A stretch of DNA of 64,000 nt, taken from Sodaliphilus pleomorphus. GTDB taxonomy: Bacteria; Bacteroidota; Bacteroidia; Bacteroidales; Muribaculaceae. A program made the translations under genes and the position numbers. The notes under the pieces were generated by a model. It was not told the DNA's origin, did no database searches, and was given only the letters and a program-made list of their open reading frames with translations. The stretch lies in the NCBI RefSeq assembly GCF_009676955.1, contig NZ_CP045696.1, forward strand, positions 2,995,001-3,059,000, given 5' to 3'. Shown here piece by piece: positions 1-64,000 of this stretch (positions are counted from its first letter, which is position 1; each line of letters starts with the position of its first letter).

Positions 1-408
1 ATAGTTGCCGCTCTTGTAAAACTGCATGTCGGCATTGGGCAGCGTGAAGTTGTAGTTGTAGTAGTGCACAAAGGTGCTGTTGCTCTGTGCATAGTCGGTG
101 ATGTCGGCCTCGTTGAAGCCGCTCACATACTCGCTGGGCACCAGCACCGACGGCTGCCAGTTGGCATTGCAATGCCTCACGCTGTAGCGCAGGTAGTGCA
201 CGTCGTAGTCGAGATAGTCAAACGTGATGTTGAGCACGTCGTCGCTGCCCATGACATAGATGGGGGGCAGATACAGGTTGCTCGATGGTGCGATTTGCAC
301 CGATTTCACCTTGCTGTCGAGCACCTGTGGCAGGGTGTTGACTGCCTGTGCCATCGCCTGGCCTGCCAGCAGCATGCCACACAACACTGTGAAGAGAAAC
401 GTTTTCAT
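1..408 (-). CDS. type IX secretion system plug protein (DUF5103), N-terminal part
   Basis: The gene runs off the left edge, so only 136 N-terminal codons are visible. The start ATG at 406-408 (minus) opens a signal peptide (MKTFLFTVLCGMLLAGQAMA) followed by a beta-rich segment with PPIYVMGSDD, ITFDYLD, RHCNANWQPS and SEYVSGFNEADITDY. This is the typical beginning of the DUF5103 family. Members form the plug of the SprA translocon of the type IX secretion system at the outer membrane; that role is family knowledge. The GldH gene and the secreted proteins with sorting-like tails in this window fit an organism with that system. The assignment rests on remembered family sequence and only a third or less of the protein is seen. 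Confidence 0.8.
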   Translation of the reverse strand, partial: MKTFLFTVLCGMLLAGQAMAQAVNTLPQVLDSKVKSVQIAPSSNLYLPPIYVMGSDDVLNITFDYLDYDVHYLRYSVRHCNANWQPSVLVPSEYVSGFNEADITDYAQSNSTFVHYYNYNFTLPNADMQFYKSGNY

Positions 409-446
409 AACATGCGATTGAGGAGTGGTTGTTTTTTTTTGATTGC

Positions 447-917
447 TTATTGGGCAACTGGCACCGAGTGGGTGTCTTTCACCGTGCCTATGACAAAGAC
501 ACTGTGCACCGACCCTATGCTCTTCATCTCGCCCAGGCGGTTGAGCACAAAGTCCTGATAGTGGTGCATGTCGCGCACATACACCTTGATGATGAAGTCA
601 AAGTCGCCGCTGGTGTTGTAGCATTCGGTCACTTCTTCCATCCCTTTCATGGCATCGACAAACTCCTGGGCATACTCCTTGCCGTGTTGCTTGAGGCGGA
701 TGTTGCACAGCACGATCATGCCGTTGCCCACCATGTCGGGATCGACCACAGCTACATATTTCTTAATATAACCCTCGCGCTCCAGCCGCTTCTGCCGCTC
801 AAAGGTGGGCGATGCCGAGAGATGAACGGCCTCGGCAAGCTCCTTGGTGGTGAGCTTGCTGTTGTGTTGCAGCTCTTTCAGAATTTTGATGTCGATTGCA
901 TCCAGTTTGTCAATCAT
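447..917 (-). CDS. Lrp/AsnC family transcriptional regulator
   Basis: A 156-aa protein with the two-domain layout of Lrp/AsnC regulators. An N-terminal winged helix (LDAIDIKILKELQHNSKLT, then KELAEAVHLSASPTFERQ) leads into a C-terminal RAM domain containing TSGDFDFIIKVYVRD. The start MIDKLDAID at 917 was chosen because it matches where the family begins; the open frame extends 31 codons further, but a promoter element lies inside that extension. Such proteins bind DNA as octamers or other oligomers and often sense amino acids; the ligand here is unknown. It stands alone, 38 bp from the T9SS plug gene on the same strand. Confidence 0.9.
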   Translation of the reverse strand: MIDKLDAIDIKILKELQHNSKLTTKELAEAVHLSASPTFERQKRLEREGYIKKYVAVVDPDMVGNGMIVLCNIRLKQHGKEYAQEFVDAMKGMEEVTECYNTSGDFDFIIKVYVRDMHHYQDFVLNRLGEMKSIGSVHSVFVIGTVKDTHSVPVAQ

Positions 918-973
918 CTGTTTTCTTAATCTTTGTTTTGGAAGAAAAAAATCCGTAATTACATTATGGTCTA

Positions 974-981
974 CAAAGTTA
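974..981 (-). promoter_or_regulatory. -7 element of the Lrp-family gene
   Basis: On the minus strand this reads TAACTTTG, a perfect TAnnTTTG box of the Bacteroidota primary sigma factor, 56 bp upstream of the chosen start codon. T-rich stretches lie further upstream but no well-spaced -33 TTTG was found. Confidence 0.6.
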
Positions 982-1084
982 GAAAAAAATCTGTAAGCCC
1001 AAAAACACAAACACCCCCTTTTAGCAACACACTGTTTTTAGCCCCCGTTCAGCTCCGAAATCTTGTATAATTTATCCCTGCAAC

Positions 1085-1121
1085 AAAAAAAACCAACCAG
1101 TTTGTTGTCAACCAGTTGGTT
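1085..1121 (-). terminator. intrinsic terminator after tRNA-Arg
   Basis: The arms AACCAAC (1091-1097) and GTTGGTT (1115-1121) pair, and on the minus strand they are followed by a run of eight T. It sits immediately downstream of the tRNA gene. Confidence 0.75.
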
Positions 1122-1134
1122 TTTTTTATAGTTG

Positions 1135-1206
1135 TGATCCCATGGGGAGTCGAACCCCAATCAAAGGAACCGGAATCCTTCATTCTATCCATTAAACTAT
1201 GGGACC
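1135..1206 (-). tRNA. tRNA-Arg (anticodon CCG)
   Basis: The minus strand folds into a cloverleaf. The acceptor arm GGTCCCA pairs with TGGGATC, with a G-U at the second pair. The anticodon arm is AAGGA-TTCCGGT-TCCTT, giving anticodon CCG, and the T arm is GGGG-TTCGACT-CCCC. The discriminator is A and no CCA is encoded. The gene is followed by a good intrinsic terminator. Confidence 0.93.
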
Positions 1207-1251
1207 GGAAAATTTCTCGCCTTCGGTGGCGCAAAATTAAGCATTATCTCT

Positions 1252-1259
1252 TAACTTTG
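1252..1259 (+). promoter_or_regulatory. -7 element of ung-dinB
   Basis: TAACTTTG followed by C, 30 bp upstream of the ung start codon; a textbook Bacteroidota -7 box. No convincing -33 element was found. Confidence 0.6.
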
Positions 1260-1289
1260 CAAAAGTGAACGTCAAAAATCCTAACATTT

Positions 1290-1952
1290 ATGCAGGTCAA
1301 GATTGATGCTACTTGGAACCAGGAGCTGGCTGCCGAGTGGGAAAAGCCATACTTTGCCAAGCTCACGGGCTTTGTGCGCGAGCAGTATCGCACGAGCCAG
1401 GTGTTCCCGCCCGGACACCAAATTTTTGCTGCCTTCGATGCCACTCCGTTCCCCGATGTGAAAGTTGTCATTCTCGGGCAAGATCCCTATCACGAGCTGG
1501 GACAGGCCAACGGGCTCTGTTTCTCGGTAAACGACGGCGTTGCATTGCCACCATCGTTGCAAAACATTTTCAAGGAGGTGCACGATGACACTGGCGCGCC
1601 CATTCCCAAGAGCGGCGACTTGAGCCGTTGGGCCAGGCAAGGCGTGCTCATGCTCAATGCCACACTCACGGTGCAGGCCCACCGGGCCGGTTCTCACCAG
1701 GGGCAAGGCTGGGAGCAATTTACCGATGCTGTGATTTCTCACTTGAGCGAGCATCGCGAGCATCTTGTTTTCATCTTGTGGGGCTCCTATGCCATCAAGA
1801 AAGGGGCCTGTATCAATCGCATGAAGCATCTTGTGCTCACCTCGCCGCATCCCTCGCCGCTCTCGGCCTACCGCGGATTTTTTGGCAATCATCACTTCTC
1901 TCGTGCCAACGCCTATCTTGTGGCCCACGGTCTTGATCCCATCGAGTGGTGA
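1290..1952 (+). CDS. ung: uracil-DNA glycosylase (family 1)
   Basis: A 220-aa protein of normal length for Ung. It carries the water-activating motif GQDPYH at residues 63-68 (catalytic Asp65) and the DNA-intercalating motif HPSPLS at 187-192, followed by YRGF. The enzyme cuts uracil from DNA and starts base-excision repair in the cytoplasm. A TAACTTTG promoter box lies 30 bp upstream. The stop codon ends 6 bp before the dinB start, so the two DNA-repair genes probably form one transcript. Confidence 0.97.
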   Translation: MQVKIDATWNQELAAEWEKPYFAKLTGFVREQYRTSQVFPPGHQIFAAFDATPFPDVKVVILGQDPYHELGQANGLCFSVNDGVALPPSLQNIFKEVHDDTGAPIPKSGDLSRWARQGVLMLNATLTVQAHRAGSHQGQGWEQFTDAVISHLSEHREHLVFILWGSYAIKKGACINRMKHLVLTSPHPSPLSAYRGFFGNHHFSRANAYLVAHGLDPIEW

Positions 1953-1958
1953 CGTGTG

Positions 1959-3050
1959 ATGGAAATGCGCAAAATCATTCATGTCGACATGGATGCTTTC
2001 TTTGCATCGGTCGAGCAGCTCGACAACCCCTCGCTCAGGGGGCTGCCTGTGGCTGTAGGGCATGATGCCCCGCGCAGCGTGGTGTCGACGGCAAGTTACG
2101 AGGCACGTCGCTACGGGGTGCACTCGGCACAGCCCATGGCTACGGCCAAGCGACTGTGTCCCGGCCTGGTCGTCGTGGAGCCGCGTTTTGAGCGATACAA
2201 GGAGATCTCGGCCCGTGTGCATGAAATCTTTTGCCACTATACCGACCTGGTTGAGCCCATCTCGATCGACGAGGCCTTTCTCGATGTCACGACCTGCAAG
2301 ACGGGAGCAGCCTTGGCCATGGATGTCGCCGCCGAGATCAGGGCCCGCATCAAGTCGCAGCTGCATCTCACAGCCTCGGCGGGGGTGAGCTACAACAAGC
2401 TGCTTGCCAAGATTGCCAGCGACTATCGCAAGCCCGACGGGCTCACGGTGGTGCACCCGGCGAGGGCGCTCGACTTCCTGCAGCGTCTGCCTGTCGAGAA
2501 CCTGTGGGGAGTGGGGCCGAAGACTGCCCAGCGCTTGCACGGCATGCACATCTTCACTGTGGGGCAGCTGCGTGAGCTCAGCCTGCGCTTCCTCACCGAT
2601 GCTTTTGGCAAGATGGGAGCTGTGTACTATGACTATGCACGCGGCATCGACACGCGGCCGGTCACGGTGCACCACGTGCGCAAGTCGATAGGGTGTGAAT
2701 GCACCTTTTTGACCGATATCGACAAAAGGTCGGCGGCCGTGATCGAGTTGTATCATGCCGTGCTCGAACTTGTAGACCGCATTGCACGTCACGACTTCGA
2801 GGGCCGAACGCTCACGCTCAAGGTGAAGTTTGCCGATTTCACGCAAGTCACACGCAGCGTGACGCAGTCGCGGGTGTTGCGCGACAAGGCCGACATTCTT
2901 CCGCTTGCCAAGCAGTTGCTTGCCAAGGTCGACTACGAGCACCGGCCATTCCGCCTGCTGGGGCTGTCGGTGTCACGCACCGATGCCGAGGGCGGCGATG
3001 CGCCTGTAGCCCGCTGGCACGTGGGCGAGCTTCCCTTTCAGCCCTATTGA
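1959..3050 (+). CDS. dinB: DNA polymerase IV (Y family)
   Basis: A 363-aa Y-family polymerase. The palm motif HVDMDAFFASVEQ lies near the N-terminus, the second catalytic motif SIDEAFLD near residue 100, and the helix-hairpin-helix stretch ENLWGVGPKTAQRL in the thumb. A GTG (1956), ATG (1959) and ATG (1965) are all in frame; 1959 is taken as start because ATG is preferred and it sits directly behind ung. Family members do error-prone translesion synthesis past damaged bases. Pairing with ung suggests a small DNA-damage operon. No LexA-type operator was recognised. Confidence 0.95.
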   Translation: MEMRKIIHVDMDAFFASVEQLDNPSLRGLPVAVGHDAPRSVVSTASYEARRYGVHSAQPMATAKRLCPGLVVVEPRFERYKEISARVHEIFCHYTDLVEPISIDEAFLDVTTCKTGAALAMDVAAEIRARIKSQLHLTASAGVSYNKLLAKIASDYRKPDGLTVVHPARALDFLQRLPVENLWGVGPKTAQRLHGMHIFTVGQLRELSLRFLTDAFGKMGAVYYDYARGIDTRPVTVHHVRKSIGCECTFLTDIDKRSAAVIELYHAVLELVDRIARHDFEGRTLTLKVKFADFTQVTRSVTQSRVLRDKADILPLAKQLLAKVDYEHRPFRLLGLSVSRTDAEGGDAPVARWHVGELPFQPY

Positions 3051-3075
3051 TGTTGGCCTGGAGTCTTGACCTGTC

Positions 3076-3110
3076 TTTTTGCAAGAATTGATGAATTTTT
3101 TTTATCTTTG
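3076..3110 (+). promoter_or_regulatory. promoter of the GH53 gene
   Basis: TTTTTG at 3076-3081 and TATCTTTG at 3103-3110 are separated by 21 nt, close to the Bacteroidota consensus. The predicted transcript starts near 3116, giving a ~75-nt leader before the start codon at 3192. Confidence 0.75.
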
Positions 3111-3191
3111 CAGCATGCGGCATTTCTTTGTTGCTTTGGCGTTGGGGTGATGTCATGCTTAAATGCCGGCAATTTTAAATCAAGAACGCAC

Positions 3192-4247
3192 ATGAAGATT
3201 ATAGCTCTATTATTTTGTTTTGTCATCTCGGCGGCCTCGGTCATGACCTGGGCGAGCGAGAGTCCCGATACTTTTTGGCTTGGGGCCGACATAAGCGGTA
3301 CCACCGAGCTTGAAGCACAAGGCGTGCAGCTGTATAATGCGGCTGGCGAGCCTCGCGAGAACACACAGCTCATGCACGAGCTGGGTCTCAATGCCGTGAG
3401 GCTACGCGTGTGGGTCAATCCCCAGCAGGGCTTTTGCAGCCCACACGACGTTTTGGTCATGGCGCGCCGCGCCAAGGCCTTGGGCATGGCGATCATGATC
3501 GATTTCCACTATAGCGACTGGTGGGCCGACCCTCACAAGCAAAATATACCCGCGGCTTGGAAAAACTTCAACTATGAGCAGATGAAGCAGGCCCTTGCAG
3601 CCCACACTCGCGAGACCCTGCAATTGCTCAAAGATGACAATATCGACGTGAAATGGGTGCAAGTGGGCAACGAGACCACTCATGGATTCCTGTGGCCCAT
3701 GGGCCGTGCCGAGACCAGCATGGCGCAGTATGCCGGGCTCACCCAGGCCGGCTACGAAGCGGTGAAACAGGTGTATCCCGCAGCTCAGGTTATCATTCAC
3801 CTCGACTCGGCCTGCGACCCCAAGCGCTACGACTTCATCTTCGACGGCTTGCGCCGCTATGGCGCTCACTGGGATGTGATAGGCGTGAGCGTCTACCCCT
3901 ATTGGGACAAGGATGCCGGCCTTGAGCAAGACTTGGAAGGCACACTGCGCGACTTCACTGCCAACCTGGTGCGCCTGAGCAAGAAATATGGCTGCGAGAC
4001 CATGGTCGTGGAGACCGGCACCGAGGCGGCTAAGCCGCAAGAGGGCAAGCAGGTGATGCAAGCCATCATCGATGCCGCGCTCAACAAGACGCAAGGCCAG
4101 TGTCACGGCGTGTTTTACTGGGCTCCAGAGCTTGAAGGCCAGTATCCGCTGGGCGCCTTCAGCAATCACCGGCCCACAGCAATCATGCAGGCCTTCACCG
4201 AGGCTGCCGCCCGCCTGGCAGCAAGGTCGGCTGGCCCAAGGCGATGA
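3192..4247 (+). CDS. GH53 arabinogalactan endo-beta-1,4-galactanase
   Basis: A 351-aa secreted protein. A signal peptide (MKIIALLFCFVISAASVMTWA) precedes a TIM-barrel with the GH53 landmarks LGADIS at the mature start, RLRVWVNPQ, DFHYSDWWADP, the acid/base Glu in VGNETTHG, and the nucleophile Glu in VVETG. Family 53 enzymes cut beta-1,4-galactan side chains of pectin, here most likely in the periplasm or at the surface. The start at 3192 is the one with a proper signal peptide; the frame runs on upstream without one. No SusC/SusD pair is next to it, so this is not a classic polysaccharide-utilisation locus. Confidence 0.9.
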   Translation: MKIIALLFCFVISAASVMTWASESPDTFWLGADISGTTELEAQGVQLYNAAGEPRENTQLMHELGLNAVRLRVWVNPQQGFCSPHDVLVMARRAKALGMAIMIDFHYSDWWADPHKQNIPAAWKNFNYEQMKQALAAHTRETLQLLKDDNIDVKWVQVGNETTHGFLWPMGRAETSMAQYAGLTQAGYEAVKQVYPAAQVIIHLDSACDPKRYDFIFDGLRRYGAHWDVIGVSVYPYWDKDAGLEQDLEGTLRDFTANLVRLSKKYGCETMVVETGTEAAKPQEGKQVMQAIIDAALNKTQGQCHGVFYWAPELEGQYPLGAFSNHRPTAIMQAFTEAAARLAARSAGPRR

Positions 4248-4340
4248 GTACTAAGTCTCGAGAGGAAGGTGCAATGTGTACTTGGCGAGGAGGCGATGTC
4301 GCTGTAATATGCCCACTGACGAAAAAACATGTGCAGACTG

Positions 4341-4371
4341 TTGGGATTACTACCGAAAAGTAGTAACTTTG
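4341..4371 (+). promoter_or_regulatory. promoter of the family 2 glycosyltransferase gene
   Basis: TTG at 4341-4343 and TAACTTTG at 4364-4371 with 20 nt between them. The start codon follows 40 nt downstream. Confidence 0.7.
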
Positions 4372-4411
4372 GAAAATTAAAGTTGGTTTTTAGAAATTGA
4401 TTTAACCGTTC

Positions 4412-5227
4412 ATGACTCTGCAATTGCTCATATGCACGCTCGACGACCGCATCCAGTCGGTGCCACAATTGCTCATCGAGCCAGTGCCTGGCATCAGCTA
4501 CCTGGTGTCGTGGCAGCATCGCGACGGTTATGTGCCTTGCGAGTTGCCCCAGGCGTTGAAACGCCACGATGTGGAGGTCGCTATTATAGATGGAAAGGGA
4601 TTGAGTCGCAATCGCAACAATTGTCTTAAAATGGCAACTGGCGACATTTGCTTGATTGCCGACGACGACTGCCTATACACGCGCGAGCGGCTGCAATCGG
4701 TTATCGATACTTTTACTGCTCACCCCGATGTTGCAATCGCTACTTTCAAGGCTCAGAACGATGTTGCTCCCAAGGTCTATCCAGGTTACTCGTTCAGCCT
4801 TGCCCAGCCAGCGAGAAAGTATTACGTCACCTCGTTTGAGATTGCCTTTCGCCGGTCGATGATGCCGGCCGGGTTGCGTTTTGACGAGAATTTCGGGTTG
4901 GGCTCGGGTGTGTTTGATTGCGGCGAGGAGTCGGTGTTTATCCACGATGCCTTGCGAGCCGGTCTCAGTTGCCGCTTTTTCCCCACGGTCGTTGTCGAGC
5001 ACCTGGGCCCTACCACGCAGTCGACCCATGCTGCCGACCCTGGTGTGCTCATGGCTCGCGGAGCCTACATCTACAAGGCTCACCGGCGCAGTGTCATCTT
5101 TCGTGCCTTGGCTGTGGCCTGGCGATTGCGACGTGCCAAGGGCATCCCTTTCAACTATGCCCTGGAGTATACCATCAAGGGATTTTCAAAAATGCAGGAA
5201 ATTGAGTCCCGTAGCAAGAGGAACTAA
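4412..5227 (+). CDS. family 2 (GT-A) glycosyltransferase
   Basis: A 271-aa cytoplasmic protein with no signal peptide. It has the GT-A layout: SRNRNNCLKMATGD before the metal/nucleotide-sugar motif IADDDCLY, and an acceptor-side stretch DENFGLGSGVFDCGEESVF. Family 2 enzymes transfer sugars from nucleotide sugars to lipid, glycan or protein acceptors. The substrate cannot be read from the sequence and no polysaccharide cluster surrounds it. Its stop codon overlaps the end of the convergent DUF1893 gene by four bases, so the two transcripts run tail to tail. Confidence 0.85.
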   Translation: MTLQLLICTLDDRIQSVPQLLIEPVPGISYLVSWQHRDGYVPCELPQALKRHDVEVAIIDGKGLSRNRNNCLKMATGDICLIADDDCLYTRERLQSVIDTFTAHPDVAIATFKAQNDVAPKVYPGYSFSLAQPARKYYVTSFEIAFRRSMMPAGLRFDENFGLGSGVFDCGEESVFIHDALRAGLSCRFFPTVVVEHLGPTTQSTHAADPGVLMARGAYIYKAHRRSVIFRALAVAWRLRRAKGIPFNYALEYTIKGFSKMQEIESRSKRN

Positions 5228-5655
5228 TTTTTCATTTTCCTGTTTTGCATCTCAGTGAAGTGGGCCTTCAGCAGGTCTACAACCTGTTGTGCCGTGCTGG
5301 CTGGCTCCACGATTTTCTCGAGCGGGCAGCGGGTGTCGCCCGCAGGCACAACGATGGCGTCGACCATCGTGCCACAGCTGTAGTTTATATGGTTCTCCTC
5401 AAGCAAGGGCACTGCCTTGCGGCTCATCACGTCGGCATATATTTCTCTCACCCCGCCCACAGCGGCCATGCCGGCAGCTGCCTTGCCTGTCACCTTGTCG
5501 GCAATGCAGGCTCCTTTCAGAAACTCCGGGTCATTGTTGAGCAGGTCTTCGAGGTCGCGCACGCCTTTTTTGTAGAACGTGGCCACGCGCCCGGCGTTGC
5601 TCACCACAAGCGAGCATTGCGTGCTGTGCAGCAGGTCGATGATGTCGTGTGTCAT
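5224..5655 (-). CDS. DUF1893 domain protein
   Basis: A 143-aa soluble protein matching DUF1893: CSLVVSNAGRVATFYKKGVR, then EFLKGACIADKVTGKAAAG, GGVREIYADVMS and a Cys-containing end DTRCPLEKIV. The family has a deaminase-like fold, but its reaction is not established to my knowledge. It lies 27 bp downstream of an ECF-type membrane S-component on the same strand, so a role linked to a small-molecule cofactor or vitamin is a reasonable guess and no more. The 3' end overlaps the glycosyltransferase end by four bases. Confidence 0.8.
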   Translation of the reverse strand: MTHDIIDLLHSTQCSLVVSNAGRVATFYKKGVRDLEDLLNNDPEFLKGACIADKVTGKAAAGMAAVGGVREIYADVMSRKAVPLLEENHINYSCGTMVDAIVVPAGDTRCPLEKIVEPASTAQQVVDLLKAHFTEMQNRKMKN

Positions 5656-5682
5656 GTGTGCAGTAATAGGGGCTTGTGTGAT

Positions 5683-6201
5683 CTACTTGGTGAGCGCATA
5701 CTTGAGCAAGGCCCAGCCGCCCAGCACCTGAATGGTCATGCCCGGAAGACCCAGCCTGAAGTCGGTCACGGCAGCCATGAGGTTGCCGTTGAGCGCCCAC
5801 TCAAAGCCGCTGCCCAGCACCTGGTAGCCCAGCACTACGGCTATGAGGGCGCCTATGCTCACTTTGCGGGTCTTGCGGGCGGCCAGGGCGGCAGCACTTG
5901 CCAGCAGTACCGACTTGATGAGTATTGCCGGCAGCACGGCAAGAGCCGGCATGTCGAAAAACACCGAGTTGACTATGGGCGACATCACGGCTGTGAGCAG
6001 TCCCACCTTGATTCCGTACTTGTAGGCCCCTATGAGGGTGAAGAAGTAGATGGGCAGGAAGATGAGGCCGCCATGGGGTATCATGGCATGGCACAATTGG
6101 GGCACCACGATGTTGCCAATGATGAAGAGGGCTGCAAATGTCCATGCGCGGGTTTCTTTGAGCGAGAGCGCATAGAGTCGTGTAGTGTTACTTATTTCCA
6201 T
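5683..6201 (-). CDS. ECF transporter S-component-like membrane protein
   Basis: A 172-aa hydrophobic protein with about five to six membrane segments, for example WTFAALFIIGNIVVPQL, GLIFLPIYFFTLIGAY and IGALIAVVLGYQVLGSG. Size, topology and the GLIFLPIYFFTLIGAYKYG region resemble the substrate-binding S subunits of energy-coupling-factor importers. Such S-components recruit a shared ATPase/T-component module encoded elsewhere. The substrate is unknown. It is the first gene of a two-gene unit with the DUF1893 protein. Confidence 0.75.
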   Translation of the reverse strand: MEISNTTRLYALSLKETRAWTFAALFIIGNIVVPQLCHAMIPHGGLIFLPIYFFTLIGAYKYGIKVGLLTAVMSPIVNSVFFDMPALAVLPAILIKSVLLASAAALAARKTRKVSIGALIAVVLGYQVLGSGFEWALNGNLMAAVTDFRLGLPGMTIQVLGGWALLKYALTK

Positions 6202-6323
6202 ATCGTTTTGTGTTGAATTTTATTTACCATGAATTGGTGTGGCTGTGCCTTGGGTGCATTACAGCTGTGCATGCATTCTTGTGTGAGCACCCATCGCAAA
6301 AAATTTTACACTCATGAAAAACA
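6202..6323 (-). other. leader region of the ECF S-component gene with a hairpin
   Basis: 122 bp between the alpha-amylase stop and the S-component start. A T-rich run ending TTTTTTGC on the minus strand is a weak -7-like element. TGGGTGC at 6251-6257 can pair with GCACCCA at 6287-6293 around a loop that itself contains palindromes (ACAGCTGT, ATGCAT). No known riboswitch class was recognised. Confidence 0.35.
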
Positions 6324-7655
6324 TTATTTTGCCTTGAGTATGAAATACTGAAAGGGCTTGAGGTTGACTTTGCTGGCCAGCTTCATGCTCTTGCCGGTAT
6401 ACACATTGTCAACGGCATGACCTGCCCACTGCTGCGGCAAGTCGAACGTGTGAGCCGCATTGCGCACGTTCACAAGCACCAGGAAGTCGCCGCTGGCGTC
6501 GGTCTTCATGAAGGCCATCACGTCGCGGTCGGGATAAGGGATGAGCTCGCCCTTGCGCAGTGCCGAGTACTTGTTGTAGAGCCCTATGAGTTTCTGATAC
6601 TCACGGTAAACCTCGGGGTGAGCAGTCCAGTCGACAGGCACATACTTGAAGAAGTTGATAGTCTTGTCGTAGCCCACCTCTTGCGACCCATAGATGAGAG
6701 CGCCGCCGTGGGGGAAGATGGTGGCCACATAGGCTGCCATCGCTCCATGCTGATTGGTGAATTCGGTCACAGTCGAGGCCTGGGTGGCTTGGTCGTGATT
6801 GGTGGTGAAGCGCATTTTAACTTTTCCTTTAGGAAGCGGTTCATATTCTTTTCTGTCGCTGCTGAATAGATCGTAGGCAGGGGCGCCTTTCCACACTTTC
6901 ACCAGGTCGCTCTTGTAGGCCCAGCCATAGTTCATGTCGAAGCCCCCCACGGTGAAGTTGTCGGGGCGACTGCCCTCGGCCAGCATCACAATGTCGCGGT
7001 TGCCGGCAGCCTTGCGCAGCTCGTCGATCGCTTCTTTCCAGAAGTCGGCTGGAACACCGTCGGCCACATCGCAGCGAAAGCCGTCGATGCCACAATTCAC
7101 AATCCAGAATTTCATGGCGTCGATCATGGCGGCACGCATCTCACGGTTGTCGTAGTTGAGGTCGGCCACATCGGTCCAGTCGGTGTGAGCTGGATATATT
7201 ACATTGCCGTTCTCGTCCTGGGTGTACCAGTCCTTGTGATCTTTCATCCACACGTTGTCCCACGCTGTGTGGTTGGCCACCCAGTCAAGAATGATGCCCA
7301 TGCCATGCTCGTGGCACACTTGCACCAGGTGTTTGAAGTCGTTGATGGTGCCAAACTCGGGTGCGATGGCCTTGTAGTCGCTTATGCTGTAGGGTGAGTT
7401 TTTGCTCTTCTCCTTGCCTATTGGGTAAATGGGCATCACCCACATCACATTCACTCCCAAGGCACTTATCGAGTCGATGCGAGCAGCCACGGCGTTGAGC
7501 GAGTTGCTGGGGGCAAACACGCGTGGATTCACTTGATACATGGCTATATCCGACACTGCAGGCAGTTGAAACTTGGCATTGGCTGCCTGTGCCCTAAACA
7601 GGCCTTGTGCAATCATGAGCACCAGAGCCACGAGGATTAAGAGTGTCTTTTTCAT
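6324..7655 (-). CDS. GH13 alpha-amylase family glycosidase, secreted
   Basis: A 443-aa protein with a signal peptide (residues 1 to about 25) and a full GH13 barrel. The four conserved regions are seen: DWVANH at 124-129, GFRCDVA with nucleophile Asp196, LAEG with acid/base Glu227, and TTNHDQ with transition-state Asp288. A short all-beta C-terminal domain ends the protein. Family members hydrolyse or rearrange alpha-glucans. The signal peptide places it in the periplasm or cell envelope. The length is short for a multidomain Sus amylase and no starch-binding domain is visible. A TAACTTTG box (minus, 7687-7694) lies just upstream. Confidence 0.92.
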   Translation of the reverse strand: MKKTLLILVALVLMIAQGLFRAQAANAKFQLPAVSDIAMYQVNPRVFAPSNSLNAVAARIDSISALGVNVMWVMPIYPIGKEKSKNSPYSISDYKAIAPEFGTINDFKHLVQVCHEHGMGIILDWVANHTAWDNVWMKDHKDWYTQDENGNVIYPAHTDWTDVADLNYDNREMRAAMIDAMKFWIVNCGIDGFRCDVADGVPADFWKEAIDELRKAAGNRDIVMLAEGSRPDNFTVGGFDMNYGWAYKSDLVKVWKGAPAYDLFSSDRKEYEPLPKGKVKMRFTTNHDQATQASTVTEFTNQHGAMAAYVATIFPHGGALIYGSQEVGYDKTINFFKYVPVDWTAHPEVYREYQKLIGLYNKYSALRKGELIPYPDRDVMAFMKTDASGDFLVLVNVRNAAHTFDLPQQWAGHAVDNVYTGKSMKLASKVNLKPFQYFILKAK

Positions 7656-7686
7656 CTTTTGGTTGAATTTACAGTTTTGTTTATCG

Positions 7687-7694
7687 CAAAGTTA
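7687..7694 (-). promoter_or_regulatory. -7 element of the alpha-amylase gene
   Basis: Minus-strand TAACTTTG followed by C, 31 bp before the start codon. Confidence 0.6.
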
Positions 7695-7803
7695 AATAAT
7701 TTTGCCCAAAATCACGCAGAAATTTCCAAGGAAACACCTTTTTGTTTCTTCTGTTGTTGTACAGAAAAATGCTAAATCTCGTGCCAGGTGACGAGGGTTT
7801 TGT

Positions 7804-7811
7804 TACCTTTG
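7804..7811 (+). promoter_or_regulatory. -7 element abutting the TIGR02757 start codon
   Basis: TACCTTTG ends only 4 nt before the ATG at 7816. With Bacteroidota spacing the transcript would begin at or within a base or two of the start codon, which predicts a leaderless mRNA. Confidence 0.55.
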
Positions 7812-7815
7812 TGGC

Positions 7816-8574
7816 ATGAAAAGTGTTAAGATACACATCAAACGTGCAGTGCGCGAGCTGCTTATCGAGCAGGCTGGGCGCTGCGAGACGGCCGCTTTCA
7901 TGCAAGGCGACCCCAGCTGGTTTATGCACCATGTGCAGGGGCAGCCCAGCCAGGAGGTGATGGCATTTGTCGCCGCCAGCCTAAGCTACGGCAACCGGGT
8001 TGCTTTCAGGCCTAAGCTGCAGCACATGCTCGACAGCTCACAGGGTGACCCATACCAGTGGTTGCGCTCGGGAGCCTTCGCCAGCACTGTGCCCGACGAC
8101 GTGTCGCGCTCCTTCTACCGGCTTCACACCTTTCACCACATGCACACGTTGCTGCGAGCCCTGCAAGCCATGTTGCGCGATTATGGCACCATGGGCGGCT
8201 ATGTGTCGTCGCAGGGTTGCACTACGGCCATGCAGGCCATTGAGTTGCTCACGGGCTACTTTGCCCAATACGACACGGGCCACCTGGTTCCGGTTAATGC
8301 CAAGTCGTCGTGCAAGCGCTTGTGCATGTTTCTGCGCTGGATGGTGCGCGACGGCTCTCCTGTCGATTTGGGAATTTGGCCATTTATCGACAAAAGCACC
8401 CTCATCATGCCGCTCGACACGCATGTGCTGCAAGAGGCCCGCAGACTGGGGCTCATAAAAACAAAGGCGGCGACAATGTCGACCGCCTTGCGACTCACCG
8501 AGCAGTTGCGCAGGGTTTTCCCCGGCGATCCGCTCAAGGCCGACTACGCGCTGTTCGGCTCTTCGGTACAATAG
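7816..8574 (+). CDS. TIGR02757 family protein (DUF2400)
   Basis: A 252-aa soluble protein of the conserved TIGR02757/DUF2400 family. Recognisable stretches are MAFVAASLSYGNR, the central CKRLCMFLRWMVRDGSPVDL with IWPFIDKSTLIMPLDTHV, and the C-terminal DPLKADYALFG. The family has a helix-hairpin-helix-glycosylase-like flavour in its second half, but no reaction is established. The ATG lies directly behind a TACCTTTG promoter box. It converges on the thioredoxin lipoprotein gene with a 23-bp gap. Confidence 0.88.
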   Translation: MKSVKIHIKRAVRELLIEQAGRCETAAFMQGDPSWFMHHVQGQPSQEVMAFVAASLSYGNRVAFRPKLQHMLDSSQGDPYQWLRSGAFASTVPDDVSRSFYRLHTFHHMHTLLRALQAMLRDYGTMGGYVSSQGCTTAMQAIELLTGYFAQYDTGHLVPVNAKSSCKRLCMFLRWMVRDGSPVDLGIWPFIDKSTLIMPLDTHVLQEARRLGLIKTKAATMSTALRLTEQLRRVFPGDPLKADYALFGSSVQ

Positions 8575-8597
8575 CTCTCACAGCATGTGCAATCCTG

Positions 8598-9092
8598 TCA
8601 TTTCAAGCAGGCTGCCAGCTGGCTGGCAAAGTCTTCGGCCGAGTCAAAGCCCTGTATGGCCTGTGGTTTCTTGCCCACCGGAGCTACCAGCACGTGCGGA
8701 ATGGCGTTGATGCCCAGGGCGCTGGCAAGTGCCTGGTTCTCGTCGACGTCGACACTGTAGAAGTCGACTTTGCCTTTATACTGGGCAGCAAGTTTATTGA
8801 GCACAGGTTTCAACTTTTGGCACGGGCCGCACCAGGTGGCGTTGAAGTCGATCACAACAGGCCGCTTGCCGGCATTGGTCCACGTGGGCTGGGTAAGATC
8901 GCCCACGGCCTTTGTCAGCTCGTCTTGGTTAATTTCGACGACCATGCTCTCGGTTGCTGTCGATGCCTCGGCGGTTTCCTCTTGGGAAGTAGCGCTGGCT
9001 TCTTGACGCCCGTTGTTGTCCTGGGCCTTGTTGCAGCTTGCCACAGCCGTTGCCAGCGCGGCAATAATCATGAAGTTCAGTAATCTTCTCAT
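8598..9092 (-). CDS. thioredoxin-fold lipoprotein
   Basis: A 164-aa protein. The start at 9092 gives a lipoprotein signal (MRRLLNFMIIAALATAVAS then Cys20), an acidic linker, and a thioredoxin domain with the active site FNATWCGPCQKLKP. The cis-Pro is in NAIPHVLV. It is predicted to be anchored in the periplasmic face of a membrane and to reduce or exchange disulfides there. An upstream in-frame extension lacks any signal peptide and was not used. It lies 62 bp downstream of the SDR gene on the same strand and may be co-transcribed. Confidence 0.9.
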   Translation of the reverse strand: MRRLLNFMIIAALATAVASCNKAQDNNGRQEASATSQEETAEASTATESMVVEINQDELTKAVGDLTQPTWTNAGKRPVVIDFNATWCGPCQKLKPVLNKLAAQYKGKVDFYSVDVDENQALASALGINAIPHVLVAPVGKKPQAIQGFDSAEDFASQLAACLK

Positions 9093-9154
9093 TATAGTTA
9101 GAATTATTGGATATAATATAGTGTAGAAATAATTTGTCAATGATAGTACAATTT

Positions 9155-9886
9155 TCATTGGTTGATAGGCATTCTCACCCACAGCCACCGTGGCAGCAGT
9201 TTCCATGCGCAAGTCACGAGGCGATATCGCCAGTCCACGACTTTTACCGCGCGTCGGGCTGTCACGGCCTTCACTATGAGTTGTGCAGTGCTGTCGCAGT
9301 GCATGAGCATGGGATATTTTCTGCCGTCGTTCAGCAAGTCGGTGTGCACAAAGCCTGGTCTTATGTCGGTAAAGGTGATGTTGAGCTTGCGCAGGCGTGA
9401 CTGCTGGTCGAGGGCCTCGATATAGGTGCTCTGCAAGGCCTTGGTGGCCGAGTAGGCCGGGGCAGGACCCAGCCCCTTGGTGCCTGCAATGCTGCTTATG
9501 GCGGCGATGTGCCCGCCACCGTGCAGGGCCATGTGCCTGTAGGCCGCGCCAATCATGCGCACAAAGCCCACAGCGTTGGTTTGCACGGTCTCAAGCTCGA
9601 TGTGCTCTTGCAGCTCCATGTTCTGGCTGCCTATGCCAGCCACATGCATGTACAGGTCGATGCCGCCCAGTCGTGCAATGAGCTCCTCGAGTTGTGCCGG
9701 GGCTTGCGGCGACGTGACGTCGATGCAAGCCGTTTCCACCTTGCCAGGTGCTATGTGCTTGAGTGCCTGCAGCCTGTCGTTACGGCGGGCTGCAATGCCG
9801 ATGTGGTATCCCCGCTCGAGCAACAAGCGGCTTATCTCAAATCCCAGGCCCGATGAGGCGCCCATTATGACTGCACGTTTTTCCAT
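9155..9886 (-). CDS. SDR family NAD(P)-dependent oxidoreductase
   Basis: A 243-aa classical short-chain dehydrogenase. The cofactor motif is GASSGLG near the N-terminus, followed by RRNDRL (favouring NADP), the helix-4 motif NAVG, the catalytic Ser in AISSIAG and YSATK (YxxxK). The C-terminus is hydrophobic and basic (RYRLVTCAWKLLPRWLW), which could touch the membrane. The substrate is unknown. A TACCTTTG box (minus, 9904-9911) lies 17 bp upstream; an ATG three codons earlier is also possible. Confidence 0.9.
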   Translation of the reverse strand: MEKRAVIMGASSGLGFEISRLLLERGYHIGIAARRNDRLQALKHIAPGKVETACIDVTSPQAPAQLEELIARLGGIDLYMHVAGIGSQNMELQEHIELETVQTNAVGFVRMIGAAYRHMALHGGGHIAAISSIAGTKGLGPAPAYSATKALQSTYIEALDQQSRLRKLNITFTDIRPGFVHTDLLNDGRKYPMLMHCDSTAQLIVKAVTARRAVKVVDWRYRLVTCAWKLLPRWLWVRMPINQ

Positions 9887-9903
9887 TTTCTGCATGTTTG
9901 AAA

Positions 9904-9911
9904 CAAAGGTA
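9904..9911 (-). promoter_or_regulatory. -7 element of the SDR gene
   Basis: Minus-strand TACCTTTG in the divergent region shared with gpmI; predicted leader of only about 12 nt. Confidence 0.55.
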
Positions 9912-9998
9912 ATCAAAAATGCGTGCTTGGCATTGTCAATAAATCACAAAAAGGCTAAAATATTGCCGACACCAATGCACTTTGTGGCTATTTTGTCG

Positions 9999-10006
9999 TA
10001 CCTTTG
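9999..10006 (+). promoter_or_regulatory. -7 element of gpmI
   Basis: TACCTTTG followed by C, 63 nt before the gpmI start; the intervening leader is AT-rich. Confidence 0.6.
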
Positions 10007-10069
10007 CACAATTGAAAATGTAGAGAAATAAAAGATTATAAAAATATATAAAGCAACATTATCACAATT

Positions 10070-11587
10070 ATGGGGAAAAAAGCATTATTAATGATCCTGG
10101 ATGGTTGGGGCATTGGCCCACACGACAAGAGCAATGCCATATGGAGCACGCCCACTCCCTACTGGGACAGCCTTTTGAAAGAATATCCCAACAGTCAGCT
10201 CAAAGCCTGCGGCGAAGACGTGGGTCTGCCCGACGGGCAGATGGGCAACAGCGAGGTGGGCCACCTCAACATAGGCGGCGGCCGCGTTGTGTATCAAGAC
10301 CTTGTAAAAATCAACAAGGCCATTGCCGATGGCTCGATACTGAAAAACAAAGAGATCGTTTCGGCTTATAGCTATGCCCAAAAGACGGGCAAGGGTTTGC
10401 ACATCATGGGTCTCACCTCGACTGGCGGCGTGCACAGCTCGCTCGCCCACCTGTTTGCCCTGTGCGACATTGCCAAGGAATACAAGCTCAAAAACGTGTA
10501 TCTGCACTGCTTCATGGACGGCCGCGACACCGATCCCGAGAGCGGCAAGGGCTTTATCAAAGACGTGGAAGAGCACTGTGCCAAGAGTGCAGGTGTGGTG
10601 GCCACTATCACAGGCCGCTACTACGCCATGGACCGCGACAAGCGCTGGAACCGCATCAAGCTGGCCTACGACCAGCTTGTGAATGGCGTGGGCAAGCAGA
10701 GCGACAACATGCAGCGTGCCATGCAGGAAAGCTACGACGAGGGCGTGACCGATGAGTTTATCAAGCCCATTGTGAACAGCACTGTCGACGGCCGCATCAA
10801 GGAGGGCGATGTGGTCATCTTCTTCAACTACCGCAACGACCGCGCCAAGGAGATAACCACCGTGCTCACCCAGCAAGACATGCCCGAGGAAGGCATGCAC
10901 ACTGTGAAGAACTTGCAGTATTACTGCATGACCCCCTACGATCCCACATTCAAGAATGTGCATGTGATCTTTGAAAAGGAAAATGTAAAAGACACCCTGG
11001 CCGAGTACTTGAGCTCCAAGGGCTTGAAGCAGCTGCACATTGCCGAGACCGAGAAATATGCACATGTCACGTTCTTCTTCAACGGTGGTCGTGAGGCACC
11101 ATTTGAGGGCGAGGACCGCATCCTCGTTCCGTCGCCCAAAGTGGCTACCTACGACCTGAAGCCCGAGATGAGCGCCTACGAGGTGAAAGACAAGCTCGTG
11201 GCTGCCATCGGGAGCGAGAAGTATGACTTTATCGTTGTCAACTATGCCAATGGCGACATGGTGGGCCACACGGGCGTCTACACTGCAATACAGAAGGCGG
11301 TGGTGGCTATCGACGACTGCGTGAAACAGACGGTGGAGGCTGCCAAGGCTGCCGGTTATGAGGTCATCATCATTGCCGACCACGGCAATGCCGACCATGC
11401 CATCAACGCCGACGGCACTCCCAACACAGCCCACTCGCTCAATCCTGTGCCATTTGTTTACATCAGCAACAACAAGAATGCCAGCGTAGAGAGTGGCCGC
11501 CTGGCCGATGTGGCTCCGTCGATCTTGAAGATCATGGGCCTCCCTCAGCCTGCCGACATGACTGGCAAGTGCCTTATTGTGGATTAA
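10070..11587 (+). CDS. gpmI: 2,3-bisphosphoglycerate-independent phosphoglycerate mutase
   Basis: A 505-aa cytoplasmic glycolytic enzyme that interconverts 3- and 2-phosphoglycerate with two manganese ions. The metal-binding start LLMILDGWG (Asp11), the phosphorylated Ser61 in [14 protein letters not shown], the substrate motifs GRDTDP and YRNDRAKE, and the C-terminal metal site ADHGNAD are all present. Length and domain order are normal for the family. It is transcribed alone from a TACCTTTG promoter and closed by a strong intrinsic terminator. Confidence 0.97.
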
Positions 11588-11618
11588 TTGATCTATTTCA
11601 TATACTCGTTTTTCAGCA

Positions 11619-11655
11619 ACGGCTTCACGCTTTAGCTACGTGGAGCCGTTTTTCT
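11619..11655 (+). terminator. intrinsic terminator of gpmI
   Basis: ACGGCTTCACG pairs with CGTGGAGCCGT (one G-U pair) around a 9-nt loop and is followed by five T. The stem sequence recurs almost unchanged in the terminator at 19719-19762. Confidence 0.85.
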
Positions 11656-11760
11656 TTTCACCTTGCCTGCGGCATGGCCATTTTTTTCACACACGCTCCT
11701 GTAGCTTGCAAGGCAGCGCATCGGGCTACAGTGGCGCTGTGCCTGGAAGCGTAAAATGTA

Positions 11761-11956
11761 GTATCTTTTTGCCTTGTTGTTTTATTTTCAGTTTTTTAAT
11801 AATTCATGAATAGCAAAATAAGACTATATAATTTTTTTCTGTGTGAGAAAAGCATTAAATTTGCATAGGAAAATAGGAAAATGCGAAAAACCTCTTCTTG
11901 ATTTTTCAATTACACAACTTGAAGCACTCTCGTTTCAGTTTGGGAATCTAAACGAC
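11761..11956. repeat. direct repeat copy 1 (promoter-bearing, ~196 bp)
   Basis: Matches 16701-16895 with about seven differences, including one 1-bp gap. Each copy contains TAAATTTG followed by C (11856-11863 here), a Bacteroidota -7 box. Copy 2 lies directly upstream of the 921-aa secreted protein gene and is likely its promoter. Copy 1 instead faces an intergenic region and the AraC-type regulator. The two copies bracket an accessory segment. Confidence 0.9.
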
Positions 11957-11961
11957 ATACC

Positions 11962-12054
11962 CTCGCCAAGTCGCAAAGTACGCCAAGATGCCGCAAAGAT
12001 TGTTCTTGTCGTTAGTTGAGCATAACCTTTGCGCTCTTTGCGACTTTGCGAGAG
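11962..12054. repeat. imperfect inverted repeat rich in CGCAAAG units
   Basis: The left arm near 11962-11999 (CTCGCCAAGTCGCAAAG and CCGCAAAG) is complementary to the right arm at 12027-12054 (CTTTGCG three times, then AGAG). It can form a long imperfect hairpin. Similar CGCAAAG/CTTTGCG palindromes occur in other Bacteroidota intergenic regions; no function is known to me. Confidence 0.6.
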
Positions 12055-12457
12055 GAAATTATCTATAATTGGGTAGAGAGGTCCATAACTCAAGGAAAAT
12101 AATCATAGGCAGTCTTTAAAGACTTGTGTAATACTTTGATAATTAATGTATTGTACGCATTCGCCGTAGGGTCGGGGGTTATCACCGTCCTACTGCCAAT
12201 AACGAGATTTAGAACAAATCCATATAGTTGAGAGGACTGAAACCCCCCCGCATCTATGACGGATGTGTGACGCCATAAGCTAATAATTTGCAGTTTACTT
12301 GCTTAATTTTATACCTTACATCATCATGCTACCGCACACTACTCTAATGTTAGTTGCAAACGGCTGTTGCAGCTGCCGTCTATACCATTTTCTTTCCTTC
12401 TTATAGCCTATTTTGAATAAATAGTTGTAATTTTGCGTCATACACGACGACGAAGGT
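12055..12457. other. non-coding region before the AraC-type gene
   Basis: About 400 bp with no credible gene. It contains a 14-bp perfect palindrome AGTCTTTAAAGACT (12111-12124). A -7 box TAATTTTG (12428-12435) lies 22 bp upstream of the regulator start. Nothing else was recognised. Confidence 0.5.
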
Positions 12458-14161
12458 ATGAAATACTTCAGAAAGACAAGTTTGGGTGATAATAAATGTG
12501 TGGCGATGGCACTGTCGGCACATCATCTGCTAACTGTCTGTCTGACCATCGTTCTGCTGGCCTTTGCCCCGTCGCTGACAGCCCATCCGCTGAGGGCCAC
12601 CACAACCGACATGGCAACTTATCGACGGTTGTCGGAGAAGTCGACGGCGATGCTGATGATGAAGGCCGGAAAGTTCCTCCATTCGCCGAACGGTCAGGAT
12701 AGTGCGCTGCTGTACTACACTATCGTTGCCAACCGCTACAACGACGACGGCATCGGCGACGCTGAGCGAAGGGAATGCATCACGGCCATGAACAACGCCG
12801 GATACCTCTATTATGCTTTCTACAATGACTACGACAAGGCTTACACCACTTTGCGACAGGCCCTGCAATTGGCCGCAAAGAGCGGCGACAAGTATTATGA
12901 GGCAATGATAAACCTCAACATGGCCAACATTAAGAGCGTATTCCTCGATGTGCAGGGCGACCAGCCACAATTGGCATGGGCGACGCTGCAATTATACCGC
13001 AAAGCCTTCTATCAGTCGGTGGAGATAAGAAACTGGCCGTTGGCGGTGGGGATTTTCACGAATATGCTTGATGAGAATTTCGTTGGCGAACCTTTGCTCT
13101 ATTCACAGCTAAGGAAGGATATCGCTGCTTTTAAGCGCATGCGCATTCCGGCCGGAACCCCGCTGCTCGACTTCACCAATGCAACGATAAGCTGTGTGGA
13201 AGCTATTCAGAGTCACGATTATGCCAGGGCCCTCGCTGCCACTTATGCCATGGAGCGGAATATCGAGTCGCGCGACACCCCCAAACGGTTTGCTGCCGAT
13301 GCCTTGGGACTGCGGACAAAGATTTTCAGCCTCATGCACGACGACCGGCGAGCCGTGAAAACGATGCTTGAGGGTGTCGACCTCTGTAAATCCAACCATA
13401 TCGACGACGGTCTCATGCACTTCTATCTAATGCTCAACAGGTTCTATCTTTCGCGGGGCGATAGTGCCAAGGCTCAGCGGTATCGCCTTGACTACCTCGA
13501 ATTGAAAGAAAAAATTCTCACGGAGAATAATCTTCAGAGCGTGTCGCGGTTGGAATTTCTCTACGATCTTCGTGAGGCGAACACTACCGTGGAACGGCTG
13601 ACGGAGCAGAAACACTGGTTGAATATAATCACGACCGTCATCATCGGCTTTGCCATCATCGTGAGTCTGTTGCTCGTTTTCCTCTTCCGGGGCTACCGCA
13701 GGGCCATGCGCACAAACCGCATCCTTTACCGCCACGTGCAGGACTCGCTGCACCTGGAGGAGGAAAAAACGAAATATAAGGGCTCGCGCCTCACCGACGA
13801 TGCCAAGGAACTGTTGGCCCAGCGCATCGATGCCGCGATGCAGAACACCGATGAAATCTGCAATTCTGACTTCAATCTCGACCGTCTTGCGGAGCTTGCG
13901 AACAGTAATTATAAAGAGGTGTCGCAGGTAATCAATGAACACTACGGCAAGAATTTCAAGGCCCTGCTCAACGAGTGCCGCATTCGGGAGGCCTGCCGTC
14001 GCCTTACCGATGCCAACTTCGGCCACTTGACCATTGAGGGGGTGGCCATTAGTGTGGGCATCAAGAGCCGCAGTCACTTCAACAGCTACTTCAAACAGGT
14101 GACGGGAATGTCGCCGTCGGTGTATCAGAAGATAAGCAAAGAGGAAGAAAAAGCCGATTAA
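12458..14161 (+). CDS. membrane-bound AraC-family regulator with TPR-like sensor domain
   Basis: A 567-aa protein. Residues about 20-43 form a signal anchor. Residues 50-385 are helical and TPR-like (AALLYY-type repeats such as ALLYYTIVANRYNDD and AYTTLRQALQLAAKSGD). A membrane segment follows near 386-410 (IITTVIIGFAIIVSLLLVFLF), then a C-terminal AraC DNA-binding domain with two helix-turn-helix motifs (LDRLAELANSNYKEVSQVI and GVAISVGIKSRSHFNSYFK). This is a common Bacteroidota design in which a periplasmic sensor controls a cytoplasmic activator. The likely target is the secreted protein gene 108 bp downstream. Its codon choice is less GC-biased than the chromosomal neighbours, consistent with acquisition. 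Confidence 0.88.
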   Translation: MKYFRKTSLGDNKCVAMALSAHHLLTVCLTIVLLAFAPSLTAHPLRATTTDMATYRRLSEKSTAMLMMKAGKFLHSPNGQDSALLYYTIVANRYNDDGIGDAERRECITAMNNAGYLYYAFYNDYDKAYTTLRQALQLAAKSGDKYYEAMINLNMANIKSVFLDVQGDQPQLAWATLQLYRKAFYQSVEIRNWPLAVGIFTNMLDENFVGEPLLYSQLRKDIAAFKRMRIPAGTPLLDFTNATISCVEAIQSHDYARALAATYAMERNIESRDTPKRFAADALGLRTKIFSLMHDDRRAVKTMLEGVDLCKSNHIDDGLMHFYLMLNRFYLSRGDSAKAQRYRLDYLELKEKILTENNLQSVSRLEFLYDLREANTTVERLTEQKHWLNIITTVIIGFAIIVSLLLVFLFRGYRRAMRTNRILYRHVQDSLHLEEEKTKYKGSRLTDDAKELLAQRIDAAMQNTDEICNSDFNLDRLAELANSNYKEVSQVINEHYGKNFKALLNECRIREACRRLTDANFGHLTIEGVAISVGIKSRSHFNSYFKQVTGMSPSVYQKISKEEEKAD

Positions 14162-14269
14162 AGGGTGCCAAATCATGTTTTGGCACATATAAGATGAAGA
14201 AATAAGCCCGATGCTGCTGTCTTTTCGTTACTTTTGCATCCGAAATTCGAAACAACAAAAGTTTTATTT

Positions 14270-15865
14270 ATGAAAAGAAGATTTACTTTGAACAAGCAGT
14301 TGGCAGTCCTGACCATCTTCCTGTCGGTCTGCTCGTCAGTATGGCCGCAGACCGCAAACCATGAGGTTGCCGACAACAGTCTGGCATCGATTCTGCCTGA
14401 CACCGTCATCACCAACCGCCCCGATGGCCGTGAGGTTATCTATTCGGAGTCGTCGCACAATATCTGGCAGAGCAACGGCACATTGGGTGAGGATAATATC
14501 GACCACAAAATGAAACAGATTGTCTTCGGTAACGACGGGTATGTGTACGTCCGCAACTTTATCGTCCACCTCTATGGTGTCGAGGGTTGGATTAAAGGCA
14601 TGATTGACGGCGACACCCTCCGTTTTCCACTGCCGCAGAAATACTATACGATGGGCAGCAGCTTCAGTCAACGCGACTATACTTTAATGGCCTTCGATAA
14701 GGTGCTCGTCGATGCCGGTGGCCAGATGGTCTATACGTATCAAACTGATACAACATATACGGAGATGGACTTCGTGATGCGTGACGACAGCATCATTTCC
14801 ACCGATCCGACAAAACTCATTGGTCTCGCCAATGCCACATACGGCAATACGTGGTCGCAGTTCGCTATGAGCAATGTCACTTACACAATCAACAAGGACA
14901 CTATGACACAGATGCCGGAGAACGTTACTCCCGAAACGTGGACCTTCGAGTATAAGCCAAGCTACGGTGACAGAGTGACAAGAATGGTCAGTGTTGCAAC
15001 AAAAGGTAATGAAATGTATATCAAGGGATTCAGCCAGAAGTTCCCCGATGCTGTAATCAAAGGACGTGTCGATGGCAATAAGATGGTGATACCGAACCGT
15101 CAGCTTTTGGCTCTTGACAAGAAGGATGAATATTATGCTTATCTGCTGACTTCGAGCGACACAATAGTCAAAGAGGAATCATATGGCGAGATGGTTGACA
15201 TTACGGAGCAGAAGATCCGTGATTCAATCTCCTTCGACTATGATGCCATCGACGGCACCTTAGTTTCGGCCGATAATTTGATTGATAATCACGGTACCGA
15301 TTCGCTATTCTATTATAATCTCTATAAGGCTGTGGCTTTCAACTACTTTGATCCGGTGGCTGCCACACCCGCAAAGCCGGAATGGATTGACTATTGGAGC
15401 TACGATACGAGCTCAAGTTTGTCATTCTATATCTACAGCAAGGATGAGAATGACAAGTTCATCAACCCTGACAGTCTTTATTATATCATCTACAACGATG
15501 ACCAGCCGATAACCCTGAAGGCAGCAGACTATAGCGTACTCGACAGCGATATGACCATGATTCCTTATGCTTCGGATGTGGCTTATGTCGACGGCAACTA
15601 CCATGGAATCACATTACATAATGTCAATGCCACCCGCATCGGCCTGCAGACGGTATATATTATGGGCGGTGAGACAAGAAACTCGCCGATAGTCTATTAT
15701 GGTAAGACCGACGGCATCTGCGCTGTCAAGGACAGTGAAGCAGCGAAGACAATCTATTATGACCTCTCCGGTAGGAAAACTTCAAATCCGTCGAAGGGCA
15801 TCTATGTGATGGTCGTGGAGCATGCTGATGGCTCGCGGTCGACAAGTAAAGTAATTGTCAAGTAA
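14270..15865 (+). CDS. secreted protein of unknown function with C-terminal sorting-like tail
   Basis: A 531-aa protein not recognised by function. The start at 14270 gives a signal peptide (basic KRR then TLNKQLAVLTIFLSVCSSVWPQ). The body is beta-rich and Tyr/Asp-rich with no visible catalytic motif. The end (IYYDLSGRKTSNPSKGIYVM, then a short Val/Lys-rich strand) resembles the short tails that direct proteins to the type IX secretion system or surface in Prevotella-like bacteria. A TACTTTTG box lies at 14229-14236. It follows the AraC-type regulator and has similar low-GC codon use, so the pair probably moved together. Confidence 0.75.
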   Translation: MKRRFTLNKQLAVLTIFLSVCSSVWPQTANHEVADNSLASILPDTVITNRPDGREVIYSESSHNIWQSNGTLGEDNIDHKMKQIVFGNDGYVYVRNFIVHLYGVEGWIKGMIDGDTLRFPLPQKYYTMGSSFSQRDYTLMAFDKVLVDAGGQMVYTYQTDTTYTEMDFVMRDDSIISTDPTKLIGLANATYGNTWSQFAMSNVTYTINKDTMTQMPENVTPETWTFEYKPSYGDRVTRMVSVATKGNEMYIKGFSQKFPDAVIKGRVDGNKMVIPNRQLLALDKKDEYYAYLLTSSDTIVKEESYGEMVDITEQKIRDSISFDYDAIDGTLVSADNLIDNHGTDSLFYYNLYKAVAFNYFDPVAATPAKPEWIDYWSYDTSSSLSFYIYSKDENDKFINPDSLYYIIYNDDQPITLKAADYSVLDSDMTMIPYASDVAYVDGNYHGITLHNVNATRIGLQTVYIMGGETRNSPIVYYGKTDGICAVKDSEAAKTIYYDLSGRKTSNPSKGIYVMVVEHADGSRSTSKVIVK

Positions 15866-15889
15866 CTGATTGCTAACAAGATAACGAAA

Positions 15890-15923
15890 ATGGGGAACTG
15901 CGCCTGTTGGTACAGTCCCCCAT
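15890..15923 (+). terminator. terminator-like hairpin after the secreted protein gene
   Basis: ATGGGG plus ACTG pairs with CAGT plus CCCCAT with one A-C mismatch, 25 bp after the stop codon. It is followed by an AT-rich but not T-only stretch, so termination is likely but not certain. Confidence 0.55.
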
Positions 15924-16069
15924 TAATCATATTATATTAATTGCGTTATGTGGTCTTCGAGACTTCTTCTTCCTCCTTTTGTCTTCATCCTCATTCTTAT
16001 TCAATTTGCTGGATGACAGACGTTGTGACATAGAATGTTACGGGGTTTCGTTCCACCGCTTCGTTAATC

Positions 16070-16473
16070 TTAATCGTCGTCTATCTCGCCATATAATTTG
16101 CAGACCTTTATCCACTCATTAAAATGATCCTGCAGGGGCTGGTCGAAACGTTTCAGATCCTCGCGGTGACAAGTTTATCCAAGTAGAGTTCCTTGATAAC
16201 ATCAAGCCGATGGCTGCCGTAGCTGTTGTTGTAGCGGTGTCCAACGTGACGGTCGTAGTTGTACACTCTCTTAAATATCTGGATGTAAATCTTATGCCAC
16301 GGCCCCTCGACACTCTGCCCGTTATCTTCACGGTAGGGCTCGTTAAGTTCAGCCAACGGTATTGGCTTGCTGGCAAGCCTCTGTATGCTCTTTACGAACC
16401 TCTCACACTCTTTTTCAAGTGCTCTGTGGATTAACTCCCTGCAGATGCGTCTGTCTTTCTTTGATACCTCCAT
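16070..16473 (-). pseudogene. small conserved-looking protein gene with a frameshift
   Basis: Reading from ATG at 16473 gives 106 residues starting MEVSKKDRRICRELIHRALE and ending ...LDKLVTARI. A one-base shift near 16165-16172 restores a natural continuation (EDLKRFDQPLQDHFNEWIK, then VCKLYGEIDDD and stop at 16070). The reconstructed product is about 134 aa, charged, soluble and helical. Two coding halves in adjacent frames point to a recent single-base deletion. I do not recognise a named family. It sits inside the accessory segment between the direct repeats. Confidence 0.65.
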
Positions 16474-16618
16474 AAGTATTTTCTATTTATTTATGCGGCT
16501 CCGAACGAAATCAGAATAGGCCTGGTTTTGTTTATTCTTAGTTCGATTAACCCCTGTTCGAATGGAAAGATACAATTATTCTACTGAAATTCCTCGTTTG
16601 TTCTGGAATTCTATTTTG

Positions 16619-16705
16619 GTTCGCCCGACATGGGCATAATCTAATGGGTGCAAGTCCCGAGCGTGCCCCGATAGCGGGAAGCGCATAGTCCGATGCAACG
16701 GTGTC
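16619..16705 (+). other. group II intron-like fragment
   Basis: The stretch with GCCCGACATGGGC, AATGGGTGCAAGTCCCGAGC, GCCCCGATAGCGGGAAGCGC and CAACGGTGTC follows the pattern of the 5' domain I of bacterial group II introns. No intron-encoded reverse transcriptase or domain V is nearby, so it would be a degraded remnant. The call is based on remembered pattern only. Confidence 0.4.
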
Positions 16706-16895
16706 TTTTTGTCTTGTTGTTTTATTTTTATTTTTTAATAATTCATGAATAGCAAAATAAGGCTATATAATTTTTTTCTGTGTGAGAAAAGCATTAAATT
16801 TGCATAGGAAAATAGGAAAATGCGAAAAACCTCTTCTTGATTTTTCAATTACACAACTTGAAGCACTCCCATTTCAGTTTGGGAATCTAAACGAC
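16701..16895. repeat. direct repeat copy 2 (promoter-bearing, ~195 bp)
   Basis: Partner of 11761-11956. Contains TAAATTTG at 16795-16802, a -7 box ~130 bp upstream of the 921-aa protein start. It shares its leftmost bases with the end of the intron-like fragment. Confidence 0.9.
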
Positions 16896-16932
16896 TTTTG
16901 TTTTGCATTTTAAACATAAATTCAACATAGCT

Positions 16933-19698
16933 ATGAGGAAATTGTTTTTTATAGGCGTAGCATTATGCATCATTGGCTTTGCAATGACAGCCAACGCCGA
17001 CGTCTTTAATTATGCCGACGAGAAATACCGATTCACCTGGACCGATTCCGCTGGCGTCGAGCACAGCAATCTGCTCACCGACAAGGCAACCGACCCCGAC
17101 CACATCTTGGCACTCATTGCCAATGTGTATGCTACTCCCGAGATACCGGGCACGATTTACTGCAACGAAACCAACAAAACCGGTAAAATCAACTACGATT
17201 ATCATGCATCTCAAACCGAGCGCATCACATCGTCAACCCCGACAAAATATTTGGACTGGTTGAAGAGCTACTACAAGCCCATCTCCGCGCCAAGCGAGAA
17301 TGGAAAAACGGTGCTTTTTGTCGAGATCAAGCCCACATTCCACGCCAAGGGAGGCAGGTGGCAAGGCGTCGATATCAAATCCAACCGCGACTTTGTGAAA
17401 TATTGCTACAAGTCGGTGCAGCTGCTCTCGTCACACATGCGTGTGAACGATACCAACAACCCTGGCTACATGTTTGTCGTCGACAACATCACTACCAATC
17501 GTTTCTTCTTCATCTCCAAGGGTCGCGCTCGTGCCGACGCGGGCGACTACCCCTTGTGGACGAGTTTCGAGCAAGTCAGCCCCACAACTGGATCGGGCGC
17601 CACGGTCACGACAGGTCTTGCCGATAGCTTGAAAAACGGGAGCGTCTACAAGGCCATACACTCTTGCGGCTCGGTGCCTATCATAGAACAAGGTCATGAA
17701 TTCACCATCACTGGCAATAGCGAGCTCAATGCCTTCTCCAACCTCACACTCTACATGCCCGACAAGAGACTGGGGCAAGACACCTATTACAGCAACTACA
17801 ACCCAACTTACGCTCCCCGCACGTTTCTCTACTTGTGCACCCTCGACGCCGATGTGAAGCCCAGCGAAAACCACGATGGCTATTTCACTATCAGTCTGAA
17901 GTGGAGCACCAACTTCAACACCGCCAAGATAGGTGCTCAGGCCGAGGAGCAATTCTATGTGTATGTCGTGAACGACGACGGCACCTACACCCCGTTGCAC
18001 AAGAGTGATGCCACCATGCAGACTCCCACACAGTCGAGGACCCACACCTACGAGGTGCCACAAGAGGCCGACTCGCGCATCATACGTTACATCGTGGCTG
18101 CCAACCCCATCGAGAAAAGCGGCAACGTTGTGAACGCCTCCTCCATCTTCATCTATTCCAACGTCGACCAGGTGCAGATACCGGGCAGGCAGGCTTTTTT
18201 CAGCCAGGCGTCGGAATATCTCAGCCGTTTCGACATCTCGAGCCAGCTCAATGTGTACAAAAACACGATTTCGATTAAGCCCAACACACAAGGCGACTAT
18301 GAGAAAATCGAAACCACGCAAGCCTACTCGATGATGCGCAGGCACACCGATGCCGATGGCAATGTACAAGAAATTGCCATCGCCAACCTCAAATTCAACA
18401 AGGCTGAGAATGGCACCTATAGCTATACACTCAAGTACAATGCCGATGCGCAAAACACCGACGTGAAATATGACGACAACGCACCATCGACTGCTGAAGA
18501 CATATCTGGCACTTTGACCTCAAATGACGGCGTCATCTATTTCTACGACTACTTCAACGCGAGCACCGCAAGCAACGACCAGCCAAGCCAGTACAATTAT
18601 GTGCTCCAACTGGATGGGGTGCAGACGAGCAACAGTGGCACCGTACCTGTCTACAAGACCACAGCATCAAGCCACTTGGTGAGTGTGACCAAAGACCAAG
18701 TTGCGGGCGACATCAACCGTGGCCTCGACGCGACCGAGGGAGGCCTGGCTGTAGACTTCAAGGGCTACATCGATGCCGACCACCATATCAAGCGCTACGA
18801 CGTGTATCGCCTCGATAGTGATCCTGTAATAGTGGGCAACGCCCAGTGCGAGAATGGCTACATCACCCTCATCAAGGGCAACCGGCAAATAGGCGACCCG
18901 CAGCAGCCTGGTCTTGAGGGCTACACCTTCTCACTGCCCGACGAGTTGAGCAGCAGCCAGTCGACGCCAGCAATCTACGTGCCTGTCATCACCACAAATG
19001 TGACCTTTGCCGGTGCAACAGTAACCAACACCTATGGATGCTCGCGCACAGCTGTCGATGCCCCCAACCTGGTGTTGAAGGTCGACGACCTGCTTGTTTC
19101 GGCCAGCAAATGGGTCGATGCCAATGGCCACAAGCGCTGTGGCTACGGTGCCACTGTCCACCTCACTCCCACACTGCCAGAGACCACAGCCCCCTATGCC
19201 TATTACTACCGCGTGTGGCGCTTGGCCGACGACGGCGAGACTCAGCTCAACAGCCTGCCGAGCAGCAGGAACACAGGCTGGGAAAACGATTACGAAGACA
19301 TCAAGCCGTTCTATCCAGGCAATACCGAAATCCAGGTAAAGGACGTGTATGTTGCCAACATGCCCAACGCTGACGAGTCCAGGATAGTGACTTACATTGC
19401 CCGCCTCTACAGCACCGACCAAGCCCAATCTCACCCCGCGGTACCGCGCAAGGCGGCTTCGGCAAGTGGCACAGCCACAGGGTACTACTACATCACCGAG
19501 AAGCGCATCGATGTGGACTATAGCAGTCCTGCTGTGGCAACAGGCATCGACGGCATAACCACCGCACAAGCCACTCCCGTGAGCGAGGTGTACTACAACG
19601 TGATGGGCATAGCCTCGACCCGGCCGCACCCGGGCATGAATGTGGTGGTTACCACCCTGAGCGACGGCAGCCGCCTCACCACCAAGATGATGAAGTGA
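16933..19698 (+). CDS. large secreted protein of unknown function
   Basis: A 921-aa protein. ATG 16933 opens a clean signal peptide (MRKLFFIGVALCIIGFAMTANA); an in-frame ATG ten codons earlier would spoil it. The remainder is a long beta-rich surface-type protein with repeated strand-turn patterns and no recognised enzyme motif. The C-terminus (VYYNVMGIASTRPHPGMNVV, then a strand ending TTKMMK) resembles a type IX sorting tail. It is GC-rich and uses the same codons as the chromosomal genes, unlike the secreted protein at 14270. Its promoter is duplicated 5 kb upstream. Adhesin or surface layer roles are possible but not shown. Confidence 0.75.
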   Translation: MRKLFFIGVALCIIGFAMTANADVFNYADEKYRFTWTDSAGVEHSNLLTDKATDPDHILALIANVYATPEIPGTIYCNETNKTGKINYDYHASQTERITSSTPTKYLDWLKSYYKPISAPSENGKTVLFVEIKPTFHAKGGRWQGVDIKSNRDFVKYCYKSVQLLSSHMRVNDTNNPGYMFVVDNITTNRFFFISKGRARADAGDYPLWTSFEQVSPTTGSGATVTTGLADSLKNGSVYKAIHSCGSVPIIEQGHEFTITGNSELNAFSNLTLYMPDKRLGQDTYYSNYNPTYAPRTFLYLCTLDADVKPSENHDGYFTISLKWSTNFNTAKIGAQAEEQFYVYVVNDDGTYTPLHKSDATMQTPTQSRTHTYEVPQEADSRIIRYIVAANPIEKSGNVVNASSIFIYSNVDQVQIPGRQAFFSQASEYLSRFDISSQLNVYKNTISIKPNTQGDYEKIETTQAYSMMRRHTDADGNVQEIAIANLKFNKAENGTYSYTLKYNADAQNTDVKYDDNAPSTAEDISGTLTSNDGVIYFYDYFNASTASNDQPSQYNYVLQLDGVQTSNSGTVPVYKTTASSHLVSVTKDQVAGDINRGLDATEGGLAVDFKGYIDADHHIKRYDVYRLDSDPVIVGNAQCENGYITLIKGNRQIGDPQQPGLEGYTFSLPDELSSSQSTPAIYVPVITTNVTFAGATVTNTYGCSRTAVDAPNLVLKVDDLLVSASKWVDANGHKRCGYGATVHLTPTLPETTAPYAYYYRVWRLADDGETQLNSLPSSRNTGWENDYEDIKPFYPGNTEIQVKDVYVANMPNADESRIVTYIARLYSTDQAQSHPAVPRKAASASGTATGYYYITEKRIDVDYSSPAVATGIDGITTAQATPVSEVYYNVMGIASTRPHPGMNVVVTTLSDGSRLTTKMMK

Positions 19699-19718
19699 TT
19701 CTCTTCTCGTGTCACCAC

Positions 19719-19762
19719 AACGGCTTCACCGGGCTACCTCACCCGATGGAGCCGTTTTTTTT
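19719..19762 (+). terminator. intrinsic terminator of the 921-aa protein gene
   Basis: AACGGCTTCACCGGG pairs with CCCGATGGAGCCGTT and is followed by eight T. The lower stem matches the gpmI terminator at 11619. Confidence 0.88.
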
Positions 19763-19905
19763 CTTCCTGTAGGCTGTGTGTCTCTTCGTGCTGCATGTTT
19801 TGTTTCTTTTACAATTTTTAAATGTTGTTTTTTGCGCTATTCATCAATTAATTATTACTTTCGTAAAATTTTACTTATTTTTAAAAACCATATTCTCGAC
19901 ATTTT

Positions 19906-21423
19906 ATGAAGAGTCTCAAGAAAATCATCGGTGCATGCCTCATGCTGGTAGCCACGCTGCCGCTCATGCAAGCCGAGCACCTTGTGGTGCTTGCAGTCAA
20001 CGACACACACAGCCAGATAGACCCTGCAGCCGACGGCAAGGGGGGTATCTTGCGTCGTCGTGCTATATATGACAATGAGCGCCGTGCTCATAAAAACGTG
20101 CTCGTGGTGCATGCCGGCGATGCCGTGCAGGGTACCAACTATTTCTCGCTCTATGGCGGTGCAGTAGAGTATGCGGCCATCGACAGTCTGGGCTACGACA
20201 TGATCATCATGGGCAATCACGAGCTCGACAACGGCATCGACTCGCTGGCTCACTACTACAACCACGTGAAGGCTGTCAAGCTCAGTGCCAACTACGACTT
20301 GAGCGCATCGCCGCTCAAGGGGTTTGTGCCCTACAGCGTGAGGGCCTATGGCGACAAGCGTGTAGCTTTCTTCGGCATCAATGTCAACCCCGCAGGCATG
20401 GTTTCACAGGGCCACTACAATGGCCTGCGCTTTCTTGAACCCATGCAGGTTGCCGATGCCACGGCACGATATCTCAAGCAGGTGCAGAAGGTAGACTATG
20501 TGGTCATGATTTCACACATCGGTTACGACTCGATGGAGCCCTCCGAGCCCAACGACTCAATCGTGGCTGCAACGAGTCATTATATCGATTTTATCATTGG
20601 CGGCCACTCCCACAGCGTCATTGCTCCAGGCTCTAAGCAGTCGCTTGTGCACAATGCCGACGGCAAAATTGTCGTAATCGGGCAAAATGGCAAGTCGGGA
20701 AAGCTGGTGGGCAAGTACGATCTCGACCTTGAAACCGGCAAGGTGACCTACAGCCACATCACTGTCGACAACACTTGGGACCGCGCAGCCCAGGCTTACC
20801 CGGCATTCCAGTCCTGGCTCGCCCGCTACAAGGCTGGTGTCGACTCGCTCGAGAACAATCCTGTGGCCACGTCGGCCCGCTACATGCCCAATAGCAGCTG
20901 GGCAGCGCAAAACTGGCTTGCCGATGCCGTCGATGCCGTCATTGCAAAACTCTACAAGGGCGGCAAGAAAGTGGACTTGTGTATCATGAACAAGGGCGGC
21001 ATACGTCTCGACATGCCTAAGGGCACTGTCACCGAGGGTCTGCTTCAATCGATGTTCCCGTTCGACAACCGCTTCATGGTGCTTGAGGTCTCGGGTCAGG
21101 ACTTGCTCGATGCGTTCAAGACGATGGCCTATCGTGGCGGCGATGTGGTGAGCCGCAACGTGAAGGTGATCTACGACAAGAATTGCAACATCGTCTCGGC
21201 TCGCATCAATGGCAAGACTGTGAAACCTGCAGCCCGCTACTTGCTGGCCACCATCGATTTCCTTTACAATGGCGGCGACTACATGACGTCGTTGAAAAAC
21301 GGCAAGGTCCTTTACAAGGATGACCAGCGCTATGGCCGCCACATGCTCGACTATGTGAAAAGCCTGAGCCAGCAGGGCAAGACCATCGATGCAAGCGACG
21401 AGCCGCGCTTTCGGCAGAGATAA
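19906..21423 (+). CDS. 5'-nucleotidase / bifunctional metallophosphatase, periplasmic
   Basis: A 505-aa protein with a signal peptide (residues 1 to about 23). The N-terminal calcineurin-like phosphatase domain shows NDTHSQ (Asp33, His35), GDAVQG (Asp72), GNHELD (Asn104, His105), SHIG and GGHSHS. The C-terminal nucleotidase domain shows NKGGIR and the substrate-stacking region FLYNGGDYM. Family members strip phosphate from nucleotides in the periplasm so nucleosides can be taken up. In some Bacteroides relatives the two domains are separate genes; here they are fused. The next gene starts 24 bp downstream, indicating one operon. Confidence 0.92.
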   Translation: MKSLKKIIGACLMLVATLPLMQAEHLVVLAVNDTHSQIDPAADGKGGILRRRAIYDNERRAHKNVLVVHAGDAVQGTNYFSLYGGAVEYAAIDSLGYDMIIMGNHELDNGIDSLAHYYNHVKAVKLSANYDLSASPLKGFVPYSVRAYGDKRVAFFGINVNPAGMVSQGHYNGLRFLEPMQVADATARYLKQVQKVDYVVMISHIGYDSMEPSEPNDSIVAATSHYIDFIIGGHSHSVIAPGSKQSLVHNADGKIVVIGQNGKSGKLVGKYDLDLETGKVTYSHITVDNTWDRAAQAYPAFQSWLARYKAGVDSLENNPVATSARYMPNSSWAAQNWLADAVDAVIAKLYKGGKKVDLCIMNKGGIRLDMPKGTVTEGLLQSMFPFDNRFMVLEVSGQDLLDAFKTMAYRGGDVVSRNVKVIYDKNCNIVSARINGKTVKPAARYLLATIDFLYNGGDYMTSLKNGKVLYKDDQRYGRHMLDYVKSLSQQGKTIDASDEPRFRQR

Positions 21424-21446
21424 CTAAACAATAATAACTATTGATA

Positions 21447-24400
21447 ATGACAATTTCAAAGAAATTTCTCTTGATTCTTGTGGCGCTGCTCGCAGTCACG
21501 ACTGCAGCCAGCGCCAAGCGCCAACCGGCGATTTTCAACAAGGTCGACAAGCGTGCGATGAACGCATGGGTCGACAAGCAATTCAACGCCATGACCCCCG
21601 ACGAGCGCATTACGCAGCTCTTTGTCATGGCGGTCGACCCTCGCAACACCGTTGCCAGCGAGACTGTGAAGAAACTGGTGAGTGAGTTCCGTGTGGGAGG
21701 CCTCATTTTCAACGAGAGCGACATCGTGTCGCAGGCCAAGATCACCAACTATGCCCAGTCGCTGGCCAAGGTGCCGTTGCTCATCACCCTCGACGCCGAG
21801 TGGGGCCCCTCGATGCGCCTGGAGGATGCGCCCAAGTTTCCCCGCAATCTTTATTTGGGTGCAATAAGCGACGATGCCATGTTCTACAACTATGGCCGGG
21901 AGGTTGCACGCGAGCTCAAGCGACTGGGGGTGAATGTTGACTTTGCCCCGGTGCTTGACGTTATCGACCGGCCGGGCACCGTGGTGGGTGCGCGTTCCTA
22001 TGGCTCCGACCCCGAGTTGGTGTCGCGCCATGGCATTGCCTTTGCCCGCGGCCTTGAAGATGGCGGCATCCTCTCGGTGGGCAAGCATTTCCCTGGCCAC
22101 GGCTCAACAACGGCCGATTCACACAAGACTTTGCCAACAGTTGACAAATCGCTCAAGGAACTCGAACTCTTTGATTTTGTCCCATTCAAGCGCTATATCG
22201 ATGCCGGCTTGGGTGGCATGCTCACCGCTCATCTCTATATTCCTGCAATAAGCCGCGAGCGCAAGCCTGGCACCATGTCGCCTCGTTATGTGACCGACTT
22301 GCTGCAGAAGAAAATGGGCTTCGACGGCCTCATTTTCACCGATGCTCTCGGCATGGAGGGGGCCAAAGCCGTTGGTGGCAGCGTGTGTGTGGGCGCTCTG
22401 CTTGCCGGCAACGACGTGCTGCTCATGCCCGACGAGGTGCCTGGCCAGCTTGCAGCCATCAAGGCTGCGATAGCAAGCGGCAAGCTCAAGCAGAAGCTCA
22501 TCGACGAGCGTTGCAAGAAAATGTTGCGCTTCAAGTATGCCCTGGGCTTGTACAACCAGCCTAAGGTCGACATCGACAATATTGTGGCCGACGTTAACGA
22601 CCCGTGTGCCGCTGTGTTGAAGCGCCAGCTCGCTGCAGCCAGTATCACCGTGGTGCGCGATGCACAAAGCATCCTGCCGGTCAAGGGCCTGCAGAACCGT
22701 CGCATTGCTGTGGTCACGATGGGCAATGAAAACGACTTGCAGTCGATGTTCCAGCGCCGTTGTGCCAATTATGCCCAGTGCACGCCATTCAACTTCAACC
22801 TTGGTGGCGATATCAAGGCCCTTGCCGATCAGGTTAAGGCATCGGGCTCCAATGTGCTTATCCTCTCGGTGGCCAGCAGCGACTATGTTGCTGCTGCACG
22901 CTATCTTGCCAGCCACTTTGCCGACCATCTTCACAAGGTGATTGTGGCTGTCATGAGCGACCCGCAGCGCCTCGACGAGGTGGGTGCCTTGCTCGACGAC
23001 AGCTATGTGAGCGCAGCTGTGCTGGCCTACGATAACTCTACAGTGAGCGAGGACTACCTGGCCCAGACTATCTTTGGCGGCAATGCCGCCCGTGGGCTGC
23101 TCCCCGTCAATGTGAAGACTGGCAAGCCCGATGGCGGCCTCAAGGCAGGCACCGGCATCAAGTATGATGCTTGCCGCCTGGGCTATACTATACCTGCCGA
23201 GGTGGGCTTCAAGCCCAGCCTCACGGCCCTTGTCGACTCGGTGTGCCGCTACGGTGTGCAACAGCATGCTTTCTCGGGCTGCGAGGTCGTGGTGGCCCGC
23301 CATGGCAAAATCGTGTTTAACCGCGCCTACGGTGAGATTGACTACGACAGCGGTATTCCCGTCACCGAGAATACCCTCTTTGGCCTGGCTTCGGTATCTA
23401 AGGCTACAGGTACATTGAGCGGAGTGATGAAATGCTACGATGAGGGCAAGTTCCAGCTCGACGACAAGGTGAGCACTGTCATTCCCGGCATGCGCAACAC
23501 CGACGAGAAAGACATCACCTTCCGCGAGATGCTCTATCACGAGTCGGGCCTGCCACCCGAGCTGAGCATGTGGTACATGATGTTTGACCCTAAGACCTAT
23601 ACCGGGCCGCTCTTCACGTCCACGCCCAACCAGTACAACACCATCAAGTTTATGAACAATGCCTATGGCAACAAGTTTGCCAAGCTGCGCACCGACATTC
23701 TCTCGACGGTAAAAACCGACAAGTTCAACTGGCCCATTGCTGCAGGCTTGTGGGGCGGCCAGGTGACTTACGACTCAATCATGAATCGCATCTATCACCA
23801 GCAGCTGCACGAGAAGCGATATGTGTACAGCGACTTGAACTTTGCCCTGCTGGGCAATGCCGTGCAAAACATGTCGGGCATGCCGCTCAACTATTTTGTA
23901 GAAAACAATTTCTTTGCACCGTTGGGTGCCTATCACACCCTGTATCGCCCGTTGAGCAGGTTCGCGGGCTCGCAGATTGCCTATACCGAGTATGACCCCT
24001 TCTTGCGTCACCAGCACGTGCACGGCTATGTGCACGACGAGCTGGCAGCATTCTCGGGCGGTGTGCAGGGCAACGCTGGCCTCTTCTCCAATGCCAACGA
24101 CCTGTGCAAGCTGTTGCAGATGTGGCTCAACGGTGGCACCTATGGCGGGCAGCGATTCTTGAAGGCGTCTACCGTCGAAACCTTTACGACCGAGAAAAGC
24201 ACCAAGTCGCATCGCGGTTTGGGATTTGACAAGCCCCAGCCCGACAACCTGCGGGCTTCGAGCACCTGCGACGAGGCTCCGGCCGAGGTCTATGGTCACA
24301 CAGGTTTCACTGGCACGTGCTTCTGGGTTGACCCCAAAAACGACATGATCTACATCTTCTTGAGCAACCGGGTGAACCCCACTCGCAACAATCCCGCCTT

Positions 24401-24461
24401 CACAAGAGTGAGTGCACGCAGTCACATTCAGTCGATTCTCTACAAGTCGATTGTGAAGTAA
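21447..24461 (+). CDS. GH3 beta-N-acetylglucosaminidase fused to a serine hydrolase (beta-lactamase fold)
   Basis: A 1004-aa envelope protein. After a signal peptide (residues 1-23) comes a family 3 glycosidase domain of the NagZ type: KHFPGHG (Lys213-His214), the Asp224-x-His226 dyad of NagZ enzymes, and nucleophile Asp299 in FTDALGM. A linker domain follows. The C-terminal third is a class C beta-lactamase/esterase-like domain with Ser649-x-x-Lys652, a YSDLN motif and a late HTG. The arrangement suggests processing of peptidoglycan fragments, with the hydrolase acting on peptide or ester parts; this is inferred. It shares an operon with the 5'-nucleotidase. Confidence 0.9.
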   Translation: MTISKKFLLILVALLAVTTAASAKRQPAIFNKVDKRAMNAWVDKQFNAMTPDERITQLFVMAVDPRNTVASETVKKLVSEFRVGGLIFNESDIVSQAKITNYAQSLAKVPLLITLDAEWGPSMRLEDAPKFPRNLYLGAISDDAMFYNYGREVARELKRLGVNVDFAPVLDVIDRPGTVVGARSYGSDPELVSRHGIAFARGLEDGGILSVGKHFPGHGSTTADSHKTLPTVDKSLKELELFDFVPFKRYIDAGLGGMLTAHLYIPAISRERKPGTMSPRYVTDLLQKKMGFDGLIFTDALGMEGAKAVGGSVCVGALLAGNDVLLMPDEVPGQLAAIKAAIASGKLKQKLIDERCKKMLRFKYALGLYNQPKVDIDNIVADVNDPCAAVLKRQLAAASITVVRDAQSILPVKGLQNRRIAVVTMGNENDLQSMFQRRCANYAQCTPFNFNLGGDIKALADQVKASGSNVLILSVASSDYVAAARYLASHFADHLHKVIVAVMSDPQRLDEVGALLDDSYVSAAVLAYDNSTVSEDYLAQTIFGGNAARGLLPVNVKTGKPDGGLKAGTGIKYDACRLGYTIPAEVGFKPSLTALVDSVCRYGVQQHAFSGCEVVVARHGKIVFNRAYGEIDYDSGIPVTENTLFGLASVSKATGTLSGVMKCYDEGKFQLDDKVSTVIPGMRNTDEKDITFREMLYHESGLPPELSMWYMMFDPKTYTGPLFTSTPNQYNTIKFMNNAYGNKFAKLRTDILSTVKTDKFNWPIAAGLWGGQVTYDSIMNRIYHQQLHEKRYVYSDLNFALLGNAVQNMSGMPLNYFVENNFFAPLGAYHTLYRPLSRFAGSQIAYTEYDPFLRHQHVHGYVHDELAAFSGGVQGNAGLFSNANDLCKLLQMWLNGGTYGGQRFLKASTVETFTTEKSTKSHRGLGFDKPQPDNLRASSTCDEAPAEVYGHTGFTGTCFWVDPKNDMIYIFLSNRVNPTRNNPAFTRVSARSHIQSILYKSIVK

Positions 24462-24504
24462 AGATGGAGTCGAAGTGATATAATTTTTTCCCCTTAATTA
24501 TGAC

Positions 24505-24544
24505 GGCGACGGCTGGAACAGAATAGCGTGTTCCAGCCGTCGCC
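24505..24544. terminator. bidirectional terminator with a 16-bp perfect stem
   Basis: GGCGACGGCTGGAACA pairs perfectly with TGTTCCAGCCGTCGCC around an 8-nt loop. It lies between the convergent GH3 fusion gene and the TlpA-like gene, with T-rich sequence on both sides. Confidence 0.85.
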
Positions 24545-24583
24545 TCATTTTGTTGCTGTTGCCCCCATGGGCAACCTGTGGGT

Positions 24584-25567
24584 TTATTTCATGAGCTCTT
24601 CAACTTTGGCCTTGAGGGCCTCGCCTTGCAGCCCGCGCGACACCACCTTGCCCTGTGGGTCGAAGATGATGATGTGCGGTATCCCGTTGATGCCATAGAT
24701 GTCGGTAGGCTCGGTGAGCTTGTGGGTGCCAATGATCACGGGCCAGGGAATTTGCATGGCCGCGACGGCCTTGTGTGTGTCGGCAGGCTTGTCCCACACA
24801 GCTACTCCCAGGAAGTTCATGCCCTTGCCGTTGTACTGGTTGTAGTATTGCTTGATTTTTGGTATCTCCCTGCGGCAGGGACCGCACCAGCTTGCCCAGA
24901 AGTCTACAAGCGTGTAGGAGCCTTTACCCACATAGTCGCTCAGCTTGTACTCTTTGCCATCCTCGCCTTTTACCGTGAAGTCGGTAAACATCTTGCCTTC
25001 GGCTGTTGCATTGGCCGCCTTTGCATTGTCGATGGCTTTCTTGAAGCGCGTCATGCTCTTGTAGCTTGCCGGCACCGTTGCCATGGCCGAGTCGAGCTGC
25101 TCAAGCGCAAAGTCCTTTTCCATGATATAGTTGTAGAAAGCCCAGGGGCCTATGCCATTGTCGCGGTTTTCCTCGTAGAGGTGGTGACAGGCTGCAGCAT
25201 ATTGCTCTTCGGTCTCGATGTTTTTGGTTGCTTCGTCCCATTTGTTCAACTTGACATTCAGGGCTGTGCCGGTTGCAATGCCGTTTTGCCAGTCGACGAC
25301 AATATTGCCGTCTTCAACGATGAGACCGCACTTGCGGCCTCCTGCCGAGATGCGAGCAAAGTAGGAGTTGTCGACTGTGCCTCTGAAGATTGCCCTCTTG
25401 CCTTTCACAACAGTAGAATCGACGTCGATGCCGGTGTCATAGTTCGTAATGTAGGCCTTCTGCCCGTTGAGCGAGGCATCGGCAAAGTTCACTGTAATCG
25501 TATAGTTGCCAGCCACGGCGCTTAGCGCCGCAAGCGTGACCGATAGTGTGGTTGCAATTTTCTTCAT
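24584..25567 (-). CDS. TlpA-like thioredoxin family protein with DUF4369-like N-terminus
   Basis: A 327-aa periplasmic protein. Start ATG 25567 gives a signal peptide (MKKIATTLSVTLAALSAVAG). Residues 22-130 resemble the beta-rich DUF4369 domain often found before thioredoxins in Bacteroidota. Residues about 190-327 are an AhpC/TlpA-type thioredoxin with VDFWASWCGPCRREIPKIK and cis-Pro in NGIPHIII. It likely acts as a disulfide reductase in the envelope. A TACTTTTG box (minus, 25597-25604) lies 29 bp upstream. Confidence 0.9.
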   Translation of the reverse strand: MKKIATTLSVTLAALSAVAGNYTITVNFADASLNGQKAYITNYDTGIDVDSTVVKGKRAIFRGTVDNSYFARISAGGRKCGLIVEDGNIVVDWQNGIATGTALNVKLNKWDEATKNIETEEQYAAACHHLYEENRDNGIGPWAFYNYIMEKDFALEQLDSAMATVPASYKSMTRFKKAIDNAKAANATAEGKMFTDFTVKGEDGKEYKLSDYVGKGSYTLVDFWASWCGPCRREIPKIKQYYNQYNGKGMNFLGVAVWDKPADTHKAVAAMQIPWPVIIGTHKLTEPTDIYGINGIPHIIIFDPQGKVVSRGLQGEALKAKVEELMK

Positions 25568-25790
25568 TTGTCTGTTTTGTTTATTAAGTCGTGACGCAAA
25601 AGTAAGAATTTTTTGTGGCTGTTGTTGCAATCGACTTGCAATATAGTGTTATTTAACAATGCGGATGGGCCTTTTTCCCTCTGTGATGATGGTCGCTTCA
25701 GATTATGAAACATTTTTTTGCCTACGAATTCACATTTTTTGCTGTATAATAATTGGAATTGTCATTTTTTTTTGCCAATATTTGTGATAG

Positions 25791-25798
25791 TAAATTTG
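25791..25798 (+). promoter_or_regulatory. -7 element of the ADP-ribosylglycohydrolase gene
   Basis: TAAATTTG followed by C, 13 nt before the start codon; a TTTTTTTTTG run at 25765-25774 may serve as the upstream element. The predicted leader is under 10 nt. Confidence 0.55.
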
Positions 25799-25811
25799 CA
25801 TTCGTACAATT

Positions 25812-26753
25812 ATGGAGTCAAAAGAAGTGAAAAACCGGTTTATGGCCACGATCTATGGCCAGGCCATAGGCGATGCCCTGGGTGTGGGCACCGAGTTTAT
25901 GAGTAAAGAAGAAGTCCAGAGGGCTTATCCCGACGGGCTCACTCGTTACGACCAAATCAAGGGTTACCACTCGTCGAAGATTGCCAAGGGTGATTGGAGC
26001 GACGACACAGACATGATGCTTTGCATTGCCAAGGCCATCATCGAAGATGGCGGTCAAGTCAACGAGAAGACAATCGCCCGCAAGTTTCTTGACTGGGCCG
26101 ACAGTCCCCGTGCCCACGACATTGGCAACCTCACTTCGCGCATCGTCTATAGCAATGGTTTCCTCGACCATCCATCTACCATTGCTCGCGAAACGTGGGA
26201 GGAGGGCGGACGTGTCAACGCCCCCAATGGCGGCCTGATGCGCACCGCCGTGATAGGCCTTCTCAAGGACAACGTGAAGGCCAATGCCGAGACTGCTTGC
26301 CGTGTCACTCACTACGACCCGCGTTGTGTGGGCTCGTGCGTGATCACGAGCGAGATTATCAACAGTCTTGTGTGGCACAACAAGGCCTTGACCAAGGACG
26401 ACATCATTTCTATTGCCCGAAAATATGATAAGCGCATTGTCGACTATGTGAAACTGGCCACGCATCTCGATATTGCCGATCTGCAGCTTGGTGTGCTTGG
26501 CGGCAGCGGTTACACGCTCAAGTGCCTCTCGGTGGTGCTGTGGTGCTACTTCCATGTCGAGTATTTCGACCGCGGGCTCATGGCAGTGGTCAACGAGGGT
26601 GGCGATGCCGACACCAATGCAGCCCCGGCCTGTGCTGTGATGGGGGCTAAATTCGGGTTGGACGGTATCCCCGAGTACTACATACAAAACTTGCTGAACA
26701 AAGACAAATTTGACAGGATAGCCGAGGCTCTGTGGCAGGTGGTGAACCAGTGA
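25812..26753 (+). CDS. ADP-ribosylglycohydrolase family protein
   Basis: A 313-aa soluble protein of the ARH/DraG fold. The first metal site is GDWSDDTDM and the second is NEGGDADTNAA, with GQAIGDALGVGTEF near the N-terminus; all are hallmarks of the family. Enzymes of this group remove ADP-ribose from proteins or small molecules using magnesium. No ADP-ribosyltransferase or toxin-like partner is adjacent, so the substrate is open. It is followed by a strong palindromic terminator. Confidence 0.9.
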   Translation: MESKEVKNRFMATIYGQAIGDALGVGTEFMSKEEVQRAYPDGLTRYDQIKGYHSSKIAKGDWSDDTDMMLCIAKAIIEDGGQVNEKTIARKFLDWADSPRAHDIGNLTSRIVYSNGFLDHPSTIARETWEEGGRVNAPNGGLMRTAVIGLLKDNVKANAETACRVTHYDPRCVGSCVITSEIINSLVWHNKALTKDDIISIARKYDKRIVDYVKLATHLDIADLQLGVLGGSGYTLKCLSVVLWCYFHVEYFDRGLMAVVNEGGDADTNAAPACAVMGAKFGLDGIPEYYIQNLLNKDKFDRIAEALWQVVNQ

Positions 26754-26826
26754 CCGAGCCGCATGCTCCTGGGTTGAGCCATGCCGGCACGACAGTGCCT
26801 CGTGTTGCCTTAATATATTGACATGA

Positions 26827-26868
26827 GAATTAAGGAATGACTTGCAGCGGCAGGTCATTCCTTAATTC
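26827..26868. terminator. palindromic terminator between the ARH gene and purT
   Basis: GAATTAAGGAATGAC pairs perfectly with GTCATTCCTTAATTC, and the stem extends further through CTTGC/GCAGG. It lies between convergent genes. Confidence 0.75.
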
Positions 26869-26904
26869 ATTGTTGGTCGATCGAGTGCCCTAAACTGGTG
26901 GTGC

Positions 26905-28098
26905 TTATCGGCGAGGCAGCACCTTGATGGTGAGTTTGGAATAGGCTCGGTCGCATTTCTGCTTTGCCTGCTCGACATCGCTGGCGGTGGCCAGAATCAC
27001 CCCCATGCGGCGGTGCCCCGAGATTTCGGGCTTGCCGAAAATGCGTATCTGCACTCCAGGTTCCTCAAGTGCCTTGTCGACATCGCCTATTTCTAATCGA
27101 TTGGTATCGCCCTCTACGACGATGGCTTTGCTTGCCGATGGACCGTAGAACTTGATTTCGGGTACCGGCAGCCCCATCAGTGCGCGAGCATGCAATGCAA
27201 ACTCGCTCATGTCTTGTGAAATCATGGTGACCATGCCGGTGTCGTGCGGGCGTGGCGAAACCTCGCTGAAGATGACATCGTCTCCCTTGACAAACATTTC
27301 CACGCCAAATATACCGTAGCCGCCCAATGCATCGGTTACTTTGCGGGCTATCTCATGTGCTTGGCTCAGCGCACTGTCGCTCATGTGTTGAGGCTGCCAT
27401 GAGTAGCGGTAGTCGCCGTCGACCTGGATGTGTCCCACAGGCTGGCAAAACTGGGTGCCTGCCACGTTGCGCACCGTGAGCATGGTTATCTCGTAGTCGA
27501 AGTCGACAAAGCCCTCTACAATCACGCGTCCGGCGCCGGCACGGCCGCCTTCTTGGGAAATGTGCCAAGCCTTGTCGATGTCGGCCTGGCTCTTGATGGT
27601 GCTTTGGCCATGTCCCGATGAGCTCATGATGGGCTTCACCACACAAGGAATGCCTATCGATTTCACAGCCTCGCGAAATTCCTCCTCGGTTGAAGCAAAC
27701 TTGTAGGGTGATGTTTTCACGCCAAGTTTCTCGGCTGCCAGACGACGTATGCCCTCACGGTTCATGGTGAGCAAGGTGGCATAGGCTGTGGGTGTCACAT
27801 TGTAGCCTTCTTTTTCCAGCTCTACAAGCGTGGGGGTTGCGATGGCCTCGACCTCGGGAATGATGTGGTCGGGTTTCTCTTCTTCGATTACTTGACGCAG
27901 GGCAGTGCCGTCGAGCATGTTGAGCACGCGGCTTTTTTCGGCCACATGCATGGCCGGTGCTCCGGCATAGCGGTCGCATGCCACTACTTCCACTCCCAGG
28001 CGTTGGAGCTCGATGCACACTTCTTTACCCAGCTCTCCGCTGCCAAGCAGCAATGCTTTGGTACCTATTTCGGTCCCGATGGTTCCAATTTTTGTCAT
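26905..28098 (-). CDS. purT: formate-dependent phosphoribosylglycinamide formyltransferase (GAR transformylase 2)
   Basis: A 397-aa ATP-grasp enzyme of standard PurT length. The start [21 protein letters not shown] matches the family N-terminus, followed by the ATP-grasp signatures [32 protein letters not shown] and [15 protein letters not shown]. It makes formyl-GAR from GAR, formate and ATP in purine synthesis. It is monocistronic behind a well-spaced promoter. Confidence 0.96.
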
Positions 28099-28129
28099 TG
28101 TTGATGATAGTTAACGCATTTTTGGTTTA

Positions 28130-28160
28130 CAAAGTTACATTTTGTTGATGTAAATGGCAA
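28130..28160 (-). promoter_or_regulatory. promoter of purT
   Basis: On the minus strand TTG (28158-28160) and TAACTTTG (28130-28137) are separated by 20 nt. The start codon is 31 nt further on. Confidence 0.7.
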
Positions 28161-28189
28161 TTATCCATTCCATAATTTGTGGAGTCGTG

Positions 28190-28221
28190 TTTTGATAACT
28201 CGATAATAATGAGTAAATTTG
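28190..28221 (+). promoter_or_regulatory. promoter of the 280-aa secreted protein gene
   Basis: TTTTG at 28190-28194 and TAAATTTG at 28214-28221, 19 nt apart; start codon 28 nt downstream. Divergent from the purT promoter. Confidence 0.7.
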
Positions 28222-28249
28222 CAGTCTGTAAGGAAGTTATCATTTTATA

Positions 28250-29092
28250 ATGAGGAAATTATGCATTTTAGTGTCGGTCATGGCTTTGATGGCTGCCCCC
28301 TGCCGTGTCGTGGGGCAGGCCAGGGGCGTGGCTGCCGGTGCCGACAACGTTGACGATGGCATGGACGAGTGGCTGCGCATGCCTGTGAGGCGCTTGCATC
28401 CTGAGCGCGCAGCAACAGGGGAGCGCACCAAGAAGAACAACAGCGACAAGAAACAGTACAAGTACAATGGCCACCGCTATGTGCCACAGAAGTCGGCCGA
28501 GCAACGGGCTGCCGATGCCCGCGAAAAGGCCCATCTCGACTCATTGCTGGCTATCGACTACACGTTGCCTGACTACTCAAGTCTCTTCCCCACGCGTTTG
28601 ACATGGAAAGACGAGCCGGTGAAGGAGTCGCGTGAGCAGCTCATCTCTTCATTCAACAGCACCGACCTGGACGGAGAAACGCGATATGTGCCCAAGGATG
28701 TGACGTTGGGCAATGACACCAATGCCCTGTTCTTTTATTTTGATGTGAAAAACAGGCGTCCTCAGTCTTTGCGGCTGCGGGCGCAGTACTATGCCGACGA
28801 CCCGCTTGGCATCGAGAAACTGAAATTTGTGATCGACGGTTTCGACTATTATTTCACTCCAAGTGCTGTGAAAAAGGGTTCCGACGCCTACAATCGCTAC
28901 TGGGAAAATTTTGACATCTGCCTTTCGAGTCGTGACAAGGACCTGGTCTATGCCTTGGCCCATTGCTCGTGGGCACGCGTGACCTATATAGGCGACCGAG
29001 GTTTCAATCATGTGAAAATTCTCTCCAAGGAGCAAATCAAGGATTTCTACAACACCTTGCAGCTCTACCGCGTCATGGGCGGCAAGTTATGA
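28250..29092 (+). CDS. secreted protein of unknown function
   Basis: A 280-aa protein with a signal peptide (MRKLCILVSVMALMAAPCRVVG). A basic, Lys/Arg-rich low-complexity linker (residues about 45-95) precedes a compact C-terminal domain with alternating strands (LRLRAQYYADDPLGIEKLKF, then VIDGFDYYF). I do not recognise the family and see no catalytic motif. It is monocistronic with its own promoter and terminator. Confidence 0.7.
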   Translation: MRKLCILVSVMALMAAPCRVVGQARGVAAGADNVDDGMDEWLRMPVRRLHPERAATGERTKKNNSDKKQYKYNGHRYVPQKSAEQRAADAREKAHLDSLLAIDYTLPDYSSLFPTRLTWKDEPVKESREQLISSFNSTDLDGETRYVPKDVTLGNDTNALFFYFDVKNRRPQSLRLRAQYYADDPLGIEKLKFVIDGFDYYFTPSAVKKGSDAYNRYWENFDICLSSRDKDLVYALAHCSWARVTYIGDRGFNHVKILSKEQIKDFYNTLQLYRVMGGKL

Positions 29093-29196
29093 GGAAACAC
29101 GTTATCCCTTTTTCTACTCGTTGTTAGGAACTGTGCTCTGCAACATGCTGTGTTGGTAGAAGAGTTATCTGTGTTTTTTTTGATTACAAGAAATAA

Positions 29197-29231
29197 AAAA
29201 GGCAGCAGGCCATTGTGGCTTGCTGCCTTTT
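29197..29231. terminator. bidirectional intrinsic terminator
   Basis: AAAAGGCAGCAGGCC pairs with GGCTTGCTGCCTTTT (one G-U pair) around ATTGT, flanked by A and T runs. It serves the convergent secreted-protein and wHTH genes. Confidence 0.85.
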
Positions 29232-29284
29232 GTAAACTTTAACAACAAAATTAACTTGATGTTTTCTTTAGATTGTTGATTGCG

Positions 29285-29488
29285 TTAAACAAGAGTTACA
29301 TCAACATCCTTCGCAGCCTCGTTCACATTCACTTTGCCTTCACGGGCAAGCCAGCCGATAGCTGCGTAAACTTCTTTTTCTTTAAGCTTTGTGGCCTTCT
29401 TAAGACCCTTTACGTCAAGCGTGCCCTCGGCAGCATCCAATGCTTTCCACACGGCACCGGCCCAAAGTCCAATAGTTTCTACGTTCAT
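29285..29488 (-). CDS. small winged helix-turn-helix protein (DUF2582)
   Basis: A 67-aa protein that is all winged helix: GLWAGAVWKALDAAEGTLDV, then KGLKKATKLKEKEVYAAIGW and LAREGKV. It matches the short DUF2582/wHTH family common in Bacteroidota and likely binds nucleic acid; targets are unknown. A well-spaced promoter lies upstream. It is divergent from rsgA across a 428-bp region that contains a (CG)n inverted repeat. Confidence 0.9.
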   Translation of the reverse strand: MNVETIGLWAGAVWKALDAAEGTLDVKGLKKATKLKEKEVYAAIGWLAREGKVNVNEAAKDVDVTLV

Positions 29489-29535
29489 AATTCCAATTAA
29501 TTAATTTATAAAACACTTTGTTTCTTTAAACGTCG

Positions 29536-29567
29536 CAAAGTTAGACTAAATGATATCAAAAAACAAA
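29536..29567 (-). promoter_or_regulatory. promoter of the small wHTH gene
   Basis: On the minus strand TTTG (29564-29567) and TAACTTTG (29536-29543) lie 20 nt apart, a near-perfect Bacteroidota promoter. Confidence 0.8.
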
Positions 29568-29695
29568 CTTTTTTGTAAATTTTCTATAAAATCAACCTTG
29601 CTTTGAACAAAGATGCGCGTTAAATAAAGTTAAATAGCGAAGCATAATATTTTGATTACTAATGTGTTGCAGAAAATCATTATTTTGTTTTTCAA

Positions 29696-29763
29696 TTTCT
29701 CGCGCGCGTGCGCGCGCGAGAAATAAGCCGGTTTCCCTTGCGCGCGCACGCGCGCGCGAGAAA
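29696..29763. repeat. paired alternating-CG palindromes (Z-DNA/cruciform-prone)
   Basis: 29696-29723 is a near-perfect palindrome with 13-bp arms TTTCTCGCGCGCG and their complement around TG. At 29740-29763 lies a second block, GCGCGCGCACGCGCGCGC followed by GAGAAA, which is the inverse of the first. Alternating purine-pyrimidine CG tracts favour left-handed DNA, and the two blocks could also pair. It sits in the divergent region between the wHTH gene and rsgA. Confidence 0.85.
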
Positions 29764-29903
29764 CGACATGATTCCGTATTCGCGGTATGACGTCGGACGG
29801 GAGAGAGATTTGCCAGGGTGCTTTTTCCCTCTTACGACTCTTTCACCGTGCAATACAGTCTTAAAAATATAACTCATGTGTACCTGTATAAGTTATCTTT
29901 TTG

Positions 29904-29911
29904 TAACTTTG
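29904..29911 (+). promoter_or_regulatory. -7 element abutting the rsgA GTG start
   Basis: TAACTTTG ends 5 nt before the GTG start codon at 29917, so the mRNA is predicted to start at or next to the start codon. No good -33 match was found. Confidence 0.55.
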
Positions 29912-29916
29912 CCTGC

Positions 29917-30852
29917 GTGAAAGGGCTGATAGTAAAAAATACCGGTAGCTGGTATATCGTTCGCACTGCATCGGGCGAGGAAATACCCTGCAAAATCAAG
30001 GGCACGTTCCGGCTCAAGGGCTTTAGGTGTACCAATCCTGTGGCGGTGGGTGATCATGTTGAGATCGACCGCCGCCCCGACAATACGGCTTTTATTACAA
30101 AAATAGATGAGCGCAAGAACTACATCATTAGGCGTGCAAGCAACCTTTCCAAGGAGTTCCAGATTCTTGCAGCCAACCTTGACTTGGCTGTGCTTGTCGT
30201 GACGCTGGTCAATCCAGAGACCAGCACCACCTTTATCGACCGTTTCCTGGCCACAGCCGAGGCCTACAATGTAGATACACTTATTGCCATCAACAAGATT
30301 GATTTGCTCGTTGATGACGACAGCCGTGCCCTGCTTGAGGCCGTGGCCTACTTGTATGCCTCGATTGGCTACGATGTGATAAAGATGTCGACCGTCACTG
30401 GTGAGGGCTTGCAGGAGCTTGCCCGGGCTCTCACAGGCAAAATGTCGCTCTTGAGCGGGAACAGCGGCGTGGGAAAGAGCTCGATCATCAACAAGCTGGT
30501 GCCTGGCGCAAGGCTCAGGGTGGGCACGATAAGCGATGTGCACCACACGGGCATGCACACCACCACCTTCAGCGAGATGCTTGACCTGCCTGCCGGCGGT
30601 GCCATCATCGACACCCCTGGCGTGAAGGGCTTTGGTACCATCGACTTTGAGAAGGGAGAAGTGGCCCACTATTTTCCCGAAATTTTCAAAATGTCGTCGC
30701 AGTGCAGATACAACAATTGCACCCACACCCATGAGCCTGGCTGTGCCGTGCTCGAGGCAGTGAGCGACCACCGCATTGCCCAGTCGCGCTATGCCAGCTA
30801 TCTGAGTATAATCGACGACAGCACCGAGGGCAAGTACCGCAAGCCTTACTGA
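29917..30852 (+). CDS. rsgA: ribosome small subunit-dependent GTPase A
   Basis: A 311-aa circularly permuted GTPase that helps mature the 30S subunit. An OB-fold precedes the G motifs in permuted order: NKID at 126-129 (G4), P-loop GNSGVGKS at 181-188 (G1), DTPG at 232-235 (G3). A zinc knuckle follows (Cys263, Cys268, His270, Cys276 in [14 protein letters not shown]). The start GTG at 29917 ([12 protein letters not shown]) matches where the family begins; the frame upstream is open but unlike the family. The TAACTTTG box only 5 nt before it suggests a leaderless message. Confidence 0.95.
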
Positions 30853-30864
30853 GCCCTGGGGGCG

Positions 30865-31338
30865 CTACATGATGAGCATGAGCAGTGGTATGGGGATGTG
30901 CCCGTCGGTCGTGCACACGATGTCGCTCGAGTAGGTGCTGCGCCCTTGGTACACATGCCCGTTGCAGTAGGTGTAAACGATGTCACTTGAGTAGGTGCTG
31001 CGCCCGCGGTAGAGGTAGCGCCCGTCCCAAGTGCACACGATGTCGCTTGAGTAGGTGCTGTTGCCACGGTACACGTAGCGCAGGTCCCAAGTGCACACGA
31101 TGTCGCTCGAGTAGGTGCTGCGCCCGTGATACACATGCCCCCTGTAGTAGGTGTAGAGGATGTCGCTCGAGTAGGTGCTGCGCCCGCGGTAGAGGTAGCG
31201 CCCGTCGTAGGTGTAGAGAATATCGCTCGAGTAGGTGCTGTTGCCACGGTAGATATAGGCGGCTTGTGCAAGGCTGCAAGTGGTGAGCAACAATACTGCC
31301 ACTGCCACCATTTTTGCTATGTCTGAAATATGTTTCAT
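30865..31338 (-). CDS. secreted protein made of six 20-residue repeats
   Basis: A 157-aa protein. A signal peptide (residues 1-26) is followed by six exact-length repeats with core xGxSTYSSDI at 31-40, 51-60, 71-80, 91-100, 111-120 and 131-140. Each is followed by a variable loop such as LYTYDGRYLY or VCTWDLRYVY. Repeats 1-3 and 4-6 also match in order (Asn, Arg, Arg at the variable core position), so a 60-residue unit was duplicated. The pattern suggests a small beta-propeller or beta-solenoid exported to the envelope. Function unknown. It converges on rsgA with a 12-bp gap. Confidence 0.75.
   Translation of the reverse strand: MKHISDIAKMVAVAVLLLTTCSLAQAAYIYRGNSTYSSDILYTYDGRYLYRGRSTYSSDILYTYYRGHVYHGRSTYSSDIVCTWDLRYVYRGNSTYSSDIVCTWDGRYLYRGRSTYSSDIVYTYCNGHVYQGRSTYSSDIVCTTDGHIPIPLLMLIM
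30898..31257. repeat. tandem 60-bp coding repeats (six units, 180-bp superperiod)
   Basis: Six in-frame 60-bp units inside the secreted repeat protein, very similar at DNA level (the ATGTCGCT(C/T)GAGTAGGTGCT core recurs). Units 1-3 correspond to units 4-6. The array could change copy number by slippage or recombination. Confidence 0.85.
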
Positions 31339-31624
31339 TGCCTCTTGAGTATATTTGGAGTTTGTTTTTTGCTTTGCATCGGCAATGGGGGAGAGGTGGG
31401 TGCCTCGTCACAAGCTGCTTGCAGCCGCTTGCGATTATTATCACACTGTTGTTGTGCGCTCTGCGCTCCCGACCACTGTGTGCTTTGTACAAATGTAAAC
31501 AAAATTTCCCGATCTGTGTTCGGCGGCCAGCAGTTTGTGACAGCGTGCTGTCTTTTTTTTCAGCATTAATTTTATGTGGTGTTAAGATAATTTAGTGAAA
31601 AATCGTTACATTTGCATTTGCCAA
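31339..31624. other. divergent promoter region, no gene seen
   Basis: About 286 bp between the repeat-protein gene and the TRIC-like gene. It contains a minus-strand TACATTTG (31490-31497) and a plus-strand TACATTTG (31607-31614). No ORF or RNA was recognised. Confidence 0.5.
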
Positions 31625-32260
31625 ATGGATGCACAGACCGACATACAGCAGATGATGGGTACCTTTGAATACTTTCTCGAGATCTTGGCGACCCTGTTTT
31701 ATGCAATAAGTGGCGTGAGACTTGCTGCCGTCAAGAAGTTTGACTGGTTTGGAGCCTATACCATAGGATTTGTCACAGCCATAGGCGGCGGCACTATACG
31801 AGATGTTTTCTTGAAGTGCAATCCTTTCTGGATGCTCGACCCGTGGTATGCCATCGCCACCATTGTGGGGCTTGTGATGGTGATTGTGCTGAAAAAATAC
31901 CTGGTGCGCATCGAGGGCACTTTCTACATCTTCGATGCCATAGGGTTGGGTCTCTTTGTCGATGTGGGCATCTACAAGACTTTGCTCATGGGCTTCCCCA
32001 TGTGGGTGGCCATCATCATGGGCACGATCACGGGCGCCTTTGGCGGCGTGCTGCGCGACATCTTTATCAACGAGGAGCCTCTTGTGTTCCGCAAGGAGAT
32101 ATATGCCACAGCGTGCATCGCGGGGGGCTTGGTCTACTGGGGGTGCTTGATGGCGGGCGCGTCGGCAACAGTGCAGCAGGTTGCATGCGGCCTGTTTATT
32201 ATCGTTCTGCGTTTTCTTGCTGTTAAGCACAACTGGAGCTTCCCGATATTGAAAAATTGA
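31625..32260 (+). CDS. trimeric intracellular cation channel (TRIC/UPF0126) family protein
   Basis: A 211-aa inner-membrane protein with about seven membrane segments in two related halves. Each half ends in the family's signature: GGGTIRDVF and GGVLRDIF. YAISGVRLAAVKKFDWFGAY near the N-terminus is also typical. Bacterial members are homologous to TRIC channels and may conduct potassium or other ions; the substrate here is unknown. A -7 box ends 11 nt before ATG 31625. ATG at 31652 would also fit the family and give a longer leader. GtrA follows 32 bp downstream. Confidence 0.85.
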   Translation: MDAQTDIQQMMGTFEYFLEILATLFYAISGVRLAAVKKFDWFGAYTIGFVTAIGGGTIRDVFLKCNPFWMLDPWYAIATIVGLVMVIVLKKYLVRIEGTFYIFDAIGLGLFVDVGIYKTLLMGFPMWVAIIMGTITGAFGGVLRDIFINEEPLVFRKEIYATACIAGGLVYWGCLMAGASATVQQVACGLFIIVLRFLAVKHNWSFPILKN

Positions 32261-32292
32261 AAACAAAAGTCACACAATTATCTCAGCGTCAC

Positions 32293-32730
32293 ATGAAAAT
32301 AGATAAAGCCGAAACTCATAAAACCTTCATCCAGCTCCTTAAGTATGGTGTGATAGGCCTTAGCAACACTTTTATTACCTGGATTGCCTTTTTTGTATTA
32401 AACTCGCTGCTGGGTGTGCCCTACATGCTGAGCAATGCGGTGGGCTATGTTCTGGGCGTGGTCAACAGCTTCATCTGGAATCGCACCTGGGTGTTCAAGG
32501 CCAAGAGCGACATCAAGCGCGAGGCGGTGCTGTTTGTCGTGGGATTCTTGTTGTGCTACGGGTTGCAGTCGATCGTGAGTGTCATCATGCTCGAGGGCTT
32601 CGACATGAAGCATTTCACATTGAGCTGGATACCCAAGGCAGGGCAGAATATCACCATGCTCGTGGCCATGGTATTCTACACGCTTGCCAATTACATTTAC
32701 AATCGCTGTGTGACTTTTAAGGAGAAATGA
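32293..32730 (+). CDS. GtrA family membrane protein
   Basis: A 145-aa protein with four membrane segments and the family motif NSFIWNRTWVFKAKS between segments 2 and 3. GtrA-like proteins are thought to flip undecaprenyl-phosphate-linked sugars for cell-surface glycan modification. ATG 32293 was chosen over a TTG overlapping the previous gene. It lies 32 bp behind the TRIC-like gene, probably in the same transcript. Confidence 0.88.
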   Translation: MKIDKAETHKTFIQLLKYGVIGLSNTFITWIAFFVLNSLLGVPYMLSNAVGYVLGVVNSFIWNRTWVFKAKSDIKREAVLFVVGFLLCYGLQSIVSVIMLEGFDMKHFTLSWIPKAGQNITMLVAMVFYTLANYIYNRCVTFKEK

Positions 32731-32736
32731 TGCTTT

Positions 32737-32754
32737 GGGCACTTGCAAGTGCCC
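32737..32754. terminator. 18-bp perfect palindrome between convergent genes
   Basis: GGGCACTTGCAAGTGCCC, 6 bp after the GtrA stop and just beyond the end of the M24 peptidase gene. There is no T run, so its role as terminator is a guess. Confidence 0.4.
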
Positions 32755-32762
32755 ATGCCACC

Positions 32763-33962
32763 TCAATAGGGCTTCCCCATCTCGTGCAGCTCCTCGGGCA
32801 TCGTGGTGATGCACTCCAGGCAGTGTGGCTGCACAATGTAGGTGTTCTCGATGCCCACAGCGCCTATTCCTGGCAACACATATTTTGGCTCGATGGCAAT
32901 GACTTGCCCGGTGTGCAGCACGTCGCGGCTGCGAGGGGCAAGCACGGGGGCTTCGTTGGTCTCCAGGCCTATGCCATGGCCCACAAAGCCGGCATGCTGC
33001 CTGTGCCCCATGAAGTAGTCGGCCAGCCCGGCCTCTTGGGTCATCTCAAGGGCAGTGGCATAGAGCTCGCGTGCTTCCACGCCGTGGCGCCCCTCACGGG
33101 CCAGCCGGTGGTTGATGTCGACCGACAGCTGGTGAGCCTTCTTGGCGATGTCGGGCACATTGCCCACTGCATAGGTGCGGGTCATGTCGGTCATGTAGCC
33201 GCCATAGTTCATGCCCATGTCGACCATGATGGTGGTGTGTAGCTTGATGATGGAGCCGTTGGCTCCCACAGGTTGCGACAGATTGATGCCGGCTCCTCCC
33301 ATGGCAAAGTCGTAGGGGCTGGGCTCGTCGGCATTGTCGCCCGCGAGCAGACTGCCCATAAACATCTCCATGGCATCGCCGTGGCATCGCACGAGGCCTG
33401 TACTACCTGCCAGCCTGGCCTGGCGCTCAATTTCTATTTCCAGCTCAAGGTCGGTCATGCCGCTGCGGTAGAGTGTGGGCACCTGCTTGTACACACTCAC
33501 GTGGCGGCGGGCGCTCTCTCGCAGCAGTTGCTGCTCCATGCCCGACTTCACCGCGCGCAGCTGTCGCATTGCCGCGCTGCCGTCTACTGCCTCGGCGCTG
33601 TCAAACGCACGCCTCAACCGTGCCCATTGTGCTTGTGGCATGGTGTCGGCCATCATGGCCAACTTGTGCGGCAACCGCTCGAGGTGACCAGGTATGAGCT
33701 CGGGCTTGTGCACATAGGTCACGCAGGGCTCGTTCTCGTAGCCCAGGGGCCGTCGCACATAGTAGTGCACCTGCCCCTGGGCGGTGATGTAGGTGAAGCC
33801 ATTAAACACCCGCCCGCTCGTGTAGTAGAGGTCGATGTTGTCGGCAAGCAAGGCAGCATCGGCCCCCATGTGTGTCAGTGCTTGTGCAATGGCGTCGATG
33901 CGCGATGCTATCTCCTGCTCCCAGCCAGCAGGCACAAAATGCTCGGTGTGTGTGTTAGACAT
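32763..33962 (-). CDS. M24 family metallopeptidase (Xaa-Pro aminopeptidase-like)
   Basis: A 399-aa cytoplasmic protein. The N-terminal creatinase-like domain is followed by the pita-bread catalytic domain. Metal ligands are seen as two Asp in VDMGMNYGGYMTDMTRTY, His in GHGIGLETNEAPV, Glu in VIAIEPKYVLP and Glu in VGIENTYIV. Family enzymes remove N-terminal residues before proline. It is the last gene of the zapA-rny-ricT-gldH operon, 15 bp behind gldH. Confidence 0.9.
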   Translation of the reverse strand: MSNTHTEHFVPAGWEQEIASRIDAIAQALTHMGADAALLADNIDLYYTSGRVFNGFTYITAQGQVHYYVRRPLGYENEPCVTYVHKPELIPGHLERLPHKLAMMADTMPQAQWARLRRAFDSAEAVDGSAAMRQLRAVKSGMEQQLLRESARRHVSVYKQVPTLYRSGMTDLELEIEIERQARLAGSTGLVRCHGDAMEMFMGSLLAGDNADEPSPYDFAMGGAGINLSQPVGANGSIIKLHTTIMVDMGMNYGGYMTDMTRTYAVGNVPDIAKKAHQLSVDINHRLAREGRHGVEARELYATALEMTQEAGLADYFMGHRQHAGFVGHGIGLETNEAPVLAPRSRDVLHTGQVIAIEPKYVLPGIGAVGIENTYIVQPHCLECITTMPEELHEMGKPY

Positions 33963-33977
33963 GTGTTGTTCTTTTTT

Positions 33978-34490
33978 TTATTTAGATGGAGTGACAATGA
34001 TTCCTATGTTGCTAAGGCCTGCAATCACCGGGCAATCTTTCATGCCTGGCCAGGCCACTATGCGCTTCATCTGCCAGGGCCTCACTCGGCGTGCTATCAA
34101 GGCGCTGCTCTGGTAGTAGACCCCGAAGCCGCTTCCCTGGAAATTGCCATATCGGTCGGTGATGGTGTATTCAACACGGTTTCTCATCACCTTGCCGCAG
34201 GTGTCGATAATGTCGACAGTGAGTATGAGCTTGTCATACTTGTACATGTCGGTGTTGCGCACGGCAAGGGTCACGTCGTAGGTGCCTGTTGAGTCGCCGC
34301 ATTGCGGTGTGAAATAGATGGGAGCGCCGGTTGCCCACCCGTGGTCGGGCAGGTCACGGAAGTCGCTATAAGAAGTATGCTCGGGTGAGCAACCACCTAA
34401 GCATACTACTACTATTGCGATAGCGACGAGCAGCACTCCTGCCCAGGGCCCACAATCATTCTTTGTTTTCCTGGTTGGCTTTGGGAGCAT
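33978..34490 (-). CDS. gldH: gliding motility lipoprotein GldH
   Basis: A 170-aa lipoprotein of normal GldH length. The start ATG at 34490 lies inside the 3' end of ricT (35-bp overlap in another frame). It gives a proper lipoprotein signal: basic KPTRKTK, hydrophobic VLLVAIAIVVV, lipobox CLGGC. The mature part has YSDFRDLPDHGWA, FTPQCGDSTGTYDV and YGNFQGSGFGVYYQ, as in GldH. GldH belongs to the gliding and type IX secretion set, but it is also conserved in non-motile Bacteroidales next to ricT. The overlap implies translational coupling. Confidence 0.88.
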   Translation of the reverse strand: MLPKPTRKTKNDCGPWAGVLLVAIAIVVVCLGGCSPEHTSYSDFRDLPDHGWATGAPIYFTPQCGDSTGTYDVTLAVRNTDMYKYDKLILTVDIIDTCGKVMRNRVEYTITDRYGNFQGSGFGVYYQSSALIARRVRPWQMKRIVAWPGMKDCPVIAGLSNIGIIVTPSK

Positions 34491-35904
34491 TGTTGTTGTT
34501 GCTGCTGTTGTTGTTTTCTTTGGGGACGTTGCCCTTGGGCTTGCGGTCGTTGTTGCGCTGCCACCGGTGTTGTTGCCCAGGGCGTTTCTCGCCTTGCTGC
34601 TGGGGCTTGCTGCCTGCATGTTGCTGGGGCTTGCTGTTGCCCTCCTTGCCGGGCTTGCCGCTGCCCTCCTTGCCAGGCTTGCCGCTGCCCTTGCCGGCGC
34701 TTTGCCGGCCACCAGCTTTGCCCTTGGCCTCTTTGGCGCCCTTGCCTGCGCCTTTGCCTTTCGGCTTTTTCTTTTTGTCGAAGCGGTTGATGGCATCCTG
34801 GCCCAGGATGTCGCCAAAGGCCTTGCGCTCGGCCTTCTGTGCCTCGCCTTCGGGGTTGAGTTGCTCGGGCTTGACGCCGTTCTTGTTGAGGGCTATCACC
34901 TCAAAGGCGCGGTCGGCCTTGATGGTCACCAGGTTGGCTGGTGTCGACTTGTCGGTCGAGTAGGTGATCTCGCGCTTAAACAGGTCGGCCTTAAACTGGT
35001 AGTAGGTGTTGTCCTTGGTTTCCAGCCGGGCGTCTTTGGGTGGCATTTTCCTGGAGGCCTCGACATAGCCGTCGACCTCAAAGTTGATGCAGCACTTGAG
35101 CTTGGCGCACTGGCCAGCCAGCTTCTGGGGGTTGAGCGAGATGTCTTGGTAGCGTGCTGCACTGGTAGCGACCGACACAAAGTTGGTCATCCAGCTGGCA
35201 CAGCACAGCGGGCGCCCGCAGGGCCCGATGCCGCCTATGCGGCCAGCCTCCTGGCGTGCCCCTATCTGCTTCATCTCGACGCGTATCTTGAACACGTCGG
35301 CCAGCACCTTGATGAGCTGGCGAAAGTCGACGCGCTCGTCGGCGATATAGTAGAATATGGCCTTGTTACCGTCGCCCTGGTACTCGACATCGCCTATCTT
35401 CATCTTTAGCTTGAGGTCGGCGGCAATCTTGCGCGAGCGTATCATCGTGTCGTTTTCCTTGGCCTTGGCTGCCTCAAAGCGCTCGAGGTCGGCAGGTTTG
35501 GCCACGCGGAATACACGCAGTATCTCATAGTCGGGCCTCAAGTTGGCCTTCTTCATCTGCAATTTCACAAGGCGCCCCATCATCGACACGCGCCCAATGT
35601 CGTGGCCGGGGTTGGCCTCCACGGCCACCATGTCGCCCACCTTGAGCGGCAGGTGAGCGCTGTTGCGGTAGAAGCCCTTGCGCGTGTTCTTGAAATGCAC
35701 CTCCACGATGTCGTATTTGCTGTCCTCGCCAGGTATGTCGGCCAGGTAGTTGGTGCATTGCAAGTTGCAACGGGCGTCGCCATAGCAGCTCTCGCACGAG
35801 CAGTGGCTGCACGTGAGGCACTTCGATTCTTGCCCCTTGGCAGTCGCTGCCTTGCCCTCGATGCCGTGTTGCAACGCTTGTTGTCTGTCAGTTTCTTTTG
35901 TCAT
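34456..35904 (-). CDS. ricT: PSP1/RicT-like protein (YaaT family)
   Basis: A 482-aa protein. A Cys cluster (CLTCSHCSCESCYGDARC) precedes the PSP1 domain with GRVSMMGRLVKLQMKK, FRQLIKVLADVFKIRVEM, GIGPCGRPLCCASWM and KLKCCINFE. In Bacillus the homologue RicT joins an iron-sulfur complex affecting RNA processing with RNase Y; here rny lies directly upstream, which fits. The last ~110 residues are a low-complexity Lys/Gly/Gln/Asn tail (repeats of GKPGKEGS, then QQ and N runs) likely disordered. ATG 35904 (MTKETDRQQ) was preferred over one seven codons earlier. Confidence 0.88.
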   Translation of the reverse strand: MTKETDRQQALQHGIEGKAATAKGQESKCLTCSHCSCESCYGDARCNLQCTNYLADIPGEDSKYDIVEVHFKNTRKGFYRNSAHLPLKVGDMVAVEANPGHDIGRVSMMGRLVKLQMKKANLRPDYEILRVFRVAKPADLERFEAAKAKENDTMIRSRKIAADLKLKMKIGDVEYQGDGNKAIFYYIADERVDFRQLIKVLADVFKIRVEMKQIGARQEAGRIGGIGPCGRPLCCASWMTNFVSVATSAARYQDISLNPQKLAGQCAKLKCCINFEVDGYVEASRKMPPKDARLETKDNTYYQFKADLFKREITYSTDKSTPANLVTIKADRAFEVIALNKNGVKPEQLNPEGEAQKAERKAFGDILGQDAINRFDKKKKPKGKGAGKGAKEAKGKAGGRQSAGKGSGKPGKEGSGKPGKEGNSKPQQHAGSKPQQQGEKRPGQQHRWQRNNDRKPKGNVPKENNNSSNNNNAPKANQENKE

Positions 35905-35954
35905 GTTCCTTATCCAGTGGTTCAAAAATGATAGTTGTAGTCAATACCCATTTT

Positions 35955-37496
35955 TTATTTAGCGAAGCTCACGGCACGTGTCTCACGTATCACGGTGATT
36001 CTCACTTGTCCTGGATAGGTCATCTCGTCTTGTATCTTTTGTGCTATCTCGTTGCTCAGTTTCTCGGTCTCGGCATCGCTTATCTTGTCGGCGCCCACAA
36101 TCACGCGCAGCTCACGGCCGGCCTGTATGGCATAGGTCTTGATCACGCCGGGGTAGCTCAGGGCCAGGTGCTCAAGGTCGTTGAGGCGCTTGATGTAGGC
36201 TTCAACCACCTCGCGACGTGCACCGGGACGTGCACCCGAAATGGCGTCGCACACTTGCACGATGGGGGCATACATGCTTGTTGCCTCCTGCTCGTCGTGG
36301 TGAGCGCCTATGGCGTTGCATATGTCGGGCTTCTCCTTGTATTTCTCGGCCAGCTTCATGCCCAGTATTGCGTGTGGCAGCTCGGGCTCGTCGTCGGGCA
36401 CCTTGCCTATGTCGTGCAGCAGGCCGGCGCGGCGTGCCTTCTTGGGGTTCAAGCCCAGCTCGCTGGCCATGATGGCGCACAGGTTGGCCGTCTCGCGCGA
36501 GTGCTGCAGCAGGTTCTGCCCATAGCTCGAGCGGTATTTCATCTTGCCTATGAGGCGTATCAGCTCGGGGTGCAGGCCGTGGATGCCCATATCGATGGCG
36601 GTGCGCTTGCCCGTCTCGATGATTTCGTCCTCTACCTGCTTCTTCACCTTGGCCACAACCTCCTCGATGCGGGCCGGGTGGATGCGGCCGTCGGCCACCA
36701 GCTGGTGCAGGGCCAGGCGGGCAATCTCGCGGCGCACGGGGTCGAAGCCCGAGAGCACGATGGCCTCGGGCGTGTCGTCGACGATCACCTCAACGCCAGT
36801 GGCAGCCTCCAGGGCCCTGATGTTGCGCCCCTCGCGGCCTATGATGCGGCCCTTGATGTCGTCGTTGTCGATGTGAAACACGGTCACGGCATTCTCGATG
36901 GCCGTCTCGGTGGCCACGCGCTGTATCGTCTCAACCACGATTTTCTTGGCCTCCTTGTTGGCCGTGAGCTTGGCATCGTCCATGATGTCGTTGATGTAGC
37001 TGGCGGCAGCCGTCTTGGCCTCGTCCTTGAGCGACTCGATGAGCTTCTTCTTGGCTTCTTCGGCCGAGAGGCCGCTCACGTGCTCGAGCGTGTCGCGCAC
37101 GCTCTTCTCCATCTTGTCTATCTCCTTGCGGCGGTCGTCGAGCAGGGCATTTTGGTTTTCGAGAGCGCGCTTCTGCTCTTCGTTCTCGTTCTTTTTGCGC
37201 TGCAGCTCGCCTTGCTGCTGGTTGAGCTGTATCTCGCGCTGCTTCTGCTTGGCCTCGCTGGCCTGCACCTTGGCCAGGCGGGCGTTGGCCTGTTTTTCGG
37301 CCTCGCTCTTGATTTGCAGCCCCTGCTCCTTGCCTTTTATCACTTCGTTGTTCTTCAGCACCTCGGCCTCGAGTTTGGCTTTCTCCAGGATGGAGTTGGC
37401 GGCCGATTTTGCGTTCTTTCTCGTCACAGCCAGGGCAATGCCCGCGCCAGCGGCCAGGGCAACGACTGCAATCACTATGTAAATCACTATATCCAT
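35955..37496 (-). CDS. rny: ribonuclease Y
   Basis: A 513-aa membrane-anchored endoribonuclease that starts mRNA decay. An N-terminal membrane helix ([20 protein letters not shown]) is followed by a long coiled coil (residues about 35-190). Next come a KH RNA-binding domain ([18 protein letters not shown]) and an HD domain (LLHDIGKV). Length and order are standard. It lies between zapA and ricT on the same strand. Confidence 0.96.
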
Positions 37497-37539
37497 TTAG
37501 ATGTAATAAAATTAATTTTTTAATATATATAAACAAAAT

Positions 37540-37700
37540 GCACCTCCTTGCTCGCGCCTTGGTCGTAACTCCAAGTCGTGGTCAAGTGGTGCAGGAACCT
37601 TTCTTTCTCTCTTTTCTTTCAACCTCCTGATATCCCCCTGGGACGTGGCCCGCCCCGCTCGCTTGCAGGGAGCCTGTGGCCTCGGCCCGTGGGGTGAGAA
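37540..37700 (-). ncRNA. candidate structured RNA between zapA and rny (6S-like position)
   Basis: About 200 bp of GC-rich, non-coding sequence in an otherwise tightly packed operon. On the minus strand the 3' part folds as TGCACC-TTG-CTTGG, loop AGTTACGA, CCAAG-CAA-GGTGCA, followed by TTTTG. In gammaproteobacteria the 6S RNA gene is next to zapA, so a 6S RNA is a candidate. The 5' half (GC-rich, with GGCCGAGGCC) was not resolved into the 6S fold. It could instead be an intercistronic processing or terminator element. Confidence 0.35.
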
Positions 37701-37701
37701 G

Positions 37702-38001
37702 TCATATCTTGATGACAATGTCGTCGAGTTTCTTCTCAAAGTCGGCCAGATATTCGCTCGTGGCCATGTTCTCCCGGTACACTTGCGCATAGAGCCGTGC
37801 AAACTGGAAGGCCACCCTCGCCATCACCTCTTCCGACGAGCTCGTGTTGCGAAATCGCAGCATCCACTTGTTCCACAACGTGTTCACAAGTTTCTCGGCC
37901 TCGCGGTAGCGTGGCTCCTCGTCGCGGTCGATGCTCAGCGACAAGGGCTTTACATCGGCGAGTCGTATCGTTATGTTCAGTTTATCGTCAGTCGTTGCCA
38001 T
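37702..38001 (-). CDS. zapA: cell division protein ZapA
   Basis: A 99-aa protein with the ZapA layout. A short N-terminal beta/alpha domain (LNITIRLADVKPLSLSIDRD, EEPRYREAEKLVNTLW) precedes a C-terminal helix (FARLYAQVYRENMATSEYLA) that forms the coiled coil. It bundles FtsZ filaments at the division site. It overlaps the same operon as the upstream coiled-coil protein (6-bp gap) and rny. Confidence 0.9.
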   Translation of the reverse strand: MATTDDKLNITIRLADVKPLSLSIDRDEEPRYREAEKLVNTLWNKWMLRFRNTSSSEEVMARVAFQFARLYAQVYRENMATSEYLADFEKKLDDIVIKI

Positions 38002-38007
38002 ATAGCA

Positions 38008-38301
38008 TCATTCGTTCAGCTGATTGATGCAACGGTCAATATCCCGCACCAATGTGGAGATCATGCTTCTCACCTGAGCCGCTTTCTCGGGGTCGGGAGC
38101 AACGGCGCGGGCCATCTTCATGTACTCGTTGTCCTGCCGCAAGGCCTCATTCTCCTTGCGCAGCCGCTCGTTGTCCTCCTCCACAAGCTCAAGCTTCACC
38201 TCAAGTTCCTCCTTCTCACCACTGAGCACGCGGTATTTCTCAATCAAAATGTTGCTTTTGTTGATGATGCGATCCAGAGTATCTTGCAGTTCCGAAGCCA
38301 T
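38008..38301 (-). CDS. small coiled-coil protein upstream of zapA
   Basis: A 97-aa protein, almost entirely coiled coil (EKEELEVKLELVEEDNERLR, then KENEALRQDNEYMKMAR). Position directly before zapA and shape suggest a division-associated partner, comparable to ZapB, but sequence similarity to ZapB is not evident. A TAATTTTG box (minus, 38320-38327) lies 18 bp upstream and probably drives the operon. Confidence 0.75.
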   Translation of the reverse strand: MASELQDTLDRIINKSNILIEKYRVLSGEKEELEVKLELVEEDNERLRKENEALRQDNEYMKMARAVAPDPEKAAQVRSMISTLVRDIDRCINQLNE

Positions 38302-38527
38302 TTTACTCCAATTAATTCACAAAATTAACAAAAAAATCGGAATCTCGCTCACTTCCGCCTCTAAATCTTTCATCCCCCACCCATTTTTTTCAATGGCAGT
38401 GATACTTATTGCGCATATGAATATAGCAACTATAATGAAAACTTGTTTGAAGTTTAACCGGCTTTTCGCTCCTACCTCTGTCTTTCTTAAAAAATATTGA
38501 GGCTACATCCATGTGGATTCGAGTTAC
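38302..38527. other. intergenic region, little recognised
   Basis: 226 bp between the zapA operon start and the end of the TerB-like gene. Apart from the TAATTTTG box at 38320-38327 (minus) nothing could be identified. Confidence 0.4.
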
Positions 38528-39010
38528 TTAATCAAATTTTTTTATTTCTTTTAATGAAATTTTTGCGAAGTGCGTATCAGTATCCCAATCGAGTTTGTCG
38601 TTTGTCTGTATGTCGGGCAACAGCAGGTCCTCTTTGTCGGGATGCTCTTTTAGTATTGCTTCGTCGCCTATGGAGAGACGCGAGCGTATTTTCTTGAAAA
38701 ATTTCACTTCGGAATACTCAATGCGATTGTCGGCTTCGATCGACTGTATCGCCAAGTCTGCTATCATCAATTGTTCCTGGTTGGAAAGTTTTGCCTCGCC
38801 CAAATCGCTAAGGTAGGACTGAAGGAACCTTGCACCATTCTCGTTGATTTCGGCAATCCACTCATTGAGGAGTTCTTCTACTTCAAGGTCATCAAATGTG
38901 TTGCTTGTTGATGCCATATTACGTATCAGTTCTACTTCTTCGTTTGCAATATCGCCATCGCAGGCAATACAGCAGAAGATAGTTTTTAGATATAATTCTT
39001 TTGTATTCAT
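38528..39010 (-). CDS. TerB-like protein, last gene of the Hsp70/kinase-AAA operon
   Basis: A 160-aa acidic, helical protein. The pair of acidic motifs ACDGDIANEEVELI (residues about 16-30) and EADNRIEYSEVKFFKKI (about 92-108) is characteristic of the TerB fold, whose acidic sites can bind metal. TerB-like domains recur in bacterial stress and envelope-signalling systems. It starts 12 bp after the kinase-AAA+ gene and is clearly part of the same transcript. It may act as an adaptor for that ATPase; this is inferred from position only. Confidence 0.7.
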   Translation of the reverse strand: MNTKELYLKTIFCCIACDGDIANEEVELIRNMASTSNTFDDLEVEELLNEWIAEINENGARFLQSYLSDLGEAKLSNQEQLMIADLAIQSIEADNRIEYSEVKFFKKIRSRLSIGDEAILKEHPDKEDLLLPDIQTNDKLDWDTDTHFAKISLKEIKKFD

Positions 39011-39022
39011 GATTTTACTGTT

Positions 39023-40795
39023 TTATTCAAAGCCAATGCGAGGTCTTCTCTCCACTGGAGTTTTACCTTCCATTTGTTGTCTCATTTTATCATATTTTTC
39101 TAATTCTGAAGCAGTTAGAGACGGAGTCGTCTGCTCAATTTCTTCTTCCAGAATTTGCATTGTAATTCGGCTGTGATTTTTAAGCGCTTTGCGTGCAGCA
39201 TCGTTCACTATTTTGCTTATGTCGGCCGATACATAGTTTGCCGTCAGGTCGGCAAGATGGCTGTAATCTAAGCCGAAATCGTAGGGGCGTTTAGACAAAT
39301 ACAGCTTGAAGAGGGCTTCGCGGGCACTCTTGTCGGGCACACCAACGTAGTACTTGTTTTCCAGCCGTCCTGACCTGAGTATTGCAGGGTCTATCATATC
39401 GGGGTAGTTGGTTGCCCCGACGACAAACACTCCTTTCTCGCCTGTCCTGTCCATCTGAGCCAACATTTCATTTACAGCACTTCGCGACATCTCATGCACA
39501 TCGCTGTGTCGATCAGGAACAAGCTCGTTGATCTCGTCGATAAAGATGATGGTGGGTGCATTTTCCTCGGCATCTTTAAATAGCTGAGCGATATTTTCCT
39601 GTGTAGCATTTACATAGCGGCTTTTCAATGTGGCGGGGGTGATGCAGATGAAGTTAAAGCCTACTTCCTCGGCAAAATGTTTAGCAAAGAATGTTTTGCC
39701 ACATCCCGGTGGGCCATAAAGCAGCATGCCGTTGGGTATCGTTACGCCATAGCGCCGATATTCCTCGGGATTATTCAAGGGCTCAATGATTTCTTCCATC
39801 ATTTGGCGTTTCAAGTTGTCCATGCCGGCGATGGCTGCAAATCCCTCTCCCTCCCTCTTGGTGGGTTTAGCGATAGTTGCCTTTGACGAGTCCTGCTGCG
39901 ACATAATTTTCCGCTTGGTTGACTGTTTGTCAACTTTTATTTCTCCGTCGATGGCTTTTATAAATTCATCGGCTGTCTGGAAGCGGTCTTCGGCATCGTA
40001 GCTCAGCGCTTTAGCAATCGTATTTTTCAGTTGGTCATCAAGCTCGTACTTGTCGAGGTCGTTGAGCTCAAGTTCTTTGTCACGTTCCGACAATATGCTG
40101 TCGATGTCGTCTTGATTGTGGCTTTTGTCGATGTCTATAAACCATGGCAGTTCGCCATAGAGCAATTGATACATCATCACTCCAACTGAATATAAATCAG
40201 TCTGGACCGAGCTCACCCCCGAAAATCTTTCGGGGGCAAGATAGAAGGGGTTCAGGTCTTCCAAGTTTGGCTTGGCTGGTCTTTGGTTCAAGAATCGGGC
40301 TTTGCCAAAGTCAATGAGTTTCAAGTCTTGCAAGTCACCCACAAGATTCAACAGCACGTTCTGAATTGTAACCTCATTGTGAATGATGGGCACTGGCAAA
40401 GAGTGCAGAAATAACAATGCCGACAATACCGATTTTGCAATGGTCTTAATCTCATAAACACTGAAGTTGCCATCTCTGATGATGCGTTGAGACAGCGTCT
40501 CTCCGCTCACAAATTCAGTCACAATCCATGTATACTGGCTGCCGCCCATTATCATGCTTCCTGAGTCGATATAGCGACACAGGTTGTGATGTTTCAATTG
40601 CTTGGTAGCCTCTACCTCTACCACTCTTCCCTCATCGTCAATCTGATTGCGGTTGAGCTTTGAGTTGTTTATGAGCTTCAGAAAACGAGTTTTGCCATCG
40701 GCATCTCGCACACGGTAGGTCTCGGCATAGGCACCCTGCTTATGCGGGAATACTACTGTGAATGAATCTATTTTATCGTTCTTCTTGAAATGCAT
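39023..40795 (-). CDS. protein kinase-like domain fused to an AAA+ ATPase
   Basis: A 590-aa cytoplasmic protein. Residues 10-280 are a Ser/Thr kinase fold: Lys40 in RFLKLI, DFG as IDFGKAR (Asp162), APE as YLAPERF, and DLYSVGVMMYQLLYGELPW. The catalytic loop reads HNEVTIQN (139-146), so the usual Asp and Lys of HRDxK are Glu and Thr; it may be a pseudokinase or an atypical enzyme. Residues 315-570 are an AAA+ domain like FtsH/Cdc48: Walker A GPPGCGKT (361-368), Walker B IIFIDEI, sensor ATNYPD and an arginine-finger-like LRSGR. It sits 69 bp behind the Hsp70 gene. The fusion suggests that ligand binding or phosphorylation state gates a remodelling ATPase. Confidence 0.88.
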   Translation of the reverse strand: MHFKKNDKIDSFTVVFPHKQGAYAETYRVRDADGKTRFLKLINNSKLNRNQIDDEGRVVEVEATKQLKHHNLCRYIDSGSMIMGGSQYTWIVTEFVSGETLSQRIIRDGNFSVYEIKTIAKSVLSALLFLHSLPVPIIHNEVTIQNVLLNLVGDLQDLKLIDFGKARFLNQRPAKPNLEDLNPFYLAPERFSGVSSVQTDLYSVGVMMYQLLYGELPWFIDIDKSHNQDDIDSILSERDKELELNDLDKYELDDQLKNTIAKALSYDAEDRFQTADEFIKAIDGEIKVDKQSTKRKIMSQQDSSKATIAKPTKREGEGFAAIAGMDNLKRQMMEEIIEPLNNPEEYRRYGVTIPNGMLLYGPPGCGKTFFAKHFAEEVGFNFICITPATLKSRYVNATQENIAQLFKDAEENAPTIIFIDEINELVPDRHSDVHEMSRSAVNEMLAQMDRTGEKGVFVVGATNYPDMIDPAILRSGRLENKYYVGVPDKSAREALFKLYLSKRPYDFGLDYSHLADLTANYVSADISKIVNDAARKALKNHSRITMQILEEEIEQTTPSLTASELEKYDKMRQQMEGKTPVERRPRIGFE

Positions 40796-40864
40796 ATCTC
40801 AAGTTTCAATGTTGTGTCAATGTAAAAATGAAACATTCATGCAATCAATGGCTTGATGCGATCG

Positions 40865-43399
40865 CTATTTCAGCAGGCCTCCTGCATTCTGGGCCTCTTC
40901 GTTGGGCATCAAGTTGATTAACTCGCGCACGATGGGAAGGAGCGTTTCGGCCGATGGCTGGTCGTTGATTTTTTCTAATCCATTGTTGATGAGCTGTCGG
41001 GCACGTGACGAGTCTTTCCAGCGTATTGATCCAAATCGTCTGTGGCAGTCGTTGATGAGGCCCATGCATTGATACACCATAGTCAAGTGCACAAAGAGTG
41101 AGGTGATTTGTTCGAGCACTTCATGCGCAAGCTTTGTGTCTTGAGCGCGGATGACGTTGTCTACTTGCGTGCGAATTTGATTGACCAGTTGACCAGTTTT
41201 CTCGTTGCCCAGGTCATGTTGGGCCGACTCGAGACGGTCAAACTCTTCACGCAGCGTCTTCTCCATGCGTTGCCACTCGGTGCTGTCTTCAAGCTCCTCG
41301 ATCTTGCGCAGCAGCTCCTTCAAGTTAGATTGCGTTCTCATGGGGTCGTTTCCATTTGAAGCCAGTTCTCTCACGTCGTCGAGATGCTTGTTCAGTTCGT
41401 CTACGGGGATGCCCGATTCGGCCAATGTGTTGATGCTGCGTTGGGCCGGAGCGAGCTCCTTGTTTACCCACGCAATGGCATCTTCGGCCGACTCTCGCTT
41501 GCTCAAGTCAAGCTCTTTCTTCACCGTGAAATCGGCATCCGGAAAATACACCTCCATGGTCATCATCTCCGAAGAGTCTACCTTGAGCGTGATCTCGGCA
41601 CTTGAGTTCTCGGGGATGAGTTGCTCCACATCGTCGCCTGTCACAGTCACACTTGAAATTTGCGTGTACAGAGCAGCAGTCTTCCCTTCGGCCTCCAGAC
41701 CCGAGACTTGATATACGGGTATCGAGAGAACATCGGCTGGGACACCCGGGCGTAAAGCTTGGGTTGTTTTGCGGCCGTTTACAACGCCCACTGCAGGCAG
41801 CGGTTTGTTCTTCTCCAATCCCTTGGCAGGAAGAAACACGCCTCGCTTTTTCTGCTCGCTGTAAATTTCAATGCCTATGTTGTAGGGTAGCGGTGCCGCT
41901 CCCACCTTTACACCTTGTATGATTGTGAACTCGGCAGGGAAGGTTTCCACAGCATTGCCCTGCTGGTCATAGGCCTTGATCTTGAAAGTGTTGGGTTTGC
42001 CTTCGAGCAGGAAGGCTTCGATCACATTTCCATTAGCATCGACTGTTGTCCGGTCGCTGCGCCACGCTCCGTCGGCGCGTTGCAGCTCGATCGACAACTC
42101 TGCTGGGCAATTTTGTCCGGTCTTCTTTGGATCGATGCTCACACTCACCCATTCAGATTCTTCTACCGATGTCGACTCAAATCCCACTGTCAAGAATACA
42201 ACATCGTTTTTGGCTTCTTTCTTGATGTCGTCCTCATTGAAATTGGCATCGATGGTAGAGGCATAGAGGGCTGCACCACGAGCAACAGCCGTCATTGGGT
42301 TGATGCTGGTGTCCACGTTGGGTGTCACCTCTTTCTTGAGCATGTCGCGAATGATGGGAGAGTAGGTAGGACCGCCCACAAGGATGAGCGACGACAGGTT
42401 GTCGCCAGTCATTCCGTTTCGCTTTAGCAACGTTTTGCACAAGTCGACGGCTTTTTGGTATTGCTCGCCTATGGCGTCGATGAGTTCGGCCTTGGTAACC
42501 GTGATTTCGAGGTCGATTTCCTCTCCATTGTCGTCTTGCCCCAGGTTCAGGTTGCGATCGTAGGTGGAGTAGTCGGTACTGTCGGCAAACGACAATGCGA
42601 TGCGCATTTCTTCGGCCGGGCCTTTCAATGCGTCCATCAGCGCTCTTTTCTTCCATTCGGTCGTCTTGTAGCTGTCGAGGCTGTAATCTTCCTCCAGTCG
42701 TGGCAGTAATATTTTGGTTACTACCGCTTCGTCAAGATTTTTTCCGCCAAGGTAGTTGTCGCCTTCGGTGTCAAACACGGTGAGAATGCCGTCTTCCACC
42801 TTCACCAGGGCTGCGTCAAATGTGCCGCCACCAAAGTCAAACACAAGCCACTTGCCGTCTTTCTTTTCGCTCGACAACCCATAGGCCATGCAGGCAGCGA
42901 TGGGCTCTTGCAGCAGTTCGCATTGCTTGAAGCCTGCCATGTGAGCGGCTTTCATTGTGGCGTCTTTTTGGATGGCTGTAAACATGGCAGGCACTGTGAT
43001 CACTATCGAGTTTACGGTCTCGTCGTTGATGAGGCTTTTCAATTCTTTCAACACCTCGGCCGAAAGCTCCTCGGGCGAATAGTCGGGTTTGGGCATGTTC
43101 TCGTTAGAATACTTCTTGTCAGAGCCCATTTCGCGTTTAAACTCCAAGTAGCCATATTCTTTGGGTGGCACCCCCTTGCTTAGGGCAGTGATGGCATCGC
43201 TGTAGACCGAGTCTTTTGCCTTCATTCCGATGCGTATCGAGCGGTCGCCTTTCTTGTTCTTTGAGAAGTATACGCACGAGGGGAGTGTGTCCATTAGATT
43301 CTTGGTCTGCTTGATGACCGACTCTCCGTTTTCCATTCTTGCAATAGCCGAGTTGGTTGTACCCAGGTCAATGCCATAATCGATTTTAATTCTTGCCAT
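40865..43399 (-). CDS. large divergent Hsp70 (DnaK-like) chaperone
   Basis: An 844-aa Hsp70, about 200 residues longer than housekeeping DnaK. The nucleotide-binding domain is complete: GIDLGTTNSAIA, LVFDFGGGTFDAALV, LVGGPTYSPIIRDML. It contains an insertion around residues 240-300. After residue ~390 come two beta-sandwich-like stretches rather than the canonical substrate-binding domain, then a helical C-terminus (LNKHLDDVRELASNGNDPMR onward) with no EEVD-type end. It is encoded 14 bp behind a GrpE-like membrane protein and shares an operon with a J-like membrane protein. The likely job is a specialised, membrane-recruited chaperone ATPase. Clients are unknown. Confidence 0.9.
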   Translation of the reverse strand: MARIKIDYGIDLGTTNSAIARMENGESVIKQTKNLMDTLPSCVYFSKNKKGDRSIRIGMKAKDSVYSDAITALSKGVPPKEYGYLEFKREMGSDKKYSNENMPKPDYSPEELSAEVLKELKSLINDETVNSIVITVPAMFTAIQKDATMKAAHMAGFKQCELLQEPIAACMAYGLSSEKKDGKWLVFDFGGGTFDAALVKVEDGILTVFDTEGDNYLGGKNLDEAVVTKILLPRLEEDYSLDSYKTTEWKKRALMDALKGPAEEMRIALSFADSTDYSTYDRNLNLGQDDNGEEIDLEITVTKAELIDAIGEQYQKAVDLCKTLLKRNGMTGDNLSSLILVGGPTYSPIIRDMLKKEVTPNVDTSINPMTAVARGAALYASTIDANFNEDDIKKEAKNDVVFLTVGFESTSVEESEWVSVSIDPKKTGQNCPAELSIELQRADGAWRSDRTTVDANGNVIEAFLLEGKPNTFKIKAYDQQGNAVETFPAEFTIIQGVKVGAAPLPYNIGIEIYSEQKKRGVFLPAKGLEKNKPLPAVGVVNGRKTTQALRPGVPADVLSIPVYQVSGLEAEGKTAALYTQISSVTVTGDDVEQLIPENSSAEITLKVDSSEMMTMEVYFPDADFTVKKELDLSKRESAEDAIAWVNKELAPAQRSINTLAESGIPVDELNKHLDDVRELASNGNDPMRTQSNLKELLRKIEELEDSTEWQRMEKTLREEFDRLESAQHDLGNEKTGQLVNQIRTQVDNVIRAQDTKLAHEVLEQITSLFVHLTMVYQCMGLINDCHRRFGSIRWKDSSRARQLINNGLEKINDQPSAETLLPIVRELINLMPNEEAQNAGGLLK

Positions 43400-43413
43400 A
43401 GTATATGTTTCTT

Positions 43414-44349
43414 TTAAATGTTTTGACTCACTACGATTTCGGCTGGCTGTATCATCTTGCCATTGTAGTTCACTTGCATCTTTATCATGCCGGTAATCAC
43501 TCGTTTTCCTTCGGGCAAACTCTCGTCGGGGACAAACCGCGTTTGGAATTGCATGCCGTCGTTGTAGTCTTGCCCAATCAGGCTGATGATTTCATAGCCA
43601 TAGGCTTTCACATTGTTTATCATTCTGTCTTTGGCCTGTACAAGCTGTTTGTATCCTCTCACCGATTTATCCATCTTCGACAAGTTGGTTTCAATGCGTG
43701 CGATTTCCTGAGCCAGCTTTATGACCAAGGAGTGGTCGGGTTCAGCTTTGGCGTTGCCTTTGGCCGAGGCTACACTCAGTTGTTTGTCGGCAATTTGCAG
43801 CAACTCGTTGTCGAGCTTGATTGAGTCTTCTTGCAGTTTCTCTTGTGCGCTTTGCAGTTTTTCTTGGGTCTTGCGCACGTTGTCGATAGTGTTCTCCATC
43901 GAGAGCTTTCCACTCTTCACGCGTCTCAAGATAATCCACGCCACTGCAAAGAGAGAAATAATGACCAGCAATGTGACCACAACTCCCCACAATGTGCGGT
44001 TGTTGATTGCATCTTGACTCGAAACGAGATTTTTATTGGTCTCGCTTATTTTTCCGTTTAGCATTGCATTGTTGCTCTTTTGCTCACTGGCCAGGTCGCC
44101 AGTGAGCGCCTTCAGGCTATCAACCTCGAGCTGCAATGCTTGGTTTTGCTGCTTTAAGTTGTCGATTTTTTCTTGGCTACGTTTCACATCACGTGATGCC
44201 TCCTCCATATCGCGTTTCAGCTTGTTGTGACTGTCGCTCAATGCCTCTATCTTGCTTTCAAGATGCTTGTAACCATCTTCGTGCTTCTCACCCTGTGCAG
44301 CAAGCGAGCAAGCTACAATTATTGTGACAATAAATAGAATTTTTCTCAT
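43414..44349 (-). CDS. membrane coiled-coil protein with GrpE-like C-terminal domain
   Basis: A 311-aa protein. An N-terminal signal (MRKILFIVTIIVACSLAAQG; a lipobox-like IVAC is possible) leads to a periplasmic coiled coil (25-115). A membrane segment follows at 119-141 (TLWGVVVTLLVIISLFAVAW), then a cytoplasmic coiled coil (145-245). The last 60 residues (FVPDESLPEGKRVITGMIKM, then NYNGKMIQPAEIVVSQ) follow the pattern of the GrpE head domain, where GrpE has a GY-x-LNGR-x-LRPA-x-VVV strand. GrpE exchanges nucleotide on DnaK, and the next gene is an Hsp70, so a membrane-tethered exchange factor with a periplasmic sensor is a good hypothesis. The homology is remote. Confidence 0.65.
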   Translation of the reverse strand: MRKILFIVTIIVACSLAAQGEKHEDGYKHLESKIEALSDSHNKLKRDMEEASRDVKRSQEKIDNLKQQNQALQLEVDSLKALTGDLASEQKSNNAMLNGKISETNKNLVSSQDAINNRTLWGVVVTLLVIISLFAVAWIILRRVKSGKLSMENTIDNVRKTQEKLQSAQEKLQEDSIKLDNELLQIADKQLSVASAKGNAKAEPDHSLVIKLAQEIARIETNLSKMDKSVRGYKQLVQAKDRMINNVKAYGYEIISLIGQDYNDGMQFQTRFVPDESLPEGKRVITGMIKMQVNYNGKMIQPAEIVVSQNI

Positions 44350-44379
44350 AAGTTTATGGTTTTAAATGTTTTTGCAATA

Positions 44380-46218
44380 TCAATAAGTGTTATACTCAGA
44401 TGCGTCTGACGCCTCTTCGTCAGGGTCATCTGATGTGTCATAATAATAAATGTATGATTCCGATGGCTCTGCCGAAGATTCTGACACCGAGGCATCGGCC
44501 GATGCATCATCGTCATTATCATTATCATATGCTGGCGCCTCGCTGTAAGATTCAGAATATTCTGGGGCTTCAGGAGCAGCCGAAGAAAATTCGGCTGCCG
44601 AAACTTCTTCGGTAACAGGAGATGTCTCTTCTTCGGTTGCTGAGTCTCCATTAGGCATACCAGCGAATGCGGATATGAATACCATTGCAAGAATGATAAT
44701 AACAAAAATGGCAATTAACCATCCAACATAAGAATTTGATTTCTTTGATGATCCGGAGTCAGAGTCTGTAGTCGGCGTTAATTTGCTGGCATTTGAAAAT
44801 GGCATACTAAAAGTCGAGATGCCCAAATCTTCACACATGCTCTTTAGTGTTGACCTGTTAGGATTGTAATGCTCTTTTCTATAGTCGTCTTCCATGTCAA
44901 ACTCATCGATAAGCTTTGTTGCATCCCATGCTTCCTTAAGCACTTCCTTCAATTTGAGCTGAATTAAGAATAGTTTTGCCTCCCGTCTTTCTAACAAGTT
45001 GTCGAATAACGGGTCGTCAGTTATTTGTTTTTGTACTCCATTAACCTCGGCAATAAGATTGCTCATTGCGTTTCTTACCACGACTGTCGAGATGTGTAAG
45101 TAATAGTCATTATAGGATCCTAATTTGCGCTTTATCGACTGCAAGTGAGGCCTTGTGTTCTTGAGCAAAGTCACTGCATGGCATATCTTGTCGGGCAATT
45201 TGCAGTACTTGCGCAACTCTTCGTGTATTGCCTTGTCTTCGGCAAAGACTTCGGCTGGTGGTAAATTGTCGATAATTTTTTGCAGTATGTCGACGTTTTC
45301 TTTGCATCGGTCTTTTGCCATCTGCCCAACGACAATGCTGAGCGCGTATTTTTGTAGTTCCATGGCTTTGATAGCTGCATCGGGTTCCTCTGAGTCATTG
45401 TAGTAGTCGATGCCGCATTGCAAAATTTCTTTACCAAGTTTGTCGGCGATTAGCTGGTATTGTAAATCGCCAGCAGGCAACATCTTTTGTAACTGAAGTA
45501 GCGGGTCTCTTGTGGCTTCTTTCAAGCTTAATCCCGCTTTTAGCCGGGCTTGGGGGCCTTTGTTTCTCGACTTTTTTGCTACGTCTATTGCATTTTGTAT
45601 AGCCTCGACAAGGGGTTTTACGGCTTTTTCGGCAATGTGAGCTCTCCAGCTGCTGTTGGTTATGCTCGTGAGCAAGGTGCTGGTGTCGACTTCTGTGGCA
45701 AGGGTATCAAGAAAATCGAAGGCCAAGGCAGTTGCATCAACATTCTCTCCGCCTCCTGTGATTTCAGTCACCAGCTCGTTGAGATAGTTGCTGTTGCCGT
45801 ACAATTGCTCGGCTTGTGACAACGCGGTTGAGAAATCATTTTGAATCAACGCACACACCGTGAGGTTCTGTAACGATGAAGCGCAAGTTTTTTTCATCCA
45901 TATCGCCTTTGCTTCCTCGATTTTGCCCGCCACGAGGTGCTTGAAGGCAACGCTGTCGAGAGTAGTGACGTTGACAAACCAAAATAGGGCATAGTGCAAT
46001 TGGTCTTTGGGTAGTGTTAACTTTGATTCAGCTTCGGCAATGGTAGCCTCGTCACGGTCTATAGAAGTGAGATACTGGGGCAAGTCCAGTGGGTAGGAAA
46101 CCTGTTTGCCCACTTTCAAGAAAGCCTTCAGTTTGTTGTGGTTTGCCATGCGCTCCTTGGTTGGAGAGTTGGCATAAACACCAAGCAGTCGATAAGGATT
46201 TTTTTGTAGTATGTCCAT
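44380..46218 (-). CDS. membrane protein with J-like N-terminal domain
   Basis: A 612-aa protein starting the operon. The N-terminus (ILQKNPYRLLGVYANSPTKE, then RMANHNKLKAFLKVGK) resembles the first two helices of a J domain (NPYxxLGV, basic helix II) but has no HPD motif. A long helical, TPR-like region follows (residues 90-480). Next are one membrane helix near 497-519 (SYVGWLIAIFVIIILAMVFI) and a ~90-residue Ser/Asp/Glu/Tyr-rich acidic tail, predicted periplasmic. The GTG one codon upstream of ATG 46218 is an alternative start. With the GrpE-like and Hsp70 genes 30 bp and 1 kb downstream it completes a DnaK-DnaJ-GrpE-like set. Whether it stimulates the Hsp70 without HPD is open. Confidence 0.65.
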   Translation of the reverse strand: MDILQKNPYRLLGVYANSPTKERMANHNKLKAFLKVGKQVSYPLDLPQYLTSIDRDEATIAEAESKLTLPKDQLHYALFWFVNVTTLDSVAFKHLVAGKIEEAKAIWMKKTCASSLQNLTVCALIQNDFSTALSQAEQLYGNSNYLNELVTEITGGGENVDATALAFDFLDTLATEVDTSTLLTSITNSSWRAHIAEKAVKPLVEAIQNAIDVAKKSRNKGPQARLKAGLSLKEATRDPLLQLQKMLPAGDLQYQLIADKLGKEILQCGIDYYNDSEEPDAAIKAMELQKYALSIVVGQMAKDRCKENVDILQKIIDNLPPAEVFAEDKAIHEELRKYCKLPDKICHAVTLLKNTRPHLQSIKRKLGSYNDYYLHISTVVVRNAMSNLIAEVNGVQKQITDDPLFDNLLERREAKLFLIQLKLKEVLKEAWDATKLIDEFDMEDDYRKEHYNPNRSTLKSMCEDLGISTFSMPFSNASKLTPTTDSDSGSSKKSNSYVGWLIAIFVIIILAMVFISAFAGMPNGDSATEEETSPVTEEVSAAEFSSAAPEAPEYSESYSEAPAYDNDNDDDASADASVSESSAEPSESYIYYYDTSDDPDEEASDASEYNTY

Positions 46219-46285
46219 CACTGGGTTTCGTTTTATTAATGGTCGCTCGGCTCCAGGGTCGACAAAACTCTCTCGTGATTAACTA

Positions 46286-46323
46286 CAAAAAAGACGTGGA
46301 GCCAATTTTGCCGCTCGCTCCAC
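46286..46323 (-). terminator. intrinsic terminator ahead of the J-like gene
   Basis: Minus strand GTGGAGC (46317-46323) pairs with GCTCCAC (46296-46302) and is followed by GTC and six T, 68 nt before the J-like start codon. Its 5' arm is also the partner of 46615-46620, so the two structures exclude each other. Confidence 0.75.
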
Positions 46324-46640
46324 AGTGTAAAGGCTCTGGCATCGCCCAAGTTGTCGAAACGAGCAACGCCAAAAGCCCCACGCGTGATGCCAGTGTATGT
46401 TCTGTTACCCTGCCATGTCGGCCGAGTGCACGATTACACTCGATGCCAAGGGGTAGGTTGTATTATACATTGTTCATCGCTATGAGGCGTTTCCGTTGCT
46501 TGGCTCTTGACAACTTATGCTCGAACTGCCAGATTCTTACACTGTCGGAACCAAAGCGTACAGTTACGCCTTTCAGTTATATGTAGTGTGTTTACCCTCG
46601 CCCTCTGCCCTCGATGGAGCTAAAGGCTAGTGAACTCACA
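46286..46640 (-). ncRNA. candidate structured leader RNA of the Hsp70 operon
   Basis: About 355 nt without a reading frame. On the minus strand nested helices are visible: TGGAGC 46615-46620 with 46317-46322; ACAGTGTAA/TTACACTGT (46537-46545 with 46322-46330); TCTGGCA/TGCCAGA (46527-46533 with 46335-46341); AAGTTGTC/GACAACTT (46509-46516 with 46348-46355); AGCAACG/CGTTGCT (46494-46500 with 46362-46368). Inside is a hairpin CGAGTG-TAATCGTG-CACTCG (46423-46442) closed by TACCC/GGGTA. A -7 box TATTTTTG lies at 46644-46651. The RNA ends in a T6 terminator. tmRNA and RNase P signatures are absent. It is either a stand-alone RNA or a regulated leader. Confidence 0.6.
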
Positions 46641-46643
46641 TTG

Positions 46644-46651
46644 CAAAAATA
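46644..46651 (-). promoter_or_regulatory. -7 element for the structured RNA / Hsp70 operon
   Basis: Minus-strand TATTTTTG followed by C. No -33 TTTG is evident at the usual distance. It lies 62 bp from the IS30 end, so the insertion has not removed it. Confidence 0.5.
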
Positions 46652-46713
46652 AGAAATTTATTTTATTGCTGTCATTATTTCTTTTAACTTTTTTTTGTTC
46701 GGCGCAGGGGCGG

Positions 46714-47873
46714 GGCGGATTCCAGAAGCAAGTGCAAAGTTACGCTATTTTTCTTTAATCATGTCTTTGGGCTTTCGAAATCCGTTTTTCTTTCTTGGCC
46801 TGTTGTTTAATTTTTCGATGATGCTCTTGACATATAGCCTTGAAATTCCCCTAAAGTCCGTCTTCTTCGGAATATATTGCCTGATGAGCCCGTTCATGTT
46901 CTCGATAGCTCCCTTCTCCCACGAGCAGTACGGATGTGCGAAGTAAACTTTCGTGTTAAGTTCCCTCGCAATGATTTCGTGTGCGGCAAACTCCGGCCCG
47001 TTGTCTGTCGTTATCGACCTTACAGGCAACCCGCTCTCCCGTATGAGTCTCACCACGGCATATGCCAGTGGAACGGCCTGCTTTCCCGTATCGAGTTTCT
47101 CCATGAGCATAAAGCAGCTCCTCCTCTCAACCAGAGTAACGATGGCACCTTTGCCTTCCTTTCCTACGATGGTGTCCATCTCCCAGTCTCCTATGGTCTG
47201 TCCATAGTCCGTTTCCGGTCTTTCGTCAATGGAGAGGCGGTTGGGAATATGCGCCTTGGTGGTAAGCAAGGACTTTTGCCTTGGTCTGCCTCCATGCCTG
47301 AGGTGCTTTCGGATGTTGTCCCCGTAATGTGGGGAAAGGGCCGCTATCCAGTTGTATATGGTTGACTTGGACACCGTGATGCCCTCTTTCTTGCCAAGCC
47401 ATCCGGCGACTTCCTCCGGCGACCACTGCTCCTTACGGATAAGTTCAAAAACACGGCTGCGTACATAGGGAGCGATACGGCGATTGCCAGGTGTCCTGGC
47501 CTTGCGTCGTTTGACTTTCAATACGGCCGTACGTGCGTCATAAACGCCTTTAGCATTAGAATTACGCCTTCGCTCACGAGAAACCGTGCTTACTGACACA
47601 CCAATAGTCTCGGCTATGAAACTAAGTGAGAATTTCGTTTGGAGTAGCACACTTATTGTGTATCTTTGCTCCGAGGTTAATTGTTTATACATCACAATAC
47701 AAAATTAATTAATCTTAGGGAGGGGAACGAAAGATCTCCTCTTTTTTTGTATTGCTTAAGTTATCCGCCAATGCTCTTTGGGGGCTTCGCGCCCCCAGCC
47801 GCAAGGCAAACCTCCGCGGTGTTTTTCATGTTTTAATGCACCGCAGAGTTTTGCACTTCTAATTGGAATTAGC
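46714..47873 (-). mobile_element. IS30-family insertion sequence, copy 1
   Basis: 1160 bp, same length and same encoded protein as the copy at 60332-61491 in the opposite orientation. The ends are GCTAATTCCAATTAGAAGTG and GGCGGATTCCAGAAGCAAGT; they share ATTCCA and AAGTGCAAA as terminal inverted repeats. Boundaries were set by where the two copies diverge. The flanks are CCGC-rich on both sides, so the short target duplication cannot be read with certainty. Confidence 0.9.
46745..47695 (-). CDS. IS30-family transposase (copy 1)
   Basis: A 316-aa transposase. An N-terminal helix-turn-helix (SFIAETIGVSVSTVSRERRR) and a second one near residue 90-115 precede the DDE core: Asp in GDWEMDTIVG, Asp in TTDNGPEF and Glu in EKGAIENMNGLIRQY. 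The protein is identical to that of copy 2, so at least one copy moved recently. It appears intact and probably active. Confidence 0.95.
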   Translation of the reverse strand: MMYKQLTSEQRYTISVLLQTKFSLSFIAETIGVSVSTVSRERRRNSNAKGVYDARTAVLKVKRRKARTPGNRRIAPYVRSRVFELIRKEQWSPEEVAGWLGKKEGITVSKSTIYNWIAALSPHYGDNIRKHLRHGGRPRQKSLLTTKAHIPNRLSIDERPETDYGQTIGDWEMDTIVGKEGKGAIVTLVERRSCFMLMEKLDTGKQAVPLAYAVVRLIRESGLPVRSITTDNGPEFAAHEIIARELNTKVYFAHPYCSWEKGAIENMNGLIRQYIPKKTDFRGISRLYVKSIIEKLNNRPRKKNGFRKPKDMIKEK

Positions 47874-48037
47874 AGCGGGAGCATTGCCTGTGCACCATGC
47901 TTGGCCCATGTGCTGTGAATTGCGGTGGTGCATCGTGATGGTGCGTGCTCGCGCGTTTTGCTGCCACCCAAACACGGGAAATTGAAAAAAAATTGAGAAA
48001 AATGAGGGCGTATGTTTGGTAGTTTAAGAATTATCCT
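47874..48037. other. intergenic remnant, no gene recognised
   Basis: About 160 bp between the IS30 end and the tRNA-Ala promoter. It is GC-rich then A-rich; no ORF, RNA or repeat was identified. Confidence 0.4.
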
Positions 48038-48045
48038 TAACTTTG
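48015..48045 (+). promoter_or_regulatory. promoter of tRNA-Ala
   Basis: TTTG at 48015-48018 and TAACTTTG at 48038-48045, 19 nt apart, with the mature tRNA starting 11 nt downstream. Confidence 0.8.
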
Positions 48046-48055
48046 CAATCGCAAT

Positions 48056-48128
48056 GGGGCATTAGCTCATCTGGTAGAGCGCAACACTGGCAGTGTTGAG
48101 GTAAGCAGTTCGAGTCTGCTATGCTCCA
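48056..48128 (+). tRNA. tRNA-Ala (anticodon GGC)
   Basis: Full cloverleaf. Acceptor GGGGCAT pairs with ATGCTCC, the anticodon arm is CAACA-CTGGCAG-TGTTG (anticodon GGC), and the T arm is GCAG-A/GTTCGAG-CTGC-like with TTCGAGT. Discriminator A, no encoded CCA. Confidence 0.95.
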
Positions 48129-48178
48129 CTTTTTTTGTGGCCTGACGTGAGGTGTTGAGTAAATTGGGAGGACCAAAA

Positions 48179-48210
48179 TTTTTGTAATTCCAAAAGAATT
48201 AGTACCTTTG
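48179..48210 (+). promoter_or_regulatory. promoter of rpmE2
   Basis: TTTTTG at 48179-48184 and TACCTTTG at 48203-48210 with 18 nt between; leader of about 70 nt. Confidence 0.75.
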
Positions 48211-48286
48211 CACGCCATTACAAAAGTTTTAGGGTGCTACCAACGCCCGCAACAATGTAAAATTAAAAAACAAGTAAAGATATAAA

Positions 48287-48553
48287 ATGAAAAAAGGTAT
48301 TCATCCTGACAATTATCGCGAAGTGTGCTTCAAAGACATGTCAAATGAAGAGACATTTATCACTCGCTCGACTGTAGCCTCGAAGGAGACTATCGAAATT
48401 GATGGCAAAACTTATCCGCTGGTGAAGCTTGAAATCACCAGCTCGTCGCACCCCTTCTTCACTGGCAAGCAGAAGCTGGTGGACACCGCTGGCCGCGTCG
48501 ACAAGTTCTTGAGCCGCTACGGCAACCGCAAGAAGCACACGGCAGCCAAGTAA
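48287..48553 (+). CDS. rpmE2: type B 50S ribosomal protein L31
   Basis: An 88-aa ribosomal protein of the zinc-independent (C-minus) L31 type. It starts [19 protein letters not shown], has the core [20 protein letters not shown] and ends [13 protein letters not shown]. It lacks the CxxC zinc pairs of the other L31 type. In many bacteria this paralogue is induced on zinc limitation; here it may be the only L31. It has its own consensus promoter. Confidence 0.96.
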
Positions 48554-48710
48554 AGAAACAAGACGCTGGGGCTTGTGCTGCGCGAGCGCACCACGATATT
48601 ATACCCCCCACACACATACTGAACTACAAAATTGCAATGTCGACCGCTGCTGGCGTGATGTTGCAATTTTTTTTTGCTCTTTTTTTCTACTCTATATATA
48701 TATAGATATA

Positions 48711-49310
48711 ATGACCGACATTTTATCAAGAATCAAGCAGTCGCGGCCCTACGCTGGCAACGCGATGCACATTCCCCGTGCAGCACAGCTCAAGGCGAGG
48801 TCGCTGTGCTGGCAGTTCAACCACTGCGACCCTGCCGACGTGGCAAGGCAGCACGATGTGCTCATGCGCCTTTTTGGCACCTATCACGGCTCGGTCTACC
48901 TCATGCCCGAGTTTCATTGCGACTTTGGGTTCAACATTCACTTCAAGGGCTTTGCGCTGGTCAACTACAACTGCGTGATGCTCGACACCTCGCCCATCGT
49001 GATCGGGCGCAGCGTGCTGCTGGGACCGGGTGTGGTGCTGGCCTGTGCCGGTCATCCGCTCGACCCCGGGCAGCGCAAGAGCGGGGCCTATGAGACGTCG
49101 GCGCCCATCACCATTGCCGACAATGTTTGGATAGGGGCCAACACCACCGTGTGCGGCGGTGTCGAGATAGGCGAGGGTAGCGTGATAGGGGCAGGCAGTG
49201 TAGTAAACAAAAACATCCCCGCTGGCGTGCTTGCCGCGGGGGTGCCTTGCAAGGTGCTGCGCCAGCTCAACAGTGCCGACAAGCTCGACGCTTCGGCCTT
49301 TGAGTTCTGA
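48711..49310 (+). CDS. maltose/galactoside-type sugar O-acetyltransferase
   Basis: A 199-aa left-handed beta-helix acyltransferase. NYNCVMLDTSPIVIG, the catalytic His in CAGHPLD, VWIGANTTVCGGVEIGEG and GAGSVVNKNIPAGVLAAGVP are the maa/lacA family landmarks. It transfers acetyl from acetyl-CoA to a sugar hydroxyl in the cytoplasm; the acceptor is uncertain. The start at 48711 (MTDILSRIKQS) matches the family. The frame upstream, which crosses the T-rich leader, was rejected. Confidence 0.9.
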   Translation: MTDILSRIKQSRPYAGNAMHIPRAAQLKARSLCWQFNHCDPADVARQHDVLMRLFGTYHGSVYLMPEFHCDFGFNIHFKGFALVNYNCVMLDTSPIVIGRSVLLGPGVVLACAGHPLDPGQRKSGAYETSAPITIADNVWIGANTTVCGGVEIGEGSVIGAGSVVNKNIPAGVLAAGVPCKVLRQLNSADKLDASAFEF

Positions 49311-49327
49311 GTGCTGGCGCGTTACTC

Positions 49328-49822
49328 TCAATATTCAATCTTGTCGGTCTTGTCGGCCCACTTCTTGAAGTGCTCGATGGCGTGCGGGTCGTCGACGTGG
49401 ATGCACGGGATGAGCCGCTTGAGGTGGGGCTTGGCAATCTCCTTGTAGATAAACTCGTCGCCAAAGTTGATGGCGTCGGCATCGTTCTGGGTGTTGGCAT
49501 AGTAGATGCGGCTCACGCCGGCCCAGTACAGGGCGCTCAGGCACATGGGGCAAGGCTCGCAGCTGCTGTAGATGACACAACCCTCGAGCTTGAAGTTGTG
49601 CTCGAGCCGGCAGGCGCGGCGTATGGCGTTGACCTCGGCATGGGCCGTGGGATCGTTGTCGATGGTCACGCTGTTGGCGCCGGTCGACACGATTTTGCCG
49701 TCTTTCACAATCACGGCTCCAAAGGGGCCTCCGCCCTGGTCGATGTTGTCGCTGGCAATTTCACAGGCCATTTTTATGTAGGCACGGTCGGCCTCGGTTA
49801 TGGCGAATGGCGTGTTGTTCAT
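49328..49822 (-). CDS. guanine deaminase-like nucleoside deaminase
   Basis: A 164-aa zinc deaminase of the CDA fold. HAEVNAIR holds the zinc His and catalytic Glu, and EPCPMCLSALYW holds the two zinc Cys. NTQNDADAINFGDEFIYKE near the C-terminus is typical of bacterial guanine deaminases (GuaD) rather than of the tRNA adenosine deaminase TadA. It likely converts guanine to xanthine in the cytoplasm. It converges on the acetyltransferase gene with a 17-bp gap. Confidence 0.88.
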   Translation of the reverse strand: MNNTPFAITEADRAYIKMACEIASDNIDQGGGPFGAVIVKDGKIVSTGANSVTIDNDPTAHAEVNAIRRACRLEHNFKLEGCVIYSSCEPCPMCLSALYWAGVSRIYYANTQNDADAINFGDEFIYKEIAKPHLKRLIPCIHVDDPHAIEHFKKWADKTDKIEY

Positions 49823-49982
49823 AATTTTTTTTGCTTTTCTAAGAAAAAAACTAAAAATTAGTTGCTGTAATTAAAAATTATTTTTACTTTTGTGTGTGTG
49901 TTTTTCATGGTATTAGATTTAAAGTGTGTGGAGGCTGTCGTGAGACATCTTCCACTTTTCTTTTTCTCTCGGCGGTCGCCCG

Positions 49983-50555
49983 TCAGCGGCGGCCTTGTGA
50001 CTTGAAAAACTTCACGCGGTAGTTCACCCGCGTTTTTCCTTTTATCATGTTGTTGAGCCGCCCGCGTATGAGCGAGTGGCGTATGGGCGAAATGTGGTCG
50101 ATAAAGAGCTTGCCGTCGAGGTGGTCATACTCGTGCTGCACCACGCGAGCCAGGTAGCCCTCGATGTCCTCGTCGTGCTCGTTCCAGTCCTCGTCGAGCC
50201 AGTGCAGGTGCACCTTGGTGTGGCGGGTCACGTTCTCGTGTATGCCGGGCAGGCTCAGGCACCCTTCCTCGCGTGTCACTGTGGGGCTTTGCTCGTCGAC
50301 GGTGAGCACGGGGGTGATGAGCACCATGCGCTTGTCTTTGAGTTCGGGGAAGTCGTCTTTGAGCACGTCGACGTCGATGTAGATGATGCGCGCGCTCACG
50401 CCCACCTGGGGGGCGGCGATGCCAATGCCGTCGCTGGCATACATGGTGTCTTTCATATTCTGGATGAGGTCGTGCAAGCCTTCATAGTCTTTGCCGATCT
50501 CGGCGGCAACCTTCCTGAGTACGGGTTGCCCGTAGATATATACTGGTAATACCAT
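49983..50555 (-). CDS. def: peptide deformylase
   Basis: A 190-aa deformylase with all three motifs: GIGIAAPQVG, EEGCLSLPG (metal Cys) and QHEYDHLDG (two metal His and catalytic Glu). It removes the formyl group from nascent proteins in the cytoplasm. It is the last gene of the rho-ruvX-def cluster, 21 bp behind ruvX. Confidence 0.97.
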   Translation of the reverse strand: MVLPVYIYGQPVLRKVAAEIGKDYEGLHDLIQNMKDTMYASDGIGIAAPQVGVSARIIYIDVDVLKDDFPELKDKRMVLITPVLTVDEQSPTVTREEGCLSLPGIHENVTRHTKVHLHWLDEDWNEHDEDIEGYLARVVQHEYDHLDGKLFIDHISPIRHSLIRGRLNNMIKGKTRVNYRVKFFKSQGRR

Positions 50556-50576
50556 ATATTGAAATGTGTGATTTTT

Positions 50577-51005
50577 TTACAATGTTGTGTTGTTGCGTTT
50601 GCTTTCTAAATAGTCGGTCAAGATGATTGTTGCGGCGATAGCGTCGACTCGCGCCTTGTCGCGCCGGTCGCTTTTCTTCATGCCCCCTGCAATCATGGCC
50701 TGGTGGGCCAGTGTGGAGGTGAAGCGCTCGTCATACATGGTCACGCTCATGTGTGGCATCACCTTTTTGAGCCGGTTGACGAAAGGCGTGATATATTTCA
50801 TGCTCTCGCTGGGCTGCCCGTTGAGTTGCTTGGGCAGACCCACCACAATCATGTCGACTTGCTCGGTGGCCACGTAGTTTTGCAAAAATTGCATCAACTC
50901 GTGGGTGGCCACCGTCGTCAGACCGCCGGCTATGAGCTGCAGTGTGTCGGTCACGGCTATGCCGCAGCGCCGCCGGCCGTAGTCGATTGCAAGTATACGT
51001 CCCAA
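50577..51005 (-). CDS. ruvX: Holliday junction resolvase-like RuvX (YqgF)
   Basis: A 142-aa RNase H-fold nuclease. ILAIDYGRRRCGIAV carries the first catalytic Asp, IVVGLPKQLNGQPS the second strand, and MYDERFTSTLA and DKARVDAIAATIIL the last acidic residues. YqgF homologues process pre-16S rRNA and were proposed as Holliday junction resolvases. It lies between rho and def. Confidence 0.95.
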   Translation of the reverse strand: MGRILAIDYGRRRCGIAVTDTLQLIAGGLTTVATHELMQFLQNYVATEQVDMIVVGLPKQLNGQPSESMKYITPFVNRLKKVMPHMSVTMYDERFTSTLAHQAMIAGGMKKSDRRDKARVDAIAATIILTDYLESKRNNTTL

Positions 51006-51077
51006 GAGACTAAAACTTTATTTTTTATTGTTTTCATCTTGTGTGCATTGTCGCCCGCTTTTGGGCCGTTGGGCACA

Positions 51078-53456
<2,379 letters not shown>

Positions 53457-53680
53457 AAAAATGTGTTTGTAAAAGATTCTATTGTGATTACATTGCCATG
53501 ACAGGACAATGCGCAATAGATAACTTATCTAGTGATAAAAGTTGATAATTTTAAAATGAAATGTGGAATGCTCGATTTCAACGTCTTGGCAACCTGGTCA
53601 ATGCCAGCAGCCTGGGTTGCGTCTGGTCAAGCTTTTTGAAATGCAATGCAAAAGTAATGATTCTTTTTCGGTTTCGCAAA
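53457..53680 (-). promoter_or_regulatory. rho promoter and long leader
   Basis: On the minus strand TTTG (53677-53680) and TACTTTTG (53649-53656) are 20 nt apart. The predicted transcript starts near 53643, about 187 nt before the rho start codon. The leader contains a small hairpin (TGGCA/TGCCA) and is otherwise unstructured to the eye. Long leaders with autoregulation are known for rho in E. coli. Confidence 0.65.
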
Positions 53681-53726
53681 TTTTTTTTTCTGCATTAGTT
53701 TTACATTGATTTCTTTTTGCAGCGTT

Positions 53727-54443
53727 TCAACCGATGATGGCATCTACCTGCTGCGTCTCGATGCCAGGCAGCATCTCTACAAGGTGACGCGCGATTCTTT
53801 CCCGCGACTCGGCTGGACTGCAGCCTGCTTGCAAAGCCTCGGGGCCAAAGAAATCCTCGGGCCTGCAGTAGCGTGCTACGCCCCAGCCGTAGCGTCGGCC
53901 CGTCTTGTCGATTTTGTACTCAAAGTCGGCAACCACGAGATAGGTGCCCATTTGCAGTCGTGTGAGGCACGTCTCGAGCCCCTCGATGCGGGGCGTGCGC
54001 TTGAGCTTCTGCGTGAGGCGTTGCGACTCCCTGAGCAGTGGGTTGTCCTCTCTCGCCTGCCGAGGATAGGAGTAGCCGCACAGCCTGCGCAACTCGGTGG
54101 TGAGCAATGAGCCGTGTTGCCTGATGGTGTCGAGCACCTTCAGCTCCTGGCGCGAAGGCTGTGTGTGGGCGCGGCGCCAGTTGGCCAAGTGCTTGTACCA
54201 GTCGAGTGTGACATACATGGCCTTGCCCCTGAGCAGCTTGCCATAGGCAAATGCTCCATTTAGTATCACGGGCCCTTTCCACTCCCACGGGCCATCGGCA
54301 TCATCGTTGAAACGCAGCTCCTGGGGCGTGTTTTCCCATATCGAGAAACCAGGAATAGCATTGGCGAAAAACGGCATGAAGCCACAACTCGCTATGAGCC
54401 GTTCCATGTCGTGCATGTGGTGAATAGTGACTGGGGTGTACAT
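53727..54443 (-). CDS. AlkZ/YcaQ-related DNA glycosylase-like protein
   Basis: A 238-aa soluble protein similar to the short AlkZ-related family of Bacteroidota. MERLIASCGFMPFFANAIPG, DGPWEWKGPVILNGAFAYGK and YVTLDWYKHLANWRR are typical. The middle part is winged-helix-like (KVLDTIRQHGSLLTTELRRL). AlkZ proteins unhook DNA crosslinks; this shorter relative is uncharacterised and the QxQ catalytic motif of AlkZ is not seen. Its promoter (TAAATTTG, minus 54484-54491) lies inside the 73-bp duplication made by the adjacent IS1634-type element. Confidence 0.75.
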   Translation of the reverse strand: MYTPVTIHHMHDMERLIASCGFMPFFANAIPGFSIWENTPQELRFNDDADGPWEWKGPVILNGAFAYGKLLRGKAMYVTLDWYKHLANWRRAHTQPSRQELKVLDTIRQHGSLLTTELRRLCGYSYPRQAREDNPLLRESQRLTQKLKRTPRIEGLETCLTRLQMGTYLVVADFEYKIDKTGRRYGWGVARYCRPEDFFGPEALQAGCSPAESRERIARHLVEMLPGIETQQVDAIIG

Positions 54444-54456
54444 GTTGACTGCAACT

Positions 54457-54529
54457 GTCGGGTTTGTAGCCCGAACACGGCTGCAAATTTAGAAAAAGTT
54501 TTCATTATAGTAGTATTTTTTGTAATTTT
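54457..54529. repeat. 73-bp target site duplication, left copy
   Basis: Identical over 73 bp to 56674-56746. The two copies immediately flank the IS1634-type element. This copy carries the -7 box of the AlkZ-related gene (minus, 54484-54491). Confidence 0.95.
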
Positions 54530-56673
54530 CCTAATTTGACAGTTTGTTGTATTAACGTGTTACTACACAATACTTTACATAGTAAAGTAATGTAGCTAAT
54601 TTTTCGGTGCTGCAAGGATTAACCTTTGTTAACCTTTCGGTAGAACGCGTTCATCGCTGCTTTTGTGATTATCTGTTTGTTAACTTCCACACCGGCAAGC
54701 TCTTGCAGTTGGTCGGTGAGGCTGGTGCGCTGGAACATGGGCACGTATCCCAGTCCCTGGATTTGTCCGAAGCGCAGGTTCTGGAGAGTGTCGATCAGCT
54801 GGTCGACGGTCAGGGGGTGCTCCTTGTAGGCCTCGGGGAACGAGTCGGCCAGCTGCTTTTGCAGGAGCTTGAGCAGCAGCAGTGCGAGGAAGCAGACGAG
54901 GAAGTGGGAGCGGATGCGGTCCTGCCTGGAGAGGTAGACGGGTCTGGCCTCGAGGTGGGTCTTGGTGGTGCGGAACAGGTGCTCTATCTCGTGATGGAAG
55001 GAGCGTGCCTTGAGCACGAACGCGGCCTCGTCGTCGAGCGAGGTGGCGTAGGCGTAGAAGCCGTCGAGCTTCTCCTCCTGCCCTAGGATGTCGTCATTGA
55101 TGACCATCTCGGTCTTGACGGCCGTCTGTCCGTCGTCGGTCTTGTGTATGGTCTCTATGTAGTTGAGCGGTGACTGCTGCGAGCGGCGCGGGTTGGCCTG
55201 CCCCCTGGCCACTATCTTCCTGGCCGCCGCGAGGCGCTCGGCGCGCTTGTGCCTGAGGAAGAGGGCGAAGTCGTGGCTGTAGGTGATGATGACCCTCTCG
55301 GCCCTGGAGGAGCTTTGCCATTGCCTGATGCGTCGCCCCCGGGCGTCGACGGGCGTTGCGCCGGGGTTCTCCCTGCGGGCCTCGAGCCACTGCGGGTTGA
55401 GGCATTTCACGGTTTTGTCGACAAGTATCTCCTTGTAGAATGTGGTCTGGCGCAGCAGGGAGCTGTCAGCCTGGCCGCCCTCGCGCAGCACGTCCAGGTT
55501 GTAGAGGCCGCCGTCGGAGTACTTCTCGTGCAGCAGCCTGGCCTTTTCCCCGTCGGCGCAGTAGCCCAGCCTCCAGCCCCTGGGGTCGACGGCGGCCCGG
55601 CGGTCGGCGGCGGGCAGCGAGGGGATCGACTGGACGCAGATGTAGTCGCGGCCCTGGTCCATGTTGTAGCGCCGGTTGCCCTCCGAGGCCAGGCCGGCGT
55701 CGGTGGAGACGACGAACTCGGTCAGGCCGAACTTGCGCCTCAGCACATCCTCGAGCGGCTGGAGCGTGGCCTGCTCCGACTCGTTGCCCGGGAAGACCAC
55801 AAAGGCCAGCGGGATGCCGTCCATGTCCATGAACATGCCCATCTGCACGATGGGGCTGGGCCGGTTCTCTTTCGACTTGCCGCGCTTGCGCAGCCCGGCC
55901 ACGAGCTCGCCGGTCTCTATGTTCACCGTGTCCCTGTCGTTGTCCTCGATCTCGAAGTAGTAGTTGGTGCAGTCGTAGTAGATCACCCTGTCCCTGCGTT
56001 CCATGAACCTGGCCGAGCAGGCGTAGACGCCGGCCTGGATGTCGTCGATGTGGCCCGAGAGCAGGCTCAGGGCCCGGTACATGTCGGCCTCGCCGAACTT
56101 CGGGGGCCGCACCAGCCCCTGCGCCTTTCGCAGCGTCCTCTGCTTGGAGCAGGGGAAGAGCAGACGGCCCGTGACCAGCGTCCTCAATATCCCGTCGAGG
56201 TCGAACTTCGCCTTGCTCGCCTTCTTGATCTCGGCGCACATGCGGGGCAGGCCGAGCCTGTTGTAGAGCGGCAGCAGCATCAGGTCGCCGCCCGCCCGCA
56301 GAGGCAGGTCGCCCATCCCCACGGTCTGGCCCGGGTAGAAGTCAACCGAAATGCGCTCCCTGCCGGCCTTCTCCTCCTCGGTCATGCGGGCCGCCAGGTC
56401 CCTGACCCACTGGCGCGGGTCCTGGCAGCCGTACTTGCGCCTGATGTCCTCAAGCAGCCCCAGCCGCCTGACAGTCTTTGTGGTAGACTTGCCGTCGATG
56501 CGCACCGACTTCTGGATGTAAGCCCACGTGCCCTTCTTTGTAGTGCCGAATGTCGCCTTCATATCGATAATCCTTTAATGTAATAACTACTATTAGCTAC
56601 AAATATACAAATAAAAAATGAACTGTGCAACAATTCATTAGAAAAAATTTTACACTCTAACTGTCAAAGTCCC
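54530..56673 (-). mobile_element. IS1634-family insertion sequence with 73-bp target duplication
   Basis: 2144 bp between the identical 73-bp direct repeats. The ends begin CCTAATTTGACAGTT and, on the other strand, GGGACTTTGACAGTT, sharing TTTGACAGTT as the terminal inverted repeat core. The IS1634 family is known for unusually long and variable target duplications, which fits. It carries one transposase gene and no passenger genes. Confidence 0.92.
54619..56562 (-). CDS. IS1634-family transposase
   Basis: A 647-aa IS4-superfamily DDE transposase. DRVIYYDCTNYYFEIED holds the first Asp, FVVSTDAGLASEGNRRYN the second (TDAG), and FHHEIEHLFRTTKTHLEARP the Y/H-x-x-E region with the catalytic Glu. 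Length and motifs match the IS1634 group. It is much more GC-rich than the flanking genes, in line with an outside origin. The frame is intact. Confidence 0.92.
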   Translation of the reverse strand: MKATFGTTKKGTWAYIQKSVRIDGKSTTKTVRRLGLLEDIRRKYGCQDPRQWVRDLAARMTEEEKAGRERISVDFYPGQTVGMGDLPLRAGGDLMLLPLYNRLGLPRMCAEIKKASKAKFDLDGILRTLVTGRLLFPCSKQRTLRKAQGLVRPPKFGEADMYRALSLLSGHIDDIQAGVYACSARFMERRDRVIYYDCTNYYFEIEDNDRDTVNIETGELVAGLRKRGKSKENRPSPIVQMGMFMDMDGIPLAFVVFPGNESEQATLQPLEDVLRRKFGLTEFVVSTDAGLASEGNRRYNMDQGRDYICVQSIPSLPAADRRAAVDPRGWRLGYCADGEKARLLHEKYSDGGLYNLDVLREGGQADSSLLRQTTFYKEILVDKTVKCLNPQWLEARRENPGATPVDARGRRIRQWQSSSRAERVIITYSHDFALFLRHKRAERLAAARKIVARGQANPRRSQQSPLNYIETIHKTDDGQTAVKTEMVINDDILGQEEKLDGFYAYATSLDDEAAFVLKARSFHHEIEHLFRTTKTHLEARPVYLSRQDRIRSHFLVCFLALLLLKLLQKQLADSFPEAYKEHPLTVDQLIDTLQNLRFGQIQGLGYVPMFQRTSLTDQLQELAGVEVNKQIITKAAMNAFYRKVNKG

Positions 56674-56746
56674 GTCGGGTTTGTAGCCCGAACACGGCTG
56701 CAAATTTAGAAAAAGTTTTCATTATAGTAGTATTTTTTGTAATTTT
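56674..56746. repeat. 73-bp target site duplication, right copy
   Basis: Second copy of 54457-54529. Its last bases form most of the pheS -7 box (TAATTTTG, 56740-56747), so pheS keeps its native promoter. Confidence 0.95.
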
Positions 56747-56747
56747 G
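56740..56747 (+). promoter_or_regulatory. -7 element of pheS
   Basis: TAATTTTG followed by C at the junction of the right target duplication and native sequence, 16 nt before the pheS start codon. Confidence 0.6.
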
Positions 56748-56763
56748 CGTGCAAATAGTGTAA

Positions 56764-57810
56764 ATGCTTATTATGTTACTCGAAAAAATTGAAGCCCTGA
56801 AGGGGCAAATCAGCAATTTGAAAGCCGAGAACGAAGAGGCCCTTGAGGCCCTTCGCATCAAATACTTGAGCAAGAAAGGCGAGATTTCTGAGCTCTTCAG
56901 CGAGTTCCGCAGTGTTCCACCTGAGCAAAAGCGTGAATTCGGACAAAAACTAAACGAGCTGAAAACTCTTGCTACCGACAAAATCAACACCTTGCGCGAC
57001 AGTTTCAAGGCCAAAGAGAAAGAGGCCCACAAGATCGATATCACTCGCCCGGCGATGCCCGACGAGATAGGCACTCGTCATCCCATATCGCTTGTGCGCA
57101 AGGAAATCATCGACATTTTCTCCCGACTGGGTTTCACTCTCTCCGAGGGGCCCGAGGTCGAGGATGACTGGCACGTCTTCAGTGCGCTCAACTTTGCTGC
57201 CGATCATCCGGCACGCGACATGCAGGACACATTCTTCATCAATCAAGATCCTGACGATGTGAAACGCAACATCATCTTGCGCTCTCACACCAGCTCGGTG
57301 CAGGTGCGCACCATGGAGCGGCAGCAGCCCCCCATTCGCATTATCTGCCCAGGCCGGGTTTATCGCAACGAGGCCATCACGGCGCGTGCCCACTGCTTCT
57401 TCCACCAGATTGAGGGGCTCTACATCGACAAGCACGTGACCTTTGCCGACCTCAAGCAGGTGCTGCTCTATTTTGCACAGGAATTGTTTGGCAAGGATAC
57501 TAAGATACGCCTGCGCCCCAGCTACTTCCCCTTTACCGAGCCCAGTGCCGAGATGGATGTGTCGTGCATGCTGTGTGGCGGCAAGGGCTGTGGCTTCTGC
57601 AAGCACACGGGTTGGGTCGAAATTCTGGGTTGTGGCATGGTCGACCCCAATGTGTTGAAGGCCAGTGGAATCGATCCCGATGTGTACAGCGGCTATGCCT
57701 TCGGTCTCGGTATCGAGCGCATTACCAACCTCAAGTACATGGTCAAGGACCTGCGCATGTTCAGCGAGAACGATGTGCGCTTCCTCGATGAGTTTGAGGC
57801 CGCACATTGA
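56764..57810 (+). CDS. pheS: phenylalanine-tRNA ligase alpha subunit
   Basis: A 348-aa class II synthetase subunit. An N-terminal coiled coil (EKIEALKGQISNLKAENEEA) binds tRNA. Motif 2 is in RIICPGRVYRNEA, the active-site region includes FFHQIEGLYID, and motif 3 is YAFGLGIERITNLKY. A four-Cys stretch (CMLCGGKGCGFCKHTG) occurs late in the protein. It charges tRNA-Phe together with PheT, which is not adjacent. ATG 56764 or 56773 could be the start. A strong terminator follows. Confidence 0.96.
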   Translation: MLIMLLEKIEALKGQISNLKAENEEALEALRIKYLSKKGEISELFSEFRSVPPEQKREFGQKLNELKTLATDKINTLRDSFKAKEKEAHKIDITRPAMPDEIGTRHPISLVRKEIIDIFSRLGFTLSEGPEVEDDWHVFSALNFAADHPARDMQDTFFINQDPDDVKRNIILRSHTSSVQVRTMERQQPPIRIICPGRVYRNEAITARAHCFFHQIEGLYIDKHVTFADLKQVLLYFAQELFGKDTKIRLRPSYFPFTEPSAEMDVSCMLCGGKGCGFCKHTGWVEILGCGMVDPNVLKASGIDPDVYSGYAFGLGIERITNLKYMVKDLRMFSENDVRFLDEFEAAH

Positions 57811-57850
57811 AAAATAGAAAACTAATTTGTTCTCATATCATTTAACGTGG

Positions 57851-57900
57851 AGAAGTGATGCACTCCAGATTGCGTGTGGAGTGCATCATTCTCTTTTTTT
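57851..57900 (+). terminator. intrinsic terminator of pheS
   Basis: AGAAGTGATGCACTCCA pairs with TGGAGTGCATCATTCT around a 9-nt loop and is followed by a T run. Confidence 0.88.
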
Positions 57901-57915
57901 AATTTTTGCTCAATC

Positions 57916-58551
57916 ATGACAATAAAGGAACGTTATGACGGCTGTTTGGACTACTGGCGCAGCCAGATGCCATCGCCCACCACCGAGTTGCACTACGACA
58001 ATCCCTTCCAGCTGCTCATGGCTGTGATGCTCTCGGCGCAATGCACCGACAAGCGCATCAACCAAATCAGCCCCGCTTTGTTTGAGGCCTTTCCCACACC
58101 CCAGGTCATGGCCCAGTCGAGTGTGGAGGAGATATTCCCTTATATCAAGAGCGTGTCCTATCCCAATAGCAAGGCTCAGCACCTATATGACATGGCATGC
58201 ATGCTCGTCGACAAGTTTCACGGGCAGGTGCCAGCTACCATGCAAGAGCTCACCCAGCTGCCAGGAGTGGGGCGCAAGACGGCCAATGTGATGCTGGGCA
58301 CAGTCTTCAACCAGCCGGCCATTCCCGTCGACACCCACGTCTTCAGGGTCTCCAACCGCATAGGGCTTGCCACAGGCAAGACCCCCCTCGAGGTGGAGAC
58401 TGGCCTGAAAAAACACTTGTCACCAGCCGACCAAATCAAAGCGCATCACTGGATATTGTTGCATGGCCGCTATGTGTGTAAGGCTTCCAAACCCGATTGC
58501 TTGAATTGTGGAGTGAGCCGCTTCTGCAAAACTTTCAATCAGAAGAAATAG
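57916..58551 (+). CDS. nth: endonuclease III
   Basis: A 211-aa DNA glycosylase/AP lyase. The helix-hairpin-helix LPGVGRKTANVML contains the catalytic Lys, and the Asp lies in PVDTHVFRVSNR. The C-terminal iron-sulfur loop shows the C-x6-C-x2-C-x5-C pattern (CKASKPDCLNCGVSRFC). It removes oxidised pyrimidines from DNA. ATG 57916 (MTIKERYDG) is the family start. It begins 106 bp after pheS, just behind the terminator. Confidence 0.96.
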   Translation: MTIKERYDGCLDYWRSQMPSPTTELHYDNPFQLLMAVMLSAQCTDKRINQISPALFEAFPTPQVMAQSSVEEIFPYIKSVSYPNSKAQHLYDMACMLVDKFHGQVPATMQELTQLPGVGRKTANVMLGTVFNQPAIPVDTHVFRVSNRIGLATGKTPLEVETGLKKHLSPADQIKAHHWILLHGRYVCKASKPDCLNCGVSRFCKTFNQKK

Positions 58552-58763
58552 TTGTTTGTCCACACATTTTGGGATGTTAGCCCAATAAAAAGCATGAAAA
58601 TGTGTCTTGTTTGGGAAATGAAGTGTCCTTTTTTACCTTTTTTTAAATTTTCCTTTTAAACTATTTTGTGTGTTTCGGGTCATATTGTCGCAATTCAGAA
58701 AACAACGGGTTGCACATGATTATTGAAAACAACGAATAAACAAACGGTTAATTAATTAGAATT
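58552..58763. other. upstream region of the interrupted beta-barrel gene
   Basis: 212 bp. ACACATTTT (58562-58570) can pair with AAAATGTGT further on, enclosing GGG-ATGTTAG-CCC, followed by a T-rich stretch, so an nth terminator is possible. No clear -7 box for the beta-barrel gene was found. Confidence 0.4.
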
Positions 58764-58777
58764 ATGAAAAAGATTTT

Positions 58778-58782
58778 ATTAC
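58778..58782. repeat. 5-bp target duplication of IS1380, left copy
   Basis: ATTAC directly before the IS1380 end CCTAAAATCCGCAAC; the partner is at 61544-61548. Confidence 0.8.
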
Positions 58783-58952
58783 CCTAAAATCCGCAACTAT
58801 CATCCAATACACGATTAAGGGTAGATTTATGAGTCGTTAGTAGCAGCTTTCAGTAAAAAGCAACAGCACAACATCAATATGTAGCCACCATCCCCTTACC
58901 CCACGATGCGACTTGAGGTAATACGCAGATTCAAACCGGAAAGAAAGGATTC

Positions 58953-60242
58953 TTATCCGAATTCTGTTTTGAAGGGTTTTGCATAAGCTCGGTTCTCTGT
59001 GTAGATATTCAGCACGTATTGCCTTGCAGTCATGATCCACTTGGCAGGTACGGAGATGAATCTGAAGACAAAAGCCTTTATGCGACTCGTTTTCTTGAGC
59101 CCAAAAGCCTTGGTGTCAAGCCTGCTCATGATGGTCTTGTAGAAATTGTGTATCAATGCAGTAAGCAGAAGAAAGACAGTATTCTCCGCCATGAATGACT
59201 TGGGGAGCCTGCTCCAACCGAATCCGTTGTTCATGTCGTCAAAGATACGTTCCTTGCCGCCACGCAGATTGTAGAATTCAACAATGTCCCTTGTCGATGA
59301 CTTGTAATCGTTGGTCAGAATACAACGGTAAGTGTATTCGCCTTCCCACAGGTCAAGGTCGCCACTGTTGCGTCTTTGTCTCTGGATGACAAGACGATAG
59401 CACTTGCCTTCCCATTTCTCAACGAGAATGGAATTGAGTTCGAACTGGATGCCGTTAATCTCCTCCGTCTTCCATCCTCTCAGAGCAAAGATGTCATTGT
59501 AGAGCGAACTGCATCGGTTGGCACGGATGTAGAAATGTTTGCAATGCTTCTCTATCTCACTGACGATTTCCTTCGAGCAGGAACCGCAGTCTGCCCTGAA
59601 GCGATTTACACGGATGTTCTGGGATTCCAGAAGAGCGAAGAATCTCTTATGGGTGTCTGCCTGATGAAAACGCACATTCGTGTTACCATCGCTGTTCTCG
59701 ATATAGACTATCTTGTCACCGATAACATATACGCCAGGCCTGTAGCCGAGGAACTTTTTGTAGGTCGGTTTTGCATCATACTTCTCCGTTTCAAGGAACT
59801 GATGGTCAAAGTCAACATCGTATTCCTCAATTTCCTTCAACTCGCCTGTAGAAACCAAAGCGTTTATAAGCAATGTGTTGAGTTTGTCTGCAGTATTGAA
59901 ATCATAGGTCTTGCCTTGGTCGGAAGTATAGGAGATGTTTTCCTGTGTCAGTTCCTTGATGGCTCTGAGGATGGTATCAGAGCTGCATGTACGAAGGGTA
60001 GGATGATACGAGAGATGGCGCATCAGTTGTGACGTTACGTCTTCCACGCATGAGCCGCCACAGAAATAAACGCTCATCAGCGAACGGACTATCTCGCTGA
60101 ACTGATATCCGAAGATACTGCTGCATCTCTGACCCAGTGTTGAGTCGATAACGGGTGAAAGCATGGAGTCAAATTTCTCCATGATTGAAAAAATTCCTCC
60201 AAAAGGTGTGAGTTTCTCAGATTTAATTTGTATTTTTGCCAT
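58953..60242 (-). CDS. IS1380-family transposase
   Basis: A 429-aa transposase of the IS1380 group common in Bacteroides. DDE landmarks are the first Asp in EEYDVDFDHQFLE, the second in RFRADCGSCSKE and the Glu in NLRGGKERIFDDMNNGFG. The frame is complete. Its upstream control region is now cut by the divergent IS30 copy 90 bp away, which may silence it or change its expression. Confidence 0.93.
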   Translation of the reverse strand: MAKIQIKSEKLTPFGGIFSIMEKFDSMLSPVIDSTLGQRCSSIFGYQFSEIVRSLMSVYFCGGSCVEDVTSQLMRHLSYHPTLRTCSSDTILRAIKELTQENISYTSDQGKTYDFNTADKLNTLLINALVSTGELKEIEEYDVDFDHQFLETEKYDAKPTYKKFLGYRPGVYVIGDKIVYIENSDGNTNVRFHQADTHKRFFALLESQNIRVNRFRADCGSCSKEIVSEIEKHCKHFYIRANRCSSLYNDIFALRGWKTEEINGIQFELNSILVEKWEGKCYRLVIQRQRRNSGDLDLWEGEYTYRCILTNDYKSSTRDIVEFYNLRGGKERIFDDMNNGFGWSRLPKSFMAENTVFLLLTALIHNFYKTIMSRLDTKAFGLKKTSRIKAFVFRFISVPAKWIMTARQYVLNIYTENRAYAKPFKTEFG

Positions 60243-60331
60243 GTCATATTAGAGTTTTGCTTGTTTTCTTTTTGCAACACTAAGATAAGTGAAAATTCTG
60301 ACATGGCAAAATCCTGGGCAACTTTTTGTTT

Positions 60332-61491
60332 GCTAATTCCAATTAGAAGTGCAAAACTCTGCGGTGCATTAAAACATGAAAAACACCGCGGAGGTTTGCC
60401 TTGCGGCTGGGGGCGCGAAGCCCCCAAAGAGCATTGGCGGATAACTTAAGCAATACAAAAAAAGAGGAGATCTTTCGTTCCCCTCCCTAAGATTAATTAA
60501 TTTTGTATTGTGATGTATAAACAATTAACCTCGGAGCAAAGATACACAATAAGTGTGCTACTCCAAACGAAATTCTCACTTAGTTTCATAGCCGAGACTA
60601 TTGGTGTGTCAGTAAGCACGGTTTCTCGTGAGCGAAGGCGTAATTCTAATGCTAAAGGCGTTTATGACGCACGTACGGCCGTATTGAAAGTCAAACGACG
60701 CAAGGCCAGGACACCTGGCAATCGCCGTATCGCTCCCTATGTACGCAGCCGTGTTTTTGAACTTATCCGTAAGGAGCAGTGGTCGCCGGAGGAAGTCGCC
60801 GGATGGCTTGGCAAGAAAGAGGGCATCACGGTGTCCAAGTCAACCATATACAACTGGATAGCGGCCCTTTCCCCACATTACGGGGACAACATCCGAAAGC
60901 ACCTCAGGCATGGAGGCAGACCAAGGCAAAAGTCCTTGCTTACCACCAAGGCGCATATTCCCAACCGCCTCTCCATTGACGAAAGACCGGAAACGGACTA
61001 TGGACAGACCATAGGAGACTGGGAGATGGACACCATCGTAGGAAAGGAAGGCAAAGGTGCCATCGTTACTCTGGTTGAGAGGAGGAGCTGCTTTATGCTC
61101 ATGGAGAAACTCGATACGGGAAAGCAGGCCGTTCCACTGGCATATGCCGTGGTGAGACTCATACGGGAGAGCGGGTTGCCTGTAAGGTCGATAACGACAG
61201 ACAACGGGCCGGAGTTTGCCGCACACGAAATCATTGCGAGGGAACTTAACACGAAAGTTTACTTCGCACATCCGTACTGCTCGTGGGAGAAGGGAGCTAT
61301 CGAGAACATGAACGGGCTCATCAGGCAATATATTCCGAAGAAGACGGACTTTAGGGGAATTTCAAGGCTATATGTCAAGAGCATCATCGAAAAATTAAAC
61401 AACAGGCCAAGAAAGAAAAACGGATTTCGAAAGCCCAAAGACATGATTAAAGAAAAATAGCGTAACTTTGCACTTGCTTCTGGAATCCGCC
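60332..61491 (+). mobile_element. IS30-family insertion sequence, copy 2 (nested in IS1380)
   Basis: 1160 bp, encoding a protein identical to that of copy 1 at 46714-47873. Possible 3-bp target duplication GTT if the element begins one base earlier (TGCTAATTCC). Before the transposase lie two hairpins (GCGGTG/CACCGC at 60361-60389 and GGGGGC/GCCCCC at 60409-60425) that may block transcription coming in from outside. Confidence 0.93.
60510..61460 (+). CDS. IS30-family transposase (copy 2)
   Basis: A 316-aa transposase identical in sequence to copy 1: helix-turn-helix SFIAETIGVSVSTVSRERRR and DDE residues in GDWEMDTIVG, TTDNGPEF and EKGAIENMNG. Divergent from the IS1380 transposase. Intact. 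Confidence 0.95.
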   Translation: MMYKQLTSEQRYTISVLLQTKFSLSFIAETIGVSVSTVSRERRRNSNAKGVYDARTAVLKVKRRKARTPGNRRIAPYVRSRVFELIRKEQWSPEEVAGWLGKKEGITVSKSTIYNWIAALSPHYGDNIRKHLRHGGRPRQKSLLTTKAHIPNRLSIDERPETDYGQTIGDWEMDTIVGKEGKGAIVTLVERRSCFMLMEKLDTGKQAVPLAYAVVRLIRESGLPVRSITTDNGPEFAAHEIIARELNTKVYFAHPYCSWEKGAIENMNGLIRQYIPKKTDFRGISRLYVKSIIEKLNNRPRKKNGFRKPKDMIKEK

Positions 61492-61543
61492 GTTGCTCAG
61501 GAACTTATAAATAAAGTTAAATTATAGTGTTGCGGAATTAAGG

Positions 61544-61548
61544 ATTAC
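61544..61548. repeat. 5-bp target duplication of IS1380, right copy
   Basis: ATTAC directly after the IS1380 end; continues into CTGGCT of the interrupted beta-barrel gene. Confidence 0.8.
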
Positions 61549-62180
61549 TGGCTGCTGCTGCCATCATGGGCATGAGCGCCGCAAACGCACAAGTTGAATT
61601 TGGAGCCAAGGTTGGCTTTGACCTCACCAACTACTGGGGAGAAGACGTGAGTCACACCTTGCAACCTAACTACCAGGCTGGCCTCGTGATGGAGTACCAT
61701 GCAGCTCCTAAATTTTCGGTTGCCCCCGAAGTTGTCTTTGCAGCACAAGGCGGCAAGAGCGATAACCTCACTTTCCATGCCAACTACGTCAATGTGCCTG
61801 TGATGCTGAAATACTATGTGGCACCTGCCTTCAGCATCGACTTCGGTCCCCAAGTGGGTTTCAACGTCTACAGCAAGGTGACTCCTAAAGACCAGGATGC
61901 TCTCGACCTGGGCGACATGACCAACACTGTTGACTTCGGCCTTGGCTTGGGCGCAACCTACAACCTCACCAACAATGCCTTTATCCAGGCTCGCTACACG
62001 ATGGGCCTCACCAAGGTGTACAAGGATCAATCGGTTGATGTGATGGGTTACAAGCTGACCACCGACAACAAGGCCAAGAACGGCAACATCCAGATCTCGT
62101 TTGGCATGAAGTTCTAAGTCTTTGTTGATGCGATAAATGAATAACGAGTGTTAAAAAATAGATTTTTCTTATTTAACGGG

Positions 62181-62208
62181 AATGGTGGTCATTTTGGCCA
62201 CCATTTTT
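62181..62208 (+). terminator. intrinsic terminator between the two beta-barrel genes
   Basis: AATGGTGG (62181-62188) pairs with CCACCATT (62198-62205), followed by five T. Confidence 0.8.
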
Positions 62209-62229
62209 CTTTATTCAGGCGATATTTCG

Positions 62230-62237
62230 TAATTTTG
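62230..62237 (+). promoter_or_regulatory. -7 element of the intact beta-barrel gene
   Basis: TAATTTTG followed by C, 14 nt before the start codon. Confidence 0.55.
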
Positions 62238-62251
62238 CTGCAAAACAAACG

Positions 62252-62932
62252 ATGATGAAAAAAATTGCGCTTGTAGTTTTCTGTTTCTTTATCGCCTTGG
62301 CAGTATCGGCTCAAGGCAAGTATGCACTCGATGTGAATCACAAGTATCTCGACGGCACGCTCACTGGCGGTGTCAAGGTGGCAATGAACCTGCCGCACTT
62401 CTGCTTTGGTAAGTTGCCTCACGGCATGCGCAACGGCGGGCAGGCCGGCCTGTGGGTGGAATACAAGCCCCGGGCCGAGAAGTTCAGAAACTGGAGCATC
62501 CTGGCCGAGACGGTTTTCAGCAGTGAGGGAGGAAAATTTACAATCAATCAGGCGCTGGCCCACTTGCTGAGCAAGGACGTTCAGCTTAGAGGTATGGCCG
62601 AAAACGTGAACCAGGACATCATTGTTACCGAAAATTACATCAAGATTCCAGTGCTTGTGCGCTACCGTTTTGCCAAGTATTTCAGCGCCGAGGCTGGTCC
62701 TGAGTTAGGTTTCAACGTCTACAGCAAGGCGCGTGTCGACGGGGTAGATTACGGCCTGGGCCTGGGCAGCCGCACGCACTGGTTCAGTGCCGGCGTGGGA
62801 GCCGGTGCCACCTATTATCTTACCGACTACATGCAGTTCAATGTGCGCTACAGCATTGGCCTTACGCGCACGTTCAAGGATGTTGACGACCATCAGGGCA
62901 ATGTCCAGATTGGAGCTGCCTTCCAGTTCTGA
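62252..62932 (+). CDS. outer-membrane beta-barrel protein (porin/PorT-like)
   Basis: A 226-aa outer-membrane protein with a signal peptide (MMKKIALVVFCFFIALAVSA) and eight or so amphipathic strands. IKIPVLVRYRFAKYFSAEAG, PELGFNVYSKARV and the last strand GNVQIGAAFQF (terminal Phe) match the beta-barrel family. It shares PxxGFNVYSK and the ending with the interrupted gene just upstream, so the two are tandem paralogues. The first or second ATG may be the start. Its substrate or partner is unknown. Confidence 0.85.
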   Translation: MMKKIALVVFCFFIALAVSAQGKYALDVNHKYLDGTLTGGVKVAMNLPHFCFGKLPHGMRNGGQAGLWVEYKPRAEKFRNWSILAETVFSSEGGKFTINQALAHLLSKDVQLRGMAENVNQDIIVTENYIKIPVLVRYRFAKYFSAEAGPELGFNVYSKARVDGVDYGLGLGSRTHWFSAGVGAGATYYLTDYMQFNVRYSIGLTRTFKDVDDHQGNVQIGAAFQF

Positions 62933-62959
62933 GTCGGGTAGTCTCTCACTCGGCTTGGC

Positions 62960-63574
62960 TCACTCGTTGGTCGCGTCGTTCTTTACAGTGGCACTTGTGT
63001 CTTGTGTTGCATCTTGGCAGGTGCTGGCATTGTGGCAGGCGGCTTTGCGCTGGGCGAGTGCCTCGAGCAATGCCGTGAGGGCGGCAAGTATCAGCGAGAT
63101 GCCGGTGAGCAAGACGAGCAACTGGCGGTACTCGCTGCCGTTGAACTTAAACATGGTGAGAAGGCCTGCCGCAGTGATAGCCACTGGCAGTGCATAGTAC
63201 CATGCCCTCAAGGTCATCGACTTGCGCGACATGAGCATGTAGATAATGTGAAAGAGACCCAATGCAATGAGAATGATCGAGAACACATAACCAATGACCG
63301 AGTAGAACAGCTCAGGGCGCAGCAATAGCACGATGCCGAAGCACAGGCCCCCCACTGCAGGAAAGATGCCCAGCAGGTCGGTGCTGTCGCGCTTGTCGTT
63401 GTGGTTGATGCCCACAAGGCACAAGTACACAAGCGACGGGATGATAAAGACTAAGCCCAGTATTTGGGCCACAATGGCCAGCACGTTTTCGTTTTTAAAA
63501 TAGCACAGAAAGATGATGCCGGCAAGCAGCAGGCAACTGTTGACAAGCGTTGTGGAATATGATTTTTTCTTCAT
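62960..63574 (-). CDS. DUF308/HdeD-like membrane protein
   Basis: A 204-aa protein with about six membrane segments (LLLAGIIFLCYF, IVAQILGLVFIIPSLVYLCL, GLCFGIVLLLRPELFYSVIG, SIILIALGLFHIIYML and others) and a hydrophilic C-terminal tail. The pattern of paired short helices with LLRPELF is like DUF308/HdeD proteins. Function is unknown. TATCTTTG (minus, 63596-63603) is its -7 box, 22 bp upstream. Confidence 0.7.
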   Translation of the reverse strand: MKKKSYSTTLVNSCLLLAGIIFLCYFKNENVLAIVAQILGLVFIIPSLVYLCLVGINHNDKRDSTDLLGIFPAVGGLCFGIVLLLRPELFYSVIGYVFSIILIALGLFHIIYMLMSRKSMTLRAWYYALPVAITAAGLLTMFKFNGSEYRQLLVLLTGISLILAALTALLEALAQRKAACHNASTCQDATQDTSATVKNDATNE

Positions 63575-63646
63575 TTTTCAATATTATTTGTCATTCAAAG
63601 ATACTATTTTCTTGTTGATAATTGACGGTGCATCGATGTTTTTTTG

Positions 63647-63654
63647 TAAGTTTG
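63647..63654 (+). promoter_or_regulatory. -7 element of the lipid kinase gene
   Basis: TAAGTTTG followed by C, 18 nt before the start codon; a TTG at 63622-63624 may be the upstream element. Confidence 0.5.
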
Positions 63655-63671
63655 CAGCAATTTTATGATGT

Positions 63672-64000
63672 ATGAAAGACTTAATAGCGATTATTAATCC
63701 AAAGTCAGGGACTAATAACCACTCCTGTGCAACTGCTCTCATCGATAAGGTCGTCGACAAGAGTCGCTTCAATGTGGCCTTGAGGTATGTCGAGAACCCC
63801 GGCGATGCCAAGCGCTTTGCTCAAGAAGCTGTGACTCATGGCTGCTACGGCGTGATCGCCGTGGGCGGCGACGGCACCGTCAACGGTGCTGCATCGGGGC
63901 TTGTCAACTCTGATGTGGCGCTTGCTGTGGTACCATGCGGCTCGGGCAACGGGCTGGCAAGGCACTTGCACATTCCGCTCAAGATGGAAAATGCACTCAA
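63672..64000 (+). CDS. diacylglycerol kinase family lipid kinase, N-terminal part
   Basis: The gene runs off the right edge; about 109 codons are visible. MKDLIAIINPKSGTNNHS, the ATP-binding GGDGTVNGAASG and PCGSGNGLARHLHIP are the family landmarks of the YegS/DagK group. Such enzymes phosphorylate diacylglycerol, sphingoid bases or related lipids at the inner membrane face. The usual GGDGTxNE Glu is replaced by Gly here. The substrate cannot be assigned from the fragment. Confidence 0.88.
   Translation, partial: MKDLIAIINPKSGTNNHSCATALIDKVVDKSRFNVALRYVENPGDAKRFAQEAVTHGCYGVIAVGGDGTVNGAASGLVNSDVALAVVPCGSGNGLARHLHIPLKMENAL

Follow-up and report, generated by a model that had tools for sequence, protein, structure and literature searches.

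A putative membrane-tethered module with a dedicated Hsp70 and an AAA+ ATPase in Sodaliphilus pleomorphus

Genes and domains of the locus

The window is the whole stretch of 64,000 nucleotides that was analyzed (NZ_CP045696.1, positions 2,995,001 to 3,059,000), and all coordinates refer to it. Between positions 38528 and 46221 the minus strand carries five ORFs separated by gaps of 30, 14, 69, and 12 bp (Table 1). They encode, in order, a J-like membrane protein, a GrpE-like protein, an Hsp70 of 844 aa, a fusion of a kinase-like and an AAA+ domain, and a TerB-like protein. A first-pass annotation had described five tightly spaced minus-strand genes, and the ORFs and the gaps it gave match exactly. 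Its right edge at 46640 overshoots; the J-like gene starts at 46221 with a GTG followed by an ATG codon. Canonical DnaK, GrpE, and DnaJ are encoded elsewhere in the same genome. Among the matches listed, none of the five proteins hit a family of toxins, nucleases, or other effectors, and the Pfam and NCBIfam matches listed include neither a protease nor a GTPase family.

Table 1. Features of the five-gene locus in window coordinates.
Feature	Position	Strand	Basis
J-like membrane protein, 613 aa, first gene	44380..46221	-	ORF; conserved family; N-terminus matches DnaJ profile
J-like domain, residues 1-95, without HPD	45937..46221	-	hhalign
Transmembrane segment of J-like protein, residues 494-527	44641..44742	-	Hydropathy
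Membrane-spanning GrpE-like protein, 311 aa	43414..44349	-	ORF; family alignment
N-terminal hydrophobic segment (signal-peptide-like), residues 1-23	44281..44349	-	Hydropathy
Predicted periplasmic coiled-coil, residues 24-114	44008..44280	-	Coiled-coil matches, Pfam and PDB
GrpE-like transmembrane segment, residues 115-147	43909..44007	-	Hydropathy, family-wide
GrpE-like head, residues 196-311	43417..43764	-	hhalign; PF01025
Hsp70, 844 aa	40865..43399	-	Pfam HSP70, E 4e-62
Hsp70 nucleotide-binding domain, residues 9-383	42251..43375	-	ATPase residue check
Insert of ~105 residues between ATPase and substrate-binding parts, ~residues 395-500 (approximate)	41900..42217	-	Comparison with canonical DnaK
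Region aligned to DnaK substrate-binding beta domain, ~residues 503-620 (approximate)	41540..41893	-	hhalign, weak
Kinase-like/AAA+ fusion, 590 aa	39023..40795	-	Pfam; family alignment
Kinase-like domain, HRD Asp to Glu	39974..40738	-	Pfam protein kinase, 5e-34
AAA+ ATPase core, FtsH/Cdc48-like	39341..39727	-	Pfam AAA, 1e-37; NCBIfam CDC48/FtsH
AAA lid	39164..39271	-	Pfam AAA_lid_3, 1.7e-6
TerB-like protein, 160 aa	38528..39010	-	Pfam TerB, E 0.0056, below cut-off

The N-terminal domain of the J-like protein aligned by hhalign to 20 canonical DnaJ sequences with an E-value of 1.9e-4 and a probability of 47%. The score of 25.9 exceeded the shuffled maximum of 20.8 and was reached by none of 200 column-shuffled profiles. 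The best match in a PDB profile search was the J domain 2cug (E 0.51). None of 41 J-like proteins matched Pfam DnaJ, and for the window protein the DnaJ family was absent from both Pfam rows and from the NCBIfam matches listed. The HPD motif, by which a J domain works, was found within the first 150 residues of none of 57 J-like ORFs when duplicate loci were left out and of none of 69 when they were included; the window protein lacks it too. Hydropathy placed a C-terminal membrane segment in 33 of 41 J-like proteins of 440-800 aa, a count that leaves aside seven paralogues above 800 aa with longer C-terminal parts. A periplasmic segment, as claimed in the first-pass annotation, does not hold as a general J-like trait, since the membrane segment runs to the protein end in 23 of the 33. 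The acidic tail of 86 residues that follows it in the window protein is the longest of the 33.

GrpE is a soluble partner of DnaK. The GrpE-like family is predicted to span the membrane, with a transmembrane segment in all 40 aligned members and an N-terminal hydrophobic segment (residues 1-23) above the threshold in 23 of them. The charge on the C-terminal side of the transmembrane segment was the more positive in 30 members, with nine ties and one opposite case, and by the charge rule the coiled-coil would face the periplasm. Compared to 36 GrpE sequences by hhalign, the head gave an E-value of 2e-5 and a probability of 77%, and none of 200 column-shuffled profiles reached the score. Compared to only 17 close GrpE sequences the E-value was 0.016 and two of 60 shuffles equaled or exceeded the score; the match is thus weak with close relatives only and better with the broader GrpE set. 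As yardsticks, the J-like and TerB-like profiles gave E-values of 0.032 and 0.21 against GrpE. PF01025 was weakly matched by four of the 40 members (best E 0.011). No GrpE family was found for the window protein in the best 25 of 45 Pfam rows or among the NCBIfam matches listed, and searching PDB profiles did not bring up a GrpE chain either. By profile, the C-terminal part can be classed as a putative GrpE head. None of the papers listed by a phrase search for a membrane-bound GrpE deals with it, judging from the titles.

The Pfam match of the Hsp70 covers residues 9-409 only. All 10 positions checked, which are ATPase residues by their roles in DnaK, were invariant across 32 of 32 sequences. 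A DnaK-type substrate-binding domain does not follow the linker directly, as the insert intervenes; comparison of the insert region with canonical DnaK gave no meaningful match, and the beta-domain region gave a weak in-register match to DnaK (hhalign, E 0.005, probability 7%).

In the kinase-like domain the catalytic Asp of HRD is kept in two of 35 relatives, while Glu is found in 25, as in the window. The DFG Asp is present in 29 of 35, and the VAIK Lys and the HRD His in all 35. The AAA+ core has the Walker A Lys, Walker B Glu, sensor Asn, and both Arg residues in 35 of 35 relatives and the Walker B Asp in 33; judged from the alignment, the motor residues of the FtsH/Cdc48 type are intact. 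The TerB-like protein scored 17.4 bits against Pfam TerB (curated cut-off 24.4). Its PDB profile matches were 2h5n (E 6e-5, 39 positions) and 2ou3, named a tellurite resistance protein (E 0.017), and a homologue on a named plasmid carries the annotation TerB family.

Conservation, distribution, and genomic neighborhood

All five genes were found in the same order at 24 of 35 assessable Hsp70-bearing loci, or 29 of 45 when every locus is counted. A general lack of these neighbors, which the first-pass annotation had named beforehand as speaking against its proposal, is not what the survey found; the other condition it had named, a missing structural match of the two domains to J or GrpE folds, was examined at the level of profiles. 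Among partial variants at the 35 loci, the GrpE-like gene was present in 33, the kinase-AAA+ gene in 30, and the TerB gene in 25. One scan of named genomes gave 16 relatives, 14 of which keep the five-gene order when tandem J-like copies and extra intervening genes are allowed, including one (L017) with the kinase-AAA+ gene split into two ORFs. The two exceptions were L009, which ends at the contig end, and L006, which has a shortened Hsp70 and lacks the kinase-AAA+ and TerB genes.

The distribution was patchy, with J-like matches in 17 of 225 genomes of one family and in 12 of 392 and seven of 392 genomes. The Hsp70 subtype was found in 13 of the 225 family genomes, each time with a J-like match nearby (13/13), and all five genes in eight, i.e., the window and seven others. 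Within the genus, the module was absent from 14 of 14 stretches read upstream of zapB. The upstream DNA was considered as a repeat and this was rejected, since it is single copy in the genome.

On a quick tree of the Hsp70, which has three long branches, L041, one of the two other same-genus copies, falls in a three-row set that has 100% support and does not contain the window. The window and L040 were not resolved, and L044, from the set of L041, is a long branch. The family label f1 requires six changes on this tree; only the same-genus copies were used, because named Prevotella loci without the label may belong to f1. The five genes seem, from order and occurrence, to be a unit that is patchily distributed like acquired genes in some Bacteroidota, including gut species.

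Individual copies lie close to genes suggestive of conflict systems. The plasmid copy adjoins brxL, pglZ, and a McrBC gene, with a SIR2 gene upstream. TIR genes are found near L015 and L038, and a NACHT gene adjoins L064. DUF6602 occurs within L011 and L031, a type I methyltransferase gene adjoins L061, and a PDDEXK nuclease gene of DUF1016 adjoins L032.

In a PADLOC scan 230 flanking proteins did not stand out compared to 111 control proteins. The flank set held 232 proteins from 44 loci, from which one protein of 2,225 aa and one TerB-like module protein were left out, and the BREX-bearing plasmid locus was excluded. The control came from genomes that contain the module or the J-like gene; of its 262 proteins, 232 were drawn and 111 scanned. 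Matches at E <= 1e-15 in the flanks included PDC-S02 (three proteins), a type I methyltransferase, SoFic, DpdF, and PsyrT, and those in the control included a type III CRISPR locus, a reverse transcriptase, and a type IIG enzyme. Enrichment cannot be claimed because these scans return the best 25 of 38, 106, and 46 families, not assigned to individual proteins.

A phage origin was rejected as far as the searches reach. The best 20 of 46 phage records match the Hsp70 ATPase only, coverage of the Hsp70 query stays below 80% in all 46, and the insert region is matched by no phage record. Neither the GrpE-like protein nor the insert region had a confirmed relative in two pattern scans of viral contigs.

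Comparison with known systems

DnaK, DnaJ, and GrpE form a bi-chaperone disaggregase with ClpB. The module resembles it in combining an Hsp70 with J-like and GrpE-like proteins and an AAA+ motor, but the AAA+ domain is FtsH/Cdc48-like and not Hsp100, the Hsp70 has the insert of ~105 residues, and the co-chaperones are membrane proteins.

GAP1-N2 GTPase conflict systems have a similar accessory cluster that encodes a separate HSP70, GrpE, and DnaJ-domain protein. This cluster is predicted to have a role in conflict with invaders, and the GAP1-N2 systems are described as built around the GTPase with FNIII proteins, mainly in actinobacteria and firmicutes (Kaur et al., 2020; PMC7159879). In contrast, the module has no GTPase family among the matches listed for its five proteins; it has kinase-like/AAA+, TerB-like, and membrane-spanning GrpE-like proteins and is found in Bacteroidota.

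The E. coli DjlA protein is a membrane-anchored co-chaperone with a J and a TerB-like domain in one protein, and it triggers the Rcs envelope response in a manner that requires DnaK, GrpE, and its J domain (PMC11709261). In the module the corresponding parts are separate genes and HPD is missing, and whereas DjlA uses the ordinary DnaK and GrpE, the Hsp70 and the GrpE-like partner of the module are dedicated. bNACHT25 needs the host DnaJ, i.e., a J/Hsp70 pair can be required for phage sensing (PMC12169576), but it uses the ordinary chaperone of the host and has no such module.

Among the best 25 of 39 PADLOC rows for the fusion, IetA models match the AAA+ half and MAD6 models the kinase half. 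This likeness is at the level of domains only, and no other module protein resembles those two systems among the matches listed. PADLOC gave weak matches for three proteins besides the fusion and none for the TerB-like protein, and no system-level antiphage protein set was matched by the five proteins. A search of titles and abstract beginnings did not find the five-gene composition described in the open-access literature among the matches listed; the Ter-system work of Anantharaman and co-workers may show a related neighborhood.

Possible functions of the module

A membrane-tethered dedicated Hsp70-AAA+ module is, at the level of sequence, the description that stands. It retains from the first-pass annotation a dedicated Hsp70 partnered by a J-like and a GrpE-like protein, which the profile comparisons support (hhalign E 1.9e-4 and 2e-5), and the membrane anchoring, in agreement with the transmembrane segments in 40/40 GrpE-like and 33/41 J-like proteins. 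To call the Hsp70 machine complete was an overstatement because HPD is missing from 57 of 57 J-like ORFs, and so was kinase-gated, because just two of 35 relatives keep the catalytic Asp.

We consider it about an even chance (probability around 0.5) that the genes are an accessory, patchy module that builds an Hsp70-AAA+ remodeling complex beneath the inner membrane and serves a conflict response with an envelope trigger. A mobile sub-membrane remodeling machine responding to envelope or phage insult is the most likely reading. The state of the envelope would set the rate of client release from the Hsp70, through the GrpE-like coiled-coil outside and the exchange head inside. The J-like protein would be a scaffold or regulator and not a stimulator of the ATPase, the kinase-like domain could serve the AAA+ ring as a client or adaptor module, and the ring would pull apart or switch the client. 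The trigger, at a guess, would be an insult to the envelope by phage entry, toxin, or surface attack, and the module would therefore be a conflict-response system and not a housekeeping one. The link to defense is likewise a guess, based on picked examples (BREX, TIR, NACHT, and R-M). More tentatively, the transmembrane exchange factor may read the periplasm through its coiled-coil and set the ATP cycle of a private Hsp70 that hands a client to a pseudokinase-AAA+ ring, the whole forming a chaperone-based machine for transmembrane signaling that passes between strains within bacterial immunity.

If the proposed mechanism is true, the GrpE-like transmembrane family would allow nucleotide exchange on an Hsp70 to be controlled from beyond the cell membrane, of which we know no other sign. 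The module would also be a compact, testable case in Bacteroidota, a major gut phylum, for chaperones as infection sensors, a role that has been proposed (PMC12169576, Discussion).

A possible, if rather unlikely, alternative is membrane proteostasis, in which an extra Hsp70-AAA+ machine extracts, refolds, or clears damaged membrane or envelope proteins without any role in conflict, its mode of action resembling that of DnaK with ClpB or of an FtsH lacking the protease. The FtsH/Cdc48-type AAA+ domain with an intact motor and no protease family among the matches listed would suit this, as would the intact Hsp70 ATPase, the absence of an effector gene, and flanks that were not defense-enriched in the flank test. 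However, it would be unusual for housekeeping genes that just 17 of the 225 family genomes have J-like matches, that one same-genus copy sits apart on the tree, and that BREX, TIR, NACHT, and R-M genes are neighbors.

It is improbable that the module is an assembly chaperone for a surface or secretion machine encoded elsewhere, with inserted membrane genes as its clients. Nine loci do carry extra genes between the Hsp70 and kinase-AAA+ genes, with a hydrophobic stretch in at least one insert at all nine and near the C-terminus of the inserted gene product in four, but most loci, including the window, have no insert there.

Still less probable is the original model of the first-pass annotation, in which a complete Hsp70 machine relays a signal from the envelope to an active kinase, and this kinase gates the AAA+ ring. 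The kinase fold is clear, with its VAIK Lys and HRD His invariant, and the change from Asp to Glu reduces activity and does not exclude it; yet the catalytic Asp (2/35), the DFG Asp (29/35), and HPD (0/57) all count against this model. That the five genes are chance neighbors without joint function is hardly credible: some loci lack the TerB, kinase-AAA+, or GrpE-like genes, but L062, from another class of the phylum, keeps the full order with a kinase-AAA+ protein that is 40% identical.

Composition and conservation of the five-gene set

The five minus-strand ORFs described in the first-pass annotation, with gaps of 30, 14, 69 and 12 bp, were borne out by ORF reading in the window's genome, which is a single contig of 3.34 Mb. 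In domain scans the Hsp70 was recognised across its ATPase part only (residues 9-409), the fusion protein was found to carry a protein kinase domain with an AAA+ domain C-terminal to it, and the TerB match of the fifth protein was weak. No naming family was found among the Pfam and NCBIfam matches listed for the J-like and GrpE-like proteins, and PADLOC matches of module proteins were at the domain level only. The J-like family is large, with 1963 proteins at E <= 0.001 among 7998 scored candidates.

The five genes are conserved as a unit. When named genomes were scanned once with the J-like protein as query, 16 loci were obtained, and the order J-like, GrpE-like, Hsp70, kinase-AAA+, TerB was kept in 14 of them (genes in relative loci are mechanical ORFs). 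A contig end interrupts locus L009, and in L006 the Hsp70 is shortened and the kinase-AAA+ and TerB genes are missing. The wider locus set comprised the scan loci, further genomes and one plasmid, after a duplicate (L047, equal to L011) was dropped. Many loci are on MAG contigs and the genomes searched were Bacteroidota; two MAG contigs are labelled Clostridia, yet their modules resemble those of Bacteroidota. Hsp70 was carried by 45 loci, 35 of them with enough sequence on both sides, and all five genes were found in order in 24 of these 35 and in 29 of the 45 overall, a count that tolerates tandem copies and inserted genes. Among the 35 assessable loci a GrpE-like gene was present in 33, kinase-AAA+ in 30 and TerB in 25; the J-like gene, having served as the query, necessarily occurs in all 35. 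Hsp70 was absent from six further J-like stretches.

To remove this effect of query design, the Hsp70 insert and substrate-domain region were searched against 225 genomes of the family, using a profile that includes own copies from some of these genomes. The Hsp70 subtype was matched in 13 of the 225, in every case no more than about 5 kb from a J-like match, and was unmatched in four of the 17 J-like genomes (G028, G045, G089 and G167). The complete set was found in eight of the 225 (the window, L031, L032 and L034-L038).

One or two extra genes were located between Hsp70 and kinase-AAA+ in nine loci, and an extra gene lay between J-like and GrpE-like in L011, L031 and L019. The inserts of L032 and L034 are alike, as are those of L035, L036 and L037, while that of L016 weakly resembles L037. 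At least one insert with a hydrophobic stretch was found in all nine loci, near the C-terminus in four. DUF6602 was found in L011 and L031; the six other inserts scanned (L016, L019, L032, L035, L036, L049) passed no Pfam cut-off. The insert site has the appearance of a cargo slot for accessory proteins associated with the membrane. In the window, the Hsp70/kinase-AAA+ junction is the 69-bp gap and holds no insert.

Divergent versions were seen at L044, L045 and L059. A GrpE-like gene was not detectable in L045 and L059, nor was a kinase-AAA+ or TerB gene near L044 and L059, and these versions may reveal the module core. Tandem J-like genes, in two to three copies, were observed in L009, L012, L015, L036, L039, L040, L053 and L055, some copies exceeding 900 aa with long C-terminal parts.

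Features with coordinates or locus lists (L-handles, relative loci; G000, the window's genome)
Feature	Location	Positions	Remark
Full module L030	Haliscomenobacter hydrossis plasmid pHALHY02 (144 kb)	8539-16064	
NACHT-FGE protein	L064	7531-10533	adjoins module; weak DUF4062 N-terminal match
HTH/integrase-core (rve) ORF	window	46745-47695	transposase-like; directly upstream of module
Stretch upstream of first gene	window	46230-46660	single copy in genome
Two weak J-domain matches	window's genome	G000:C1:559344-560161	
Inserts between Hsp70 and kinase-AAA+	L016, L032, L034, L035, L036, L037, L049, L050, L054		

Component proteins and a proposed mechanism

Residues 1-95 of the J-like protein and canonical DnaJ align in register, with E 1.9e-4, a probability of 47% and a score of 25.9 that none of 200 column shuffles reached (best 20.8). 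Pfam DnaJ matched none of 41 members, and HPD was missing within the first 150 residues of all 57 J-like ORFs. In the 41-row alignment N8, P9, G14, R56 and W81 are invariant inside the domain and N119 just past it, with a second conserved block at about 260-275. A C-terminal membrane segment was found in 33 of 41 proteins of 440-800 aa, a count that leaves out seven paralogues above 800 aa and ten ORFs below 440 aa. It extends to the protein end in 23, and the longest tail behind it, an acidic one of 86 residues, is that of the window's protein.

The last 116 residues of the GrpE-like protein align to the GrpE C-terminus (E 2e-5, probability 77%, score 37.3) when compared with 36 GrpE sequences of the phylum, and none of 200 shuffles reached this score (best 21.2). 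The match was weak when the comparison was confined to 17 close GrpE sequences (E 0.016, 2/60 shuffles at or above), and a PDB profile search found no GrpE chain. A transmembrane segment precedes the head in 40/40 proteins, and an N-terminal hydrophobic segment was over threshold in 23 of the 40. The head side of the transmembrane segment was the more positive in 30, with nine ties and one opposite case, which probably places the head in the cytoplasm and the N-terminal coiled-coil in the periplasm.

Ten positions of the Hsp70 ATPase part are invariant in 32/32. An insert of ~105 residues separates it from a part that weakly resembles the substrate-binding beta domain of DnaK (E 0.005, probability 7%). 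The AAA+ half retains the Walker A Lys, Walker B Glu, sensor Asn and both Arg in 35/35, the Walker B Asp in 33/35, and Thr (31) or Ser (4) in Walker A. The kinase half keeps the VAIK Lys and HRD His in 35/35; the catalytic Asp is gone in 33/35 and the DFG Asp in 6/35, and from these residues it is best called kinase-like.

These sequence features suggest that the module parts could form a complex under the membrane. Hsp70 would bind and then release a client, at a rate set by the GrpE-like protein, and the AAA+ ring would remodel the client further downstream. Precedents are DjlA, a membrane-bound J/TerB protein that triggers an envelope response via DnaK and GrpE (PMC11709261), and bNACHT25, which shows J/Hsp70 chaperones taking part in the sensing of phage (PMC12169576). 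The conflict systems of Kaur et al. also contain HSP70, GrpE and DnaJ and are built on another switch (PMC7159879).

Neighbouring genes and the question of defence

No defence enrichment was seen in the PADLOC flank test (230 flanking versus 111 control proteins, among the matches listed). The following defence-type neighbours are selected examples. The plasmid module L030 is adjoined on one side by the BREX genes brxL and pglZ and by an McrBC gene, and on the other a SIR2 gene lies beyond two WD40-repeat genes and one hypothetical gene. TIR genes immediately adjoin L038 and lie a few genes away from L015, a type I methyltransferase adjoins L061 and a DUF1016 PDDEXK nuclease adjoins L032. The kinase-like domain of the L064 module, next to the NACHT-FGE protein, retains HRD; DUF4062 is reported as an antiphage NADase in a 2026 preprint (PMC13174449). 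Six of ten selected neighbour proteins, including the L038 TIR protein, had no PADLOC match at 1e-10.

Accessory distribution and chromosomal setting

The module is accessory. J-like matches at E <= 1e-10 were found in 17/225 family and 12/392 order genomes, and at E <= 1e-5 in 7/392 phylum genomes; each count includes the window's genome, and some of the matches are partial or lone genes. Full-length DnaK, GrpE and DnaJ are encoded elsewhere in the window's genome.

In the Hsp70 tree the same-genus copy L041 falls in a 3-row set that excludes the window (100% support), and the same-genus L040 and the window are placed no closer than one 21-row set (83%). The Odoribacter copy groups with Bacteroidaceae and Prevotellaceae copies (98%). 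The window kinase-AAA+ is 70% identical to that of Odoribacter, and 41% and 39% to L040 and L041. Module genes were not found upstream of zapB in 14 same-genus stretches, which ranged from about 2 kb (contig ends) to 13 kb. The G+C content of the module is 44-50% versus 57-58% on the rny side, with other window parts as low as the module. The HTH/rve ORF is presumably an IS30-type transposase.

By eye, one translated frame of the stretch upstream of the first gene resembles the L031 upstream ORF. The two further weak J-domain matches in the window's genome lie close together, away from the module.
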